Of a DNA stretch of 64,000 nucleotides, positions 1 to 64,000 are shown one piece after another. Each line of letters opens with the position of its first letter. Position 1 is the stretch's first letter. A program made the position numbers and the translations under genes. Source of the stretch: Bacteroidia bacterium (GTDB lineage Bacteria; Bacteroidota; Bacteroidia; 2-12-FULL-35-15). The notes beneath the pieces were generated by a model. The model was not told the DNA's origin, did no database searches, and saw only the letters and a program-made list of their open reading frames with translations. The stretch covers positions 280,334-344,333 of the forward strand of contig JAURXZ010000049.1 in the NCBI GenBank assembly GCA_030654175.1, read 5' to 3'.

Positions 1-2430
1 AGCAAGACCGGAAGCTGTATCATTCAATGATACAGAAGGGGTCCATTGAAAGGAATAAATGGGAGTGCCACCGGCAGGATGTATTCCAACAGCAGCATTT
101 GATGCCCCGAAACAAGTGCCGGAGGATACTATACTTGTTGCTGATAATGCTTGGCTTGGTTCCGTGATTGTTACTGAACTAGTGTCGATACAACCCTTTA
201 TATCCGTTACTGAAACGGTATAAGTTCCTGCAGATAAACCTGTTCCTATAGGGCCATTGCCTCCCCAAGGCATCCAGTTATAATTATAAACCGGTGTACC
301 ACCGCTAACAATTGCTGTAGCCGTTCCATTGTATTCACCTAAACATTTAACATTGGTAGTAGAAGAAATTATAGCACTTACCTGACCAGGCTCAATAATT
401 ATTACCGGCATTGTTTGCACACAGTTATTGTTATCGGTAACCTCTATGGTATAAGTACCGGCAGAAAGGTTAGTTATGCTTGCCCCGGTTGTCCCACTTG
501 GTAACCATTTATAGGTATAACCTGGAGTTCCACTTGATGCGATGGCTGAAGCGGTTCCATCATTCCCGCCAAAACAACTCACTGTGGTTTTTGTAACATT
601 TATTAGAATTGGTAATGGTTGAGTAATGCCCGGGTTAATTGTAGCGAGCGCTTTACAACCATTGGTGCCGGATACTGTAACGGTGTATGAGCCTGCCGCC
701 AGGCCAGTGGCAATTGAATCAGTCCCACCTGATGGCATCCATGAGTATGTAAACGGACCTATACCTCCTGAAGTAGCTACTTTAGCAGAACCATCTGAAC
801 CTCCATAGCAACTTACATTGATCACTGAATAAATACTTGCTGTAGGAGCTGAATTTTCATCCACATTTCCGAATTGAGTAGCGCTACATCCGGTGGAATC
901 GGTTACCACTACAGTATACGCGCCTGATATTAAGCCTGGTGCTGTTGCATTTGTTCCGCCTGTGGGCGACCAGAGATAAGTGTAAGGTGAAGTACCTCCT
1001 GTAACCACAACGGAAGTTTGCCCGTTAGGCTGGCCGCAGTCTGAATTAACTCCCGAAGTGGTAAGTACTATTTGCGTGGGCTGAGTTATTGTATCCGAAT
1101 TAGTAATTAAACATCCTTTTGAATCAGCAGCTGTAACAGTATAAGTTCCTGCATTAAGATTTGCAATGTTTTGTCCTGTTAAATTCCCGGGTGTCCAGAT
1201 ATAAGTGTACGGACCTGTTCCATTTGCTGCGGAGGCTGAAACAGAACCATCATTTCCTCCGTAACATGTTGCAGGTAAAGCTGAAACAGAAACTGACAAA
1301 GGTGCCAAAGGTTGAGTGATAGTAACAGAATCTGTGGTAACACATCCTTTTGAATCAGTTACTGCAACAGTATATGATCCCATTGATAAATTGGTTTTAG
1401 TAGCCGTTGTTGCTCCTCCTGGAGCCCATAAATAGGTATAGTTTGGAATACCTCCGACCGGACTGGCTGTTACAATACCATCATTTCCTGCAAAACAGCT
1501 TACATTTACCTGGCTAATAAAATTTATTGTTAAAAGAGCAGTCTCGGTTATTGTTGCAAAAGCAGTTGCTGTGCAACCTACAGAATCAGTTACTGTTAAC
1601 GTATAGATTTGAGATGTCAGATTTGTGATTTGAGATGAAGTTACACCATTGCTCCAGAGATAAGTATATCCGGGGGTACCTCCTGAAGAACCAGCTGTTG
1701 CGGTGCCATTGTCTAAATAATTACAGGTTTCATTGGTGATTAAAGTGCTTGCAATTAGAGCAGTAGGTTGTGTAATAGTTACAGAATTGGATTTCAAACA
1801 TCCTTTATTGTCTGTTACTGTTAAAGTAAAAGTACCCGCAGGTAAGCCTGATGCATCAGGAGATGTAGCTCCCGAATTCCAATTGTAAGTATATGGGCTC
1901 GTTCCTCCAGTGACTGTTGAACTGGCCGTTCCTGTGTTTCCTCCAAAACAATTAACAGGTATAGCTGTCAGTAATATGGCAATTGCTGAAGGTTGGGCAA
2001 TTTGATAAGGAGATGTTTTTTGACAAGCTTTTGAATCGGTCACTGTAATGGTATAAGTACCTGCCGGCTTACCATTTATTGATGATGTTGTTTGATTTCC
2101 AGGTTGCCATAAATAAGTATAAGGGCCGGTTCCACCGGATGGTGTTATTGATATGGAGCCGTTACTTCCCGCTGAACATGATACATCTGTGATTGAGGAA
2201 GCAAGTGCAATTGGTGAAGGCTGGATAATAGTAACCGGATCTGTTGACGTACAGCCAATACCATTTGTAGTTGTAACAGAATAAGTTCCCTGACTCAGGT
2301 TTGTTGCTGTTGCCGTTGATTGTGCCGGTACTGTGTTCCAGGAATAGGTATAGGTGGGAGTTCCACCGGCAACGTTAACTGATGCTGAACCATCACTTCC
2401 TCCAAAGCAGCTTACAGGAGTTTTAGTAAA
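1..2430 (-). repeat. SprB repeat array in the partial giant protein (about 11 units)
   Basis: Units begin near positions 2410, 2170, 1950, 1720, 1495, 1260, 1050, 810, 575, 345 and 115, with spacing of about 210-240 bases. Each starts at a Cys (SCFGG, TCNYL, DCGQP variants) and ends with a DSKGC- or DxxGC-like Cys. The unit order from about 1265 to 115 matches, type for type, a stretch of the second giant protein at about 11500-10300. Confidence 0.85.
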
Positions 2431-4656
2431 GGAAACAATTCCTGCAAAATTTATATAATTAATTCTAACAATATCAGAAACAGCGGGACATGTTCCGCTC
2501 CCGGTTGTAGTTAATGTTAAATCTGCAAAGCCGGCAGCTAATTCAGCAACAGTAGGAGAATAAGTTGCCCCCGAAAGGGTTGTATTGTTCGGGCTGAATG
2601 CACCTCCACCGCCTGACCAGCTACCACCACTTGCCCCTGCAACAGAACCATTTATTATTGTTATGGGAGTTTGTTTGCAAGCCGTTTTATCCGGACCTGC
2701 ATTAGCAGCAACAGCAACGGCATAAGAAGTAACAGTTACACTGGCATATGATGGCGGACAATTGGATGCATCTGATATTCTAACAGTATATGTTCCAGTT
2801 CCTACAAGAATACTTTGTGAAGGATTAATATTATTCCATAAGTAAGTATAAGGCGGAGTTCCGCCACTTCCATTAGCGGTGATTGTAGTATTAGTTTGCC
2901 CGATACAAATTGCAGGATTTTGAGGAACTATGTTTGCAAAAAGAGTAGTATGAAAAGTAACTCTTACAGTATCACAAATATATATTGGATTACAGGATGC
3001 AGACATACCGCAAATTTGAAAATCGATGTAAGGTGGTAATCCGGGCTGTCCTGTAGCTGTTGGATTTATACAACCTGAAGAGCATGATAAGTAATTGTTA
3101 TATGCGCCATAAGTACCGGGATAAACGGAGTTCCAGATAACAGTGGAATCAATGTAACCATTCGCAGCAATTTGGCCAACACATCCTTGATTTACAATGA
3201 TATTAGTGCCGGTAACAGGAAGTGGTGGTGAAGGGCAATTCACCACATTGAATTGAAAATCCCGAAGCGTTTGACTGATATAAACTCCATTACGATATTC
3301 CTTCACCTTCACGCCAACAACAAATTTTCCGATCATGGGTGGTGTACCACTTAACATTCCGGTAGATGGATCAAGAATAAGTGGAGGGCCTCCAAGCGGA
3401 TTGGCGACAGAATATCCTGGAAGCCAGACAATTGGAGTAAATACTGCTGTGTTTCCGGAAAATGTAGGATCTAAAGTTGCCGGAGGAAGAGTGAGCGTAT
3501 AACTTGGACCATTCTCTCCGTTATAAGGCGTGTAAAGAGAATATACAAGAGAATCCCCATTTGCATCGGTGGCTGAATGATCAAAGGTAAAAGGTTGCCC
3601 TGCACAAAGAAAAATAGGAGGAAAAAGATTAAAAACAGGATTACTGTTTGGCACAAAATCGGAACAGGAAACAAGCACATTATCGAGTTGGAATTTTTTA
3701 CTTCCAAAATTATTAGCAGGACCAAAATGAGCCCGAATTATGATCTGAACGGTGCTGCCTGAAATACCTGTCTTACTTGCAACAGCAGAAATAAAATTAC
3801 CCGATTTAATACCATTCGTAGGAAATAAAGTTAAAGGGCCTCCATTCAACCGATAATAAACAAATAGAGAATCAAAAGGGAGGAAATTTCCAGTCTGGGA
3901 TAGATCTACTCTCAGATTAACGGAAGGACAAGAAGAAATGGGTATTGATTGAGATGTCCAGGTTTTCTGAGCATTGCTGGCACCTGTAATTTCAAAAACT
4001 TTATTGTTATTTGCCAGTGTATTTACCCAAGCAGAGGCAGGTGGCGGAAAAGTTCCCACTGCAGCAATACTCCAGGAGGTAGGTCCCGTATCAGAAGTTG
4101 AATTGTTAGGCAATTTAAAATCTTCACCCCAAATTACGGTTTCCCCCGGTATGTCAGCATCAAAACTTGAGCCCACACATGAATAACCACATGGAAACCA
4201 AAGACAAAGACAATTAGTCGGATCAACCCTACAATTGTTTATCGCAACATTTCTTGCTGCCCTTTGCCAGTATAAATGATACCCCCCCGGATTTGGAGGG
4301 AGGGTTACAATTTTAGTGTAAATACCTTCTTGCACACAAGGTATTGGATTGGGGGCAATAGCGCAAGGAGGAAGAATTGGAGGAACCGGATTAATTGCTG
4401 CAAGGCTCATGGTAATATCCCGGGTGGGAGAAAAAAGAGCTCCATTATATCCCAATACTGTTATAGTAACGCTTGCGTCAAATGGAGCTTTGTTGGGATT
4501 GGGGCTACAGTCGCGGTATAGTTTTAGAGTTATAGTATAAGTGGCATTAGGATTGCGTATATACGTTAATGTACCTCCTACAATATGTGAGGAAAATGCA
4601 TAGGATGAGATGCATAGAAAAAAACAAATTAACCAAAAATGTAATTGATTTTTCAT
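1..4656 (-). CDS. Giant SprB-repeat cell-surface protein, N-terminal part (runs off left edge)
   Basis: The minus-strand frame opens at the ATG at 4656 and stays in frame to base 1 (1552 codons); the C-terminus lies outside the window. The N-terminus is a signal peptide (MKNQLHFWLICFFLCISSYA) followed by SHIVGGTLTY, a start common in secreted Bacteroidota giant proteins. Residues to about 745 are a large N-terminal region. Its last ~270 residues parallel the N-terminal block of the second giant protein (SCxxC segment, NNINPSQ, ANAGPDKTAC). About 11 SprB-type repeats of ~75 residues follow, each with a pattern such as SCFGGxDGxAxxxxxGGTPxYTYxW. SprB-family proteins are surface adhesins exported by the type IX secretion system and used in gliding or attachment. 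The T9SS sorting domain cannot be seen here and is inferred. It sits downstream of the PorP/SprF gene on the same strand, about 400 bases away. Confidence 0.85.
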   Translation of the reverse strand, partial: MKNQLHFWLICFFLCISSYAFSSHIVGGTLTYIRNPNATYTITLKLYRDCSPNPNKAPFDASVTITVLGYNGALFSPTRDITMSLAAINPVPPILPPCAIAPNPIPCVQEGIYTKIVTLPPNPGGYHLYWQRAARNVAINNCRVDPTNCLCLWFPCGYSCVGSSFDADIPGETVIWGEDFKLPNNSTSDTGPTSWSIAAVGTFPPPASAWVNTLANNNKVFEITGASNAQKTWTSQSIPISSCPSVNLRVDLSQTGNFLPFDSLFVYYRLNGGPLTLFPTNGIKSGNFISAVASKTGISGSTVQIIIRAHFGPANNFGSKKFQLDNVLVSCSDFVPNSNPVFNLFPPIFLCAGQPFTFDHSATDANGDSLVYSLYTPYNGENGPSYTLTLPPATLDPTFSGNTAVFTPIVWLPGYSVANPLGGPPLILDPSTGMLSGTPPMIGKFVVGVKVKEYRNGVYISQTLRDFQFNVVNCPSPPLPVTGTNIIVNQGCVGQIAANGYIDSTVIWNSVYPGTYGAYNNYLSCSSGCINPTATGQPGLPPYIDFQICGMSASCNPIYICDTVRVTFHTTLFANIVPQNPAICIGQTNTTITANGSGGTPPYTYLWNNINPSQSILVGTGTYTVRISDASNCPPSYASVTVTSYAVAVAANAGPDKTACKQTPITIINGSVAGASGGSWSGGGGAFSPNNTTLSGATYSPTVAELAAGFADLTLTTTGSGTCPAVSDIVRINYINFAGIVSFTKTPVSCFGGSDGSASVNVAGGTPTYTYSWNTVPAQSTATATNLSQGTYSVTTTNGIGCTSTDPVTIIQPSPIALASSITDVSCSAGSNGSISITPSGGTGPYTYLWQPGNQTTSSINGKPAGTYTITVTDSKACQKTSPYQIAQPSAIAILLTAIPVNCFGGNTGTASSTVTGGTSPYTYNWNSGATSPDASGLPAGTFTLTVTDNKGCLKSNSVTITQPTALIASTLITNETCNYLDNGTATAGSSGGTPGYTYLWSNGVTSSQITNLTSQIYTLTVTDSVGCTATAFATITETALLTINFISQVNVSCFAGNDGIVTASPVGGIPNYTYLWAPGGATTATKTNLSMGSYTVAVTDSKGCVTTDSVTITQPLAPLSVSVSALPATCYGGNDGSVSASAANGTGPYTYIWTPGNLTGQNIANLNAGTYTVTAADSKGCLITNSDTITQPTQIVLTTSGVNSDCGQPNGQTSVVVTGGTSPYTYLWSPTGGTNATAPGLISGAYTVVVTDSTGCSATQFGNVDENSAPTASIYSVINVSCYGGSDGSAKVATSGGIGPFTYSWMPSGGTDSIATGLAAGSYTVTVSGTNGCKALATINPGITQPLPILINVTKTTVSCFGGNDGTASAIASSGTPGYTYKWLPSGTTGASITNLSAGTYTIEVTDNNNCVQTMPVIIIEPGQVSAIISSTTNVKCLGEYNGTATAIVSGGTPVYNYNWMPWGGNGPIGTGLSAGTYTVSVTDIKGCIDTSSVTITEPSQALSATSIVSSGTCFGASNAAVGIHPAGGTPIYSFQWTPSVSLNDTASGLA

Positions 4657-5053
4657 TAACACTCCTTTTTACAAAAAGATATTTCATTTTTCTCAGTTGC
4701 AAAAAATAAGTTAAGTAATAGTTGAAATTCTATTTCTTTTTACTGATTTAATAACCATGAATATTTTCTTCCGGAAAATTTTCATAGACGCAGGAAAGAA
4801 CAAAAAAATATAACAATTTTTTTGTTCTTTGATCATAAAAGAGAATGGTAATAACTTTTTACGGAAAATATCTTTCAAGGTTGCTTTATTTGGCTGTTTT
4901 AGCTTAAATGGCTATCTAAAACGACCAATAGGCCATACAATAACACTAGCATGCTTTTGTTGTATTCAAAACGGGAAATAACGAAAAACGGAAGTAATAT
5001 TGAAATTTCCTGACAAAACAATTATCAAAATCACCAAAAGGCCTTTATTCCAA
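4657..5053. other. Intergenic region, no gene seen
   Basis: This 397-base AT-rich gap lies between porP/sprF and the partial giant gene. I see no reading frame worth calling and no convincing hairpin terminator. A TATCTTTTTG stretch on the minus strand, just above the giant gene's start, is only a weak match to the Bacteroidota -7 box TAnnTTTG. Confidence 0.5.
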
Positions 5054-6139
5054 TTAAAATTTAGGGCAAGGCACAATAATACGTGATTTCTTTTTCTTTT
5101 TGAATTTACATAACTGGTAAGCCAGGGTTATTTCATGAGCTCCCTGAGCAAGATTATTTAATTTTGAAATGGTAATATCATAACTATATCCGATATTCAA
5201 TCGGTCTGTTTTTAAACCGATTATTACTGCCACTGCATCATTATTACTATAACCTGTTTTATAAGCTTTTATAATAGGAATACCTCTATACCAGATACCA
5301 ATATTAACAATGTATTGAGTAAAATAAAATCCAATATCAAACTGATCAAATTCTTTTTGGCCTCGATAATTAAAGGCTGGAGAGATAGATCTCTGTTCAT
5401 AAAGGTTTCTTTCCTTTGGATTGAAAGCGAATTTAGCTCCACCATGCACACTATATTTAATAGGTAATATACCATCTCCATTGCCCATCAATGCAACATC
5501 CGGTCGGGTAAGATGGTAAACAGATGATCCTATCCAATATTTTCTTGAATAAAATAAGGCCCCGGCACCGATATCAAAATAAGTTTTTGATTGTGTTGGT
5601 GTTTCAAGGGTAGCAACGTTTCCTCCTCGAGCTATCTGGTCTCCGAAGAGTAATGCATTAAAGTTGATGCTTTTTAAACCAAAACCCGGCTGAACACCAA
5701 ATCTCATTGAAAAATTTCTATTCACTTTTACCTCATAAGCAAACATTGGATTTATTATTGTAGTTTTCAAATCTCCGGTTCCAGCTGCATCATTTCCAAA
5801 AAGTAATCCAACCCCCAAATTATATTGCTGAATATAATGGTCCATTGAAAGTAAATATGATTTATAGGTTTTAGAAATACCCGGCCATTGATTTCTATAA
5901 GTAGTAGAAAATCTTGAACAAACACCAGCTCCTGTAAAAGCAGGGTTAAGATATAATGGAGAGGAAAAGAATTGAGTAAAGTGCATATCCTGTGCTTTTA
6001 CATTCTTTGTGTTAAAAAGGCTAAAAAAGAAAAGAAGGCCTATCCCTAAACCTAAGCCGCTTCTTTTAATCACTTCTCCTATGGAGAGGCTGATCAAAGA
6101 GGAGGTTTTTTTGCTAAATTTATATAATATTTTTTTCAT
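5054..6139 (-). CDS. Type IX secretion system membrane protein, PorP/SprF family
   Basis: This 361-residue protein has a hydrophobic export signal at about residues 28-50 ending KAQ, followed by the family hallmark DMHFTQFFSSPLYLNPAFTG. The rest is beta-rich, with regularly spaced aromatic and glycine positions (YNLGVGLLFGNDAAG, IGSSVYHLTRPDVALMG) expected of an outer-membrane barrel. PorP/SprF proteins are outer-membrane partners of T9SS substrates; SprF is needed for SprB to reach the surface in Flavobacterium. It lies in the same orientation as two giant SprB-repeat genes and 85 bases downstream of the PD40 protein gene, the usual SprB-PorE-SprF grouping. That it serves these adhesins in particular is an inference from position. 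The start at 6139 is the only ATG giving a full signal segment. Confidence 0.92.
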   Translation of the reverse strand: MKKILYKFSKKTSSLISLSIGEVIKRSGLGLGIGLLFFFSLFNTKNVKAQDMHFTQFFSSPLYLNPAFTGAGVCSRFSTTYRNQWPGISKTYKSYLLSMDHYIQQYNLGVGLLFGNDAAGTGDLKTTIINPMFAYEVKVNRNFSMRFGVQPGFGLKSINFNALLFGDQIARGGNVATLETPTQSKTYFDIGAGALFYSRKYWIGSSVYHLTRPDVALMGNGDGILPIKYSVHGGAKFAFNPKERNLYEQRSISPAFNYRGQKEFDQFDIGFYFTQYIVNIGIWYRGIPIIKAYKTGYSNNDAVAVIIGLKTDRLNIGYSYDITISKLNNLAQGAHEITLAYQLCKFKKKKKSRIIVPCPKF

Positions 6140-6224
6140 CTTCTTTTTCTTTTTACATCTTACTTCACATCACCATGTCTTACTGTAGACCTTCATATCG
6201 GGGAAGGGAAGAGGTGAGGAGCTA

Positions 6225-7796
6225 TTATTTAACTTTACTTAGTTTATATAAAATGTTTACATCAGTATCTAATACAGCATTGGTAACAAATCGCTCATAT
6301 CCCGGAGCATCAATAATAATGCGGTATTCTTTATTTTTTTGTGAGATCACTAATACTTTTCCTGTTCTGTCATTTGGTTTGTATATTCCATAGGTTGATT
6401 CATTCTCTAAATTAATTACTCTGATTTCAGCATCCTTAATAATTGAACTTGATTCATCAACCACATGCATGTTATAAACATTTAAAGGAGGTGCTGTAAC
6501 AGGAAATGAAACACTGTAAATGTCCTGCAAGCCAAAACCTCCCTCTCTTTCGGATGATAAATAACCTTTAGATGCATCCGTATTCATTACAAAAAAGATA
6601 TCATCATCAACAGTATTAATAGGACTGCCTAAATTTATCGGAGCTTCAAAATTTCCTGACCCATCAAAATTTGATTTAAAGATATCATATCCGCCCATAT
6701 TTTTATGTCCTTCAGAACTAAAAAACAAAGTATTACCCAAAGGGTGCACGAATGGGGCATCTTCATCATATTCTGTATTAATTGTTGCACCTAAATTGAA
6801 TGGTTTTGCCCATTTTCCATTTTGTAATTTTCTAACAGAATATAAATCTTTTCCTCCGTAACCACCTGGCCGGTTACTTGAAAAGAAAATGATATCACCA
6901 CCGGGAGAATAACATGCACTGGTTTCAAGATAATTTGGTGAATTAACGATCGGGCCAATAGCTTCCGGATTAGACCATACATTATTACTGTAAAAACTTT
7001 CGTAAATGTCTCCACTTATCAGGTCCTTGCTGGTACGATAAATAAGTAATTTTTCACCATCTGCAGACAATCCTGTACACGCATCATGCACAGCAGTATT
7101 GATGTTAGTATCAAGCATTACCGGTGTTCCCCAATTAGAAGTGCTATCTTTTCTGGAAATATAAATATCTTCAAAATAGTCACCCAATGGATCCGTTTTC
7201 TGCCATACCTCATTTTTTCTTCTTGAAGTAAAAATCATGAACTTTTCGTCAGCTGGAATTAATGGAACATAATCACCATATTCTGAGTTAACAACGTTTC
7301 CTATGTTTTTAATAATAATGGATTTATCTTCGGTAGTTTCAAACAATAAAGCAGCATGACATTTTTCTATCAGGTCATCAATTTCTTTTCTTGAAAATTC
7401 ATTATCTCCACCAAAATATTTGTATTGATTAAAAAAATAAATGGCACGTTCAAATTGTTTTGATAAATGATTTAATTTTCCAAGGTAGTAATTAACCTCA
7501 GGAAAGTCGGAAGGAGGTACTTTCTCAAAATATTTCTTCGAATTTTTTCTGAATTTTTTTATTTCAAAATTACAAACACCAAGTTTGAAATTAGTTTCAG
7601 TATCTGTACTATCCAAATTGTACAGTGTTTCATATATTTTAAGAGCGCCCAGGTAATCACTATTGTCATAGGCTTTATCAGCTTTAGTTAAAAGCTGCTT
7701 TTCCTGACGTGAGGTTATCTGAGCATAGGACGTGATATGAAATATATAAAAAGTAAAAAGTAAAATTACTGCTAAAAATAGAGTTTTTGGTTTCAT
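6225..7796 (-). CDS. Secreted TPR / PD40 beta-propeller protein, PorE-like but without an OmpA domain
   Basis: The 523-residue product has a signal peptide (to about residue 25, SYAQ), then TPR-like helices (about 28-150: KADKAYDNSDYLGALKIYE, YLGKLNHLSKQFERAIYFF). A PD40/WD40-like propeller follows at about 185-430, with repeated FSSNRPGG, FFSSEGH and GYLSSERE strands. A carboxypeptidase-regulatory-like or PEGA-type beta domain ends the protein at about 435-523. PorE of the T9SS has the same order but ends in an OmpA peptidoglycan-binding domain. Here the protein stops before one, so anchoring to the wall would need a partner. It lies between the giant adhesin and porP/sprF on the same strand, which supports a role in adhesin export or anchoring. 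Function is inferred from architecture and neighbours. Confidence 0.85.
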   Translation of the reverse strand: MKPKTLFLAVILLFTFYIFHITSYAQITSRQEKQLLTKADKAYDNSDYLGALKIYETLYNLDSTDTETNFKLGVCNFEIKKFRKNSKKYFEKVPPSDFPEVNYYLGKLNHLSKQFERAIYFFNQYKYFGGDNEFSRKEIDDLIEKCHAALLFETTEDKSIIIKNIGNVVNSEYGDYVPLIPADEKFMIFTSRRKNEVWQKTDPLGDYFEDIYISRKDSTSNWGTPVMLDTNINTAVHDACTGLSADGEKLLIYRTSKDLISGDIYESFYSNNVWSNPEAIGPIVNSPNYLETSACYSPGGDIIFFSSNRPGGYGGKDLYSVRKLQNGKWAKPFNLGATINTEYDEDAPFVHPLGNTLFFSSEGHKNMGGYDIFKSNFDGSGNFEAPINLGSPINTVDDDIFFVMNTDASKGYLSSEREGGFGLQDIYSVSFPVTAPPLNVYNMHVVDESSSIIKDAEIRVINLENESTYGIYKPNDRTGKVLVISQKNKEYRIIIDAPGYERFVTNAVLDTDVNILYKLSKVK

Positions 7797-7912
7797 AAAT
7801 TAATATTTAATACTTAATATTTAATGTTATACCGAAAATAGAACATTTGATCTCACAAGTTAATAGCTAATAGTTATGTTAAACTGAAAATTGAACTTTT
7901 GGTTTCATATTA
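7771..7912 (-). repeat. Three degenerate copies of the PD40 gene's start region
   Basis: A segment of about 30 bases around the start codon (+ strand GAGTTTTTGGTTTCATAA) recurs at about 7831-7857 and 7884-7909 in decayed form, separated by AT-rich TTAATATTTAA-like spacer. The third copy still begins ATGAAACCAAAAGT on the minus strand and encodes only MKPKVQFSV before a stop. Confidence 0.55.
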
Positions 7913-7950
7913 ACGGTTTAAAATATTACCTATTACATATTAACTATTGC

Positions 7951-10900
7951 TTACCTTAACAGTGTAAGGTTTCCATTTTTGTTAAATATTTTTCCATTAT
8001 TAAGTTTAATAAAGGCTCTCCAAATATACACATCTTGTGGACATAATTGATTTTTATAATAACCATCCCAACCTTGTTTTGAATCCTGAGTTTCAAAAAT
8101 AATTTCCCCCCAGCGGTTATAAACTTCTAATTTATACTCAACTACTCCGGAAGTATAAGGGAAGAATATGTTATTATCCAAGCTGTTAATATCAAAAAAG
8201 CCTCCAGAAGTTCCATCCGGATTTGGGGTAAATGCATTAGGGAACTTAACTTCAGCATTTGTTGTAACTTCTGAGTACGCTGTATCCAAACATCCATATT
8301 CGGTCATGGCAATAAGTTGAACCGGGTATATTCCTATTGTTGTGTATAAATATTGCGGGTTAGTAAGGGTTGATGTTTCTCCATCACCAAAACTCCAGTT
8401 ATAGGTTATTGCTCCTGTAGATTGATTATTGCAAAGTAATACATCATAAGGTAAATCAAGCTCCGTTGAACTAAGTGAAAATGCGGCCACAGGGAAAGGA
8501 TGCCCGTTAATAATTAATGGGGTTGAGGTGCTGTTTGTACATCCCCCTGAAGTAGTTATAGTTAATGTAACCTGATAATCACTAGGTATGGTATAGGAAT
8601 GAGGAGGATCCTCCAATGTTGAAGAAGTTCCATCGCCAAAGCTCCAATTCCAGATTGTGATGGGATCATTTGGGTTTCCGGTAACTGAATTATCAAAAAA
8701 TTGAATTGTGCCAGGAACGCATAATGCACTGGTATCAGAAGTTAAAGCAATTGTTGGAGGCGGATTAAAAAGAATTGCAGCCGAATCGGTAACTGAACTA
8801 CATACATTACTTACTGTAACAATATACATTGTTGGTGCCGAAGGTGTAACCAAATAAACTCCCGGTCCGGTACCCAAATTATTATTCCATTGATAGGTAA
8901 GTGTTCCAGTTGTGCCAAGCGTTTCAACATACACAACAGAGCTTTGTCCGGGGCAAATTGGAGATGTGGCATAGGCATGAACACTTAAAGTATCCAAAGT
9001 GTAAACGATTGCATCAGTGGTGGCAGGTGTTCCTGCACATCCGTTCTGGTCGTAAGCAACTACAGTATAGGTAACATCACTTGTTGGGGTTATAGGTAAA
9101 GTCCCTGATGTGATTGCTCCGGAAGGTTGCCATCCATAATAGTAATTTCCAAGACCTCCAATTGCTGTTGCTGAAATTATCCCTGTTTGGCCAACACATA
9201 CAGTATCATTTACACCGGTAGACGTTATCACTTGTGTAGGTTGTGTCAACACTAAAGTATTGCTTGAGGTGCATCCATTTGCATCGGTAACTGTAACTGT
9301 ATAAGAATCTGCTTTTATATTGTTTGCTTTACTTACAGAGTCGCTTGATGGTGACCAGAAATAAGAATAAGGAAGCATTCCTCCGGAAGCAATTGCAGTG
9401 GCACTGCCATATCCGTTAAAACATATGGGGTTTATAATTGAATCAATTGTTGAAGAAAATGGTGTTGGTTGCGCAATATTTACTGAAATTGAGGAAATAC
9501 AATTATTTTGATCCGTAACATTCAAAGTATAAGTTCCTATGGCAAGATTACTTGCTGTTGATGAACTTGAACTGACCGGAGCCCATGAATACGTATATAG
9601 GGGTCCAGTACCACCACTCGGAACAATAGATATTGAGCCTGAATTTCCTCCATAGCACAAAACATCATTAACAGTAAGAGCCGAAAGATCAATAGGAGTG
9701 GGTTCAGTTACAACTGCACTATCTGAAATTTCACATCCCGAAGCATCAATTATTGTTACAGTATACGTATCACTTGTAAGTGAGGTTGCTGTTAAACTAT
9801 TGCCTCCGGAAGGTGACCAGTTGATTGCGTATGGGGCTACGCCTTGTGAAATAGTAATGGTAGACGAACCGTCACTTCCTCCAAAACAGGAAACAGCATC
9901 AATTGATGAAATTGATAATATCGGAACAGGAATATCCGTAAGAGATGCTGATAAGGATAAACTGCAATTTAAGGCATCAGTTATTTGCACACTATAGTTT
10001 CCCTGCGCTAAACCATTAATTCCGTAATTAGTAGAAGCTCCCGGGGACCATAAATAGGTATATGGATAGGTTCCTCCTGATATCTGAGGCGTGATAGAGC
10101 CATTGGATAAATTACAAGAAGGATTTACCGATGCCAGAGTACCACCAAGTACTGCCGGTTGTGAAATAGAAAGCGATAAATTTGTTTGGCAGCTATTGGT
10201 ATCAGTTACCATAATATTATAATTGCCAACAGAAAGTCCTGAAGCAGTATCACTAATTGACACAGACGGGTTCCATTGATAAGAAAAACCGGGTGTTCCA
10301 CCAACAGGAACAATCTTTGCTGTACCATTTGTTAATCCAAAACAAGTAATATTGGATACTGTGCTTGTTGCTGAAAGAGCCTGGGAAGGTTGAGTTATTA
10401 TAGCAGAATCTGTAGTGATACAACCGTTTAAATCGGTAATAGTTATTGTATAAGTACCGGAGGCCAGAACAGTTCCTGTTGGTCCGTTACCACCGGTGGG
10501 AGACCAGCTGTAACCATATACAGGAGTGCCTCCACTTGCTATTACAGTAGCAGTGCCATTATTTCCTCCAAAGCAACTAACATTTACAGTTGATGAAATT
10601 GAAGCGGTCAACAGAGAAGGCTCGGCAATTGTAAAAAGTTCACTTTGTAAACAGTTTTTTGTATCTGTAACCTGCAGAGTATATGTATTTGCCGAAAGGT
10701 TAGAAATTGTAGAGCCCAACGTTCCACTTGGTAACCATTGGTAAGTATAACCTGGAGTGCCGCCTGTAGCGCTTGCAGAGGCTGTTTCATTGTTCCCCCC
10801 AAAACAGCTCATTGTGCTGGCGCTAATAGTTATTGAAATTGGAGTAGGTTCAGTAATAACCGGGCTTATCGCAGGCAATGACTGGCACAAATTGGCGTCT

Positions 10901-13900
10901 GTAACGGTAACCGAATATGTACCTGGTAACAAGCCTGTAGCGACTGAATCGGTGCCACCTGATGGTAGCCATGAGTAGGTAAATGGACCGGAATTTCCTG
11001 AAGCAATGGCTGATGCTGTTCCATTGGCCCCTCCACTACAACTCACATTTGTTGTTGAGAAAACAGTTGCTATTGGACTAGGATTATCATTTATAGTAAC
11101 TGATGTAGTGGCAGCACATAAATTACTATCTGTTACTAAAACAGAGTATGTTCCGGAAAGCAGGGCGCTTGTAGTAGCGTTAGTTCCTCCAGCAGGTGAC
11201 CATTGATATAAATAAGATCCGGTACCACCTGATGCTGATACTGAAGCTTGTCCGTTTGCAACGCTGCAATTTGAACTAATACTTGATGGTGTGAGTATCA
11301 TCAATGTAGGTTGGGTGACTATAGTTGAGTCAATAAGCGTACATCCTTTTGAATCCACAATAGAAACAGTATACGTTCCAATTGTTAGGTTAGATTGATT
11401 CTTTCCATTCAGACTGCCAGGCATCCAAAAATAGTTATAAGGAGGTGTTCCTCCTGATGCAGATGCAGAAACTGTACCATCTGATCCACCAAAACAGGAA
11501 ACAGGGGTAAATGAAGGAGAAGCTGAAAGCGCAATCATTGGTTCTGTAATAATAAAAGGAGTAGTTTTAACACAACTGTTTGTATCCGTAACCTGTATAG
11601 TATAAGAATTAGCTGAAAGATTGGACAGACTTGTACCCGTTGTGCCACCTGGTAACCAGAGATATGTATAACCAGGGGTGCCACCAGATGCAATGGCTGA
11701 TGCACCACCGTTAGTATTGCCAAAACAGCTAACAGCGGTTTTACTTATAGTTATCAGAATTGGTGAAGGCTCGGTAATTTCCGGGCTTACTTCCGGGAGC
11801 GAAACACACAAATTAGCATCGGTAACAGTAACCGTATAGGTGCCAGCTGACAAACCTGAGGCTATTGAACCAGTATTACCTGAAGGTAACCAGGAGTAAG
11901 TGAATGGACCTGCTGCACTTCCTGAAACAGAAACGGTAGCAGTACCGTCCGAACCTCCGGTACAGCTTACATTTGTGGTAGCAATAACAGTAGCAATTGG
12001 ACTTGGATTGGGGATAACAGTTACAAATGTTGAAGCAGGACAAGCATTACTGTCTGCAACAGAAACAGTATAAGTTCCGGGAAGCAAATCAGTTATTGTT
12101 GCAGTTGTTTCACCTGCATTTGACCATTGATAAATATATGGAGCAATTCCACCTGCCACAGAAACAGATGCTTGTCCGTTTGGCAGGTCACATTTTGCAT
12201 TGATACCTGATGAGGTAAGTATCAATGGAGTAGGCTGAGTAATGGTAATGGAATCCATTATACTACAACCATTTGCATCAAATATTGTAACGGTATAGGT
12301 TCCTACAGTGAGGTTGAAAAGGGTTTGTGCATTGTAATTTCCCGGCATCCAGTTAAAATCATAGGGAGCTGTTCCTCCAGATGCGGAAGCAGAAACAGAA
12401 CCGTCTCCTCCTCCAAAACATGAAACTGGCGTGTAAGTCAGAGAATTAGAGACAAACGCAGATGGTCCTACTATGGTAAAGGATGTTGTTTGAACACAAC
12501 TGTTTGTATCTGTAACCTGTATATTATAAGTGTTGGCTGAAAGATTTGTTATACTTGTACCTGTTGTTCCACTTGGCAACCACTTATAGGCATATCCCGG
12601 TGTGCCACCCGTTGCAATAGCAGAAGCATTTCCATCACTACCTCCAAAGCAGCTTAAAGGGCTTGTTGTAACACTAATATATATGGGGTTAGGTTCTGTA
12701 ATTTCCTGGCTTATTACAGGGATCGATTGACATAAATTGGTATCGGTAACGGTAAGTGTATAACTACCTATAGATAAACCAGTTCCAATAGAATCTGTAC
12801 CACCAATTGGCAGCCATGAATATGTAAAGGGACCTGAAGTTCCTGAAACAGTGGCGGAGGCGGTCCCATTAGTGCCTCCCGTACAGCTCACATTGGTTGT
12901 TGAATAAATGGTGGCTACAGGAATTGGATTATCATTAACAGTTATTTCTTTTGTGGCAATACATGCATTGCTGTCAGAAACCGAAACTGTATACGATCCT
13001 GAAAGTAAAGCTGTTGCTGAAGAGTTTGTTCCTCCTGAAGGTGTCCATTGATATAAATAGAATCCGGTTCCTCCGGACACAGAAACAGAGGCTTGACCAT
13101 TCGCAAAACTACAATTGGAATTAATACTGTCTGTTGAAAGCATCAAAGGAGTGGCTTGAGTTATGGTCGTGGAGTCTATAAAAACACATCCTTTTGAGTC
13201 AGTCACAGTAAGTGTATAGCTGCCTGATGACAGGTTACTTGGGTTTTCTCCATTCAGATTCCCAGGCATGTAACTATAGTTATATTGCGATGTACCACCA
13301 GAAGTAATAGCAGAAATTGAACCATCCGATCCGCCAAAACAGGAAACAGGTGTATTCGAGAGGGTGTTGGTAAGAGCTGCCGATGGTTGGGTTATGGTAA
13401 CAGAATTTTGTGCCAGGCAATTGTTAGTGTCGGTGACAGTTAGAGTGAATGTTCCTAATGTTAAATTAGATAATGAACTTGTTGTCATTGCGCCCGGCAT
13501 CCAGGAATAGTTATAGTTTAAAGTTCCTCCGGAGGCTAATGCGGATATTGAACCATCGCTTCCACCAAAACAACTAACATCAACCTGATTGCTGAATGTA
13601 ATTCCTAATTGCGCAGGTTCAGTAATAACAGCAGTAGCATTTGCACTACACCCGAATGAATCAGTAACGGTTAAAGAATAAGTTCCAATTGATAAATTTG
13701 ATATGGAGTCAGCTGTAAATCCGCCAGGTTGCCACAAATAGGTATATGGAGGAGTCCCACCCGTATGGATTGCCTTTGCCGTTCCATTACTGTAATAATT
13801 ACAGGTTGTATTAGTACTTGATGTGCTAGCTAAAAGTTGAGTAGGTTGGATTATAGTAATGAAATCTTTTAAAATACATCCTTTCAAATCAACAATAATT

Positions 13901-16900
13901 ATAGTATCAGTCCCGGCAATTAAACTACTTATTGAAGTTGTTGTTTCTCCTCCGGGTTTCCATAAATAAGTATAGCCTGAGGTTCCTCCCGAAGCATTCG
14001 AAGCTACTGAACCATTATTTCCACCATAACAACTAACATTTGTTTGATTACTAAAACTTTGACTTAAAAGTGTTGGTTCTGTAATAGTTGTAATAGCAGT
14101 TCCTGTGCACCCTTTGTAATCTTTAGCTGTTACGGTATACGTTGCAGCGGAAAGTGTAGAAGCGTTTTTGCCATTAATGTTTCCCGGCATCCAATTATAA
14201 AGAAAGGCTCCTCCATTCCCGCCCGTTGCAGAGGTCGCAGAAGCGGAACCGTCATTTCCACCAAAACAGGAAACATGAGAGAAGGAGGAAATAGAAACTG
14301 CAACTGGAGCTGCAGGTTGGCCAATAGTAGCCGTATTGGTTTGTGTACAACCTTTTGAATCTGTAACATTTATTGTATACGTGCCGGCAATTCGATTTAT
14401 AATACCTGAAGTTGTTGTTCCGCCTGGCAACCATTGGTAAGTGTATCCTGGAGTACCGCCCAATGTAATAGATGATGCACTACCATTAGCCCCTCCAAAA
14501 CAACTTACCGGGTTACTTGTTGTACTTAATAAAACCGGTGTTGGTTGATAAAGAGAATCAGTATCAGATGATTTACAACCATTTGAATCAGTAACTTTAA
14601 CGGTATATGTTCCAGTTGAAAGACCAGTAGCCGTGGCATTGGTTCCACCTGATGGAAGCCATAAATATGAAAAAGTTCCAGTACCCCCTACTGTATTTAC
14701 AGTTATTGTACCATCAGAATAACCATAACAACTTGGCATTGTTAGGGCAATAGATGCAGTTGGTGCTAAATCATCATTTACATTGGCAAATTGTGTTGCT
14801 TTGCAACCATTAGCATCGGTTACTGTAACTGAGTAAGCATCGGCAACTAAGTTAATAATGGAACTATTCGTACCTCCTGTTGACCATAGATAAGAATATG
14901 CAGGTGTACCATTAGTTACGGCAACAGATGCTGAACCAGTTGCAGAATTACATGCAGAATTTACAACTGTTATTGTAAGTATCATTGGGGGAGGCTCAGC
15001 AATAGTGAAGGAATTAGTATTTGTACAAGTATTTCCATCCCTTACTGTTACAGTATAAATTCCTGCCCTGGTATTAGAAACCGTTTGTCCAATTATCGTT
15101 GAGGGTGTAGGAGTTATCCAGGTATACGTGTATGCCCCGCTGCCACCTGTTGCTGATGCAGTAATTGATCCATCTGCTTTTTGATAACAAGTTGGAGAGA
15201 CCGGTAAAGCAGAAACTACTAGTGCAGCCGGTTGTGTAATAATAACAGAATTTGTTGCAGTACATCCTTTTGAATCAGTTATTGTGACGGTTTTGGTTCC
15301 TGCTGTAAAATTAGATACTGAATTTGTTGTTGCACCTCCTGGCGCCCATGAATAGGTATAATTTAAAGTTCCTCCTGTACCGCTTGCAGCTACTGCACCG
15401 TTGCTGCCTCCAAAACAACTTACATTCGTTTGGGCTGAAAAACTTACGGCAAGCGTTGCCGGCTCAGTAATTATTGCCGTTGATGTTGCCGTACATCCCT
15501 TTGAATCAGTGGAGGTCACAGAATAAGTTCCAGCTGATAAATTTGTTATTGTACTTGTAGTAAATGCTCCAGGCTGCCATAAGTACGAATAGCTTGCTGT
15601 TCCCCCTGAACATGTTGCAGTTGCTGTTCCATTGTTCAGGTTATTGCAGGTTTCATTGTTTTTTGTCGTACTTGCAATGAGTAAATTTGGCTGGGTGATA
15701 ATTACTGGTTTGGTTACTGTGCATCCTTTGGAATCAGTTACAGTTACAGAATAGGTACCGGCAATAAGATTGGTTCTGCTTGCGGTAGTTGCTCCACCTG
15801 GTGACCATAGATAAGTATATCCTGAAGTACCCCCGGTAGGACTTGCCGTTACTGAACCATTATTTCCTCCTTTACAACTTACATTTACCTGAGATGTGAA
15901 ATTTATTGCCAATACAGGAGGTTCGGTGACGATTGCTAGAGCTGTTACTGAACATCCCTTAGAATCTTTTACAGTTAGGGTATAGGTTCCTGCTGCTAAA
16001 GCGGTTTTTGTCACCGTTGTTTGAAAGCCAGGTTGCCATGAATAAGTGTAACCAGGGCTTCCTCCTGAAGGAACCGCAGTTGCAGTCCCATTATTGGAAT
16101 AGCTGCAAGTTTCAATTGTAGTTGTTGTAGTGGCTGAAAGGACAGCTGGTTCAGTTATTACAACAGAATTCGATGCAGTACATCCTCTGGAATCAGTAAT
16201 AGTTAAAGTATGTGTTCCTGCAGCTAAATTGTTTCTGTTTCCTGTGGTTGCCCCACCGGGGGCCCATAAATAGGTATAGTTTGGGGTGCCACCCGCAGGT
16301 ATTGAAGTTATTACTCCATTGTTTCCCCCAAAACAGCTTGCGTCAGTTTGTCCGGAAAAATTTACAGATAAAATCACGGGTTCAGTAACTATTGCTTGAG
16401 TTGTAGAAATACATCCTTTTGAATCAGTGGTAGTTATGGTATATGTATTGGCAGATAAGCCGGTAATTGAATTACTTGTTTGGCCACCGGGTTGCCACAA
16501 ATAAGTATAGCCTGAACCAGGTGTACCTCCTGTAACAACTACTGTTGAAGTCCCGTTATTTAGGTTACTGCAAGACTCATTGGTGCTTGATGCGATTGCA
16601 GAAAGTTGAGTTGGCTCTGTTATTATAACAGGTTTTATCGCGCTACAGCCTAAATTGTCCAGTACAGTTAAGGTATATGTTCCTGCTGTTAGATTAGATA
16701 TTGAAGCAGTTGTAGCAGCTCCGGGTGCCCAAGAATAAGTATAAGCCGGGTTGCCACCTGTTGGGGTGCCAGTTACTGAGCCGGTATTGTCTCCAAAACA
16801 AGTTGATATATTTATTTGTCCTGTAAAATTTATTGCCAATAAGGAAGGTTCTGCTACAATTGCATTTGATGTTGCCGTGCACCCTCTTGAGTCGGTTACA

Positions 16901-19900
16901 ATTAAAGTATAAGTTGAAGCTTGTAAATTCGAAATAGTGGAGGTTGTTTGTAAGCCCGGTTTCCATAAGTAAGTATAACCAGAAGTACCTCCTGATGGAA
17001 CAGCTGTTGCAGTTCCGTTATTTAAGTTATTACAAGTTTCATTGGTGATTGTTGCGTTTGCTGAAAGAGCTGCCGGTTCTGTTATTGATACAGAATTAGT
17101 TGCTGTACATCCTTTCCCATCTGTTACAGTTACTGTGTAAGTCCCAACTTGTAAATTGTTTTTGGTGGCGGAAGTGGTTCCACCCGGTGCCCATAAATAA
17201 GTGTAATTTGGCGTGCCTCCATTAGGTGTTACAGAAACTGTACCATTACTCCCCCCCAAACAACTTACATTTATTTGTCCTGTAAAATTAGCAACTAAAA
17301 GAGCAGGTTCTGAAATTACTGCAAGTGCGTTGGCAGCACAGCCTTTTGAATCGGTTGCTGTAACTGTATAGGTTTGTGAAGAGAGAGTTGTAGCCAATGA
17401 AGTTGTTGCACCATTGCTCCATAAATAAGTATAAGGCGAACTGCCGCCCACTGCTGTGGCCGTTGCAGTTCCATTGTTCAGATAACTACAGGTTTCATTG
17501 GTTTTAGTTGTGCTAGCCGAAACGATGGAGGGTTGTGTTATAACAACAGGTTTTGTTACACTACATCCATTAAGATCCGATAAGGTTAATGTATATGTTC
17601 CGGCTGTTAAATTAGATATAGTGCTTGTAGTTGCTGATCCGGGCATCCAGGAATACGTATAGGTTGGAGTACCTCCAGAGGCTGTTGCGGTTATAGCTCC
17701 ATTGTTGTCTCCAAAGCATGTAGATACATTTGTTTGTCCTGTTATACCTATTGCTAAGGCAATTGGCTGAGTGATTATTGCAGTGGTAGTTGCAGTGCAC
17801 TCATTCGAATCGGTCACCGTTAAGGTGTAGGTACCTGCCTGTAAATTTGAAACAGTTCCGGTGGTTTGTAAAGCAGGTTGCCACAAATAAGTATAAGGTG
17901 AAGTGCCACCCGATGGAATAGCTGTTGCAGTTCCATTATTCAGGTAATTACATGTTTCATTTGTACTAGAAGTGCTAGCTGAAACAGCATTTGGTTGAGT
18001 GAGGGTAACAGAACTTGTAGCAACACATCCTTTGGAATCAGTAACTGATAGCGTATATGTTCCGGCTGTTAAATTTGAAATGGCATTTGTAGAAGCAGAT
18101 CCCGGCAACCAGGAATAAGTAAAATTGGGAGTTCCTCCGGAAGGAAGTGCAGAAATTGAACCATTGTTCCCTCCAAAACATGTTACAGGAGAAGGGCTTA
18201 ATGTTACTGAAAGAGTTAGTTGGGTGACGGTGTAGTTAGTGATTGTTTGACAACCTTTAGAATCTGTAACAGTAACACTATATGTACCTATAGAAAGATT
18301 TGTGATTTGAGCAGTAGTTGCACCAGTGCTCCATAAATAAGTATATGGGGTATTACCACCGGTGGGTGATAATGAAATGGCTCCGCTGCTCCCCCCGGAA
18401 CAAACGATATGAGTTATCAAAGGATTAAGTGCAATTGAAACAGGTTGATTAATAGCAACAGTGTTTGTGGTGCTGCATCCTTTATAATCCAATGCAGTTA
18501 AGGTATAGGTTTGAGATGTAAGATTAGATATTTGAGCAGTTGTTGCTCCATTGTTCCATGAATATGTAAAGGGAGAGTTACCTCCTGATAATATTGCACT
18601 TACAGCGCCATCGGTACCATTCACACAACTTACATGAGTAGGGGTAAAAGAAATTAATGTTGGAGCAGGCTGGATAACAGTATAGTTGGAGCTTATCGGA
18701 CAAGCTTTTGAATCTTTTACCGTTACCGTATAGGTGCCGGCTGCAAGCCCAGTAATTTGTTGATTTGTCTGATTTCCTGGTTGCCACAGGTAAGTATATG
18801 AAGCCGTTCCACCACTGGGTGATATAGCGATAGCCCCATTGCTAACTCCATTACAGGTGACATCTGTAATTGTTGGACTGATCGCAAGAGGTGCTACAGG
18901 TTCTGTAATTGTTACAGAATTTGTTGCTGAACATCCTTTCGAATCGGTAACGGTTACGGTATAAGTACCGGCCGGTAAGCTATTTCGATTTGCTGTGGTT
19001 GCTCCACCGGGAGCCCATAAATAAGTATAGTTTGGAGTGCCTCCTGCAGGACTAGCAGTTACAATGCCGTTAGTTCCTCCAAAACAACTTACATTAACCT
19101 GACTAATAAAGTTTATTACCAAAGGTGCAGGCTCAGTGATCGTTGCAAATGAAGTTATTGTACAACCTCTTGAATCAACTGAAGTTAAGGTATAAGTCCC
19201 ACTAGATAAATTGCTAATGCTGCCCGTTGTTTGCGCACCGGGTTGCCACAGGTAAGTATATGGAGCACTACCACCTGTTGAAACTACTGTTGCTGTTCCA
19301 TTATTCAGATAACTGCAGGTTTCATTGACAATGGTTATGGTTGCTGCTGCTGTAGCCGGTTGTGTAACATTAACAGTATTGGAAACCAGACATCCTAAAT
19401 TATCAGTAACGTTTAAAGTATAGGTTCCTGCACTTAAACCCGATGCATTGGGAGATGTAGCGCCTGAACTCCAGTTGTATGTGTAAGGGGAAGCCCCACC
19501 TGATACTGTTGAGTTGGCTGTACCATCAATACCATTAAAACAGCTTACAGGAGTTGGTGTAAGTGCTATTGTTATCAGGTTTGGTTGGGTAATTGTGTAT
19601 GATGAAGATTTTTGACATCCCTTTGAATCAGTTACATTTACAGTATAAGTACCCGCTGTTTGGTTATTTATTGATGCAGTAGTTTGATTTCCAGGTTGCC
19701 ACAAATAGGTGTAAGGAATAGTACCTCCGGAAGCAGCTATTGATATCGCACCATTACTTCCCCCTGAACATGTAACATTAGTAATTGAAGAAGCAAGTGC
19801 AATGGGAGGTGGCTGTATAATGGTTGCTGAGCTTGTTGTGGTACAACCGATACCATTTGTAATTGTTACTGTATAATTACCAAAGCCCAATCCTGTGGCT

Positions 19901-21204
19901 GTTGATGCTGTTTGAGCCGGAGAGGTGTTCCAGGAATACGTATAAGGGGGGACACCACCAACAACTGAAACAGTTATGCCTCCATTGGATCCTCCATAAC
20001 AGTTTAAAAATAGGCTTACTGAAGCAACAGCAGTACCTGTAAAGCCGGCATAATTAATTCTGACAACATCAGTTGCTGCTGCACAGGTACCGTTCCCTGT
20101 TGTGGTTAGCGTTAAATCAGCATATCCAAGAGATAATTCAAGAGGAGATGGAGTATAGGTTGCGGTAAGAGATGAATTGTTAGGGCTAAAAATGCCTCCT
20201 CCTGACCAAATCCCTCCATTTGCACCGGCAACAGAACCGTTTAATGTAGCTGTAGGAAATTGATAACAGACAGTTTGGTCAGTGCCGGCATTTGCAGAAA
20301 CAGGAACAGTATATTTTTGAACCTGCACAGATGCTGTAGCATTACAGCCGGTTCCGTCTGAAAGGACAACCGTATACAATCCATAAGGGACCGTAATATT
20401 TTGAGAAGAATTAATATTGTTCCATAAGTAAGTGTATGAACCAGATCCCCCCAATCCAACCGCATTAATTGTGGTTGAGTTTGGGGTCTGCCCATTACAA
20501 ATTACCGGATTTGCCGGGGAAATAGTAACCGAAAGAGGAGGTGTAAAATACACGCGAACCGTATCACAAAGAGGACCACAACCACTTGTGGATGGGGAGC
20601 CGCAAATTTGATAATCGACATAAGCAGGTGGAGAGGAGCCCGGTATGATCGTTGGGTTTAAGCAACTGGTACAGGATAAATACCCATTGTATGTGGGGTT
20701 GTTTGGCACAGATTTCCAGATAATAGTAGCAGGATCAAAACCTGCAGCATTTATTACTTTTGAACAACCCTGACTTATTGAAATATTTGGGCCTGCAGTA
20801 GGCCGGGGCACTGAAACGATCTTAAAAAGTGAGGTTATATCGGCCGGATTACAAAAAGTTAAAATATGTGGTCCTGCTCCTGATAAACAAACAAAAGATC
20901 CGACATTTATGGCTGTAGATCCGCATCCTATCCTGTAAACTCCTTGAGAAGGTGCAGGATTCATTTCAAAGCGGACTCCCATAGAACCAGGATTCAGAGT
21001 GATACTAAATTTGATGCACCTGTTTCCATCGGATGAAAAATTAGGGCAGCAATTGATCTGTAATGGTCCTATAGTTGGATATGATTGAGTATAAACAGCG
21101 GAAGAACTTGCAGATAGATCAACAGGAAATGCAACCGGACATTGAGAGTACGATTGAAAATAGAACAAAAAAAACGTTATTAATAAAAATAACTTGCTTC
21201 TCAT
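7951..21204 (-). CDS. Giant SprB-repeat adhesin with T9SS type-B sorting domain (4417 aa)
   Basis: The protein starts with a signal peptide (MRSKLFLLITFFLFYFQSYS). A ~400-residue N-terminal region follows, paralogous in part to that of the partial giant protein. Then come about 47 SprB-type repeats of ~76 residues (about residues 400-3990). Each has a Cys near its start, a GGTPxYTYxW core, and a TYTVTVTDSKGC-like end. After a short Ig-like stretch come two PKD domains with WSFGDG motifs (about 4190-4300). The C-terminus (about 4315-4417, FPNAFTPNPDG, YNRWGEIIFE, GWDGYY) is a gliding-motility-associated CHU_C / type-B T9SS sorting domain. It is probably exported by the T9SS and held on the surface as a filamentous adhesin for gliding or attachment. 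PD40 and PorP/SprF genes follow on the same strand. No internal stop is present across 13.2 kb, so the gene appears intact. Confidence 0.93.
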   Translation of the reverse strand: MRSKLFLLITFFLFYFQSYSQCPVAFPVDLSASSSAVYTQSYPTIGPLQINCCPNFSSDGNRCIKFSITLNPGSMGVRFEMNPAPSQGVYRIGCGSTAINVGSFVCLSGAGPHILTFCNPADITSLFKIVSVPRPTAGPNISISQGCSKVINAAGFDPATIIWKSVPNNPTYNGYLSCTSCLNPTIIPGSSPPAYVDYQICGSPSTSGCGPLCDTVRVYFTPPLSVTISPANPVICNGQTPNSTTINAVGLGGSGSYTYLWNNINSSQNITVPYGLYTVVLSDGTGCNATASVQVQKYTVPVSANAGTDQTVCYQFPTATLNGSVAGANGGIWSGGGIFSPNNSSLTATYTPSPLELSLGYADLTLTTTGNGTCAAATDVVRINYAGFTGTAVASVSLFLNCYGGSNGGITVSVVGGVPPYTYSWNTSPAQTASTATGLGFGNYTVTITNGIGCTTTSSATIIQPPPIALASSITNVTCSGGSNGAISIAASGGTIPYTYLWQPGNQTTASINNQTAGTYTVNVTDSKGCQKSSSYTITQPNLITIALTPTPVSCFNGIDGTANSTVSGGASPYTYNWSSGATSPNASGLSAGTYTLNVTDNLGCLVSNTVNVTQPATAAATITIVNETCSYLNNGTATVVSTGGSAPYTYLWQPGAQTTGSISNLSSGTYTLTSVDSRGCTITSFATITEPAPLVINFISQVNVSCFGGTNGIVTASPAGGTPNYTYLWAPGGATTANRNSLPAGTYTVTVTDSKGCSATNSVTITEPVAPLAISPTITDVTCNGVSNGAIAISPSGGTASYTYLWQPGNQTNQQITGLAAGTYTVTVKDSKACPISSNYTVIQPAPTLISFTPTHVSCVNGTDGAVSAILSGGNSPFTYSWNNGATTAQISNLTSQTYTLTALDYKGCSTTNTVAINQPVSIALNPLITHIVCSGGSSGAISLSPTGGNTPYTYLWSTGATTAQITNLSIGTYSVTVTDSKGCQTITNYTVTQLTLSVTLSPSPVTCFGGNNGSISALPSGGTPNFTYSWLPGSASTNAISNLTAGTYTLSVTDSKGCVATSSVTLTQPNAVSASTSSTNETCNYLNNGTATAIPSGGTSPYTYLWQPALQTTGTVSNLQAGTYTLTVTDSNECTATTTAIITQPIALAIGITGQTNVSTCFGDNNGAITATASGGTPTYTYSWMPGSATTSTISNLTAGTYTLTLSDLNGCSVTKPVVITQPSIVSASTTKTNETCSYLNNGTATATAVGGSSPYTYLWSNGATTSLATTLSSQTYTVTATDSKGCAANALAVISEPALLVANFTGQINVSCLGGSNGTVSVTPNGGTPNYTYLWAPGGTTSATKNNLQVGTYTVTVTDGKGCTATNSVSITEPAALSANATITNETCNNLNNGTATAVPSGGTSGYTYLWKPGLQTTSTISNLQASTYTLIVTDSRGCTATSNAIVAEPSLLAINFTGQINISTCFGDNTGSVTGTPTGGNPAYTYSWAPGAATTASISNLTAGTYTLTVLDNLGCSAIKPVIITEPTQLSAIASSTNESCSNLNNGTSTVVVTGGTPGSGYTYLWQPGGQTSNSITGLSANTYTITTTDSKGCISTTQAIVTEPVILSVNFSGQTDASCFGGNNGVITSIPAGGTPNYTYLWAPGGATTGNRNNLAAGTHTLTITDSRGCTASNSVVITEPAVLSATTTTTIETCSYSNNGTATAVPSGGSPGYTYSWQPGFQTTVTKTALAAGTYTLTVKDSKGCSVTALAIVTEPPVLAINFTSQVNVSCKGGNNGSVTASPTGGTSGYTYLWSPGGATTASRTNLIAGTYSVTVTDSKGCTVTKPVIITQPNLLIASTTKNNETCNNLNNGTATATCSGGTASYSYLWQPGAFTTSTITNLSAGTYSVTSTDSKGCTATSTAIITEPATLAVSFSAQTNVSCFGGSNGAVAASGTGGTLNYTYSWAPGGATTNSVSNFTAGTKTVTITDSKGCTATNSVIITQPAALVVSALPVSPTCYQKADGSITASATGGSGAYTYTWITPTPSTIIGQTVSNTRAGIYTVTVRDGNTCTNTNSFTIAEPPPMILTITVVNSACNSATGSASVAVTNGTPAYSYLWSTGGTNSSIINLVADAYSVTVTDANGCKATQFANVNDDLAPTASIALTMPSCYGYSDGTITVNTVGGTGTFSYLWLPSGGTNATATGLSTGTYTVKVTDSNGCKSSDTDSLYQPTPVLLSTTSNPVSCFGGANGSASSITLGGTPGYTYQWLPGGTTTSGIINRIAGTYTINVTDSKGCTQTNTATIGQPAAPVAVSISSFSHVSCFGGNDGSASATSATGGNGGAFLYNWMPGNINGKNASTLSAATYTVTAKDYKGCTGTAITTITEPTLLSQSFSNQTNVSCYGGNNGSVASNASGGTSGYTYLWKPGGETTTSISSLIAGTDTIIIVDLKGCILKDFITIIQPTQLLASTSSTNTTCNYYSNGTAKAIHTGGTPPYTYLWQPGGFTADSISNLSIGTYSLTVTDSFGCSANATAVITEPAQLGITFSNQVDVSCFGGSDGSISALASGGTLNYNYSWMPGAMTTSSLSNLTLGTFTLTVTDTNNCLAQNSVTITQPSAALTNTLSNTPVSCFGGSDGSISAITSGGTSQYNYSYMPGNLNGENPSNLSSGSYTLTVTDSKGCVFIDSTTITQATPLMLSTDSINSNCSFANGQASVSVSGGTGFYLYQWTPSGGTNSSATALLSGSYTVSVSDSNACIATKEITVNDNPIPVATIYSTTNVSCTGGTNGTASATVSGTSGPFTYSWLPIGGTDSIGTGLSIGSYTLTVTDTNLCQSIPVISQEITEPNPIYISVTTSPLSCFGGSDGNASAIATGGTPGYAYKWLPSGTTGTSITNLSANTYNIQVTDTNSCVQTTSFTIVGPSAFVSNSLTYTPVSCFGGGDGSVSASASGGTAPYDFNWMPGNYNAQTLFNLTVGTYTVTIFDANGCSIMDSITITQPTPLILTSSGINAKCDLPNGQASVSVAGGIAPYIYQWSNAGETTATITDLLPGTYTVSVADSNACPASTFVTVIPNPSPIATVIATTNVSCTGGSDGTATVSVSGSAAGPFTYSWLPSGNTGSIASGLSAGTYTVTVTDANLCVSLPEVSPEITEPSPILITISKTAVSCFGNTNGGASAIASGGTPGYTYLWLPGGTTGTSLSNLSANSYTIQVTDTNSCVKTTPFIITEPMIALSASPSFTPVSCFGGSDGTVSASASGGTPPYNYFWMPGSLNGKNQSNLTIGTYTVSIVDSKGCTLIDSTIVTQPTLMILTPSSISSNCSVANGQASVSASGGTGSYLYQWSPAGGTNATTSALLSGTYSVLVTDSNLCAATTSVTINDNPSPIATVFSTTNVSCSGGANGTASAIASGNSGPFTYSWLPSGGTDSVATGLLPGTYSVTVTDANLCQSLPAISPVITEPTPISITISASTMSCFGGNNETASASATGGTPGYTYQWLPSGTLGSTISNLSANTYTLQVTDTKNCLQSELFTIAEPSLLTASISSTVNVSCFGGNNGTATVIASGGTPVYGYSWSPTGGNGPTGTVLASGTYTITITDLNGCITTDSAIITQPSQALSATSTVSNITCFGLTNGTAKIVPVGGTPGFSYQWNPSVSISDTASGLSVGNYNIMVTDTNSCQTNLSLSISQPAVLGGTLASVNPSCNLSNGSITPQISGGTYPYTYLWSPGASTNYGINGLAQGNYSVQITDALNCSLSLSASLTDIPVPILSISSIDAVSCFGGSDGSSTITISQGVAPYAINWSPSGGNSLTATSLTSDTYTVTIIDASGCEISDSAVVTEPTPIDLSALTVNDVLCYGGNSGSISIVPSGGTGPLYTYSWAPVSSSSSTASNLAIGTYTLNVTDQNNCISSISVNIAQPTPFSSTIDSIINPICFNGYGSATAIASGGMLPYSYFWSPSSDSVSKANNIKADSYTVTVTDANGCTSSNTLVLTQPTQVITSTGVNDTVCVGQTGIISATAIGGLGNYYYGWQPSGAITSGTLPITPTSDVTYTVVAYDQNGCAGTPATTDAIVYTLDTLSVHAYATSPICPGQSSVVYVETLGTTGTLTYQWNNNLGTGPGVYLVTPSAPTMYIVTVSNVCSSVTDSAAILFNPPPTIALTSDTSALCVPGTIQFFDNSVTGNPNDPITIWNWSFGDGTSSTLEDPPHSYTIPSDYQVTLTITTSGGCTNSTSTPLIINGHPFPVAAFSLSSTELDLPYDVLLCNNQSTGAITYNWSFGDGETSTLTNPQYLYTTIGIYPVQLIAMTEYGCLDTAYSEVTTNAEVKFPNAFTPNPDGTSGGFFDINSLDNNIFFPYTSGVVEYKLEVYNRWGEIIFETQDSKQGWDGYYKNQLCPQDVYIWRAFIKLNNGKIFNKNGNLTLLR
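10575..13345 (-). repeat. Superrepeat of about 920 bp (four SprB units), three copies
   Basis: Four unit types follow each other in fixed order: PVSCFGGxDGSxSAS, then NCSxANGQASVS, then NVSCxGGxxGTA with a PFTYSW core, then SCFGGxxxxASAxATGGTPGYxYxWLP. The set begins near 13340, 12420 and 11495, and the next begins near 10575, a steady period of about 920-925 bases. Confidence 0.7.
15650..17960 (-). repeat. Superrepeat of about 460 bp (two SprB units), five successive periods
   Basis: NETC(S/N)xLNNGTATA-type units alternate strictly with NVSCxGGxNG-type units. The first type occurs near 17955, 17490, 17035, 16575, 16110 and 15650, a period of about 455-465 bases. Confidence 0.7.
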
Positions 21205-21703
21205 AATTTGAGCATTTATTCTGTTTACGTAAAAAGAAGATTTAAAGTTACTATTTTTTTTGCTATAACCTTGAAATTTTTATGGCCGAACAATCTTCTG
21301 CAAAATACTTAAAACCAGATTGTTTCATTGTTTTTTTGTCTGGAATTTTTAAATAAAATTCTTCATTTTTTTTGCCCTGAAATTGGTCGGTTTAATAATT
21401 AGGTCTATAAAGCTTTTATGTCGATATGTCGACAATTGTTTAAAAAAAAATTAACGACAATTTTTAAAAGTAAATTATAAAAAGATTGAGCATTCCGATC
21501 TCGTTTAGGATAAACTCCCAAATTCGCTCCTGTTTTTTTTCAAGAAATGCAAACGTTAAAGATTTTATTTATAAATCAGGATCCTAAAAAAAATAATTCA
21601 AACGGTGAAAAAAGTTTTAAGCTTGATTTATAAAAAAAGGACTATTTGGTAACATAGGCTCGTATCATTATATTTGTGAATTATACCCAACGAAACTTAT
21701 CTC
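21205..21703. other. Divergent intergenic region between the giant adhesin and icmF
   Basis: This 499-base AT-rich region has no gene. It carries the icmF promoter near its right end. An inverted repeat at 21419-21434 (TGTCGA, four bases, TCGACA) is followed by two CGACAATT-T words at about 21430 and 21456. I could not recognise a confident promoter for the adhesin on the minus strand. Confidence 0.5.
21645..21676 (+). promoter_or_regulatory. Bacteroidota-type promoter of icmF
   Basis: TTTG at 21645-21648 and TATATTTG at 21669-21676, separated by 20 bases, match the TTTG-N19-21-TAnnTTTG consensus. Transcription would begin about 27 bases before the ATG at 21710. Confidence 0.65.
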
Positions 21704-21709
21704 TTGAAA

Positions 21710-24700
21710 ATGATAAAAGCAGAACCTTACAAAGCAAAAAATAAAATCAGGATCGTTACAGCAGCTTCTTTATTTGACGGGCATGATGCGGCTATCAATA
21801 TCATGCGTAGAATTATTCAGGCAAGCGGTGTTGAGGTGATCCATCTTGGACATGACCGAAGTGTAAAGGAAATTGTAGACTGCGCCATTCAGGAAGATGC
21901 GAATGCAATTGCGCTTACATCATACCAGGGCGGTCATAATGAATTTTTTAAATACATGTACGACCTGTTAAAGGAAAATAATTGTTCTCACATAAAAATA
22001 TTTGGAGGAGGCGGTGGTACAATTTTACCTACTGAAATTGAGGCTCTACAAAAATATGGAATTACACGTATTTATGCTCCTGATGATGGCCGTGAGATGG
22101 GGTTACAAGGGATGATAAACGACATGCTTGAAAAGTGTGATTTTCCTACAGGTGCTAATTTGAATGGTGAAGTAAAACAGTTGAAAAATAAAAATGTAAA
22201 ATCAATTGCACGATTGATCTCTGCTGCTGAAAATTTCCCTGAAGAGTTTGTGAAATTCAGTACTGAAATTGAACAAATTGTTAAAACAAAAGTCGTTCCT
22301 GTGCTGGGTATTACAGGAACAGGAGGCTCCGGCAAATCAAGTTTAGTAGATGAACTGGTACGCAGATTTTTAATTGACTTTAAAGACAAAACGATTGCCA
22401 TAATTTCTGTTGATCCTTCGAAACGTAAAACTGGTGGTGCTTTACTTGGTGACCGCATACGTATGAATTCGATAAAAAACGAACGTGTGTATATGCGTTC
22501 GCTTGCAACTCGTCAAAGTAATTTAGCATTATCAAAATATGTGAAAGAGGCCGTTGAAATTGTGAAAGCAGCAAATTATGATCTTATCATTTTGGAAACT
22601 TCAGGCATTGGACAAAGTGATACTGAAATTACGGAGCACAGTGACATGAGTTTATATGTGATGACCCCTGAATATGGTGCTGCTACACAGCTTGAAAAGA
22701 TTGATATGCTTGATTTTGCAGACATCATTGCATTAAATAAATTTGATAAGCGTGGCGCTTTGGATGCGATTCGTGATGTGAAAAAACAATACAAACGCAA
22801 TCATCAGTTGTGGGATGTGGATGATGCTGAAATTCCTGTTTATGGAACTATAGCATCACAGTTCAATGATCCGGGAATGAATAAATTGTATAAAGCGGTT
22901 GTAAATAAATTAGCAGAAAAAACCGGTGCTGATTTAAAATCGAATTTTGCAGTTACCGATGAGATGAGTGAAAAAATATACATCATTCCTCCTCATAGAA
23001 CCCGTTATTTATCTGAGATAGCAGAGAACAATCGAGGGTACGACAAATGGGTGCATGCTCAGAAAGAAATTGCTCAGAAATTATATTCTATAAGAAAAAC
23101 CATTGATAGTATTTTACCCATAACGGGTGGTAAAACTTTGTCGGGCTCATTGTCTTTGGAAAATGATATGGTTAATTCATTGGAAAAATTGTATACCGAA
23201 ATTGAATTAGGTTTTGACGGACGTAATAAAAAAATAATAGAAGGCTGGGCGGAGAAAGTTCAACGATATAAAAATGAAGATTTTATTTTTAAAGTTCGTG
23301 ATAAAGAATTAAAAATTAAAACACATTACGAATCGCTTTCGCATACACAGATTCCTAAGATATCTACGCCCCGCTATGAAGCCTGGGGAGATATTCTGAA
23401 ATGGAATTTGCAGGAAAATGTACCCGGTGAATTCCCTTATACCGGTGGTGTGTTTCCATTCAAGCGCGAAGGTGAAGACCCAACACGAATGTTTGCAGGT
23501 GAAGGTGGACCGGAACGTACCAATACCCGATTTCATTATGTAAGTTTAGGATTAGATGCAAAACGCTTGAGTACAGCGTTTGACAGCGTTACCTTATATG
23601 GACAAAATCCGGCTATACGGCCTGATATTTATGGGAAAATTGGTAACTCCGGAGTTTCTATTTGTTGCTTAGATGATGCAAAAAAATTATACAGTGGTTT
23701 TAATCTTGCTGATCCTAAAACATCTGTAAGTATGACCATTAATGGTCCAGCTGCTATTCTTGCCGGTTTTTTTATGAATGCAGCAATTGATCAGCAGTGC
23801 GAAATTTACATTAAAAAGAATGGTTTAGAAGATGAAGTGATCAAAAAAATTGATGCTATTTATAAGAAAAAAAATGTTACCCGTCCTAAATACCAAGGAG
23901 AACTGCCACAGGGGAATGATGGCTTAGGCTTATTATTATTGGGTGTTACAGGTGATCAGGTTTTACCAAAGGATGTGTATGAAAAAATTAAAGCAGAAAC
24001 TTTGTCTTCTGTAAGAGGTACGGTTCAGGCGGATATTTTAAAAGAAGACCAGGCGCAAAACACCTGCATTTTTTCCACTGAATTTTCATTACGATTGATG
24101 GGAGACATGCAGGAATATTTTATTCAAAAAAACATTCGTAATTTTTATTCAGTTTCTATTTCGGGTTATCATATTGCTGAAGCAGGTGCAAATCCTATAA
24201 CACAGCTTGCGTTAACATTATCCAACGGATTTACTTTTGTTGAATATTATGTTAGCCGCGGAATGGATATAAATAAATTTGCCCCTAATTTATCTTTCTT
24301 TTTTAGTAATGGTATTGATCCTGAATATTCTGTTATCGGCCGTGTAGCGCGCAGAATATGGGCAAAAGCAATGAAGTTAAAATACAATGCAAACGAACGT
24401 TCACAAATGTTGAAGTATCACATTCAAACCAGCGGTCGATCATTGCATGCCCAGGAAATTAATTTTAATGATATCCGTACAACGCTTCAGGCATTGTATG
24501 CAATTTATGATAATTGTAATTCACTTCATACAAATGCTTATGATGAAGCCATTACCACACCAACTGAAGAATCAGTGCGTAGGGCCATGGCAATTCAGCT
24601 GATCATTAACCGTGAATTGGGTTTAGCAAAAAATGAAAATCCTTTGCAAGGTTCATTCATTATTGAAGAATTAACAGACATTGTGGAAGAGGCTGTACTT

Positions 24701-25114
24701 GCTGAGTTTGATCGCATCAATGAGCGTGGCGGAGTTTTAGGTGCAATGGAAACAATGTATCAGCGTGGGCAAATTCAGGAAGAAAGTTTATACTACGAAA
24801 CATTAAAACATTCAGGAGAATATCCAATAATTGGTGTGAATACTTTCCTTTCATCAAAAGGATCTCCTACCATTATTCCGAATGAAGTGATACGTGCAAC
24901 AGAAGAAGAAAAACAATATCAAATATCAATGCTTGCTGAACTTGAGAAAGGTTCTGCTGATAAAGCTCCTGCATTGTTACGTGATTTGCAAACCGTTGCT
25001 ATTCGTAATCAAAATATGTTTGAAGGTTTAATGGAGACAACTAAATATTGTTCATTAGGACAGATCACCAATGCTCTTTTTGAAGTGGGTGGGCAGTATA
25101 GAAGGAACATGTAG
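21710..25114 (+). CDS. icmF: Fused isobutyryl-CoA mutase (IcmF)
   Basis: This adenosylcobalamin enzyme interconverts isobutyryl-CoA and n-butyryl-CoA and carries its own G-protein chaperone in the same chain. The N-terminal ~140 residues are the B12-binding domain ([14 protein letters not shown] with the axial His, SYQGGH, FGGGGGT). About residues 195-420 form the MeaB-like GTPase with Walker A ([13 protein letters not shown]) and NKFDKRGA. The remainder is the mutase barrel with [19 protein letters not shown], which separates IcmF from methylmalonyl-CoA mutase. The length (1134 residues) fits a full fusion. The frame is also open from a TTG at 21704, but the ATG at 21710 is the likelier start. 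A good promoter lies just upstream. It probably serves branched-chain amino-acid or fatty-acid carbon flow. Confidence 0.93.
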
Positions 25115-25257
25115 GGTTAGTAATAACGAATGATTACGAATTTACGAATCTATGTTTGTTATTGTCTAATTTTTGATTGTGAAATTTATGTTAAGTTTTT
25201 ATGAATAAAAAAATGAATTAGTTCAGAGATTAGTAATCAGATTATATATTTAAAATT

Positions 25258-26046
25258 ATGAAAAACAATCACGAAATAGATTTTAAAATTTTAGGAGAAG
25301 AATTACAGTGTGTAGAGATCGAACTGGATCCTAGTGAAACAGTAATTGCTGAAGCTGGTAATTTTATGATGATGGATGATGGTATTCAGATGGATACTAT
25401 TTTTGGTGACGGATCTAAGCAGCAAAGCAGTTTTATGGATAAACTTTTTTCGGCCGGTAAACGATTACTGGTTGGTGAAAGCTTATTTATGACCGCGTTT
25501 ACGAATATTGGTAATTTTAAAAAGCGTATTTCTTTTGCTTCTCCCTATCCGGGGAAAATAATTCCAATGGACCTAAGTAAATTAAATGGAAAACTTATTT
25601 GTCAGAAGGATGCATTTTTGTGTGCGGCAAAAGGTGTTTCCATCGGAATTGAATTTCAAAAAAAGTTAGGGACAGGATTGTTTGGTGGTGAAGGTTTTAT
25701 CATGGAGAAATTAGAAGGTGATGGAATGGCCTTTGTTCATTCAGGTGGAATGGTGATTGAAAGAAAACTATCTCCGGGGGAATTAATTAAAGTCGATACC
25801 GGTTGTATCGTTGCATTTACTTATGATATTACTTATGATATTCAATTTGTTGGTGGAATAAAAAATACATTTTTCGGTGGCGAAGGTTTGTTTTTTGCAA
25901 CAATAAAAGGTCCGGGAACAGTTTGGGTACAGTCATTACCAATAAGTCGTTTAGCGGGACGTATGATGGCTTACGCAAATAATGGAAAAGAAGAGGGAAG
26001 TGTATTGGGGGGAATAGGAAGAATTTTTGATGGAGATAACAGATAA
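25258..26046 (+). CDS. AIM24 / TIGR00266 family protein
   Basis: The 262-residue protein has the glycine-rich beta-repeat pattern of the AIM24 family: AEAGNFMMMDDGIQMDT, GLFGGEGFIMEKLEGDG, FGGEGLFFATIKGPG, VWVQSLP. No signal peptide or membrane segment is present, so it is likely cytosolic. Family members are widespread in bacteria and mitochondria (yeast Aim24) but the bacterial role is not established. It follows icmF by 143 bases on the same strand. Its stop lies 26 bases from the convergent end of the radical SAM gene. The family call is secure and the function unknown. Confidence 0.85.
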   Translation: MKNNHEIDFKILGEELQCVEIELDPSETVIAEAGNFMMMDDGIQMDTIFGDGSKQQSSFMDKLFSAGKRLLVGESLFMTAFTNIGNFKKRISFASPYPGKIIPMDLSKLNGKLICQKDAFLCAAKGVSIGIEFQKKLGTGLFGGEGFIMEKLEGDGMAFVHSGGMVIERKLSPGELIKVDTGCIVAFTYDITYDIQFVGGIKNTFFGGEGLFFATIKGPGTVWVQSLPISRLAGRMMAYANNGKEEGSVLGGIGRIFDGDNR

Positions 26047-26072
26047 AATGAAAAGGTATTAAATCTTGCTCC

Positions 26073-27044
26073 TTAAAACAGTTCCAGTTGTTGAATTTCA
26101 CCGGGTCTGCGAAAAGCGGTAAGATCATATTCAAATCGATCACGGCCGGAGAGATGTTTTTTTACTGCCATTTTAAACAATTGTTTAATTGATTCGGCAA
26201 TTTTGCCTTCACCACCCATTCGAGTGCCAAAACGGCTATCGTTCAGAGTTCCGCCATGTACTTCTGCGATCTGATGCAATACTTTGTCAGCGCGGTCTGG
26301 AAAGTTTTTGTGGATCCAGTCAGTGAAAATTTCTTTTACTGAGCCATTCAATCGTACAATACTATAGCCAGCTGTTACAGCACCATGATCGGCTGCTGCT
26401 TCAATTAATTGTGGTATCTCATCACTGTTCAGTCCCGGAATAATAGGTGCTGTCATTATGCCTGTTGGAATTCCTGATCGGTTCAATTGTTCAATTACTT
26501 TCAACCTGTTTTTTGATGTAACAGTTCGCGGTTCCATTTTTAAACGCAAATCTTCCCTCAGGCTTGTGATGGAGACCATTACGTGCACTAATTTTAATTT
26601 TGCCATTTCCTGCAAAATATCGATATCACGTAAGATCAAATTATTTTTAGTGATCATTCCAACCGGATGACGAAATTTTAATAGCACTTCTAACATCTGA
26701 CGTGTGATCTTCAGTTTTCGCTCAATGGGTTGATAACAATCAGTATTCCCGGAAAACATGATTGGCGACACCTCCCAGTTTTTGTTCATTAATTGTTTTT
26801 CCAGTAATTGTGGAGCATTTGGCTTTGCTATAATTTTACGTTCAAAATCTAATCCGGCACTGTATCCCCAATATTCATGCGTATTACGTGCATAACAATA
26901 AATGCAGCCATGTTCACAGCCCTGATATGGGTTCATAGAATACGTTGCGAATATGTCAGGACTCTTTACCTTATTAACTATTTTTTTAGGGTGCTCAAAA
27001 AGTATTTTCGTTTTTTCATCACTTAACAAAGGCTCATCAAGCAT
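26073..27044 (-). CDS. PA0069-family radical SAM protein, N-terminus lost to a nonsense codon
   Basis: The radical SAM cluster motif is CEHGCIYCYARNTHEYWGY (CxxxCxxC), followed by family words ILSGN-like MFSGNTDCYQPIE, LRDIDILQEMAK and GIMTAPIIPGLN. The frame opens at the ATG at 27044 (MLDEPLLSDEKTKILFEHP), but family members normally carry a further ~35 residues with a KGRG motif. That segment is present upstream in the same frame (ATG at 27149, MHDNEEKPNYFKGRGSQIN) but a TAA at 27077-27075 cuts it off. The radical SAM core is intact, so the short protein may still be made by starting at 27044, or the gene may be decaying. The biochemical role of this family is not established; it resembles spore photoproduct lyase in fold only. 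Confidence 0.8.
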   Translation of the reverse strand: MLDEPLLSDEKTKILFEHPKKIVNKVKSPDIFATYSMNPYQGCEHGCIYCYARNTHEYWGYSAGLDFERKIIAKPNAPQLLEKQLMNKNWEVSPIMFSGNTDCYQPIERKLKITRQMLEVLLKFRHPVGMITKNNLILRDIDILQEMAKLKLVHVMVSITSLREDLRLKMEPRTVTSKNRLKVIEQLNRSGIPTGIMTAPIIPGLNSDEIPQLIEAAADHGAVTAGYSIVRLNGSVKEIFTDWIHKNFPDRADKVLHQIAEVHGGTLNDSRFGTRMGGEGKIAESIKQLFKMAVKKHLSGRDRFEYDLTAFRRPGEIQQLELF

Positions 27045-27149
27045 TTCTTGATGTTCTTCTACGTATCGATTTTTTTAATACTTGTTTGAAGTGTTTATTT
27101 GAGAGCCTCGTCCTTTAAAATAGTTTGGTTTTTCTTCATTGTCGTGCAT
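27045..27149 (-). pseudogene. Cut-off N-terminal segment of the radical SAM gene
   Basis: Reading from the ATG at 27149 gives 24 codons containing YFKGRGSQINTSNKY, then TAA (27077-27075), then KNRYVEEHQE leading in the same frame into MLDEPLL at 27044. A single base change of TTA to TAA would account for the stop. The conserved sequence on both sides shows that this was coding. Confidence 0.65.
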
Positions 27150-27280
27150 ATTCAAATATACGAAATTCGTAAGAAAATAAAAAGCAATAAAATGGAATAA
27201 GAGAGAGAAAAAAGATTTCGGATTTTGGATCTTAGATCTATTTTTTGAAAATTTAGTATTAAGGAATTTATTACATTGCT

Positions 27281-27871
27281 TTACTTTACAATCTTTCCGA
27301 TTGTTTTAAAAATAATTTTCAAATCGGTGATGATACCTTGTTCATCAATGTATTTCAGGTTTAGTTTTAATTTAGCCGGCATTATTTCATCAATATACAC
27401 TTGTTCGGGATTTTCTGCTTTACCTAATAATTCATTTTCATTGCTGAATTCAATGCTTGCATAATCAGTAATGCCAGGTTTTACACTTAGCACCTGTTTT
27501 TGTTCTTCATTGTATAGATCAACGTATTTGCGTACTTCAGGACGTGGCCCTACAAGACTCATATCACCCAAAAATACATTTAGCAATTGAGGTAATTCAT
27601 CAATTTTATATTTACGAATAAAATATCCCATTCGTGTTATCCGGCTATCCCGCCCTCCAACTGTTAGCAATCCTTTTTTATCGGCTCCGGTCCGCATGGA
27701 TCGGAATTTGAATAGATAAAAATCAATACCGTTTTTTCCCACTCTCGCTTGTTTATAGAACACTCCACCGGGAGAATCAATTACAATAAGTAATGCAATA
27801 ATAATGAAGAACGGAAGTAGTAAGACTAATCCGATGAAGGAGAACACAATATCGAATATCCGCTTAACCAT
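27281..27871 (-). CDS. Undecaprenyl-phosphate sugar transferase (PglC/WcaJ C-terminal type)
   Basis: This small monotopic sugar-1-phosphate transferase (196 residues from MVKRIFDIVFS) has one N-terminal hydrophobic segment (about 8-30). The family motifs follow: GGVFYKQARVGKNG, FYLFKFRSM, KIDELPQLLNVFLGDMSLVGPRPEV and KPGITDYASI. It would load the first sugar phosphate onto the lipid carrier at the inner membrane. The frame extends upstream to 27904, but those codons run into a GCGCAAAG triplicate repeat, so I choose the ATG at 27871. It is the last gene of the polysaccharide cluster, next to a sugar aminotransferase. This suggests that the first sugar is an amino sugar such as a bacillosamine-like residue (inference). 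Confidence 0.9.
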   Translation of the reverse strand: MVKRIFDIVFSFIGLVLLLPFFIIIALLIVIDSPGGVFYKQARVGKNGIDFYLFKFRSMRTGADKKGLLTVGGRDSRITRMGYFIRKYKIDELPQLLNVFLGDMSLVGPRPEVRKYVDLYNEEQKQVLSVKPGITDYASIEFSNENELLGKAENPEQVYIDEIMPAKLKLNLKYIDEQGIITDLKIIFKTIGKIVK

Positions 27872-27977
27872 TTTGTTTTCTGCCGCAAAGGCGCAAAGGC
27901 GCAAAGCGAATTGTTGTGTAACTAATTTCTTTTAATAAAAAATTTGTAGAAAAGACCCTATAAATTTGTAGTACAAA
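27872..27977. repeat. Spacer with GGCGCAAA triplicate
   Basis: The gap between the aminotransferase and sugar transferase genes contains three successive GCGCAAA words at about 27884-27905. Such GC-richer words stand out from the AT-rich surroundings. Confidence 0.5.
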
Positions 27978-29186
27978 TTAACCAAGGATTTTTTTAACAG
28001 ATGCAGTCACCGCATTAATAACAGTTTTCACTAAGTCATCATTCAAATCATAAAATACTGGTAAAGAAATTTCACGTGAATAGTTATCATAGGTTACCGG
28101 ATAATTTTTAATGTCATACCCCAGGTTTTTGTAGAAGCTCATCATTGGCACCGGAATAAAATGAACATTGACAGAAACATCATAATCAAAAATTTCTTTA
28201 ATTATTGCATCTCGTTGTGCTTCGCTAATTCCTTTTATCCGTAATGGATACAGATGGTAACACGATGTTTTATCATCTGTTTTATATTCCGGTAATTGTG
28301 CCCATTCTAATTTAGAAAATGCAGTATCATATTGTTCAAATATACGCTGGCGCACTTTTAAAGTATCGTTATCATAACGCTCCAACTCCACTATACCGAT
28401 AGCTGCCATAATATCTGTCATATTGCATTTGTATCCGGCTTCTACCACATCATACCGCCAATTACCTTTAACTGTTTTAGCCAGTGCATCTTTATCTTGT
28501 CCGTGAAGTGTTTTTACACATAAGGTTTTATAAACGGCTTCATTATCAAATGGTGCAGGCAAATTTAAAGCTATAGCACCACCTTCGGCAGTTGTTAAAT
28601 TTTTTACGGCATGAAAAGAAAAAACAGAAACATCAGTTAAAGAACCCGCTCTTTTCCCTTTGTACCAGGCCCCAAATGAATGTGCTGAATCTGATAAAAT
28701 TAAAATACGATCCAGTGTTTTTTGTTCATCGGTTTGAGGAACAAAGTGGGCTTTATGTTTAATGATCAATGCATTCAAATGATCGTAATCGCAACAATGT
28801 CCGGCAAAATCAACCGGCATAATTACCTTTGTTTTTGAGGTAATTGCTTTTTCGATATTCGAAATGGAAATATTAAAATCATGTGGATTAACATCTACAA
28901 AAACTGGTGTTGCACCGCAATGTATCACCACATTGGCTGTTGCGCAATAGGTATATGCAGGCAAAATAACTTCATCTCCTTCTTTCACTCCGAACCAACG
29001 TAATATTATTTCGAGGCCGGCTGTTGCGCTATTTAAACACAATGTACTTTGGTTGCCACAATATTTGGTTAATTCTTTTTCAAATAATTTGGTACGTGGT
29101 CCGGTGGTGATCCATCCTGATTTCAGTACTTTGGTTACCTCATCTATTATTTTTTGATCAATGCGTGGTGGTGAAAATGGGATCAT
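27978..29186 (-). CDS. DegT/DnrJ/EryC1/StrS-type sugar aminotransferase
   Basis: This PLP enzyme (402 residues) transfers an amino group to a nucleotide-linked keto sugar. The fold markers are SGWITTGPRTKLFE, GDEVILPAYTYCATANVV, the PLP-nitrogen-binding SDSAHSFGA (Asp166), and the Schiff-base lysine in FHAVKNLTTAEGG (Lys195). GYKCNMTDIMAAIG and the C-terminal YHLYPLR also fit. It lies next to the initiating sugar transferase, as PglE/PglC-type pairs do, so a 4-amino-6-deoxy sugar is plausible. The exact substrate cannot be read from sequence. The ligase gene ends two bases before this gene's start, so they are probably in one transcript. Confidence 0.9.
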   Translation of the reverse strand: MIPFSPPRIDQKIIDEVTKVLKSGWITTGPRTKLFEKELTKYCGNQSTLCLNSATAGLEIILRWFGVKEGDEVILPAYTYCATANVVIHCGATPVFVDVNPHDFNISISNIEKAITSKTKVIMPVDFAGHCCDYDHLNALIIKHKAHFVPQTDEQKTLDRILILSDSAHSFGAWYKGKRAGSLTDVSVFSFHAVKNLTTAEGGAIALNLPAPFDNEAVYKTLCVKTLHGQDKDALAKTVKGNWRYDVVEAGYKCNMTDIMAAIGIVELERYDNDTLKVRQRIFEQYDTAFSKLEWAQLPEYKTDDKTSCYHLYPLRIKGISEAQRDAIIKEIFDYDVSVNVHFIPVPMMSFYKNLGYDIKNYPVTYDNYSREISLPVFYDLNDDLVKTVINAVTASVKKILG

Positions 29187-29187
29187 A

Positions 29188-30477
29188 TTATTGGTTGTTA
29201 GTTGTTAGTTGTTGGTTCTTGCTAATACTGTAACATAGTAAGGAATAAAAAAACGCATAAAATATAACACCAGCTTGTGTTTCGAGCATGGATTCAACTG
29301 AGAAATTAATGCCAGTAATAATAATAAATGCAGCAAATAAAAATGCTTTTTCTTTAAATGAAAAATAAAAAGGCACTATAAAACACAGCAAAAGAACTAT
29401 AAAACCAGCAACTCCCAAAGCTATAAAGGTGTTCAGAAATTGATTGTGCGAGTTTAGTTTATTTTCATATTCCGAGATCATTCCTTTTTCGAGATACTTT
29501 TCCAGCATTTTATCTTTAGCATCACCTGTTCCTGCGCCAATCCAGAAATTATCTTTAATGATTTCTGCCGCAGCTTTCCAAACTAAAATTCGGCTACCTG
29601 TACCATCAGTACTTGTAGTTATTTTTTTATTTTCTTCATTACTTCCTTTTATTGTTTCAGTTATAGTTGACAACTGAGGGATCCTTGTTGAAAAACGAGG
29701 TTTAAAATAAACATTAAAAAAAGTGAATGCCCCAATTAACAAGCTAACCATTAATAATGCAAGTACCGTTCGTTTTTTTATAACTAGCCATCTGAAAAAA
29801 TAAAGAACAAATAAAAGCAATCCTATCCAGCCAGCTTTAGAACTCAATAACAATATAAAAAGGGTTAATAAAAAAATAGCTGCAATCCATTTTAAATTTA
29901 ATTTCAACTCAGCTATATTTACCAAATGAAGAATGGAGAATAATGCAAAAACGCAATACATGGAAATATAACTGGGATGCAGAAATACTGATAAGTCGGT
30001 ATAATAAAAATAGCTTGCTCCCAAGTCATAAGGAATTCCGTATAATTCAACGTAAACAGGTTTTAAAAAGCGGTATGAAGCCCATATAAAACATACCATT
30101 GCATTCACAACAGAACCATAGATAAATAGTTTCAAATATTTATTGATATTGCTTTTTAATGCTTGAGAATGTGCTGAAAAAACAAGAGGAAATATTAAAA
30201 ATGACAATTTTGTTTCAATAGTTTCAAATCCAACTTTTGTATTTTCTGTGTAAAGCATACCCACTAAATATAACAGGTATAACAGCATCATTAATAGTAA
30301 AGATGGATTATTCAAATTGTTTTTTATTCCTTGAATAATCAATTTGGGAGCTGAAAGCCAATTAAGCAGTAACAACACAATAACCGGAGCAATGATGGGC
30401 GGATAACCTGAAAGTAAAAAAGCTATTGCGCCTGTAAGAAATATATGTGCGCGCTCATTGAATTTAAGTAGTGTCAT
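29188..30477 (-). CDS. O-antigen ligase family (WaaL/Wzy-like) membrane protein
   Basis: The 429-residue protein is almost entirely membrane-spanning (about 10-12 segments). It has the Wzy_C-type periplasmic loop and downstream SHNQFLNTFIALGVAGFIVLL motif of the O-antigen ligase/polymerase family. Members join glycan to lipid A or polymerise repeat units at the outer face of the inner membrane. A separate Wzy-like gene lies in the same cluster at 40.8-42.1 kb, so this one may be the ligase (inference). Its last residues (NQQLTTNNQ) are encoded by a GTTAGTT simple repeat running into the stop codon. Confidence 0.82.
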   Translation of the reverse strand: MTLLKFNERAHIFLTGAIAFLLSGYPPIIAPVIVLLLLNWLSAPKLIIQGIKNNLNNPSLLLMMLLYLLYLVGMLYTENTKVGFETIETKLSFLIFPLVFSAHSQALKSNINKYLKLFIYGSVVNAMVCFIWASYRFLKPVYVELYGIPYDLGASYFYYTDLSVFLHPSYISMYCVFALFSILHLVNIAELKLNLKWIAAIFLLTLFILLLSSKAGWIGLLLFVLYFFRWLVIKKRTVLALLMVSLLIGAFTFFNVYFKPRFSTRIPQLSTITETIKGSNEENKKITTSTDGTGSRILVWKAAAEIIKDNFWIGAGTGDAKDKMLEKYLEKGMISEYENKLNSHNQFLNTFIALGVAGFIVLLLCFIVPFYFSFKEKAFLFAAFIIITGINFSVESMLETQAGVIFYAFFYSLLCYSISKNQQLTTNNQ

Positions 30478-30479
30478 TA

Positions 30480-31115
30480 TTAGATACCTGTTACAATGGA
30501 GTAATTACTTGATATTAATGCTTTGTCATAATAATTTTCAAAATTTACTCCAGCTAAATAAAGTTTTTTATCAATACTTCTGCTATCACCAACAACCTTT
30601 GCCGGATTTCCTACAATTACGGAATAATCAGGAAAGCTGCCTTTTACAATGCTTCCTGCACCAACTATGCATCCTTTACCAATAGACGTTCCAGAGAGGA
30701 AAACACATGAAGCACCAATAAATGAATATTCTCCAATTTTTACGCCCTCAATTATATATCCAGGTCTTTCATTGGCAGGAATGTCAATAAATTTCTCTCC
30801 TAACAAACGAATTGAATTTTGACTACTATGCGTGTATATGCATGAGTGTGAGGCTATATGTACACCTTGTTCTATTTCAATTCCACCAATACCGTCAAGT
30901 AAACAATAGTGGCCGATCCATACATTGTTTTTAATATTGATATTCTTTTTGTCAACAAGTTTAACGGAAGAACTTATTCGGGTTTTATTGAAGAATTTTT
31001 TTTCTTTTGAATTATAAAAACCATAAACCATAAATGGCTTTTTGAAAAAAGCCAGCATATTTAAAAATAATGAAATGAAGAAACCCAGTGGTGACAAGTA
31101 TATTTTTCTAAACAT
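30480..31115 (-). CDS. Hexapeptide-repeat acyltransferase (left-handed beta-helix)
   Basis: This 211-residue protein has an imperfect hexapeptide ladder (VWIGHYCLLDGIGGIEIEQG, IGEYSFIGASCVFLSG, IGKGCIVGAGSIVKG) and the typical end VGNPAKVVG. The family transfers acetyl or similar groups from acyl-CoA to sugars, here probably O- or N-acetylation of a polysaccharide component. It is separated from the ligase gene by two bases and from the glycosyltransferase by ten, so it belongs to the same operon. It could act with FdtB as an FdtC-like N-acetyltransferase, but the sequence alone does not decide this. Confidence 0.85.
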   Translation of the reverse strand: MFRKIYLSPLGFFISLFLNMLAFFKKPFMVYGFYNSKEKKFFNKTRISSSVKLVDKKNINIKNNVWIGHYCLLDGIGGIEIEQGVHIASHSCIYTHSSQNSIRLLGEKFIDIPANERPGYIIEGVKIGEYSFIGASCVFLSGTSIGKGCIVGAGSIVKGSFPDYSVIVGNPAKVVGDSRSIDKKLYLAGVNFENYYDKALISSNYSIVTGI

Positions 31116-31125
31116 GGTCTACTCT

Positions 31126-32280
31126 TTATTTATTGCAAATATACTTATAATAAAGTTTCGCATTTTTCGGTGTATAGTTAAAAGATGCTTTGCGCGAATT
31201 CTCTTTAAATTTAGTCAATTCGGCATTGTTTTGAGAAAGATAAAGAATAAAATCAGCTATTTTCTGAACATCCGGTTTATCGAAAACGCGGCCACAATGG
31301 TGCTTTTCTATCAGGATACCCAATTCTGATTCGGTTGAAGATAATGCTAATATTGCAGAGCCCACTGCCATCATATAATATGTTTTACTTGGGACAGAGA
31401 TACTCTCAGCTCCCTGGCTTAAGGTGACAATTCCAATATCAGCGCAACTCAGGGAGTAGGGAAGCACCTCTTTATCCTGATAGGGTAGAAGTAAAACATT
31501 TTTCAGATTTTTTTCTTTAACACTTTGATCAATTTTAACTTTTTTTACTCCATCGCCAATTATTACAAAATGGATTTGTGGGTTGTTTTTTAAAATTTCT
31601 GCAGTGTCAACAATTGATTCTATATCGTGGGTCATTCCCAAATTCCCGGAGTACATCACTACCAATTTATCTGTTAGGTGATGTTGAATCGCAAATGAGT
31701 TTTCTGTTTTAGAAATTGGTTTTAAAAAATCAGAATTTACCCAGTTGGGAATGATAATTACTTCTTTTTTAGTGTATTTTTCTATAGCAGAAGCCAAATG
31801 TTTACCAAGAGTGAAAATAGTTGCAGCATTATTAAAGCAGCTGGTATTCAGCTTTTTCCACCTGCGGATTATAAAAGATGATTCTTTTAAAGCACCAAAA
31901 TTAATTAAAACATCCGGGTATAGATCCCAAACGATAAGATGATAGTTTTGATTACGGACTTTTTTAAAAAATAAACCTATGAATAGGATAAACGGGGGAG
32001 TTGTAACTAAAATCAGTTCTTTCTTTTTGCTTGAAAAAAGAACATAAAAAAATGAAAAAACAGTAAATAAACTCCAGGTAAATAAGCGTTTAACAGTTGA
32101 TGTACTATTGTGTTTTATAAAAGAAGTAACTTTTATTTTCGGATCTAAGGCTTTGTAATTACTTTCTACAATACCTGTGATTAAATGTATTTCAGCTCCT
32201 TGATCAGAAAATTCGTTTAGAATATCGATAGATAATTGTCGTGTTACCTGAACTATATATATATACTTTTTTGAACTCAT
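31126..32280 (-). CDS. GT4-family glycosyltransferase (WbuB-like)
   Basis: The protein is 384 residues long, with two Rossmann-like halves of GT-B fold. The C-terminal donor-binding region includes VVMYSGNLGMTHDIESIVDTA, IHFVIIGDGVKK, VLLLPYQDKEVLPYSLSCADIGIVTL and VPSKTYYMMAVGSAILAL, typical of GT4 enzymes. A hydrophobic stretch (LFTVFSFFYVLFSS, LFIGLFFKK) in the N-terminal half may dock it on the membrane, as in WbuB/PglA-type enzymes. It would add a sugar to the lipid-linked glycan on the cytosolic side. The sugar is not predictable. The gap before the next gene downstream is ten bases. Confidence 0.88.
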   Translation of the reverse strand: MSSKKYIYIVQVTRQLSIDILNEFSDQGAEIHLITGIVESNYKALDPKIKVTSFIKHNSTSTVKRLFTWSLFTVFSFFYVLFSSKKKELILVTTPPFILFIGLFFKKVRNQNYHLIVWDLYPDVLINFGALKESSFIIRRWKKLNTSCFNNAATIFTLGKHLASAIEKYTKKEVIIIPNWVNSDFLKPISKTENSFAIQHHLTDKLVVMYSGNLGMTHDIESIVDTAEILKNNPQIHFVIIGDGVKKVKIDQSVKEKNLKNVLLLPYQDKEVLPYSLSCADIGIVTLSQGAESISVPSKTYYMMAVGSAILALSSTESELGILIEKHHCGRVFDKPDVQKIADFILYLSQNNAELTKFKENSRKASFNYTPKNAKLYYKYICNK

Positions 32281-32367
32281 TCACTTCAATTTGATAATTT
32301 GATGATTTGATAATGAAAGCCGTATTAATTCTCAATTAGCACATTTTCAAATTTTCAAATTTCTTTT

Positions 32368-33375
32368 TTATTTCCCCTTATTTTTCGCGATCAATTTTTT
32401 TGTGTTAAACACATTATAACGATAAACAGTTTTTATGAGGTATTTGATCTTATTTTTTATTCCCGAATTATTAATTAAAGTAAAGTCTTTTAAGGGAACA
32501 TTAAAATCAGGATCAATTTGTTTTACAATGTTTTCATTTTCGTTCAACTCTTCGATATACGGAACGTATAAGTTATTAACTACAGGCATTGTAGGATGCC
32601 GCCAACCCAGATCAACAATGTCATTTTTAAAGAAACGCACATGATGGAAATGATAAAAGACAGCTTCGAATTTTGAATTATCCTTTTTATTAATAAAAGT
32701 TATTTGATTGCCTTTTCTTTCCACAAATGGGTATTGTTCAACATTCCAGGAAGCTAAGCCTCCTCCGAGATGCTGCAATACATGAACTCCTTTAAAACGG
32801 GTTGTCCAATCGTCAAGATATTTCTGATCTCCAAATTTCCCATCTTCATAACGATCGTAGCACCATTCAATACAGGCATCCCGCCACCAGTTTAATGCTT
32901 CCAGGCCTTCTTTGTTATTAACAAAAGTTATAAATTGAACGCAATATATACCTGACGAAGTAGTCCGGTTAAATTTTGGCGGGTAACGATGTTCTGTTAT
33001 AAGTATTGATTTATCGCCCATTTCGTCAAATAACAATTTGGGATTTTGGTAAAAATATAGATCGGCATCAACGTAGGTACAGCTTGGAACATTATACTTT
33101 TCAATAACATAAAGAATGGTTGAAGAAGTGGATGTCCAGCAATATTCAGCTTTTGTTCTGGTTGGTTTTACAGCTAACAATTTCGAATCTTCAAAATCTT
33201 TTAAAGGAATAATTGTAGCCTTTTTAAGCTTTAATTTGGTTAAAATGTCAAAACTGGCATCGTCAAAAGCGAAAATATAAAGATGAAAATCATCGCATGT
33301 TTTTTCTAATGAGCGATACATGGTCAAGCCTCGGGTGAGGTAAAAACTATCAAATAAAGTGCAGAAATTATACAT
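32368..33375 (-). CDS. GT-A-type glycosyltransferase (GT8-like)
   Basis: The 335-residue protein begins MYNFCTLFDSFYLTRGLTMYRSL, as in family-8-like retaining transferases that start with a short beta strand and helix. A DxD metal-binding motif is visible in SCTYVDADLYFYQNP. Downstream YWTSTSSTILYVIEKY-like and FGDQKYLDDW segments fit the same fold. I place it as a polysaccharide glycosyltransferase by motif and location in the cluster; the donor is unknown. The spacer after it (32281-32367) is made of TTTGATAATTTGATG-type simple repeats. Confidence 0.72.
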   Translation of the reverse strand: MYNFCTLFDSFYLTRGLTMYRSLEKTCDDFHLYIFAFDDASFDILTKLKLKKATIIPLKDFEDSKLLAVKPTRTKAEYCWTSTSSTILYVIEKYNVPSCTYVDADLYFYQNPKLLFDEMGDKSILITEHRYPPKFNRTTSSGIYCVQFITFVNNKEGLEALNWWRDACIEWCYDRYEDGKFGDQKYLDDWTTRFKGVHVLQHLGGGLASWNVEQYPFVERKGNQITFINKKDNSKFEAVFYHFHHVRFFKNDIVDLGWRHPTMPVVNNLYVPYIEELNENENIVKQIDPDFNVPLKDFTLINNSGIKNKIKYLIKTVYRYNVFNTKKLIAKNKGK

Positions 33376-33408
33376 TGATAAGTTTTTTAAATAGTTTTTT
33401 CGTTGTTT

Positions 33409-33423
33409 AAACCTGTCAGGTTT
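33409..33423. repeat. AAACCTGTCAGGTTT palindrome
   Basis: A 15-base inverted repeat lies between the GT8-like gene and fdtB. It may be a weak hairpin or a REP-like remnant. No long T run follows on the minus strand, so a terminator role is doubtful. Confidence 0.35.
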
Positions 33424-33427
33424 TGAT

Positions 33428-34513
33428 TTAAAATTTATTCATTACTTCTACTACCCTCTGAACATCATGTTCCGTATGAAAAAAAGAAATTGGTAAACTC
33501 AATGTTGTATTATGAATTTCTTCGCTGATCGGAAATTGTTGATTTTTAAAGAGATCCTTTAAGGCTACTTGATTATTAGGCGAAACAGGATAATGTATTT
33601 CTGTTTTAATATTATTTTCTAATAAATATTCTTTTAATGCATCACGTTTCAGATGACGGATATTGAATATGTGATATACATCGAAATAATCCGAATCAAC
33701 TACAGGCTTAATAAAATCAGTTTTCAGATTATTCAAATAAATGGAAGCAAGTTTTCGTTTATGACTATTTATTTCATCCAGTCGTTTTAATTTAATGGAA
33801 AGGAAAGCGGCCTGTACTTCATCCAGGCGGGAATTATAACCAATTAACTCGTTATAATATTTTTTATCAGAGCCGTAGTTTCTTAATCTGCGAATTGTTT
33901 TTGTTAAATCAGTATCGTTACAAACAATAGCTCCTGCATCGCCAAGAGCGCCTAAATTTTTTGTTGGATAAAAGCTGAATGCGCCAAACTCGCCAAATGT
34001 ACCCGTGTGCTTGTTTTTATAGGTTGCACCGTGAGATTGAGCACAGTCTTCAATTAATTTCAGATCATATTTTTTACAAAGTGCCATAATAGGCTCCATG
34101 TCACATGATTTTCCATATAGGTGAACCACAACAATGGCTTTTGTTTTATTAGTGATACTTGCTTCAATTTTTGCAGGATCAATATTATACGTTTCTAAAG
34201 ATGGTTCTACAAGAACCGGTATCATATTAGTTTGAAGGACACTTATTATTGTTGCAACATAAGTATTCGATGGGACTATTATTTCACTTCCTGCTTCAAA
34301 ATTAAATGCGGCAATTGAAAGAGTTATAGCATCAAGTCCAGAAGCTACACCAATACAATTTGAAGCCTTATTATATGAAGCAAATTCAGTCTCGAATTTT
34401 TTTACATTTTCTCCAAGAATATACCAGCCGGATTTTAAAACAGACTTAAAACTTGAAATATATTCTTCGTGGAATGGCTCATTTAACGAAGCCAGATTTT
34501 CATATTCAATCAT
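33428..34513 (-). CDS. fdtB: FdtB-like dTDP-sugar 3-aminotransferase
   Basis: This PLP-dependent aminotransferase of the DegT family is 361 residues long from [14 protein letters not shown]. The markers are [25 protein letters not shown] (Asp156) and the Schiff-base Lys in [14 protein letters not shown] (Lys185). FdtB makes dTDP-3-amino-3,6-dideoxy-D-galactose from the 3-keto sugar produced by FdtA, and the fdtA-like gene precedes it directly. The frame is open to 34561, but the ATG at 34513 overlaps the fdtA stop codon by eight bases and gives the usual N-terminus, so I choose it. rmlA and rmlB, needed for the precursor, are not in the window. A QdtB-type product (the glucose isomer) is the main alternative. 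Confidence 0.85.
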
Positions 34514-34874
34514 TGTATTTTTCATAGATATAATCATTTTGTTCGAAATATTCTGATGCAAGAACCATTAATATCGCATCTTCTGAGAAACTGTGCATTT
34601 GATGCCAATCTTTTGGTTCAAGGATCAAACATTTGTCGGGTGAATCCAGCACAAATTCATTTTTCTCTTCATTATCGTTATTGAAAATGGTGCAGGTTCC
34701 TTTAATACATATTGCCGCCTGAATTGTCTTTACATGGCGGTGTCCGCCACGAATTGAATCATCTACACCATAAATATAAAAAATCCGCTTTATATCAAAA
34801 GGGACTACTTTTTCAATAACAGTAAGATTACCGCGTTTATCGATAAATGTTTTTAAATTTAAAAGGTATGCCAT
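34506..34874 (-). CDS. fdtA: FdtA/QdtA-like dTDP-4-oxo-6-deoxyhexose 3,4-ketoisomerase
   Basis: This 122-residue cupin protein fits the ketoisomerase family: [27 protein letters not shown] carries the metal- or substrate-binding His motif (RGGHRH), and [25 protein letters not shown] is the conserved second half. The enzyme moves the keto group of dTDP-4-keto-6-deoxyglucose from C4 to C3. FdtA makes the galacto and QdtA the gluco product, and these cannot be told apart safely by eye. It is translationally coupled to the downstream aminotransferase by an eight-base overlap. Confidence 0.88.
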
Positions 34875-34967
34875 AGAATTTGAAAATTGCTCAATTTGAT
34901 GGTTTGAAAATTGGTTTTGTCAATAAAAACAAAATTAGCCATATTATTTGTGAAATCTGAGGCCGAT

Positions 34968-35159
34968 CTATTTTTGTTTTCTTTTAAAAAAATAGGCTTT
35001 TAATGCCGCTTTATTAAGGTTCATGCTTTCCGGAGATTCAAAATCAAAAATCAGATCATAATGGTTTGATAGATAATTTACCAATTTTTGTTCGTTAAGT
35101 ATCCTGCATGGATATTTAGCTTCATAAATGTAGGTATTGTATGAATCGTAGAATGGGAA
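34968..35159 (-). pseudogene. Remnant of a small enzyme gene, possibly TIGR04325-type methyltransferase
   Basis: The reading frame covers residues such as YNTYIYEAKYPCRILNEQKLV, NYLSNHYDLIFDFESPES and KAALKAYFFKRK. It resembles, by eye only, the C-terminal end of TIGR04325-family methyltransferases found in polysaccharide clusters. The frame continues upstream to an ATG at 35222, but that part encodes the hairpin terminator of the neighbouring gene and is not credible coding sequence. The N-terminal bulk of the enzyme is missing. The likely history is truncation when the metalloprotease gene arrived (inference). Confidence 0.4.
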
Positions 35160-35196
35160 AAACAAAAAATCCAAAGCTAATATAGCTTTGGATTTT
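35160..35196 (-). terminator. Rho-independent terminator of the metalloprotease gene
   Basis: Arms of 14 perfectly paired bases (35166-35179 and 35183-35196, AAAATCCAAAGCTA type) with a three-base loop lie 49 bases after the metalloprotease stop. The minus-strand transcript continues into a T run. It would stop readthrough from the upstream half of the polysaccharide cluster. Confidence 0.85.
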
Positions 35197-35244
35197 AGGA
35201 AAAAAATATTTGATTTAGGCATAGGATACTATAAATTGCGAGAT

Positions 35245-36741
35245 TTAATTTATACCTACTCTATAAAATCTACTGTTTTCAATTATGTAATTATAACCAG
35301 CAATAGAAGTCATCGAGTTAGTACCCGCCCAGGCTATACCACCTAATCTAGTATATGCACCTGTAGTTGGCGATACCTTATAATACAAATCGTTTTGTAC
35401 GATAAAAAGCATATTGTTAGTTACATTTGCGCACATTCCACTTATCCCTGCCCAAACTGCACCACCTAATTGAACATAACTTCCTGTATTCGGATCAATT
35501 TTATATAACCTATTATTTTGAACAAGGTGAATACTTCCGTTTAAAGCACACATCCCTTTCGTCCCCGGCCAAACTGCACCTCCTAATTGAACATAAATTC
35601 CTGTGTTAGAATCAACCCGATATAACCTACTGTTTTCAACAATATATAAATACCCATTTAAAGTACACATTCCTTCCGTTCCTGGCCATACCGCACCACC
35701 TATTTGAACATAACTTCCTGTATTGGCGTCAACCCTATATAGTCTACTATTCTCAACAAGGTAAAGATACCCGTTTAAAGTACAGATTGCTTCAGTACCC
35801 GTCCAATTGCCTGCACCTACTTGTGAATATGTTCCATCAGAGGGGTTAATACGATAAAGCTTGGTATATTGAACTGCATAAGCAAATCCATTTAAAGAAG
35901 TCATAGGATAAGTATTTGGCCAAACCGCTGGTCCCTTCTGAGTGAAATCTGCCCATTGTGGATAAACTAATTCAGCGGATAAACCATCAAAATAGCTGAA
36001 TCCGACCCATTGATTGTTTGCTGTGCTTCCATTCATTACAGAACCTGCATCTGTAGTTGGAATCCCATGCAATATTTCCCATCCGCTAGATTCTCCTAAT
36101 GCTGCATAATTCGTGTGTCTGTAACCAATACAATGTCCAAGTTCATGAACAAGATTATAAACTTTTTGTGCGTGAGGTATATATGCACCACTATTAAAAT
36201 CTAAGTTAATATTAATTTGAGCGTAAGGTGTCGATGGATTTGGCGGGAATCCAGCTGAAGCAATTACATTATTAGCCAGTAAACCAAAATCACTTGTAAC
36301 AAGGATGTTTCCTGATGAGCTAGTTTTGTTCATTGTAATAACAGCACCCGTAAGGTTTGTCCAATGAGCAACAGCATCCTGAAGTGCAAGATCCCAATCA
36401 CTTGGAATAGAACTATTACTATAAACATTAATATTACTTACAGCAGCCCAAGTTAAATAAGCAGAACTCCACAATGCTTGTTTATTTTGACTATTAAAAA
36501 CTGGAGATTTTGAAAGAGAATCTAAGTAATGTTTACTAAATGATATATCTCCTTCAACCAAAATAGATGTACCATAATCTTCAACTAATTTAGTATTAAA
36601 TCCAAGCTTTTTTAAAACAGGAATATACTGATCCAAACTTTTGTCAGTCATAGTGTTAGCTCCTTTTAAATCTTTAAATTCTTTTTCCTTTGAACAACTG
36701 AATGCTAAAGTTAAAATCGCAACGTAAAATAATACTCTCAT
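35245..36741 (-). CDS. Lipoprotein metalloprotease (HELGH type, M57-like) with six-bladed tectonin-like propeller
   Basis: This 498-residue protein has a lipobox (LAFSC, Cys16), placing it as a membrane-anchored lipoprotein. The zinc motif HELGHCIGYRH (His199, Glu200, His203, His209) fits an M57/dual-action HEIGH metallo-peptidase, and GSVMNGS nearby supplies the Met-turn-like Met. The C-terminal half (about 270-498) has six near-identical blades of ~39 residues (GGAVWPGTEGMCTLNGYLY, NSRLYRVDxNTGxYVQ), a tectonin or beta-propeller pattern that often binds glycans. It sits between polysaccharide genes but is not one. It has its own terminator and a gene remnant beside it, signs of insertion. 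A -7-like box (TATTTTTG, minus strand, about 36783-36790) may drive it. Confidence 0.85.
   Translation of the reverse strand: MRVLFYVAILTLAFSCSKEKEFKDLKGANTMTDKSLDQYIPVLKKLGFNTKLVEDYGTSILVEGDISFSKHYLDSLSKSPVFNSQNKQALWSSAYLTWAAVSNINVYSNSSIPSDWDLALQDAVAHWTNLTGAVITMNKTSSSGNILVTSDFGLLANNVIASAGFPPNPSTPYAQININLDFNSGAYIPHAQKVYNLVHELGHCIGYRHTNYAALGESSGWEILHGIPTTDAGSVMNGSTANNQWVGFSYFDGLSAELVYPQWADFTQKGPAVWPNTYPMTSLNGFAYAVQYTKLYRINPSDGTYSQVGAGNWTGTEAICTLNGYLYLVENSRLYRVDANTGSYVQIGGAVWPGTEGMCTLNGYLYIVENSRLYRVDSNTGIYVQLGGAVWPGTKGMCALNGSIHLVQNNRLYKIDPNTGSYVQLGGAVWAGISGMCANVTNNMLFIVQNDLYYKVSPTTGAYTRLGGIAWAGTNSMTSIAGYNYIIENSRFYRVGIN
35263..35935 (-). repeat. Six tandem ~117-bp propeller blade repeats
   Basis: Blades recur every ~117 bases at DNA level (for example WPGT coding words near 35797, 35678 and 35560). 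The middle copies are nearly identical, which points to recent duplication or gene conversion. Confidence 0.75.
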
Positions 36742-36932
36742 AATGGATAAATAGGATTAGTTAATTAATTTATAAATTTGTGCAAAAATAGTAATTACTT
36801 TCAGATAATATAAAAGTAATTGTATTATTCTCTAACTAGAGCCTATACTGCAAAAACAGCTTTCCCATCCTGTATTTTAATAAAACCGGGGGAATTAACT
36901 CTTTAAGCATTGATCTATATTATCGACTATTT

Positions 36933-37658
36933 TTATTTTTTGTTCTTTAACACGTATATATTTCCGAAATACAAATCATTGTTTTTGGGCAAAACATAAG
37001 AAATCAATCCAAGTAAATTATTTAGAAAGGAAAACGGAATTATAAGTCCCCAAGCCAAATAGCCGGGTAAATATTTTTTAAAAGTGGTATATAAATAACT
37101 GTTGATCAATAAAAAGATCAATCTAAAATCAGTTAAATATTTTTTATGCTCAACGATCTCAAATCCATGTTTATCAAACATGTGTTTTAATCCAAAAGAA
37201 GAATATCGTGCAAAATCATAAGGTTGTTCATGTTCACCCCATATAAAAGGGATCGTAACCAAACAATTTCCGCCAGGTTTTACAACTTTGCTAATTTGTT
37301 TAAAAAAGGTATCAGGATTAAAAACATGTTCCAACACTTCAAAAAACACTAAAGAATCAAAGGTGTTTTCTTCAAATGGGAACGTTTCTCCATCATAAAA
37401 AACATCAATATATTCTCGTTGGTGTTTATGGCCCGATTGTTCAATGTCCATTCCAATATAAGTGGTGACTTTATTGAATAAGCCAATATAAGGTTTGCTG
37501 CCACTTCCTACATCCAATGTTTTTCCGGAAACAAATTTGGAATATTTTTTAACATTTATATACATTGCACTTCTTCCTAAAAAAAACGGGTTTATGAAAA
37601 AACCAATCATACCGGGACGAAAAAATTGCTGTAATAAATATGATTTTATTTTCATCAT
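36933..37658 (-). CDS. Class I SAM-dependent methyltransferase
   Basis: The 241-residue protein carries SAM motif I (KTLDVGSGSKPYIGLF), an acidic motif II region (YIGMDIEQSGH) and FPFEENTFDSLVFFEVLEHVFNPDTFFKQISKVVKPGGNCLVTIPF, the standard class I methyltransferase series. The C-terminal third has two hydrophobic segments (LIFLLINSYLYTTFKKYLPGYLAWGLIIPFSFLNNLLGLISYV), so it may sit on the membrane. In this setting it probably methylates a sugar or a lipid-linked glycan intermediate. The substrate cannot be predicted. It follows the 22-bp inverted repeat at 37693-37746. Confidence 0.85.
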   Translation of the reverse strand: MMKIKSYLLQQFFRPGMIGFFINPFFLGRSAMYINVKKYSKFVSGKTLDVGSGSKPYIGLFNKVTTYIGMDIEQSGHKHQREYIDVFYDGETFPFEENTFDSLVFFEVLEHVFNPDTFFKQISKVVKPGGNCLVTIPFIWGEHEQPYDFARYSSFGLKHMFDKHGFEIVEHKKYLTDFRLIFLLINSYLYTTFKKYLPGYLAWGLIIPFSFLNNLLGLISYVLPKNNDLYFGNIYVLKNKK

Positions 37659-37692
37659 GTTAATTCAATTTTGTTAACGGAATCATCCACAA

Positions 37693-37746
37693 TTCTCGAC
37701 AAGCTCGAAATGACCAAGCGCGCTGTCATTTCGAGCTTGTCGAGAA
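37693..37746. repeat. Perfect 22-bp inverted repeat with palindromic loop
   Basis: Arms at 37693-37714 and 37725-37746 are exact reverse complements (second arm begins GTCATTTCGAGCTTGTC). The ten-base loop contains the palindrome AGCGCGCT. It lies in the gap between the membrane glycosyltransferase gene and the methyltransferase gene. The size and composition fit a REP-like or terminator element. Confidence 0.8.
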
Positions 37747-37814
37747 AATTGTGTGTAAGCGTTTTAATTCCATTTTTTGAAAATATTATTCTATTTAATC
37801 TTTTATAAAATATA

Positions 37815-39560
37815 TCAATTATGCCTTGAATAAATGAATATTAAATCATTCTCCCAAGGTAAGGTAATTAATTGGGTGTTTGTTTTTTTATCAGAAAGAT
37901 GATCGAATATTTTATAATTATTCTCGGCTGAAAGCAGCATAAAACAAATATTATTCTTTTCTTTTAAAGCGGATTTATTGTAAGATTGAATAAAAAACTC
38001 TTTTGGAGAAATACCTGAATCATACCAGGCATAGCCGATCAGTTTTTTATTATAAATATAGCTAAGCCCAATGAGTTGGCTGGAAGTGAATAGTGCATCA
38101 GGATTCTCGCTTTCTATAATGGGTTGCAGTGTTTTTATTGTATTCATCAATTGTTTATCAATAAAAATAGTTTCATTGGTAGATTGAATTTTTAAAGGCT
38201 CAGTTTGTTCCCACAAGTGGCCATTGATTTTATAGGGGTCAAGAACTAATCCGGTAAAAACATCAAAGGTTGACTTTACAGCTAATATAATGAGAAGAAT
38301 AGAAATGCTAACATTTAGTTTGAATTTTTCTAATCCCGAAAAAGTGTAAACTAAATAGATAAACAAGAACCAGGTATTTAAGAAAAATAAAATTTGCACG
38401 TGTAAAAAGTTTCCGGTCCCTAAAGCACAAATAAAGGGGAGAAACAATAAGGAAAGGACAACAAAAGCCTTTTCCAGAAAAAAATCTGTATGAATTATTG
38501 CTTTGGTTTTTGTGGAAATATACAGTATCGAAAACAAAAAAAGCAATGCAATGTAAATTAACGGAGCGGTTGAATTATGTTTTGAGCCTGACAAAAAATA
38601 ACCTTGTTTGTAAAAAGAATATATCATTGATAATATAACGAAAAGCAAGAGGAACCTTCCAACAGGTTTGATCTTGGTGAATCGATTTTGAATGGAAATA
38701 ACAAAGGCGATAATTAAATAAAATAAGCCGGGAACATAATTTACAAGGTGACAGCTCCAAAAATCTAAAAACCCAATTTTATAATTATAAAGTACATAAT
38801 TTATATCATGAGTATAAAATTTTGAAATAAAAGTTATTACATAGGTATACTCATTCAAGACTTGTATTGGTGAAGTAGGAAAGCTTATAAGAGAGAATGA
38901 AAGGATAGCAAAAAATGAATATGTTATAATATTCAAAAACGAAAACCATCGTATTTGTTTGAATAGGAGCACCTGAACACAGATAAACAGAACTGAAAGT
39001 AATAGTGTGGTGGGTATCTTCACAAAAAATTCGAGTCCGCTAATAATGCCCAGCGCGCCACTTATTATAAGGTTCTTTTTTACATTTTGCGAATTGGTAA
39101 ACGCCAGGAAAATAAGTCCTAAAAATAGATCTCCGAAAATTAACGTATAATGATTATAGGACAATGCCTGAGGCCCCAATCCATAGCCGGCAAAAGTTCC
39201 AATTATACCAAATAAACTTAAAGAGATGAGTGTAGTTTTTTCATTAGCCTTCTTTACGAAATTGAATTTTTTCAACAATCCAAAGAGCGTATATGATAAA
39301 AATACGCTTCCTGCAATGGTTAAAAGTAATCTTGCCAACCTGAAAAAGATAATTCCGGATCCGATGTATGATAATGTATTATTGGTTAAATAATGGAAAG
39401 CAGAAAGCCAGAATGGGAATTCGATCAAGTTGTTGTAGCCTGTAATATAATACCCTTCATCCGACAAATTAAAGCCCTTATTCATCGACCATACTATTAT
39501 TATAAGGCTAATGAAGGTTGCAAAAAGAAGGAAAAAGAGTAAGCGTTTTTGTTTTAACAT
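37815..39560 (-). CDS. Multi-pass membrane protein, GT39/ArnT-like glycosyltransferase
   Basis: The 581-residue protein has about 12-14 hydrophobic segments. After the first segment comes NLSDEGYYITGYNNLI, the short acidic first-loop motif of C-type (polyprenyl-phosphate sugar-using) glycosyltransferases such as GT39. The soluble C-terminal part (about 480-581) is of moderate length. This family works on the outer face of the inner membrane, using lipid-linked sugars. The assignment rests on topology and the one motif, so other polytopic families are possible. It is followed at 39574 by another glycosyltransferase gene in the same direction. Confidence 0.6.
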   Translation of the reverse strand: MLKQKRLLFFLLFATFISLIIIVWSMNKGFNLSDEGYYITGYNNLIEFPFWLSAFHYLTNNTLSYIGSGIIFFRLARLLLTIAGSVFLSYTLFGLLKKFNFVKKANEKTTLISLSLFGIIGTFAGYGLGPQALSYNHYTLIFGDLFLGLIFLAFTNSQNVKKNLIISGALGIISGLEFFVKIPTTLLLSVLFICVQVLLFKQIRWFSFLNIITYSFFAILSFSLISFPTSPIQVLNEYTYVITFISKFYTHDINYVLYNYKIGFLDFWSCHLVNYVPGLFYLIIAFVISIQNRFTKIKPVGRFLLLFVILSMIYSFYKQGYFLSGSKHNSTAPLIYIALLFLFSILYISTKTKAIIHTDFFLEKAFVVLSLLFLPFICALGTGNFLHVQILFFLNTWFLFIYLVYTFSGLEKFKLNVSISILLIILAVKSTFDVFTGLVLDPYKINGHLWEQTEPLKIQSTNETIFIDKQLMNTIKTLQPIIESENPDALFTSSQLIGLSYIYNKKLIGYAWYDSGISPKEFFIQSYNKSALKEKNNICFMLLSAENNYKIFDHLSDKKTNTQLITLPWENDLIFIYSRHN

Positions 39561-39573
39561 AAATAGTATAACC

Positions 39574-40806
39574 TTATGAATTGACCTTATTTAACTCGTT
39601 TTTAATGATTTCATCCATTAATTTGGCCCGGTTTTCAATTGAATGCTCCGTTAATGTCCTTTTTTGACCCGCTTTCGCAATTTTTTCTCTTTCTAAAGGG
39701 TTATCAATTAACCATTTAACTTTTTCAATACATTCTTCAACTGATTTGTAGGTAATAATTTCTTTACCGGGTTCAAACAAATCAGTAATGTTGTCTTTCC
39801 AATCTGTGACTAAGCAGGTTCCGACACCGGTTGCCTCAAACAGGCGGATGTTACCGGCACATTTATCAGCAACTTCGCCATGTATGTTAAAACAAATTTT
39901 TGCTTTCGAAAGTAATTTGAACATCTCATAGCCAAATACAGGGGGCTTGGAACTTTTTAATAATTCTTTAGAATAATTTTTTATTGACACATCCCCATAA
40001 CCTTTATTATTATTGAGAACAGGTATTTTCTCAATTAAACTATTCAGGTGCAATTTTTTTAAAAGGTTAATGATAATGTACATGCTTTTTTTAACAAATA
40101 TTCTTTTTCCTGATTCCAAATTGCAATACAAGTCCATATCAATTCCCGCTTTGAGCATCTTTTCGATATATTCAATTCTGCTGGTATGAAATCCCGAACC
40201 GGCATATAAAGAACCGGAAAATAAAAAATTGGATTCGGGATAACGATTATTGGTATTTATATTATCAAGGGCAGAGGTTTCGAAGCCATGGTATAATAAA
40301 TAGGAGTTTATACCTAATTTTGCAAGTTCATTTTTTAAGCAAGGTATGCAGGTGAACATTATATCGAATAACTTGAATTTTTCGGCAGTAACTGAATTAT
40401 AAGGAGCACAAATTTGGCCAATCAGTAATTTTATGGAGGGTACTTGTTTTAATAAAATTTCTTTCCAATGTTTATCTATAAACGAAAAATCATCGATCCA
40501 GACTACTTCAGGTTTATAGAATTGCAGCTGCTTAATAATTAAATCCTGTAAGGAAATTTCCTGTGGTAAATTATTTTCTTTTTTCCAGGTGGATTGCAAA
40601 ATTTCAGCATTGGAAATAATATCATAAGCTGCTACCCCCATCTTATTTAAGTTTTTTGTAAAAGAACTTACCATTTCAAAAGACTCGTTTACCAGCAGAT
40701 TGTATTGATCTGTGTAAGATTTTAAATGAACCTCGGGATTCTGTAAATAAAAGTTTTTTATAAACTGGGGATAATTACTTGTTACTCTTACAAAACGATA
40801 ACTCAT
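39574..40806 (-). CDS. CgeB-like / group 1 glycosyltransferase
   Basis: The 410-residue protein has the C-terminal donor-site signature IRLFEATGVGTCLVTDWKDNITDLFEPGKEIITYKSVEECIEKVKWLI, seen in CgeB/Glyco_trans_1_2-type enzymes, with the acidic pair in FEA-type context. The N-terminal half is a GT-B acceptor domain (RVTSNYPQFIKNFY, VVWIDDFSFID, ICAPYNSVTAEKFK). No membrane segment is present, so it acts from the cytosol. Next to the Wzy-like gene it probably adds a sugar of the repeat unit. The donor is unknown. Confidence 0.8.
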   Translation of the reverse strand: MSYRFVRVTSNYPQFIKNFYLQNPEVHLKSYTDQYNLLVNESFEMVSSFTKNLNKMGVAAYDIISNAEILQSTWKKENNLPQEISLQDLIIKQLQFYKPEVVWIDDFSFIDKHWKEILLKQVPSIKLLIGQICAPYNSVTAEKFKLFDIMFTCIPCLKNELAKLGINSYLLYHGFETSALDNINTNNRYPESNFLFSGSLYAGSGFHTSRIEYIEKMLKAGIDMDLYCNLESGKRIFVKKSMYIIINLLKKLHLNSLIEKIPVLNNNKGYGDVSIKNYSKELLKSSKPPVFGYEMFKLLSKAKICFNIHGEVADKCAGNIRLFEATGVGTCLVTDWKDNITDLFEPGKEIITYKSVEECIEKVKWLIDNPLEREKIAKAGQKRTLTEHSIENRAKLMDEIIKNELNKVNS

Positions 40807-40833
40807 ATTATTAATTTAACAATTTGACAATGA

Positions 40834-42123
40834 TTAACTAACTTTTTTATTATTTAAAATTGTTAGTGCTATTAAAATAAAAGGCAAAATCCCCCCTGTT
40901 ATAATGCAGGTGAGCAAAGGCGCACTTAAAATTATATAAATATAACTAAAAAAGATACCGTAATATCCTATATGTAATTTTAATGAGTTGAAAAAACTAA
41001 AAAGTAAAGCAAAAATGCCGGAAAATAGCGCTACTCCCCAATATCCAAGGTTCATAAAACCATCAGACACTATGCCATTATTAGCAAATGCAGTAGGCGC
41101 ACCCCAATAGACCTTAGTGATCAGAAATCCAACCCGCATATCGTAAGGACTTTTTACAAACTGGTTAAAGAAATGAGTTTCAGCGAAATAAAAAGGTCGA
41201 CCATCAAAAAAGTCGAAATAAAATTGAGTTAATAAGGCTGGGATAAAAAAGAATCTGTTAATAAAAGTCCCGCTCAAAATAGGCTTTGGCGCACCAATAA
41301 AGTGATCAATTATAGGAAATAAGGCAAATACTATTATTGCGATCAGAAAGAAATAACTGATTTTTGAAATATAATCTTTTCCAATGTAGTAGAAAAAAAT
41401 TACGATCATAGGGGTAAAATAAACAAGCTTGTTTCCCGAGATCACAAAAAGGTATAGTAATATTAAAACAAAAAGGCCTATTAACATTGGTTTTTTATGA
41501 ATCATAAAAAATACCAGTGCAACCGGAATGATTGTTTTGGCTTCGAAATGATATAAATAAGCGAGGTATCCATTTAACTTTTCGGAGAACATTTCTCTTG
41601 TTGAGTATATTTCCGAAAGAAGCAAGGTATTCAAATTGACGTTTAATTTAAACGTAGCAATGATGGGTATTAATAAAAGGATAGAGAGCGCTATTAATGC
41701 AGTGCCCTTATATTGAGTAGGGATGCTAACTTGTGGAATAGGAAATGAAATATATGGTGTAATAAGAAAAACAGAAACAAAAAAAACGTTGGATACAAAA
41801 GGTCCAATGTGCATATTACCCATCGAAAAAAGAATAGCATTTGGTATATAAAAAAAGAAAATTAGAAGCAGATAAATTGAATACAAAAATTTATTCCGGC
41901 TGTATATCGTGTAGGAGGCTGCTAATAATGAAAGAAAGACAACTTTAGTAATAATGTATTTAGATAAATTAAAGTCGGCTTTAAAGCCCATGTAATTATA
42001 GGTTACCGAGATCAGGTTATGGTAATACAACTCCAAAGCAATATAAATGACTGCTATCAGGGCATTCAGAATAAGGAAGTCTTTTGTTAATTTTATTTTA
42101 AAAGACGACATGTTAAGATTCAT
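40834..42123 (-). CDS. Oligosaccharide repeat-unit polymerase (Wzy-like)
   Basis: The 429-residue protein is hydrophobic throughout (about 10-12 membrane segments). A longer periplasmic loop near residues 260-330 is rich in aromatic residues (FYFDFFDGRPFYFAETHFFN). Wzy proteins have little sequence conservation. The call rests on topology, length and position beside a flippase and glycosyltransferases. It would link repeat units at the outer face of the inner membrane. An unrelated membrane transporter or acyl modifier is the main alternative. Its gene end is 27 bases from the next glycosyltransferase gene. Confidence 0.7.
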   Translation of the reverse strand: MNLNMSSFKIKLTKDFLILNALIAVIYIALELYYHNLISVTYNYMGFKADFNLSKYIITKVVFLSLLAASYTIYSRNKFLYSIYLLLIFFFYIPNAILFSMGNMHIGPFVSNVFFVSVFLITPYISFPIPQVSIPTQYKGTALIALSILLLIPIIATFKLNVNLNTLLLSEIYSTREMFSEKLNGYLAYLYHFEAKTIIPVALVFFMIHKKPMLIGLFVLILLYLFVISGNKLVYFTPMIVIFFYYIGKDYISKISYFFLIAIIVFALFPIIDHFIGAPKPILSGTFINRFFFIPALLTQFYFDFFDGRPFYFAETHFFNQFVKSPYDMRVGFLITKVYWGAPTAFANNGIVSDGFMNLGYWGVALFSGIFALLFSFFNSLKLHIGYYGIFFSYIYIILSAPLLTCIITGGILPFILIALTILNNKKVS

Positions 42124-42149
42124 ACTTAATATTTTTATTCAAAAAATTA

Positions 42150-42254
42150 TTTGGGCGTTTCCCCTTTCTGAAAAAGAAAGGGGGCGGGCTTTACGCTTCA
42201 ATCTTCCCTTCCGCAAGGGCGTAAGAGAAGGATTTACGCTGCAATCCCTAACGC
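42150..42254 (+). repeat. Structured intergenic repeat, copy A
   Basis: The copy begins TTTGGGCGTTT and ends GCAATCCCTAACGC. It has a first hairpin with arms CCCCTTTCT and AGAAAGGGG, and a second arm pair around ATCTTCCCTT and GAAGGAT. It lies between the Wzy-like and flippase genes. It is one of five copies (A-E), all between 42.1 and 50.3 kb. Confidence 0.75.
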
Positions 42255-42294
42255 AGCATAACTTATAAATTGTTCATCAAAACATATTTAATTG

Positions 42295-43572
42295 TTAAGT
42301 TTTTGATATTATCTTTTTCTCATATCCGTTCACAATAAAATAGATCATTGCGCAATAGATCAAATGCATCACAATTTCGATAGCTACGTATATTTTTAAA
42401 AAATCATAGATATCTAAATCTTTGAATAACAGCAAGGAACATATCGCAGCGAAATAAGTTATTTGCCAAATGCTATTAAGACGAATTTTTTCGAAGGTTA
42501 TAAAAATAGAAGAAAACGTAGAACCAATAAAATTCAGGACAAAACTAAATATTAAGATCTTGGAATAGTCGCCTGATACAGCATATCTATCGCCAAATAC
42601 GAAGCCAAATAATTGTGGGCCTAAAAATTCGATCACAATAAATTCAATAAAAATAACAGTTAAAAGCAGGTATAGTATATTCTTTACATCATTTTTGATG
42701 CTCAACGAATTATGTTTTTTTTCAGTAGTTTGTTGAAAAAACACCTGTGATATGGTGGAAGCAATAAATATAAGCGGGATGGATAATACTAATTTGGAAA
42801 GATCTAAATAGCCTACTATTTCGGTTGAATACATCTTATTAATAAATAGAAAAGGCAATATAGTTGCAGCGCTGCTGAGTAGAGTAGGGAGTACATTAAA
42901 CTTAGGATAATCGATGTATTTCTTAAAAACGTAGCCTATTTTTTTTCTGGATACAAATCTTAATTCATACTTATTTTTGAAGATTTGCCGTATTCCGGCT
43001 ATAACGTTTGCGAAATTGCCTGATAGATCACCAATGAACAATCCTCCCGGAATTTTAAAAAATCCTAAAATGCCTTGGACAGCGCCTTCCACAGTTCTTC
43101 TTACTATTTTATTACTTGTAGATGCTTTAAAAGCTTTCTGACGAATTAACCAATAATTGATACTTTGATAGATACCAAATATGGAACTAACAAAAGGCAA
43201 GAGGTAAAGGTAGTTTGAATATTTTTCGGGGAAATTTATTAGATGAACCACTTCATTTTTGAAAAAAATAATTATCAAAAGCAAAATAGAACTGAAGATG
43301 ATATTTATAATAAAAGTAAGCGACAGGATATTTGCAGCTTCGTTATTATTTTTTGGTAATACAATGGTGGCCTCATACCTTAAAGCCGACACAATGGTAA
43401 GCATACCAAAAATATTAAGGTATACCGCCATGGCACCAAAATCTTCCGGTGAATAGATTCTTCTAAGAAAAGGATGTAATAATAAAGGGATACTTTGGGC
43501 GACAATTGCCCCTATAACTAATATAAAAGTGTTTTTGGTAAACTCAGACTTTGATAATAGTCGTTTTAACAT
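42295..43572 (-). CDS. Polysaccharide flippase (Wzx-like, MATE/MOP superfamily)
   Basis: This 425-residue, 12-segment membrane protein begins with the MOP/PST N-terminal pattern (FTKNTFILVIGAIVAQSIPLLLHPFLRRIYSPEDFGAMAVY). A repeated second half (YPKFNVLPTLLSSAATILPFLFINKMYSTEIVGYLDLSKLV) follows. It would move lipid-linked repeat units across the inner membrane. It is the first polysaccharide gene in transcription order. A copy of the structured intergenic repeat lies on each side. Confidence 0.88.
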   Translation of the reverse strand: MLKRLLSKSEFTKNTFILVIGAIVAQSIPLLLHPFLRRIYSPEDFGAMAVYLNIFGMLTIVSALRYEATIVLPKNNNEAANILSLTFIINIIFSSILLLIIIFFKNEVVHLINFPEKYSNYLYLLPFVSSIFGIYQSINYWLIRQKAFKASTSNKIVRRTVEGAVQGILGFFKIPGGLFIGDLSGNFANVIAGIRQIFKNKYELRFVSRKKIGYVFKKYIDYPKFNVLPTLLSSAATILPFLFINKMYSTEIVGYLDLSKLVLSIPLIFIASTISQVFFQQTTEKKHNSLSIKNDVKNILYLLLTVIFIEFIVIEFLGPQLFGFVFGDRYAVSGDYSKILIFSFVLNFIGSTFSSIFITFEKIRLNSIWQITYFAAICSLLLFKDLDIYDFLKIYVAIEIVMHLIYCAMIYFIVNGYEKKIISKT

Positions 43573-43643
43573 GAAAAAGGGTAGATTTTTAACAAAAACT
43601 GCTCCGAATTAGATACTTTATATCTCTTTCATTGCGAAAGTTT

Positions 43644-43737
43644 GCGTTAGGGATTGCAACGAAAATCCTTTTTGTCCTTACAAAAAGATTGAAGTGAAAA
43701 GCCCGCCCTTTCTTTTTCAAGAAAGGGAACGCCCAAA
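43644..43737 (-). repeat. Structured intergenic repeat, copy B (inverted)
   Basis: On the minus strand it begins TTTGGGCGTTCCC and ends GCAATCCCTAACGC. The first hairpin arms are CCCTTTCTT and AAGAAAGGG, and the second pair is AATCTTTTTGT and ACAAAAAGGATT. It separates the flippase gene from rny. Confidence 0.75.
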
Positions 43738-43766
43738 TGAATTTAAATCAATAACGATTAATAAAA

Positions 43767-45305
43767 CTATTTCGCAATACTCACAGCTCTTGTTTCACGG
43801 ATCACGGTAATTTTAACCTGTCCGGGATAAGTCATTTCGGTTTGAATACGTTGTGAAATATCAAATGAAAGTACTTCAGCTTCCTTATCTGTTACTTTAT
43901 CGCAAGAAACTAATACACGTAATTCTCTACCAGCCTGAATTGCATAGGTTTTTTCAACACCGGGGTAGGAGAGGGCCAATGCTTCCAGATCCTTCAAACG
44001 CTTGATGTATTGTTCAACCACTTCACGTCTAGCACCAGGGCGAGCACCGGAAATGGCATCACAAACCTGAACGATAGGTGAAATTAAAGTTGTCATTTCA
44101 ATTTCATCGTGGTGAGCACCTATGGCGTTGCAAACTTCCGGTTTCTCCTTATATTTTTCAGCCAATTGCATACCTAAAATAGCGTGTGGAATTTCAGGGG
44201 AATCATCAGGTACTTTTCCAATATCATGTAATAAACCGGCACGTTTTGCCAGTTTCACGTTCAAGCCCAACTCTGCTGCCATGATAGCACAAAGGTTAGC
44301 AACTTCACGTGAGTGCTGCAATAAATTCTGACCGTATGACGAACGGTATTTCATACGCCCAACCATCCGTATTAGCTCGGGATGTAAACCATGAATACCA
44401 AGGTCGATAGTGGTACGTTTACCGGTTTCTATAATTTCTTCTTCAATTTGTTTTTTCACTTTTTCAACGATCTCTTCAATACGTGCAGGGTGAATACGTC
44501 CGTCAGTAACCAATTGATGTAAAGCTAAACGAGCAATTTCTCTACGGATAGGGTCGAAACCTGATAAAATAACTGCTCCGGGGGTATCATCCACAATGAT
44601 CTCAATTCCTGTTGCAGCTTCAAGGGCACGGATATTACGTCCTTCACGGCCAATGATACGACCTTTGATTTCGTCATTTTCGATATTAAAAACAGAAACT
44701 GAATTGTCGATAGCATGCTCAGTAGCAACACGTTGGATAGTTTGGATCACAACCTTTTTTGCTTCCTGATTGGCAGAAATTTTTGCTTCTTCCACAATGT
44801 CTTTGATATGCGCCATTGCAGCAGTTTTGGCTTCTGCTTTTAATGATTCAACCAACTGAGCCTTAGCGTCTTCCGCTTTCATTCCACTAAGCACTTCCAG
44901 TTGTTCCACTTGTCTGCGGTGAAATTTATCAACTTCCGCCTGTTTTGCATTAACCAATTCCAATTGATGAGTCAGATTCTTTTTAACAGCCTCTAATTCA
45001 GCATCTTTACGTTGTGTTTGCTCTTGCTTTTGTGAAAGTGATTGTTCTTTTTGTTTGATACGTGTTTCAGCCTGAAGAATGTGTTGATTTTTTTCATTGA
45101 TCACCTTTTCATGTTCGGCTTTAAGCTGTAAAAATTTTTCTTTAGCTTGTAAAATTTTGTCTGTTTTAATCACTTCGGCTTTAGCTTCAGCATCTTTAAC
45201 AATGTTTGTTGCTTTTCCTTCGTTCGATTTTTTAATAACCAAAAATGCTATTATTGCCCCTAAAACCAGTCCAACCAGGGCTACTGTAATACTCATTGAG
45301 TCCAT
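43767..45305 (-). CDS. rny: Ribonuclease Y
   Basis: This 512-residue endoribonuclease starts mRNA decay at the inner membrane. The order is an N-terminal membrane segment (about 7-24), a long charged coiled coil (about 40-200), a KH RNA-binding domain ([15 protein letters not shown], 215-229) and an HD domain ([26 protein letters not shown] with His360/Asp361, AHHDEIE). All are characteristic of RNase Y and the length is usual. A second ATG three codons in (45296) is possible. It lies downstream of zapA on the same strand, a common neighbourhood in Bacteroidota. Confidence 0.95.
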
Positions 45306-45439
45306 ATCTGTATATAATTAAATGTTGATGAAAAATCCTTCATTTGCTCTTTTCAAGAGCCAAAAGTAGAATTTTGGGGTACTTATGAACCGGAACGGAG
45401 AAATTGTTGTTTACAGGCTATTGTTAACAATTCTGTAAA
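45306..45439 (-). other. Hairpin-rich spacer between zapA and rny; possible small RNA
   Basis: This 134-base gap contains three hairpins: GCTCTT/AAGAGC (45346-45360), CCAAAA/TTTTGG (45360-45377) and TTTACAG/CTGTAAA near 45410-45438 with an inner TTGTTAACAA. 6S RNA genes lie beside zapA in several proteobacteria, but I cannot recognise a 6S structure here by eye. Confidence 0.3.
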
Positions 45440-45736
45440 TTAAGAGGCTTTGCTTTCTTTTTGAAGGTAATCAGAAACAAATAAATCAAGCTGGCGGATA
45501 AGTTCCAGTTCCAGCTCGGGGGCTTTTTTAGGAGTATTTTGTTGAGTGGTCAACAAATTAAGTGCGCACATGGCTAGTAGATCCTGCTTGTCGCGTACCG
45601 AATAATTTTGCTCAAATTCCTTCATCTTATCATTGATCATTTTAGCCATTTGTAACACACTTTCTTCTTCTTCCTGTTTTACAGTTAGAGGATAAACGCG
45701 GCCGGCAATTAAAATTTTCAATGATACGTCTGCCAT
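45440..45736 (-). CDS. zapA: Cell division protein ZapA
   Basis: The 98-residue protein matches ZapA: MADVSLKILIAGRVYPLTVKQEEEESVLQMAKMINDKM, then a coiled coil with NLLTTQ. ZapA tetramers bundle FtsZ filaments at the division ring. The Bacteroidota form carries the same IxGRxYPL start. It lies between a coiled-coil partner gene and rny on the same strand. The spacer upstream (45737-45853) is built of AAGTTTAAAGTTGG-type simple repeats. Confidence 0.92.
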   Translation of the reverse strand: MADVSLKILIAGRVYPLTVKQEEEESVLQMAKMINDKMKEFEQNYSVRDKQDLLAMCALNLLTTQQNTPKKAPELELELIRQLDLFVSDYLQKESKAS

Positions 45737-45853
45737 TTTATTTATTTAAAGTTAATAAGTTGAAAAGTTTAAAGTTGGAAAGTTTAAAGTTGCAGTAACT
45801 TTCAAACTTTGAACTAACTAATTTTAAACTGTCTTATAACTTTGAACTGTTCT

Positions 45854-46177
45854 TTACTTCAAAAGAGTAATGCAATTGTCTATTTCCTGTACAAGTTCAT
45901 TAATTCTTAGTTTCGTATCCGAAACTATTTTGTTTTGTTCTTCGTTTTTACTTTGTATTAATTCTTTATTGTAGTTTTCTAATGTTTGAATTGTGATCTT
46001 TTGTTCATTAAGTAACAACTCGTAAGTAATTTTTTGTTCGTCAATTGTTTTTTGTAAATTTTCGCTATCCAAATATAATTGTTCGTTATCTTTTTTTAGC
46101 TGTTGATGTAAAGTCACTAATTTTTCAACTTTTGATTTTAAATCGGTAATGGATAAAGTTAATTCGTTCATAATCAA
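45854..46177 (-). CDS. Small coiled-coil protein upstream of zapA
   Basis: The 107-residue sequence is one long heptad-repeat coiled coil (LTLSITDLKSKVEKLVTLHQQLKKDNEQL, ELIQSKNEEQ) with no membrane segment or signal. Genes like this precede zapA in many Bacteroidota and may form a ZapA/ZapB-like pair. I infer a cell division role from position only. Translation could begin at 46177 or at the ATG two codons in (46171). Confidence 0.7.
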   Translation of the reverse strand: MIMNELTLSITDLKSKVEKLVTLHQQLKKDNEQLYLDSENLQKTIDEQKITYELLLNEQKITIQTLENYNKELIQSKNEEQNKIVSDTKLRINELVQEIDNCITLLK

Positions 46178-46272
46178 TAGCTAAAAATGGAAATTTAACA
46201 CTACTTGCAAAGATAACATTCAATATCGGAACTGCAAAATAATTTTTGAAATGTTTTATGTATCTTTACACA

Positions 46273-48000
46273 ATGCCAAAGCGTCTTCTATTAGTCATTT
46301 TCATGCAGTTATCGGGCAACTGTATTTTTGCTCAGACGGGTTATCCTACCGATTGTTTTCGTTCCCCAATTGATACTTCTTTGTGTCTTGCCGGAAATTT
46401 CGGGGAAATTCGTCCTAATCACCTTCATGCGGGATTTGATATAAAAACCAATAATCGTGAAGGGATGCCCATTTATGCTACAGCAGATGGTTATATTGCC
46501 CGTATAAAGATCAGTCCTTATGGTTATGGTAAAGCCCTGTACATCAATCATCCCAATGGATATACTACGGTTTATGGACATTTACTCCGTTTTAACACCG
46601 AAATTGGTACATTCACTAAAAATGTTCATTTTCATAAGGAATCCTTTGAAATTGACACCTTACTTCCGGCCGGTCTGATCCCTGTAAAAAAGGGTGATCT
46701 TATTGCATTGTCGGGCAATACGGGTGGTTCAATGGGGCCCCATTTGCATTTTGAGATAAGGGAAACCAAAAGCGAAACACCAATCAATCCTTATTGTTTT
46801 GGGTATGCGGTTAAGGATAATGTTAAGCCGGTTATCACCGGATTGGCTATTTATCCGATCGGTGAAAATTCCACTGTTAATGGAAAACATTTGATAAAAA
46901 AAATCAAACCTATTTATAATAAAGGGAAACATTCATTTAATATATCAGATACCATAACTGTGGGTGGAACTATTGGTTTTGGTATAGAATGTTATGATAC
47001 CGAAACGGGTTCATCCAATCATAATGGCGTATTTTCCATTGAATTACAGTCGGGAGGCAAACGTATCTATTATCACGAATTAGAAAAATTTACTTTTGAA
47101 AATGCACGTTATGTAAATACGCATATTGATTTTGTTGACAAACAAAAACACAATACTACTATTCAAAAAAGTTTTGTTTCAAAAAATAACCAACTGGGAA
47201 TTTACAGGAATGTTTTAAATGATGGAATTATCAATTTTAACGATGATTCCGTGCATTGGATAAAATATATTTTAAAAGATTATGCCGGTAATACTACCGA
47301 ATGGATGCTGAAAGTGCGCAGCACCTCTAAAAGTAAAGCGAATGAAACAATTGTGAGTTCAAATTGGGTTGTTTTTGATTGTTTTAAAGAGAATCAGCAT
47401 AAAAAGGAGGATATAGAGATCACCATTCCCGCTTATGCATTGTATGATGATATAAAATTTAATTATTACCGATCACCTAAATTAAGTGGGACCTACTCGC
47501 TGGTTCACCATATACAAGATAATGAAACGGCTTTGCAAAAAGCGTATACCCTGAGTTTAAAAGCGGATAATTTACCGGTATCATTACAAAGTAAAGCGGC
47601 AATTGTTTCAATAAAAGATAAAGGCAAACGCAGGTATGAAGGTGGTACTTATAAAGATGGTTGGATCAGTGCCCAATTAAAAACCTTTGGTAGTTTTGCA
47701 ATAACAGTGGATACAACTGCTCCTAAAATAAAACCGGATTTTAAGGTTGTGGATAAAAACAATGTTGATCTTAAAAGAGCAAAAATTATCGGGATCAAAG
47801 CAACTGATAATCTTTCAGGAATAAAGAAATACCGCGCAACTATTGATGGCAAATGGGTTTTATGCGAATATGAAGTAAAACAAGATCTTTTGTTTTATAC
47901 ATTTGATACTGATATTAAACCAGGGAAACATACTTTTAATATTGATGTAATTGATGATAAAAATAATGTTGCTTCCTGGAGTTGTTCTTTTGTAAGGTAG
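46273..48000 (+). CDS. Secreted M23 (LytM-type) metallopeptidase
   Basis: The protein has a signal peptide (MPKRLLLVIFMQLSGNCIFAQ) and then an M23 domain. The zinc motif is HLHAGFDIKT with GHLLRF and a distal GPHLHFEIRE (HxH). The M23 signature order is kept in YATADGYIARI, YGKALYINHPNGYTTVYGHL and ALSGNTGGSMGPHLHFE. The C-terminal two thirds are beta-rich with Ig-like features. M23 enzymes cut peptidoglycan cross-bridges, or act as catalytically dead activators; here the zinc ligands appear complete. The frame is open from 46246, but the ATG at 46273 gives the only clean signal peptide. A TATCTTTA -7-like box at 46261-46268 would make the transcript nearly leaderless. Confidence 0.88.
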   Translation: MPKRLLLVIFMQLSGNCIFAQTGYPTDCFRSPIDTSLCLAGNFGEIRPNHLHAGFDIKTNNREGMPIYATADGYIARIKISPYGYGKALYINHPNGYTTVYGHLLRFNTEIGTFTKNVHFHKESFEIDTLLPAGLIPVKKGDLIALSGNTGGSMGPHLHFEIRETKSETPINPYCFGYAVKDNVKPVITGLAIYPIGENSTVNGKHLIKKIKPIYNKGKHSFNISDTITVGGTIGFGIECYDTETGSSNHNGVFSIELQSGGKRIYYHELEKFTFENARYVNTHIDFVDKQKHNTTIQKSFVSKNNQLGIYRNVLNDGIINFNDDSVHWIKYILKDYAGNTTEWMLKVRSTSKSKANETIVSSNWVVFDCFKENQHKKEDIEITIPAYALYDDIKFNYYRSPKLSGTYSLVHHIQDNETALQKAYTLSLKADNLPVSLQSKAAIVSIKDKGKRRYEGGTYKDGWISAQLKTFGSFAITVDTTAPKIKPDFKVVDKNNVDLKRAKIIGIKATDNLSGIKKYRATIDGKWVLCEYEVKQDLLFYTFDTDIKPGKHTFNIDVIDDKNNVASWSCSFVR

Positions 48001-48045
48001 GAATTTGGATAGGGCAGGACAGGGTTGATTAGAGTTGGAAATCAA

Positions 48046-48191
48046 TTTGGGCGTTCCCTTTCTACCTCACCCCCTTCCCCTCTCCAAATGGAGAGGGGTG
48101 TCCAAAGGACGGGGGGAGGTAAAAAGGGGCGGGCTTTTCACTTCAATCTTTTTGTAAGGACAAAAAGGATTTTCGTTACAATCCCTAACGC
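48046..48191 (+). repeat. Structured intergenic repeat, copy C, with a nested palindrome
   Basis: The usual ends TTTGGGCGTTCCC and AATCCCTAACGC are present. The first arm pair is extended by an ACCTCACCCCC / GGGGGGAGGT pair (48064-48120) that encloses a second hairpin, CCCCTCTCC-AAAT-GGAGAGGGG (48077-48098). It lies between the M23 and LRR genes. Confidence 0.75.
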
Positions 48192-48279
48192 AAATAATCT
48201 GCCTATGAGAGTTTGTGAACTTACAATGGCGAACCTTAAAAAATAATAATTTGCGAAATTAGTGTCAAATCCTGTGTTT

Positions 48280-49143
48280 ATGAATAAAATTTTACTCTTC
48301 TTTTTTCTTTCCTTCTCACTCCTTTTAAACGCGCAGGAGGAACATGATGCTTTTGATAAATATGGCCCTCCGGGTATGGTTTACACCAATCTGAAAGATG
48401 CTTTGGTGGATGTTAATATCGCTTATAAAGTAAAAATTGAAGACCAGGTAATTGATCCAAAATTACTTCCAAAACTTGGCAAGCTTTCACAAGTGCAAGC
48501 TTTACAATTAACAAGTAACGGACTTACCCAACTACCGGCTGAGTTTAAAGACCTTACTAATCTCCTTTATTTTGCATGTATCGGAAATGCAATTACCTCT
48601 TTGCCAACAGGTTTTCGCAATTTGGAAAATCTAACCGAATTACATTTACATAGCACAAAACTGGATTCCTTGCCTTGGGATATTGCTTATTTAGGGCGTT
48701 TGAAAGTATTGGAAATGCAAAATAATTCAGCGGGTACATTTTATTTTCCAAACTCAATTGGGTATCTATCAAACTTAAATACACTGCTTTTATTCAATAC
48801 TAAGTTAGATACCCTGCCAACTTCTTTTGGAGAATTTAAAAGATTAAAAAACTTAACTTTTGTAATGTGCGGGATAACTAAAATACCAAAAACTATTGGG
48901 AATATTAGCTCTTTGGAGCAATTGGTTTTAGACAACAACCAGATCACAGAATTGCCAAAAAGCATTTTTAAACTGAAAAATTTAAAACAACTTTCTCTCA
49001 AAAGCAATAAACTATCCAAGATATCCGACTCTATTTGTTTTCTGAAAAACCTTGAAGTGCTTGATCTGAGGGGGAATTATTTTAAGGAGTATGATGTCGT
49101 AATTTTAAGAGCCCTGCTGCCGGGGTGTAGGATTCTTTATTAG
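48280..49143 (+). CDS. Secreted leucine-rich repeat protein
   Basis: The 287-residue protein has a signal peptide (MNKILLFFFLSFSLLLNAQ), then about eight LRRs of ~23 residues (LTQLPAEFKDLTNLLYF, LDSLPWDIAYLGRLKVLEM, LPKSIFKLKNLKQLSL). An upstream non-ATG start would add six residues before the signal. LRR surfaces usually bind proteins. Whether this one is periplasmic or surface-exposed is not shown, and no T9SS sorting tail is seen. Its neighbours, an M23 peptidase and MtgA, concern the cell wall, but no direct link can be read. Confidence 0.85.
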   Translation: MNKILLFFFLSFSLLLNAQEEHDAFDKYGPPGMVYTNLKDALVDVNIAYKVKIEDQVIDPKLLPKLGKLSQVQALQLTSNGLTQLPAEFKDLTNLLYFACIGNAITSLPTGFRNLENLTELHLHSTKLDSLPWDIAYLGRLKVLEMQNNSAGTFYFPNSIGYLSNLNTLLLFNTKLDTLPTSFGEFKRLKNLTFVMCGITKIPKTIGNISSLEQLVLDNNQITELPKSIFKLKNLKQLSLKSNKLSKISDSICFLKNLEVLDLRGNYFKEYDVVILRALLPGCRILY

Positions 49144-49155
49144 TTCTACAGCTCA

Positions 49156-49245
49156 TTTGGGCGTTCAATTCTTAAAAAAGAATTGGCGGGCTTTGCGCTT
49201 CAATCTTTTCTAAACAGAAAAGGATTTACGCTGCAATCCCTAACG
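49156..49245 (+). repeat. Structured intergenic repeat, copy D (arms changed but paired)
   Basis: The ends match the other copies (TTTGGGCGTTC, GCAATCCCTAACG). The first hairpin arms are AATTCTT and AAGAATT instead of CCCCTTTCT/AGAAAGGGG, so pairing is kept with different sequence. The second hairpin is TTTTCT-AAAC-AGAAAA. Confidence 0.75.
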
Positions 49246-49310
49246 TGCATTTCAATGAAATAAGGCTTTTTAACTTTGAATGGCTTTGTCAATTACCGTG
49301 GGACAAAATT

Positions 49311-50051
49311 TTACTTTTTCTTCTTCCTTTTTTTCTTTTCTACAGGTGGTGCAGGCGCTTCATATTTTAATGTGCCGCCCCAGAAGCCCATTTGGCGGAG
49401 GATCCAATTTTGGCGATAGCGGGTATATGCAGTGGGTTTAGCAACAGAAAATTTTAGTGGGTTTGGTAAAACGGCCGCTATTAAAGCTGCTTCGGATTTT
49501 GTTAGGTTTTTGGCATCCTTTTTAAAAAATGTTTTGGAGGCAGCTTGTGCACCATAAACACCATCACCTATTTCAATTACATTCAAATAAACTTCCATGA
49601 TCCGTTCTTTGCTCCAAATAGTTTCGATCAAAAAAACAAAATATACTTCAAACCCTTTCCGGATCCAACTTCGCCCCGACCAAAGAAAAACATTTTTTGC
49701 TGTTTGCTGACTGATGGTGCTTGCTCCACGCTGTTTTTTGTGAGTGGCATTATAATCCATTGCTTTTTCGATCGCCTTAAAATCAAAGCCACTATGATTT
49801 ATAAAATTTTGATCTTCGGAACAAACAACTGCTAACTGTAAACTTGGAGAAATTTCTTCGAATGGAACCCAATCCTTTTTGAGCTTCATTTCTTTATCAT
49901 CCATCTTCTGTTCAACACATCGGGTGAGCATGAGTGGAGTTAAAGGAATAGGAAGCCAACGGAAGAGAATAACGGATGCAATACTTATAATAAGAAACCA
50001 CATTGCAGCTTTCCAGGTGAAACGCCAAAGCTTTTTAAAAAATTCCTTCAT
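49311..50051 (-). CDS. mtgA: Monofunctional peptidoglycan transglycosylase MtgA
   Basis: This GT51 enzyme polymerises lipid II glycan strands without a transpeptidase domain. It has 246 residues, with one membrane anchor (about 15-32) and then the five GT51 motifs. The catalytic Glu is in VVCSEDQNFINHSGFD (Glu79). GASTISQQTAKNVFLW, RKGFEVYFVFLIETIWSKERIMEVYLNVIEIGDGVYGAQAA and LTKSEAALIAAVLPNP follow. The C-terminus is a run of Lys/Arg (KKKRKKKK). It is on the opposite strand to the LRR gene; their ends converge with repeat copy D between them. Confidence 0.93.
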   Translation of the reverse strand: MKEFFKKLWRFTWKAAMWFLIISIASVILFRWLPIPLTPLMLTRCVEQKMDDKEMKLKKDWVPFEEISPSLQLAVVCSEDQNFINHSGFDFKAIEKAMDYNATHKKQRGASTISQQTAKNVFLWSGRSWIRKGFEVYFVFLIETIWSKERIMEVYLNVIEIGDGVYGAQAASKTFFKKDAKNLTKSEAALIAAVLPNPLKFSVAKPTAYTRYRQNWILRQMGFWGGTLKYEAPAPPVEKKKRKKKK

Positions 50052-50179
50052 TTACTGATTACCTGTTTTGCAATTTTTAATTCAAGATACAAAAATAATA
50101 TAAAACATAATAGATTGTTCATATTTTAAATGCTTTGATTTTGTTGGTATTTAAAGGTAAATAAATTGGGCGATTTTCA

Positions 50180-50272
50180 TTTGGGCGTTCCCCTTTCTAA
50201 AAAGAAAGGGGGCGGGCTTTCCACTTCAATCTTTTCTAAACAGAAAAGGATTTACGTTGCAATCCCTAACGC
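50180..50272 (+). repeat. Structured intergenic repeat, copy E
   Basis: It begins TTTGGGCGTTCCCC and ends GCAATCCCTAACGC, with arms CCCCTTTCT/AGAAAGGGG and TTTTCT/AGAAAA. It lies in the 330-base gap between mtgA and the tmRNA gene. A partial TTGGGCG word at about 50166 just before it may be a broken edge of a second copy. Confidence 0.75.
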
Positions 50273-50362
50273 GGGCATTTCAGGTTATTATTTGTTTTAC
50301 CTCAACAAATTGTATTTGAGAATTTTTGATGAACAACATTAACAAAACCGCTTTTTATTTTG

Positions 50363-50370
50363 TATCTTTG
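50363..50370 (+). promoter_or_regulatory. -7 box of the tmRNA promoter
   Basis: TATCTTTG at 50363-50370 matches TAnnTTTG and lies 11 bases before the tmRNA 5' end. I found no TTTG at the expected -33 distance. Confidence 0.6.
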
Positions 50371-50381
50371 TAATTAATAAT

Positions 50382-50746
50382 GGGGTCGTCACGGTTTTGA
50401 CAGCAGGTGCGATTTTTATGTAAGCATGCCGAGCGTTGTGAATATGGCTCGTAAATATCAACTCTCACTCGTCTAACTGGCGAAAACAATTACGCGTTAG
50501 CTGCTTAGTTTTAGAAATTAAGCACTTTCTACTTCCCGGGAAGCTCTTCTCTACTGCGTCCCGTTAAAGTATCACAAATGTTGAGATAGTTTGGTCAGAA
50601 TCCCGATGATCAGGCGAAATTAAGGGAATAAGGTTGTGGTTGGTTTGACTTATACCGGCCACTTCTCGAAAATTAAATAAGAGCTACGCATGTAGAAAGC
50701 TTATTAATTCCTTGTTTGGACGAGGGTTCGAATCCCTCCGACTCCA
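50382..50746 (+). ncRNA. ssrA: Transfer-messenger RNA (tmRNA)
   Basis: tmRNA rescues stalled ribosomes and tags the unfinished protein for proteolysis. The 5' end GGGGTCGTCACGG pairs with the 3' CGACTCC to form the tRNA-like acceptor stem. A T-arm (GGGTTCGAATCCC) lies just before it. The tag frame at 50480-50509 reads GENNYALAA then TAG, the usual ALAA end. The CCA tail is not fully encoded (the DNA reads ACA after the stem). The gene has its own -7 box and a strong terminator. Confidence 0.95.
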
Positions 50747-50756
50747 CAGAAAAAAA

Positions 50757-50797
50757 AACTGCAAGTGGCTTGTTTTTAGCCACTTGCAGTTTTTTAT
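50757..50797 (+). terminator. Rho-independent terminator of ssrA
   Basis: Arms AACTGCAAGTGGCT (50757-50770) and AGCCACTTGCAGTT (50778-50791) pair perfectly around a seven-base loop, followed by TTTTT. Confidence 0.92.
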
Positions 50798-50942
50798 TTT
50801 AATCGGGGGACGCAATGGGGGACGTTTACAAAAAAACAATTTTTATAGGGGGTTCAGAGGTATAAAAAATAAACGCATTAGGTGTTCATAACTTGTACAG
50901 AAGAATGGAAAAAGATAATCGAACAACAATATTTTTCGAAAT

Positions 50943-51983
50943 CTAATTCTCTTCCTTATAATATATTTTATAATATTTTCTACCATCAGCATCTACACCT
51001 TGCTCTATTAATTCTTTATCTCCATGGATGTAAATGTGGAAATTTTTGTCGAGTTTTAAAACGCTTTTAAATACGCGTTCTTGTTTTTTTACTGCTTGTG
51101 GCGATATTTCAAAACTATCTGCTACTTCTATTTCATGACTTTCTCTGAAGGTTTCATCATAATTCCTGAATGATTTTATTATCCCTTTATCCTGAAGCAC
51201 CTCTTCTTCAAACTCTTTTTTATCAAAATTTTCGTGGCCTTTAAAATACTGAACAGAACGATTAAGCAAATCTATCTGATCTGCTTTGGTAACTTCAAAC
51301 TCTTCAGATAATTGTTTTGTAACGAAGCTTTTAGTGATGTTTAAAAATTGATTTGTTTGATTAAATTCATTATTCAACTGTACTAATCCTAAAAACGTTT
51401 CTTTCCAAAACTGAGCTTCCTCCCCACGATTTTGATTGTCAATTATTAAAACTTCAAAGCCCTCTTTTTTATTTGTATTAAATACGAGGCAGCCTTTATC
51501 AAATTTATTTACATCAATACCTTCTTTGTATGTTATAGAAAATTTGCTCTTCACTTCATCTATTTCAAAAAAACCATTCTTCGTTTCTGTTTTAAAAACA
51601 CCAATGGCATCCATCGTTTTGTTTTCTATCAAACATCCTTCAAAATAACAGACATACAACTCACCCGATTTAATTTTTGGATGGTTAGAGCTTTGGGCTA
51701 AATGATGGACAATGTTTAGTGAGGCTTCGTGAAAAGGTGTTTCTTCAGAAAATATCTCACGCATATAATTATAAACTTCATTAAATTTTAAAGATGAAGC
51801 ATGCGTGAATTTATATTTTTCGTAAACATTTATAAATTTATTTAAGAAAAACGGTTTTAATCTATCTGACAGTTCTTCATCAATAACTAAAGGTTCTTTT
51901 GATAATATTAATTCTTGTTCAGTTGAATTGGTTCCTATATAGTGAACAGAAATTTGTTTCAATGATGCATTTGTAAAATCCAT
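50943..51983 (-). CDS. NdpA/YejK-like nucleoid-associated protein
   Basis: The 346-residue sequence fits the 37-kDa nucleoid-associated family (PF04245) by eye: SGELYVCYFEGCLIENKTMDAIGVFKTETKNGFFEI, EEAQFWKETFLGLVQLNNEFNQTNQFLNI and FEVTKADQIDLLNRSVQYFKGH. It lacks a signal or membrane segment. Family members bind DNA in the nucleoid, and in Bacteroidota they are scattered and often lie in variable regions. Here it lies 146 bases past the ssrA terminator on the opposite strand, a favoured integration neighbourhood. The family call is fairly sure and the function here is not. Confidence 0.75.
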   Translation of the reverse strand: MDFTNASLKQISVHYIGTNSTEQELILSKEPLVIDEELSDRLKPFFLNKFINVYEKYKFTHASSLKFNEVYNYMREIFSEETPFHEASLNIVHHLAQSSNHPKIKSGELYVCYFEGCLIENKTMDAIGVFKTETKNGFFEIDEVKSKFSITYKEGIDVNKFDKGCLVFNTNKKEGFEVLIIDNQNRGEEAQFWKETFLGLVQLNNEFNQTNQFLNITKSFVTKQLSEEFEVTKADQIDLLNRSVQYFKGHENFDKKEFEEEVLQDKGIIKSFRNYDETFRESHEIEVADSFEISPQAVKKQERVFKSVLKLDKNFHIYIHGDKELIEQGVDADGRKYYKIYYKEEN

Positions 51984-52112
51984 TAATTGATTTTGTATTT
52001 AATTATTAGTAATTTAATTTACCCCTCCCCAAAAAAAAGGCACACAATCCTCAATTTTACAGTATGCTTGGCAATTGTTGACTTCTTCCTGGTAAGGTAA
52101 AATTAGGCTTTT

Positions 52113-52289
52113 TTAGCTGTTTAAAATTAAAAAGGATATTCCATTTGATCCAAAGGACTTTAATGATTTATTAGCATAATTAATTAGTGATTCTCGTGAT
52201 TTCCTGAGAAGAGTTTCTTTTTTTAATTCAATTTCGTTTGTGTTTGTGAAAGATTTCTCTGCTTGCTCTATTTGTGAGTCTTTATTGAA
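52113..52289 (-). pseudogene. Decayed coding remnant without a start codon
   Basis: A 58-codon frame with no ATG reads NKDSQIEQAEKSFTNTNEI, LKKETLLRKSRESLINYAN and KSLKSFGSNGISFLILNS, then TAA. The composition is like a real hydrophilic helical protein C-terminus. A stop codon lies directly before it. The neighbouring frame (52290 to about 52345, NKFKKTSDTEIIQ) may be its upstream part in another frame. I do not recognise the protein. Confidence 0.35.
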
Positions 52290-52384
52290 TTATTTCCGTG
52301 TCAGATGTTTTTTTAAATTTATTAAAATTTCCAAATCGTGAATAAAAGAGTTCGAGATCCAGTCGGTGGATTCCACAAATTAAA

Positions 52385-52418
52385 ACAAAAAGTCCCCAGT
52401 ACCTGCAGGACTTTTTGT
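52385..52418 (-). terminator. Bidirectional-looking terminator hairpin
   Basis: Arms ACAAAAAGTCC (52385-52395) and GGACTTTTTGT (52408-52418) pair perfectly around a 12-base loop. It follows the end of the 52517-53437 gene (minus strand), and U-rich sequence follows in both directions. Confidence 0.75.
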
Positions 52419-52516
52419 TTATTTGCGAAGAATCGAAAACAATAGTTTTTAGAGAATGAATATCCTGAGAATACCTTTTTCTGTGAAAAAAATAATGTTT
52501 CCGTGAATGGGCTTTC

Positions 52517-53437
52517 TTAATAGAACACATATTTTACTTTTTTTCCTCTGACCTTATTTAAAAGACCATTGTCAAGGTAACTAAATGAGGCATCTTTGCC
52601 ATAATAGTAAGAATTGGCATAAGCGGTTAGCCTTCCCTTTTCGTCATAAGTATAATTTCCAGACCCACCTCCAGGGCCATCGGAAGCTATAAAGCTTTTC
52701 AGCAGGCCATTTTCATAATAATTAAATTTGCATCTTCCGGATTCAATAACCTTACCTTGCAAATCATAAATTGAACCAACTGTCTGATCCGGATCTTCTG
52801 CTGAACCATCCATATAGGAAATGTTGTAAACCGCTTCATCAAACTTTTCCGAATAAGTGTTTTTAACCCTTTCTACCGACCTAAAATAATCAGCAGTATA
52901 TTGTCTTCCACAAAGTATATCTCCGGAACCAGATTCGCCAGTATTCGGTAATTTTACCAAAAGCTGTAATCGTTTTTTTGAATCGTATTTACATTTTATG
53001 TGCTGTTTAAGCTCGGAATAGCCATAACTTACATTTTCAATAATTGAATCTGCGTAATACCGAAAGGTTTGTACAAAATTTTGAGTGGTATATTTAATAA
53101 CTCTTCCTTGCTCATCATAGTCAGTAACATATTCTCGGCCATTCGACAGCGTAAATTTTTTTTGTTTTACTTTTAAGGTGCCGCAAAGTGCATCCTGCTG
53201 GTCTTTAATTTTCTCATTCGGTAAGTCTGGAAATGGTAGGAAACGGGCATCTAAAAATTGCATCTGAAGAGTAAACTGCAGCCCATAAGCTGTTTCTTCC
53301 GCGATGTTTTCAATAAATACATCTCTGTATTCCTTGTAATAAGTTGCAAAATTTTTTGCAACCTGGCCTTTTTGCGAATATGCACTGCAAGTTGTTGCTA
53401 AAAAGACAGTCAGAATTAAAAAATATTTTATCATCAA
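52517..53437 (-). CDS. Secreted YD/RHS-like repeat protein of unknown function
   Basis: The 306-residue protein has a signal peptide (MMIKYFLILTVFLATTCSAYSQ). Repeats of the kind found in YD/RHS and MORN-variant proteins follow: TDYDEQGRVIKYTTQNFVQTF, CKYDSKKRLQLLVKL, SIYDLQGKVIESGRCKFNYYENGLLKSF, NYTYDEKGRLTAYANSYYYG. Such repeats are common in Bacteroidota secreted proteins with no known job. There is no T9SS tail. It follows a TPR protein gene by five bases on the same strand, so the two are likely co-transcribed. Confidence 0.7.
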   Translation of the reverse strand: MMIKYFLILTVFLATTCSAYSQKGQVAKNFATYYKEYRDVFIENIAEETAYGLQFTLQMQFLDARFLPFPDLPNEKIKDQQDALCGTLKVKQKKFTLSNGREYVTDYDEQGRVIKYTTQNFVQTFRYYADSIIENVSYGYSELKQHIKCKYDSKKRLQLLVKLPNTGESGSGDILCGRQYTADYFRSVERVKNTYSEKFDEAVYNISYMDGSAEDPDQTVGSIYDLQGKVIESGRCKFNYYENGLLKSFIASDGPGGGSGNYTYDEKGRLTAYANSYYYGKDASFSYLDNGLLNKVRGKKVKYVFY

Positions 53438-53442
53438 TAGTA

Positions 53443-55155
53443 TTATTTAGGATTAGTAATAGCAGCAGCTTCGTTACTTAAAATGGCCCCTTTTGCCAAT
53501 GCAAGAAAATACTGTTCTTTTGCTTTTTTTGTTTTGCCTTTTTTTACGTATTGGTCGCCTAATTGAAGGTAAAGAGGAAATTCATCCGGATTATCGATTA
53601 TAAGGTTTTCTAATAATTCAATTGCTTCATTATCTTTATTCTGATGTTCATAGATCTGCGCAAGCCTTAATGAATACGTCCAATCGGAAGGAAAAAGGGC
53701 AATGGCTTGGTTATATTCATTTTCAGCTCGTGCATATTGGTTCGCATATTTCATACCCCACTCGGCAAGTAAAGTACCAAACTCAGCACTTTGTAGAGGA
53801 GTTATATTCTCCAGATTATGTGCCATTTTTTGAGTAAGGGAAAGAAAACTATCAATACTATCTATCTCAAGATACAAACGAGATTCCAGGAGCCAATACG
53901 TAAAATTGTTTTGTTGTGCAGTCGTACCGGACGATTTTAAAACGGAGCAAGCCTCCTGATAATTTTTCAAACCCATTAAAAGAATAACTTTATCAAAATT
54001 GATGGTATACGTTAATTCCTTATCGGTTTTAACAGGAGCTATTGTAAGTAAGTAATTCAAACCTTTCAGACAATAGGCTATTGCAGCAGTATCATTTTGC
54101 AGTGATGTATTCGTGTAATCTACAATGTTTTGCAGCACAGTAAAACGAACTAAATAATCATTAGGCGTAAGGCTTAATTGCTTATCAAAATATTTCACGG
54201 CATCTTCCGTAAGGCCTAGTTGTAGCTGCACCATTGCAATGTTATTATAGCATCTGCTTTTTTCTTTCAAGTCCGTAACTTTTCCTTTGATATAAGGCAC
54301 ATAGTAATTGCTCACTGCAGTCCAGTATTTGCGGGCTGCTATTTTACCCGACTTCTGCTTTAAAGCTTCAATGTATACGGATTCTAATTGCAATATTTCC
54401 GGATAGGTGAAATTCTGAAATTTTTTAACCAATGCCGGAGTTTGCTCCTGATGATTATACGTATAGCTGATAGGCCGGTAATTTCTGTCATATTTTATTT
54501 CAACAAAATGATTTTGATAATACTCTATTATTTCGTTGTATTCTTTTAACTCACCCATTAGCAGTAAGCATATAAATTGAAAGCGATTTTCATATTCATC
54601 CTGGAAAGGTTTTCCCAGATACATACTGGGGTCATAGCCATTAGGATCAGGATTTTCGTACTTGATAATATCACCTACACCATCAGGTGCATAATTAGGA
54701 AATGATCTTCTGATTTTTTCTGCTTCAAAGAATTTCCCTGCATTATAGTTTAATATAACCTTATCAGCATTCGTTTTCCATTCTTTTGCTGCCACTTCTT
54801 TTGCTTTTGTTAAAGCTAATTCTTTCTTATTATATTTATCATATTTCTGTTGCCATTTGGACCGATAAACTGCGCTGCTTCCATAAGAGTAGGATGAAGA
54901 GCTGCCGGAGTAAGAACTTGTTGAACTTCCGGATTGACTTGTGCCAAAAGAAGAAACGCTTTTGGGAGCATTATAACTAGGCATAATATACTGTTTTGTA
55001 ACTGTTGGTGCATTGTAAGCACCACCATTACCATAATTAGCTCCCTTAGATGAGATGGAGTAGCTTTGACCATAGCTTAAGTTGCTTAAACACATAGCTA
55101 TCGCTAATGTATTAAAACACCAATTGTATAACAGTAACCTGCTTAATTTTTTCAT
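53443..55155 (-). CDS. Secreted TPR-repeat protein
   Basis: The 570-residue protein starts at the ATG at 55155 (MKKLSRLLLYNWCFNTLAI), which gives a signal peptide ending SYGQ. The frame is open to 55407, but the extra 84 residues have no signal or domain character, so I reject that start. A Ser/Gly/Tyr-rich stretch (SSFGTSQSGSSTSSYSGSSSSYSYG) follows the signal. Two TPR clusters come next, near residues 280-380 and 480-560 (YNNIAMVQLQLGLTEDAVKYFDK; YSLRLAQIYEHQNKDNEAIELLEN; YLQLGDQYVKKGKTKKAKEQYFLAL). It probably acts as an envelope scaffold. The partner is the downstream YD-like protein, judging by the five-base gap. Confidence 0.8.
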   Translation of the reverse strand: MKKLSRLLLYNWCFNTLAIAMCLSNLSYGQSYSISSKGANYGNGGAYNAPTVTKQYIMPSYNAPKSVSSFGTSQSGSSTSSYSGSSSSYSYGSSAVYRSKWQQKYDKYNKKELALTKAKEVAAKEWKTNADKVILNYNAGKFFEAEKIRRSFPNYAPDGVGDIIKYENPDPNGYDPSMYLGKPFQDEYENRFQFICLLLMGELKEYNEIIEYYQNHFVEIKYDRNYRPISYTYNHQEQTPALVKKFQNFTYPEILQLESVYIEALKQKSGKIAARKYWTAVSNYYVPYIKGKVTDLKEKSRCYNNIAMVQLQLGLTEDAVKYFDKQLSLTPNDYLVRFTVLQNIVDYTNTSLQNDTAAIAYCLKGLNYLLTIAPVKTDKELTYTINFDKVILLMGLKNYQEACSVLKSSGTTAQQNNFTYWLLESRLYLEIDSIDSFLSLTQKMAHNLENITPLQSAEFGTLLAEWGMKYANQYARAENEYNQAIALFPSDWTYSLRLAQIYEHQNKDNEAIELLENLIIDNPDEFPLYLQLGDQYVKKGKTKKAKEQYFLALAKGAILSNEAAAITNPK

Positions 55156-55189
55156 ATAAAAGGAAATTTTTTTAAAATCGACTCTGACA

Positions 55190-55197
55190 CAAATGTA
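55190..55197 (-). promoter_or_regulatory. -7-like box for the TPR protein gene
   Basis: TACATTTG on the minus strand (55197-55190) matches TAnnTTTG. No TTTG lies at the -33 distance, so this is a weak call. Confidence 0.4.
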
Positions 55198-55769
55198 AGT
55201 TTTTGAAATATTAAATTCCATTATATTTTGATTAAAAGAGAAAAATACTGTACTAACTGTAGTCGAATTATTATGTATAAATAGTTGTATCATTAATTGG
55301 GATTTATAGCGAAAATATCTACTTATCTTAGAAAGGATTATGTATATCTTGGATTCATTATTGCTATTTAATAGTGCGAATGAACTTATCCTAGGAGGGA
55401 ATTCCACCCAATATATGAGATATGTTTGAAAAGTTTTAACTGTAATTTTCGAATCTCATAATATTGTATTTTTTCTAAAACTTTGATCTTAATCATCTTT
55501 TTGGAGGATATTCAACATTTCATTACGCATATTTTCAACAGAGATTTGCAATCAAAAAAAATCGAACATTTAAATTTTGAATATAAATATATTTAATAGA
55601 AATATTAAACTGTCATAAGGAAAATAGGCTACCAAGCCTCAGGTTGTCAAGACTTTACAATGATTAAGCGAGATGTGGAACTCACATGATATTCCTTTTG
55701 GGTATGTCAACTTTTGCCAGGAATAGTATAACCTGATTGAGAGTTCGAAAATACAATCTACCGTAGAAA

Positions 55770-55801
55770 TTTGCGCAAATCATTTTGTTTAAGTAATTTT
55801 G
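55770..55801 (+). promoter_or_regulatory. Promoter of the carotenoid operon with a TTTGCGCAAA palindrome
   Basis: TTTG (55770-55773), 20 bases, then TAATTTTG (55794-55801) is a full match to the Bacteroidota consensus. The ATG of the regulator follows at 55821. The -33 element is the left half of the ten-base palindrome TTTGCGCAAA (55770-55779), a plausible operator. Confidence 0.75.
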
Positions 55802-55820
55802 TAAAAGGTTAAACAAAAAT

Positions 55821-56705
55821 ATGGCAACTTATTCAATTAAAGAACTAGGCATTATTAGTGGAGTAAAACCTCATACGATAAGAATTTGGGAACAAAGGTA
55901 TGGTTTGCTTAAGCCTATGCGTTCTGAAACAAATATTCGGTATTATGATGATGAGCAGTTTAAAAAACTACTTAATGTAAAAGAATTGATTAATGCCGGA
56001 ATGAAGATCTCTCACATTGCCGATTTGTCGCCAAAACAAATTAGTATTGAGCTTGATAAGATCATTGCTGATGCCTATGAAAATGAGAGGGGGTTCGAAA
56101 GCATCATTAGCCAGATCATTATTTCCATAGCTACTTTTGATGAAGCTCTTTTCGAACAAATCTTTTCGAATTGTGTAATAAAGTTTCGTTTAAATAAAAC
56201 CTATTTAAATGTTATTTATCCTACGTTGGTGCGCGTTGGATTAATGTGGTGCAAAAATGATATTATGCCTGCGCAGGAGCATTTTTTTTCCAATTTGATA
56301 AAAAAAAAATTATTCTCTACCATCGATTCATTATCCATTCCCAAAAATGCCAACCAGACCTGGGTTCTTTTTTTGAATGAAGAGGAGGAGCATGAAATCG
56401 GACTTTTATTTGCTTATTATCTTATACGAAAGCATGGCAAAAAAGTAATTTATTTAGGAGGAAAAGTGCCTTATGATAATTTATCTAGGGTGGTTAAACA
56501 ATGCGAGGGTACACATTTATATACCTTTTTTGTTAAGAATCATTACGACAATCAAATAAATGATCTGATCACCAAATTAAATGGCGATTTTAAAAAATCT
56601 ACTATCTGTTTTTCCGGCAAAAAAGAGATCATTGCAAATATTCCATTAAATAAAAATAGAGTTTGGATAAAAGAATTACAATCTTTAATTGAAATGATTG
56701 AATAA
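55821..56705 (+). CDS. carH: CarH-type MerR regulator with cobalamin-binding domain
   Basis: The 294-residue protein has an N-terminal MerR winged helix (YSIKELGIISGVKPHTIRIWEQRYG with LLKPMRSETNIRYYDD). The C-terminal half (about 85-290) fits the CarA/CarH photoreceptor: Trp143, nine residues, then Glu153-His154 (W-x9-EH), and E189-E-H191-E-I-G194 (ExHxxG), the lower axial His motif. In CarH, dark adenosylcobalamin makes a DNA-binding tetramer and light breaks it, releasing the operon. All of these residues are present. It heads the carotenoid genes on the same strand, 28 bases before crtI, the usual place for this regulator. The call as a light sensor is strong inference. Confidence 0.85.
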   Translation: MATYSIKELGIISGVKPHTIRIWEQRYGLLKPMRSETNIRYYDDEQFKKLLNVKELINAGMKISHIADLSPKQISIELDKIIADAYENERGFESIISQIIISIATFDEALFEQIFSNCVIKFRLNKTYLNVIYPTLVRVGLMWCKNDIMPAQEHFFSNLIKKKLFSTIDSLSIPKNANQTWVLFLNEEEEHEIGLLFAYYLIRKHGKKVIYLGGKVPYDNLSRVVKQCEGTHLYTFFVKNHYDNQINDLITKLNGDFKKSTICFSGKKEIIANIPLNKNRVWIKELQSLIEMIE

Positions 56706-56733
56706 TTATTTTTAACCTTTTAAACATTATCAT

Positions 56734-58203
56734 ATGTCATCAATATCGATCATCGGTTCTGGTTTTTCAGGTTTAACAGCTTCAGCTTTGCTTGCTGCTG
56801 AAGGGAAGACGGTTACTGTATATGAAAAAAATGATACAATAGGTGGCAGGGCAAGAACCATCCAGGCTCAAGGTTTTTTGTTTGATATGGGGCCCAGTTG
56901 GTACTGGATGCCAGATGTATTTGAGCGGTATTATAATTTATTTGGCCACACTGCTGCTGACTTTTATGAATTAAAAAAACTTGATCCTGGCTTCAGGGTG
57001 ATCTTTGGCGAAGATGATCATTTAGATGTTCCTGAAGATTTTGATCAATTGTGTAGTCTTTTTGAAAGTATCGAAAAAGGTAGCGCTTCCAGTCTTAAAA
57101 AATTCATGGCCCAGGCTGAGTATAAGTACAAAGTTGGAATGAGCGATATGGTATATTTTCCGGGCCATTCTATTAAAGAATTCATGAGTTTTTCTTTACT
57201 TAAAGATGCTATCAATATTCAGCTTTTTTCCTCTTTTAAAAATCATGTTAGATCTTATTTTAAGAACCCAAAGTTAATTGCGCTTATCGAATTCCCTGTT
57301 CTTTTTTTAGGAGCTATGCCAAAAGATACACCAGCATTATATAGTTTAATGAATTACACGGGCCTTAAGCAAGGAACCTTTTATCCAATGGGTGGTTTTG
57401 GAAAAGTGGTAGATGCATTTAAAAAAATTGCGATTGACTCAGGTGTTACTTTTAAAACTTCAGAGAATATTGAACGGTTTGAATTACAAAATGGATCAAT
57501 AAGTCACATACGATCAAATGGCGTAAATATTGAAACAGATGCTGTCATAGCTTCAGCAGACTATTATCATGTAGAAAAGAACTTGCTTCCGAAAGAATTT
57601 CGGATGTATGATGATACATATTGGGATAAAAAAACGTTTGCTCCTTCTTGCTTGATTTATTATTTAGGATTGAATAATAAAGTAAATAAGCTAATTCATC
57701 ATAATTTATTTTTTGATGAAAATATTGAAGAACATGCTGAAGAAATTTATAAAAATAAGAAATGGCCAGCAAAGCCATTGTTCTATGTTTGTTGTCCTTC
57801 TAAAACCGATCCTTCTGTGGCACCCGAAGGTTCTGAAAATTTATTTCTTTTGATGCCAATTGCAACCGGACTTGATGATGCCGAAGAAACCCGAGAGCAT
57901 TATTATAATATCATGATGGATCGTTTATGCAAATATGTTGGTGAAGATATTCGTGCTAATATTATATATAAAAAAAGCTATTCTGTTTCTAATTTTATTA
58001 ACGACTATAATGCTTACAAAGGGAATGCATATGGTTTAGCAAACACGCTTCGTCAAACAGCCATCTTTAAACCAAAAATGAAAAGTAAAAAAGTAAACAA
58101 TTTATTTTTTGCAGGACAATTAACCGTTCCAGGACCTGGTGTTCCGCCATCAATTATTTCCGGACAAATTGCAGCAACTGAATTAATGAAACATTTAAAA
58201 TAA
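56734..58203 (+). CDS. crtI: Phytoene desaturase (CrtI)
   Basis: This FAD-dependent enzyme converts phytoene to lycopene. The 489-residue protein has the N-terminal dinucleotide fold (SIIGSGFSGLTASALLAAEG, IGGRART) and the CrtI middle (GPSWYWMPDVFERYY, FYPMGGFGKVVDAFKK). It ends with the crtI signature FFAGQLTVPGPGVPPSIISGQIAA. The ATG is 28 bases after the regulator stop, and crtB begins four bases after this stop, so the genes are probably co-transcribed. The number of desaturation steps cannot be read, but a lycopene cyclase downstream suggests full desaturation to lycopene. Confidence 0.93.
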   Translation: MSSISIIGSGFSGLTASALLAAEGKTVTVYEKNDTIGGRARTIQAQGFLFDMGPSWYWMPDVFERYYNLFGHTAADFYELKKLDPGFRVIFGEDDHLDVPEDFDQLCSLFESIEKGSASSLKKFMAQAEYKYKVGMSDMVYFPGHSIKEFMSFSLLKDAINIQLFSSFKNHVRSYFKNPKLIALIEFPVLFLGAMPKDTPALYSLMNYTGLKQGTFYPMGGFGKVVDAFKKIAIDSGVTFKTSENIERFELQNGSISHIRSNGVNIETDAVIASADYYHVEKNLLPKEFRMYDDTYWDKKTFAPSCLIYYLGLNNKVNKLIHHNLFFDENIEEHAEEIYKNKKWPAKPLFYVCCPSKTDPSVAPEGSENLFLLMPIATGLDDAEETREHYYNIMMDRLCKYVGEDIRANIIYKKSYSVSNFINDYNAYKGNAYGLANTLRQTAIFKPKMKSKKVNNLFFAGQLTVPGPGVPPSIISGQIAATELMKHLK

Positions 58204-58207
58204 AATT

Positions 58208-59044
58208 ATGAAGGCCATATTTGACAACATATCCGCAAATTGTAGTAAACATGTTACCAAGGCTTACAGCACAAGTTTTTCTTTGGGGATTTATTTTTTA
58301 AATAAACGATTTCATGATTCTATTTACGGGGTTTACGGCTTTGTAAGATTGGCTGATGAGATCGTAGATAGCTTTCACGATTATAATAAAGTCTTGCTCA
58401 TGGAAAGGTTAAGAAAAGATACCCGTCAGGCCATTGAGCAAAAGATCAGTATTAATCCAATTCTCAACCAGTTTCAAAAGGTAGTTCATACCTATAATAT
58501 TGAATGGGATTTAATTGATACCTTCATCAAAAGTATGGAAATGGATCTCATTCAGAAAGAGCACAATGTTGATTCATATAAAACATACATACTTGGTTCT
58601 GCAGAAGTAGTAGGTTTAATGTGCTTAAGAGTTTTTGTAGAAGGCGATCATGAATTATACAATAAACTAAAGCCTTATGCTATGAGTCTTGGTTCGGCTT
58701 TTCAAAAGGTGAATTTTTTAAGAGACCTCAAAGCAGATTATACCTTACTTGGCCGAACATATTTTCCAGGTGTTGATTTCCAACAATTCTCTCAAATCGA
58801 AAAATTGAAAATACAGGATGAGATTGAAGCGGAATTCAATCATGCACTTATTGGTATAAAAATGCTTCCTTCCAGTTCAAGAGGTGGTGTTTATTTAGCC
58901 TATTACTATTACAAAAAACTTTTTTTGAAAATTAAACAAACACCTGCTGAAAAAGTTATGCATGCACGAATTAGGATTCCGAACCTTAATAAATTCGGAT
59001 TAATGTTTAATTCACTTGTAAGAAACAAAATTAATTTATTATGA
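58208..59044 (+). CDS. crtB: Phytoene synthase (CrtB)
   Basis: The enzyme joins two geranylgeranyl diphosphates to phytoene. The 278-residue protein has the first Asp-rich motif in FVRLADEIVDSFHD (DxxxD, 50-54), the second as VNFLRDLKADYTLLGRTYFP, and the C-terminal YYYYKKLFLKI and RIRIPNLNKF. The usual GGPP synthase gene (crtE) is not in the window. It ends with an ATGA overlap with the next gene (59041-59044), so translation is coupled. Confidence 0.92.
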   Translation: MKAIFDNISANCSKHVTKAYSTSFSLGIYFLNKRFHDSIYGVYGFVRLADEIVDSFHDYNKVLLMERLRKDTRQAIEQKISINPILNQFQKVVHTYNIEWDLIDTFIKSMEMDLIQKEHNVDSYKTYILGSAEVVGLMCLRVFVEGDHELYNKLKPYAMSLGSAFQKVNFLRDLKADYTLLGRTYFPGVDFQQFSQIEKLKIQDEIEAEFNHALIGIKMLPSSSRGGVYLAYYYYKKLFLKIKQTPAEKVMHARIRIPNLNKFGLMFNSLVRNKINLL

Positions 59045-59541
59045 GGTTAATATTTTTATTTTTCTTTTGTTTGCTGCTTAAACTATCAATAGCAGTAACT
59101 CCAGATACTTATGATCTGAGAAAACTTTATTATTATGCAGCTGCTAATAAAGACTCTGCCAGTAAGTTTTTGATGGTGATGGAAAATCTTGACGTTAAAA
59201 CTGATCCATTGCTTCTATGTTATAAAGGTATGGCTAATTTAATTCAAGCCAATCATTCCTTCAATCCTTACAGCAAACTTGCATTTTTTATTAAAGGAAA
59301 GGACATGTTGGAAAAAGCTATTATGACAGATCCGAAAAATATTGAAATTTGTTTCATGCGGTTTTGTGTGCAAACAAATGCTCCATTTTTTCTTGGATAT
59401 AGCATGAATATTAATTCAGATAAATTGATTATTATTAAGGGCTGGGGCAAACTCCTCGATCTTGATCTAAAAGAAAAAATAAGAGAATATATACTCACTT
59501 CAAGTTCTTTCAGTCCTAACGAAAAAATAATGTTTAAATGA
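59041..59541 (+). CDS. Small secreted protein of unknown function inside the carotenoid operon
   Basis: The 166-residue protein has a clear signal peptide (MRLIFLFFFCLLLKLSIA). A helical region with TPR-like spacing follows: YYYAAANKDSASKFLMVMEN, LLLCYKGMANLIQA, KLAFFIKGKDMLEKAIMTD and IEICFMRFCVQTNAP. It overlaps crtB by an ATGA and idi by an ATGA (59538-59541), which ties it firmly into the operon. No known carotenoid enzyme has this form, and I do not recognise the family. A periplasmic or envelope partner for carotenoid handling is one possibility, on context alone. Confidence 0.75.
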   Translation: MRLIFLFFFCLLLKLSIAVTPDTYDLRKLYYYAAANKDSASKFLMVMENLDVKTDPLLLCYKGMANLIQANHSFNPYSKLAFFIKGKDMLEKAIMTDPKNIEICFMRFCVQTNAPFFLGYSMNINSDKLIIIKGWGKLLDLDLKEKIREYILTSSSFSPNEKIMFK

Positions 59542-60077
59542 ACACACATGTTGTTTTAGTAAATTCTAACGATGAACCTATTGGGTTAATGCCCAAACTT
59601 GAAGTACACCAAAAAGGTTTACTTCACCGTGCTTTTTCTATATTTATCGTCAACGCAAATGGCGAAATAATGATGCAGCAAAGAGTTTTAAATAAATATC
59701 ATTCAGGAGGTTTATGGACAAACACTTGTTGCAGTCACCCTGGAATAGACGAAACAATACAAGAAGCCGCCAATAGAAGACTCAAAGAAGAAATGAACAT
59801 TTCATGTGACTTAATGTTTGTATCCAAATTTATTTATAAGGCAGAATTTGTAAATGGCTTAATAGAACACGAGTATGATCATGTATTTTTTGGGTATTCA
59901 GATAATATTCCTGTTATCAACAAAAGTGAGGCTAGCGATTGGAAATGGATGAATATTGATGAACTTAAAGAAGATCTGAATATTAACCCCTCTAGTTATA
60001 CCGTTTGGTTAAAACCTGCTCTTGAACAATTGGTAAGATATTTATTGGCTAAAAAACAGTTAATTAACTTTAAATAA
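59538..60077 (+). CDS. idi: Isopentenyl-diphosphate delta-isomerase, type I
   Basis: This Nudix-fold enzyme interconverts IPP and DMAPP, feeding the isoprenoid pathway. The 179-residue protein has the catalytic Cys in NKYHSGGLWTNTCCSHPGI and the Nudix box GIDETIQEAANRRLKEEMN. EHEYDHVFFGYSD carries metal-binding Glu/His residues and SDWKWMNIDEL follows. The length is normal. Its start overlaps the previous gene's stop by four bases, and crtZ begins 24 bases after the end. Confidence 0.93.
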   Translation: MNTHVVLVNSNDEPIGLMPKLEVHQKGLLHRAFSIFIVNANGEIMMQQRVLNKYHSGGLWTNTCCSHPGIDETIQEAANRRLKEEMNISCDLMFVSKFIYKAEFVNGLIEHEYDHVFFGYSDNIPVINKSEASDWKWMNIDELKEDLNINPSSYTVWLKPALEQLVRYLLAKKQLINFK

Positions 60078-60101
60078 ACATTTAAAAGTACTTCTTGCAT
60101 T

Positions 60102-60578
60102 ATGATAAAAATAGTAATTAATGTATTGATAATATTAGCCGTATTCTTAATTATGGAATGTGTGGCCTGGCTTTCACATAAATACATTATGCATGGTTTT
60201 GGCTGGTTTTTACATAAAGATCATCACCAAAAAGAAGAAAAGAAAGGTTTTTTTGAAAAGAACGATTTTTTCTTTTTAATCTTTGCTATTCCGGGAATAC
60301 TTTGTTTGCTCTTTGGAAGTCTATTTCACTTAGATTTTCTTTTAATGATTGGTGCCGGTATTACTTTATATGGCGCAGCCTATTTTTTGGTGCATGACGT
60401 TTTTATTCATCAACGTTTCAAGGTATTCAGAAATTCTGATTCAGTTTACCTGCGGGCTATTCGAAAAGCACACAAGGTGCATCACAAATATTTAACGAAA
60501 CATGATGGTGAATCTTTTGGAATGTTATGGGTGCCAATAAAATATTTCAAAGAAGCTATTAAAATAAATCGAAAATGA
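60102..60578 (+). CDS. crtZ: Beta-carotene hydroxylase (CrtZ)
   Basis: This 158-residue non-heme di-iron hydroxylase has His clusters on membrane segments: HKYIMHGFGWFLHKDHHQKE, VHDVFIHQRF and KAHKVHHKYLTKHDGESFGML (HxxxxH, HxxHH types). Three to four hydrophobic segments lie between. It hydroxylates the rings of beta-carotene to give zeaxanthin. The adjacent lycopene cyclase is coupled by an ATGA overlap (60575-60578). Confidence 0.92.
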   Translation: MIKIVINVLIILAVFLIMECVAWLSHKYIMHGFGWFLHKDHHQKEEKKGFFEKNDFFFLIFAIPGILCLLFGSLFHLDFLLMIGAGITLYGAAYFLVHDVFIHQRFKVFRNSDSVYLRAIRKAHKVHHKYLTKHDGESFGMLWVPIKYFKEAIKINRK

Positions 60579-61264
60579 AACAGTTATACCTAATTATAAA
60601 TATTGCATCGGTATTTGTTCCGTTTCTATTTTCATTCCATCCCAAAATTAAATTCTATAAAAAATTCAGTTCGTTTTTTATAGCAGTACTTCTTGCATTA
60701 ATCGTTTTTATTCCTTGGGATATTGCTTTCACTCTCGCAGGTATATGGGGATTCAATAGTAATTATTTACTTGGTATTACTTTTTTTAATTTGCCACTGG
60801 AAGAGATTCTGTTCTTTATCTGTATCCCATTTGCTTGTGTTTTTACCTATCATTGTTTTAATAAATTTTTGAAAATGGATCTTTTTTTTAAAGCAGAAAA
60901 TGTGATCTCTATCTCTCTTGTGCTGTTCCTTGCTATTATTGCTGCACTGAATTACAACAGACTTTATACTTCTGTTACTTTTACAGCGCTTGCACTTTTT
61001 ATTTTGATATTAAAATATGTTTTTAAAGCAAAATGGTTGCATAAATTTTATTTTTCTTATCTCATTTTGTTGATCCCTTTTTTTATTGTTAACGGAATTT
61101 TAACCGGCACAGGTCCTGATACACCAATTGTTTGGTACAATAACGATCATAATTTGGGAATAAGAATGTTAACCATTCCATTTGAAGACATTTTTTATGG
61201 TATGTTCCTTTTGATGCTTACCATTTCTGTTTATGAATCCCTTGCCCCGAAACAGGATGCCTAA
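60575..61264 (+). CDS. crtYcd: Lycopene cyclase, fused CrtYc-CrtYd type
   Basis: The 229-residue, seven-segment membrane protein contains the heterodimeric-type cyclase domain twice: first half FIPWDIAFTLAGIWGFN with NLPLEEILFFICIPFACVF, second half IVWYNNDHNLGIRMLTIPFEDIFYGMFLLM. PLEEILFF and PFEDIFYG are the paired catalytic Glu-rich motifs. This is the fused version of crtYc and crtYd known from Bacteroidota and archaea. It would make beta-carotene from lycopene. It overlaps the downstream glycosyltransferase by eight bases. Confidence 0.88.
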   Translation: MKQLYLIINIASVFVPFLFSFHPKIKFYKKFSSFFIAVLLALIVFIPWDIAFTLAGIWGFNSNYLLGITFFNLPLEEILFFICIPFACVFTYHCFNKFLKMDLFFKAENVISISLVLFLAIIAALNYNRLYTSVTFTALALFILILKYVFKAKWLHKFYFSYLILLIPFFIVNGILTGTGPDTPIVWYNNDHNLGIRMLTIPFEDIFYGMFLLMLTISVYESLAPKQDA

Positions 61265-62381
61265 AAAACGTATACTTGTTTTTCCGTTCGATTTGTTGTC
61301 GCATTATTTAAGATGTATAGTTTTAGTTAACCAGCACTTTAATAAGAATGAATATGATGTGATATTTTTGAACAGCGATAAATATGTTAACTATATTACA
61401 GAACATGGCTTCGAAACATTTGATGGCGAGCAGTTTGATTCCCAAAAAGTAATGGCTTGTTCCGAAAAATTTGATTTCTCATGGTTAAATGTTGCTGATT
61501 TGGAAAGGGTTTTCCGCTCTCAGGTAAATGCCATTCGTGAATTTAAACCCGACATGGTTATTGGGGATGTTGCGCCAACACTTAAAATGGCCGCTGAGAT
61601 GACAAAAACAGAACACGTTGCGCTTGTTAATGGTTATATGACAAAGTATTACGCTTATACCCGTAAGGTTTCAAGGGCAAATCCGGCATATGGATATTCT
61701 AAAAAGGTTCCTGAGAAATATTTCAATATGATTACAAAATTTGCTGAAAACATTTCTTTTAAACTGGTTCATAAGCCTTTTAATAAGCTTCGAAAAAAAT
61801 ACGGACTAAAGCGTATTAACAATTATCTGTTAGAAATGGAAGGTAATCAAAATTGGATTTGCGACCTTCCTGAATTATTTCCACAAAATAATTTACCGTC
61901 AAACTACAAATCAATTGGACCTTTGATTTACAAAGTTATTAAACAGGAAGGTGAGTGGTTGCAAAATTTACAATCTGAAAAACCAATTATTTTTATTTGC
62001 ATGGGAAGTACCGGAAATTGGAAAGCATTGCGCTTTTTAAATAATGTGTCCTATAGTCAATATACCATTATTACAGCGGGTGATAAAGAAAATGAACTCT
62101 TCGCTCAACATATTGTTTCACGTGATTTTGTTAATATAGAAGAAGTATTGAATGTTTCAAAATTAATGATATGTCATGGGGGCAACGGAACTATCTACCA
62201 AGGATTGATTAAAGGAATTTACATGCTTTGCTTAACCAGTCATTTCGAACAAGAGTGGAATGTACATGCTCTTGAACGTTTAAATTATGGTTGTTCAGCC
62301 AATGATTTTAGTATTAGCGACTGGGATAAGACTATACGAAAACGATTAAGTACTAAACCTGCAACTTCTGAAATTTTCTGA
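61257..62381 (+). CDS. CrtX-like UDP-glycosyltransferase (GT1/MGT family)
   Basis: Translation from the ATG at 61257 gives 374 residues; the frame opens at 61233 but that start lies deep in the cyclase gene. The GT-B features are an N-terminal half with LVFPFDLLSHYLRCIVL and a C-terminal donor-site region with ICMGSTGN, ITAGDKENELF and LMICHGGNGTIYQGLIKGIYMLCLTSHFEQEWNVHALERL. This is the GT1/macroside transferase pattern shared with CrtX. It probably glycosylates hydroxylated carotenoid such as zeaxanthin. It ends the operon, so the final product may be a zeaxanthin glycoside. The sugar donor is not predicted. Confidence 0.82.
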   Translation: MPKKRILVFPFDLLSHYLRCIVLVNQHFNKNEYDVIFLNSDKYVNYITEHGFETFDGEQFDSQKVMACSEKFDFSWLNVADLERVFRSQVNAIREFKPDMVIGDVAPTLKMAAEMTKTEHVALVNGYMTKYYAYTRKVSRANPAYGYSKKVPEKYFNMITKFAENISFKLVHKPFNKLRKKYGLKRINNYLLEMEGNQNWICDLPELFPQNNLPSNYKSIGPLIYKVIKQEGEWLQNLQSEKPIIFICMGSTGNWKALRFLNNVSYSQYTIITAGDKENELFAQHIVSRDFVNIEEVLNVSKLMICHGGNGTIYQGLIKGIYMLCLTSHFEQEWNVHALERLNYGCSANDFSISDWDKTIRKRLSTKPATSEIF

Positions 62382-62770
62382 TTTCAAAAAGCTGTTTTTT
62401 TTATTGGCTCGTTTCCCCAAAACTGTAATTTTTTAAATCTAATTCATAGTCTGGCCGATTCCGTATTGCTAAAAGAAGAATCAGAAACGATTTATTAAAA
62501 AAAAATATTGAGACAAATGAACGCAAAGGTCCCGAAATTTTTTTTCCGACTTTTTATTTATTGGTAATTGAATGAAAAGGATATTACCTATTTCTTTATA
62601 CTAGTTTTTCGAAAAATATTTAAGGATTTTACATTTAAAATGTTCGAAATTACCGAAGGTCTATCGTTGTTTTCCTTTCAGCGAAACCTGAAAATTCAAA
62701 GGTGATGGGAAAAGTGAAATAAATAGCTGTTCAAACCGTATTTTCTATACTTTTCCTTTTTTATAACACC
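62382..62770. other. Intergenic region, no gene seen
   Basis: This 389-base gap lies after the carotenoid operon. It is AT-rich, with a T-run just after the glycosyltransferase stop (62393-62402) but no good hairpin. Confidence 0.5.
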
Positions 62771-63007
62771 CTAATATCTTAGATTTAGTAAGTCTGAAAT
62801 TTGATCCTTCAAATGTACACGCTTCATTCTTAATCCATTTAATACCTCGTCTTTTGTTATCTCAGCGCCTGTTTCAATGCGATGAATATCAATGTCAACA
62901 TTTTCATATTCATCGAATATTTTTTTAAAATGTTGGTCATTCATTTTTAAATCATGAATTTTTTGTTTGTGCTGAGGGAACTCGTTTACTAAATTGTGTT
63001 TTTCCAT
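62771..63007 (-). CDS. DUF465 (YdcH/SlyX-like) small protein
   Basis: The 78-residue protein is helical and charged (MEKHNLVNEFPQHKQKIHDLKMNDQHFKKIFDEYENVDIDIHRIETG, then LNGLRMKRVHLKDQISDLL). The Phe-Pro-xx-xxKI start and late RxxRVHLKDQI pattern fit DUF465. These proteins are widespread coiled-coil-forming proteins whose job is not known. It stands alone between two long spacers, opposite in direction to its neighbours. Confidence 0.85.
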   Translation of the reverse strand: MEKHNLVNEFPQHKQKIHDLKMNDQHFKKIFDEYENVDIDIHRIETGAEITKDEVLNGLRMKRVHLKDQISDLLNLRY

Positions 63008-63430
63008 GAGATTATATTTTTTATCTAAAGTATATTTTTTACTGTTTTCTGTTACTGACTTAAGTCATATACAGCTATGATATTGATCATTCAGCTTATT
63101 GGATGATTTACAAGATATTGATTTTTAATAATTTGAAATAAAATGCATTAAATTGACTATTATTCAATATCTTTTATCAAATAGATTCGATATTTTGTAA
63201 GTCGTTCCGATAAAGGTTTGTATTAAGTTGCTGACAGTAAGGTGTTTGTAATTTTTCATTCGGTTCTAGAATCGACTTAGCCCAATTCGATAATTGAAAT
63301 GTTTTTAAACTTTGAATTTAAATTGCAAGAATTGATTTTAAATGGAAGTTTAAATAATAGACAGTTAAAAAGCCCTGAAATCAATAATTTTTGCAATAAT
63401 TAAAATAAATGTTCGACCTTTACAATCTGA
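63008..63430. other. Intergenic region, no gene seen
   Basis: A 423-base AT-rich gap lies between the divergent DUF465 and U32 genes. I see no confident promoter; a GACCTTTA word just before the U32 start is only a weak -7 match. Confidence 0.5.
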
Positions 63431-64000
63431 ATGAAAAAGAAAATTGAAATACTATCACCTGCCAAAAATTTGGTTCAGGGAATGGCGGCTATTAATGCCG
63501 GTGCAGATGCTGTGTATATCGGAGCACCACAATTTGGGGCTCGTTCCAATGCTACCAACTCTCTTGAAGATATTGAGGAATTGATACAATATGCCCACCT
63601 GTTCAAGGCTCAGGTTTTTGTGGTTATTAATACCATTTTGTATGATCATGAATTGGCAGATTGTAAAAAACTGATCTATCAATTATATGATATCGGTGTG
63701 GATGCCCTTATTGTTCAGGATATGGCCTTAATGGAAATGGACCTGCCTCCAATTGTTATTCATGCCAGTACACAGGCAAATAACCGGGATCCTAAACATG
63801 TGAAATTTCTTAAAGATGCCGGAATGAAACGCGTTGTTTTGGCCAGGGAGTTAAATTTAGATCAGATCAAGGATATCAGTAAAGCCACCGATGTTGAATT
63901 AGAATTTTTTGTTTCAGGTGCTCTTTGTGTTTCTTTTAGCGGTAATTGTTATATGAGCATTGCCAATGGCGAACGTAGTGCCAACAGAGGCTCTTGTGCT
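63431..64000 (+). CDS. U32-family peptidase-like protein, likely tRNA hydroxylation (TrhP-type), partial
   Basis: The frame is open from the ATG at 63431 to the window edge (190 codons). The N-terminus MKKKIEILSPAKNLVQGM with AGADAVYIGAPQFGAR is the U32 pattern. Later come VIHASTQANNRD, VVLARELNLDQI and EFFVSGALCVSFSGNCYMS (the Cys-containing U32 signature) with GERSANRGSCA. In E. coli U32 proteins such as TrhP act in 5-hydroxyuridine formation in tRNA and may not be peptidases. Bacteroidota forms are about 620 residues, so roughly a third is in the window. Confidence 0.9.
   Translation, partial: MKKKIEILSPAKNLVQGMAAINAGADAVYIGAPQFGARSNATNSLEDIEELIQYAHLFKAQVFVVINTILYDHELADCKKLIYQLYDIGVDALIVQDMALMEMDLPPIVIHASTQANNRDPKHVKFLKDAGMKRVVLARELNLDQIKDISKATDVELEFFVSGALCVSFSGNCYMSIANGERSANRGSCA

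Follow-up and report, generated by a model that had tools for sequence, protein, structure and literature searches.

Animal matrix metalloproteases (MMPs) are arranged as a pro-region, a catalytic domain, and a C-terminal hemopexin propeller that acts as an exosite. Tachylectin-2 is a five-bladed propeller with a GlcNAc/GalNAc-type binding pocket. Several mechanisms of latency are described among the metzincins: vertebrate MMPs are reported to use a cysteine switch, the catalytic zinc of astacin zymogens is described as blocked by the Asp of an F-E-G-D-I motif (PMC9629494), given elsewhere as the pro-region motif FXGDI (PMC9848320), and an aspartate switch is reported for karilysin and fragilysin as well. 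One account describes tachylectin-like propellers of bacteria in secreted proteins that also carry catalytic domains, groups VCBS, tachylectin, and PQQ propellers together, and assigns a GW motif at the link between strands D and A to the sugar pocket (PMC8023676). For the Peptidase_M57 family, one gene of Kordia algicida OT-1 is reported to rise 13-fold in the algicidal phase (PMC10565126), and none of the literature matches listed is a structural, mechanistic, or latency study of M57.

Here, we describe an M57 lipoprotein gene from a Bacteroidia bacterium in which a metzincin domain is joined to a six-bladed propeller, a new domain combination of known parts. All coordinates refer to the window, which is the whole 64,000-nucleotide stretch of DNA that was analyzed.

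The interrupted polysaccharide cluster

The gene is located in a cluster that codes for a sugar transferase, two DegT aminotransferases, FdtA, an O-antigen ligase/polymerase-type protein, a hexapeptide transferase, glycosyltransferases, methyltransferases, and a flippase-type protein, and that is bounded by RNase Y; the cluster is probably of the O-antigen or capsule type. The features at the site are as follows.

33428..34561, minus strand: DegT-family sugar aminotransferase gene, next in the cluster
34506..34874, minus strand: FdtA-like sugar ketoisomerase gene (Pfam FdtA, WxcM-like C-terminal), the right flank, 91% identical in congener G027
34970..35150, minus strand: 3' remnant of a TIGR04325 methyltransferase gene, approximately residues 201-260 of 261, in frame, no start
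35151..36863, minus strand: insert of 1713 bp without counterpart in the G027 cluster, from DNA alignment of both remnants to G027 (L008) and flank colinearity, with borders good to a few bases
35166..35196, minus strand: intrinsic terminator with a 14-bp perfect stem, a 3-nt loop, and a T-rich tail, from hairpin stability
35245..36741, minus strand: lipoprotein of 498 aa with an M57 metzincin and a six-bladed propeller, from the ORF and a Pfam M57 match above cut-off
36864..36910, minus strand: 5' remnant of the TIGR04325 gene, its start and first 15 codons (MLKELIPPVLLKYRM), from a 47-bp ungapped match to G027
36933..37658, minus strand: intact class-I methyltransferase gene (241 aa), the left flank, 89% identical in G027

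The undisturbed locus is seen in G027 (locus L015), one of the 36 genus genomes compared (own included), where the same gene order extends over window positions 27281-45305. Identities of the homologues are mostly 68-91%, with three lower values (52%, 42%, and 26%), and the colinear stretch ends inside the last gene. The G027 cluster has no protease, and its TIGR04325 gene is intact (261 aa, 218.9 bits) between the upstream methyltransferase gene and fdtA. In the window this gene retains its first 47 bp (36910-36864) and its last 181 bp (35150-34970); relative to G027, approximately 555 bp are gone and 1713 bp are in place, the central two thirds having been replaced by one gene with its own terminator. 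We regard the insertion as genuine, and the evidence for it is good. The preliminary description had the module interrupting glycan genes and abutting the tail of a broken methyltransferase gene, both of which hold, and it missed the 5' piece, which belongs to one continuous match with the upstream methyltransferase gene.

The ORF at 34968-35222 is a chance reading through the terminator region and then the 3' end of the TIGR04325 gene; it matches profile positions 176-212 of 234 (E 2.6e-4) at 20.3 bits, under the cut-off of 80, which is in line with its being a fragment. Over 51 aa, the 3' remnant shares 72.5% identity with the intact G027 protein, compared with 85-91% for the neighboring fdtA, degT, and upstream methyltransferase genes, which fits relaxed constraint. 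Outside this locus, nothing in the window's genome matches the G027 protein at E 1e-30. The methyltransferase gene may have been partly deleted before the insertion.

An intact homologue (60%) of the TIGR04325 gene directly adjoins fdtA in congener G033, homologues in G028 and G012 are in the same region as other cluster genes, and in G022 (L009 and L067) the first 24 residues or more remain, at a contig end. A different methyltransferase gene (302 aa) precedes the TIGR04325 start in G022, downstream of the 241-aa methyltransferase gene, and with this different gene at the same place, the junction may have seen gene exchange more than once. The protease is present in none of the 35 other genus genomes, and the same gene order without a remnant was looked for in distant relatives and not found. 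G027 and the window form a natural before-and-after pair, in which methyltransferase loss and protease gain are both measurable.

The strong terminator ascribed earlier to the module is borne out by 14 perfect pairs 3' of the stop codon; the 121-nt terminator region has a z-score of -4.3, and none of 200 shuffles was as stable. A terminator scan found 2 sites versus 2.8 expected in shuffles, so the count is not itself evidence and the call rests on hairpin stability. The insert borders carry an imperfect 11-nt inverted repeat (35150-35160, AGAATGGGAAA; 36861-36871, TTTCCCATCCT), which is probably a coincidence. A stretch of 16 nt around one border is unique in the genome as an exact match, and its 5 inexact copies do not exceed the 9 of the control. 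Transposon ends were rejected as a reading of this repeat, as it is not a repeated element (one border searched) and a simple insertion would not delete approximately 555 bp.

The window has several other features. An inverted repeat (AATTACTTTCAGAT and ATATAAAAGTAATT, 36793-36821) lies just upstream of the protease gene and is possibly an operator. A palindromic REP-like repeat at 37695-37750 (TCATTTCGAGCTTGTCGAG and its complement) has 37 genome matches with at most one mismatch, compared with none for the control. The 4417-aa ORF at 7951-21204, with 39 SprB-repeat stretches and a type IX secretion signal domain (CHU_C), codes for a giant gliding-type adhesin.

Protease, pro-region, and propeller

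A single ORF (35245-36741, minus strand) spans the protease and the propeller, and its parts are as follows.

36694..36741, minus strand: lipoprotein signal peptide ending in Cys16, then S-K-E-K-E, from sequence
36478..36693, minus strand: pro-region (residues 17-88) with the motif L-V-E-G-D-I (Asp65 codon, 36547-36549), from the M57 alignment and likeness to the astacin motif
35947..36477, minus strand: metzincin catalytic domain (residues 89-265), from an AF2 model with pLDDT of about 90 through most of the domain
36115-36147, minus strand: zinc motif HELGHCIGYRH (residues 199-209), from sequence
35248..35952, minus strand: six-bladed propeller, from repeats, model, and sequence likeness to tachylectin-2, with an N-terminal closing strand (residues 264-269) and blades at residues 272-310, 311-349, 350-388, 389-427, 428-468, and 469-498, the last blade having three strands

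The preliminary description of a lipoprotein with an HELGH motif is upheld, with the zinc motif and a lipobox-like start at Cys16 in one 498-aa ORF; Cys16 is invariant in all 23 aligned M57 rows. The start is near the surface export signal reported for Capnocytophaga, C-X-K-(D/E)2-X after the Cys (PMC5080379), but one position off, as C-S-K-E-K-E has K at +3, E at +4, and K at +5 where the consensus has D/E.

Membership of the M57 family, previously suggested for checking with a profile, is confirmed by the Peptidase_M57 match (Pfam PF12388; E 7.4e-9, 36.1 bits versus a gathering cut-off of 21). The zinc motif HEXXHXXGXXH and the Met-turn (S-V-M, residues 234-236, with M236) are invariant in 23/23 M57 rows, and the position after the third zinc His, Thr210 in the window protein, is Thr in at least 90% of the rows. 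The nearest solved folds to the catalytic model are karilysin (best Z 16.8, rmsd 2.7, 147 aligned) and MMPs (Z 15-16), and in sequence searches the M57 family profile picks up MMPs, serralysins, and myroilysin. The window protein has no match to Pfam Matrixin at E 0.01; some M57 relatives do match it.

Asp65 sits 134 residues ahead of the first zinc His and is invariant in all 23 aligned M57 proteins, within the motif V-[ED]-[GK]-D-[IM] (Gly in at least 90%). Because Asp65 is invariant and the motif resembles the astacin FXGDI, we propose an aspartate switch for M57 in which Asp65 would be a zinc ligand. The invariant Asp makes the latency mechanism of M57 open to direct test.

The propeller part had low confidence in the whole-protein model and was therefore refolded alone, without an alignment. 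The result is a closed six-bladed ring (pLDDT 84.8, pTM 0.85) of 24 strands, in which a single leading strand and five full blades are followed by a final three-strand blade, in agreement with the six repeats of 30-41 aa each and with the number of blades claimed at first. Its best fold matches are six-bladed NHL domains (Z 24.2, rmsd 2.2, 229 aligned), the structurally nearest propellers are NHL domains and the designed Pizza6 proteins, and there is no natural lectin among the best 50 rows of either fold listing. Among sequences of solved structures, the propeller alone matches tachylectin-2 (1tl2, E 9.8e-5) and 3kif (E 1.2e-5), a propeller lectin derived from tachylectin-2, and no others at E up to 0.1. 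Bacteroidota also have a small family of exported stand-alone six-bladed propeller proteins (L005, L060, L061, and L062). The tachylectin-2 family of Pfam (PF14517) matches the relative L061 and does not match the window protein. With a profile of the window propeller and its four stand-alone relatives, designed 'Cake' and PQQ-type propellers score above tachylectin-2, which fits the reported VCBS-tachylectin-PQQ grouping (PMC8023676). The Trp linking strand D to the next strand A is present in all six blades. These similarities suggest that the propeller is a putative glycan-binding module, remotely similar to tachylectin-2.

The blades had been described as nearly identical and recently expanded, neither of which stands. 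Blade pairs are 27-77% identical with a median of 47%, and blades 2-4 alone are alike (59-77%). The median is below the 60% by which 'highly repetitive' propellers are defined in one account (PMC9218822), and identical residues share the same codon just somewhat more often than by chance (blades 2-3, 16/29 versus 12.6 expected; blades 2-4, 16/22 versus 9.0; blades 3-4, 15/25 versus 10.1). Recent blade amplification is rejected on these grounds.

Distribution and origin of the gene

We found no orthologue of the protease-propeller gene. A full-length search of 198 relatives at E 1e-10, among which the genus genomes G001-G035 lie (judged from numbering), matched five genomes: the window's own, three in the protease part only, and one (G009) in the propeller only. 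At E 1e-15, 13 of 395 phylum genomes matched, and all but its own were confined to query residues 5-273. A scan of genome contigs gave 27 M57 loci, all 27 with C-terminal tails that are Ig/FN3-like or PKD-like (by eye), DUF5648, or lacking; in a Pfam scan of three of these proteins DUF5648 was matched in L042, and L044 was assigned to it by resemblance. When a propeller-family profile (built from the window and four stand-alone propeller loci) was run against translations of at least 80 aa between stops from 77 loci, it returned only the window's own gene and the stand-alone propeller loci. A fusion of M57 with the propeller was thus found nowhere else in the genomes or loci searched, for which the genome samples (198, 395, and 198) overlap and cover part of the phylum.

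Carriage by phages or plasmids was considered and rejected. Phage records have no match to the protein, and the plasmids give one protease-only match (Aureibacter, 30.5% identity over 30% of the query). Viral contigs gave no match with the single protein or with the propeller alignment, and at least one weak protease-only locus with the M57 alignment.

The catalytic-domain tree has 31 rows, with other M57 loci left out as near-duplicates or by choice. The window row is placed with Balneolaceae, Kofleriaceae, and Alistipes rows (all three from metagenome bins) at 85/88 support, at an open fork, and no starred set holds it; the nearest protease domains are weakly grouped rows from Balneolota, Myxococcota, and Bacteroidota. 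Arrival by horizontal transfer, as suggested in the preliminary description, is plausible and is favored because the gene is absent from the rest of the genus and groups in the tree with these rows. Foreign composition was looked for as well and gave no signal, the insert having 34.4% G+C versus 35.5% for the window.

Interpretation and relation to known systems

The explanation that we prefer, with a probability of roughly 0.6 for the whole, is an insertion into the methyltransferase gene together with an outer-surface zymogen metzincin whose propeller serves as an exosite. One gene with its own terminator has replaced the middle of the TIGR04325 gene in an O-antigen/capsule-type cluster, and its product would be displayed on the outer membrane as a zymogen lipoprotein, with Asp65 of V-E-G-D-I ligating the catalytic zinc until the pro-region is cut. 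The mature zinc protease would then be aimed by the propeller, a substrate- or glycan-binding exosite that would hold a glycan or glycoprotein, as the hemopexin propeller aims animal MMPs. As a side effect, methylation by the TIGR04325 product would be lost and the surface glycan altered. A broader and more tentative proposal is that the M57 proteases are a bacterial branch of the metzincins whose latency depends on an aspartate switch (V-[ED]-G-D-[IM] in most). The window member would have acquired a lectin-type six-bladed propeller and come independently to a membrane-anchored layout like that of the MMPs, and its gene would have entered the cluster as a single transcription unit, disrupting a glycan methyltransferase gene.

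It is conceivable, with a lesser though real chance of being correct, that an ordinary secreted-type nutritional or predatory protease landed here by chance, has no glycan role, and carries its propeller as a protein-protein or structural module. The C-terminus appears to be swappable, since other M57 lipoproteins bear unrelated C-terminal domains or none, the induction of the Kordia algicida gene in the algicidal phase (PMC10565126) is in keeping with such a role, and among the fold matches listed the structural neighbors of the propeller are not lectins. Against this, tachylectin-2 and 3kif are the sole matches of the propeller alone among solved sequences, and tachylectin-like propellers are reported with catalytic domains in secreted bacterial proteins (PMC8023676). 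We consider it improbable that the protease serves to trim or mature surface glycoproteins or capsule-bearing proteins of the cell itself and that its cluster position was selected: the gene is surrounded by polysaccharide genes and shares their orientation, but it has its own terminator and disrupted one of them, and the similar clusters of G027 and G033 lack it. Action on the glycans or glycoproteins of the cluster, raised in the preliminary description, does not follow from the position of the gene, because the insertion destroyed a member of the cluster. Very little weight can be given to misassembly or misbinning. The assembly does comprise 51 contigs, with contamination estimated at 2.25%, but the gene is internal to a contig of 553,868 bases, pieces of a single gene border it on either side, and its flanks are colinear with those of G027.

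The preferred reading of a latent, propeller-guided surface protease places the protein between several known systems. The Peptidase_M57 lipoproteins of Bacteroidota (PF12388) resemble it in the catalytic domain, the pro-region motif, and, in the loci examined, a lipoprotein-type start; at their C-termini the proteins examined carry an Ig/FN3-like or other domain (DUF5648 in L042) or none, and a propeller was seen in none of them. The stand-alone exported propeller proteins of Bacteroidota have the same blade family and number (26-30% identical) without the protease domain. Likeness to tachylectin-2 and bacterial tachylectin-like propellers lies in the blade sequence, with the linker Trp in every window blade, but unlike tachylectin-2 the window propeller has six blades and is fused to a protease. 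Astacins (M12A) share the FXGDI-like pro-region motif but have Glu after the third zinc His, where the window protein has Thr. The catalytic fold is common to karilysin and the MMPs (M10; Z 16.8), and the order of parts in MMPs, from pro-region through catalytic domain to propeller, is mirrored here, although the hemopexin propeller of the animal enzymes is four-bladed (1fbl), no similarity in sequence between it and the window propeller was detected, and the cysteine switch reported for vertebrate MMPs contrasts with the aspartate switch proposed here. If its propeller is of the lectin type, this metzincin would give bacteria a counterpart of the animal MMPs.
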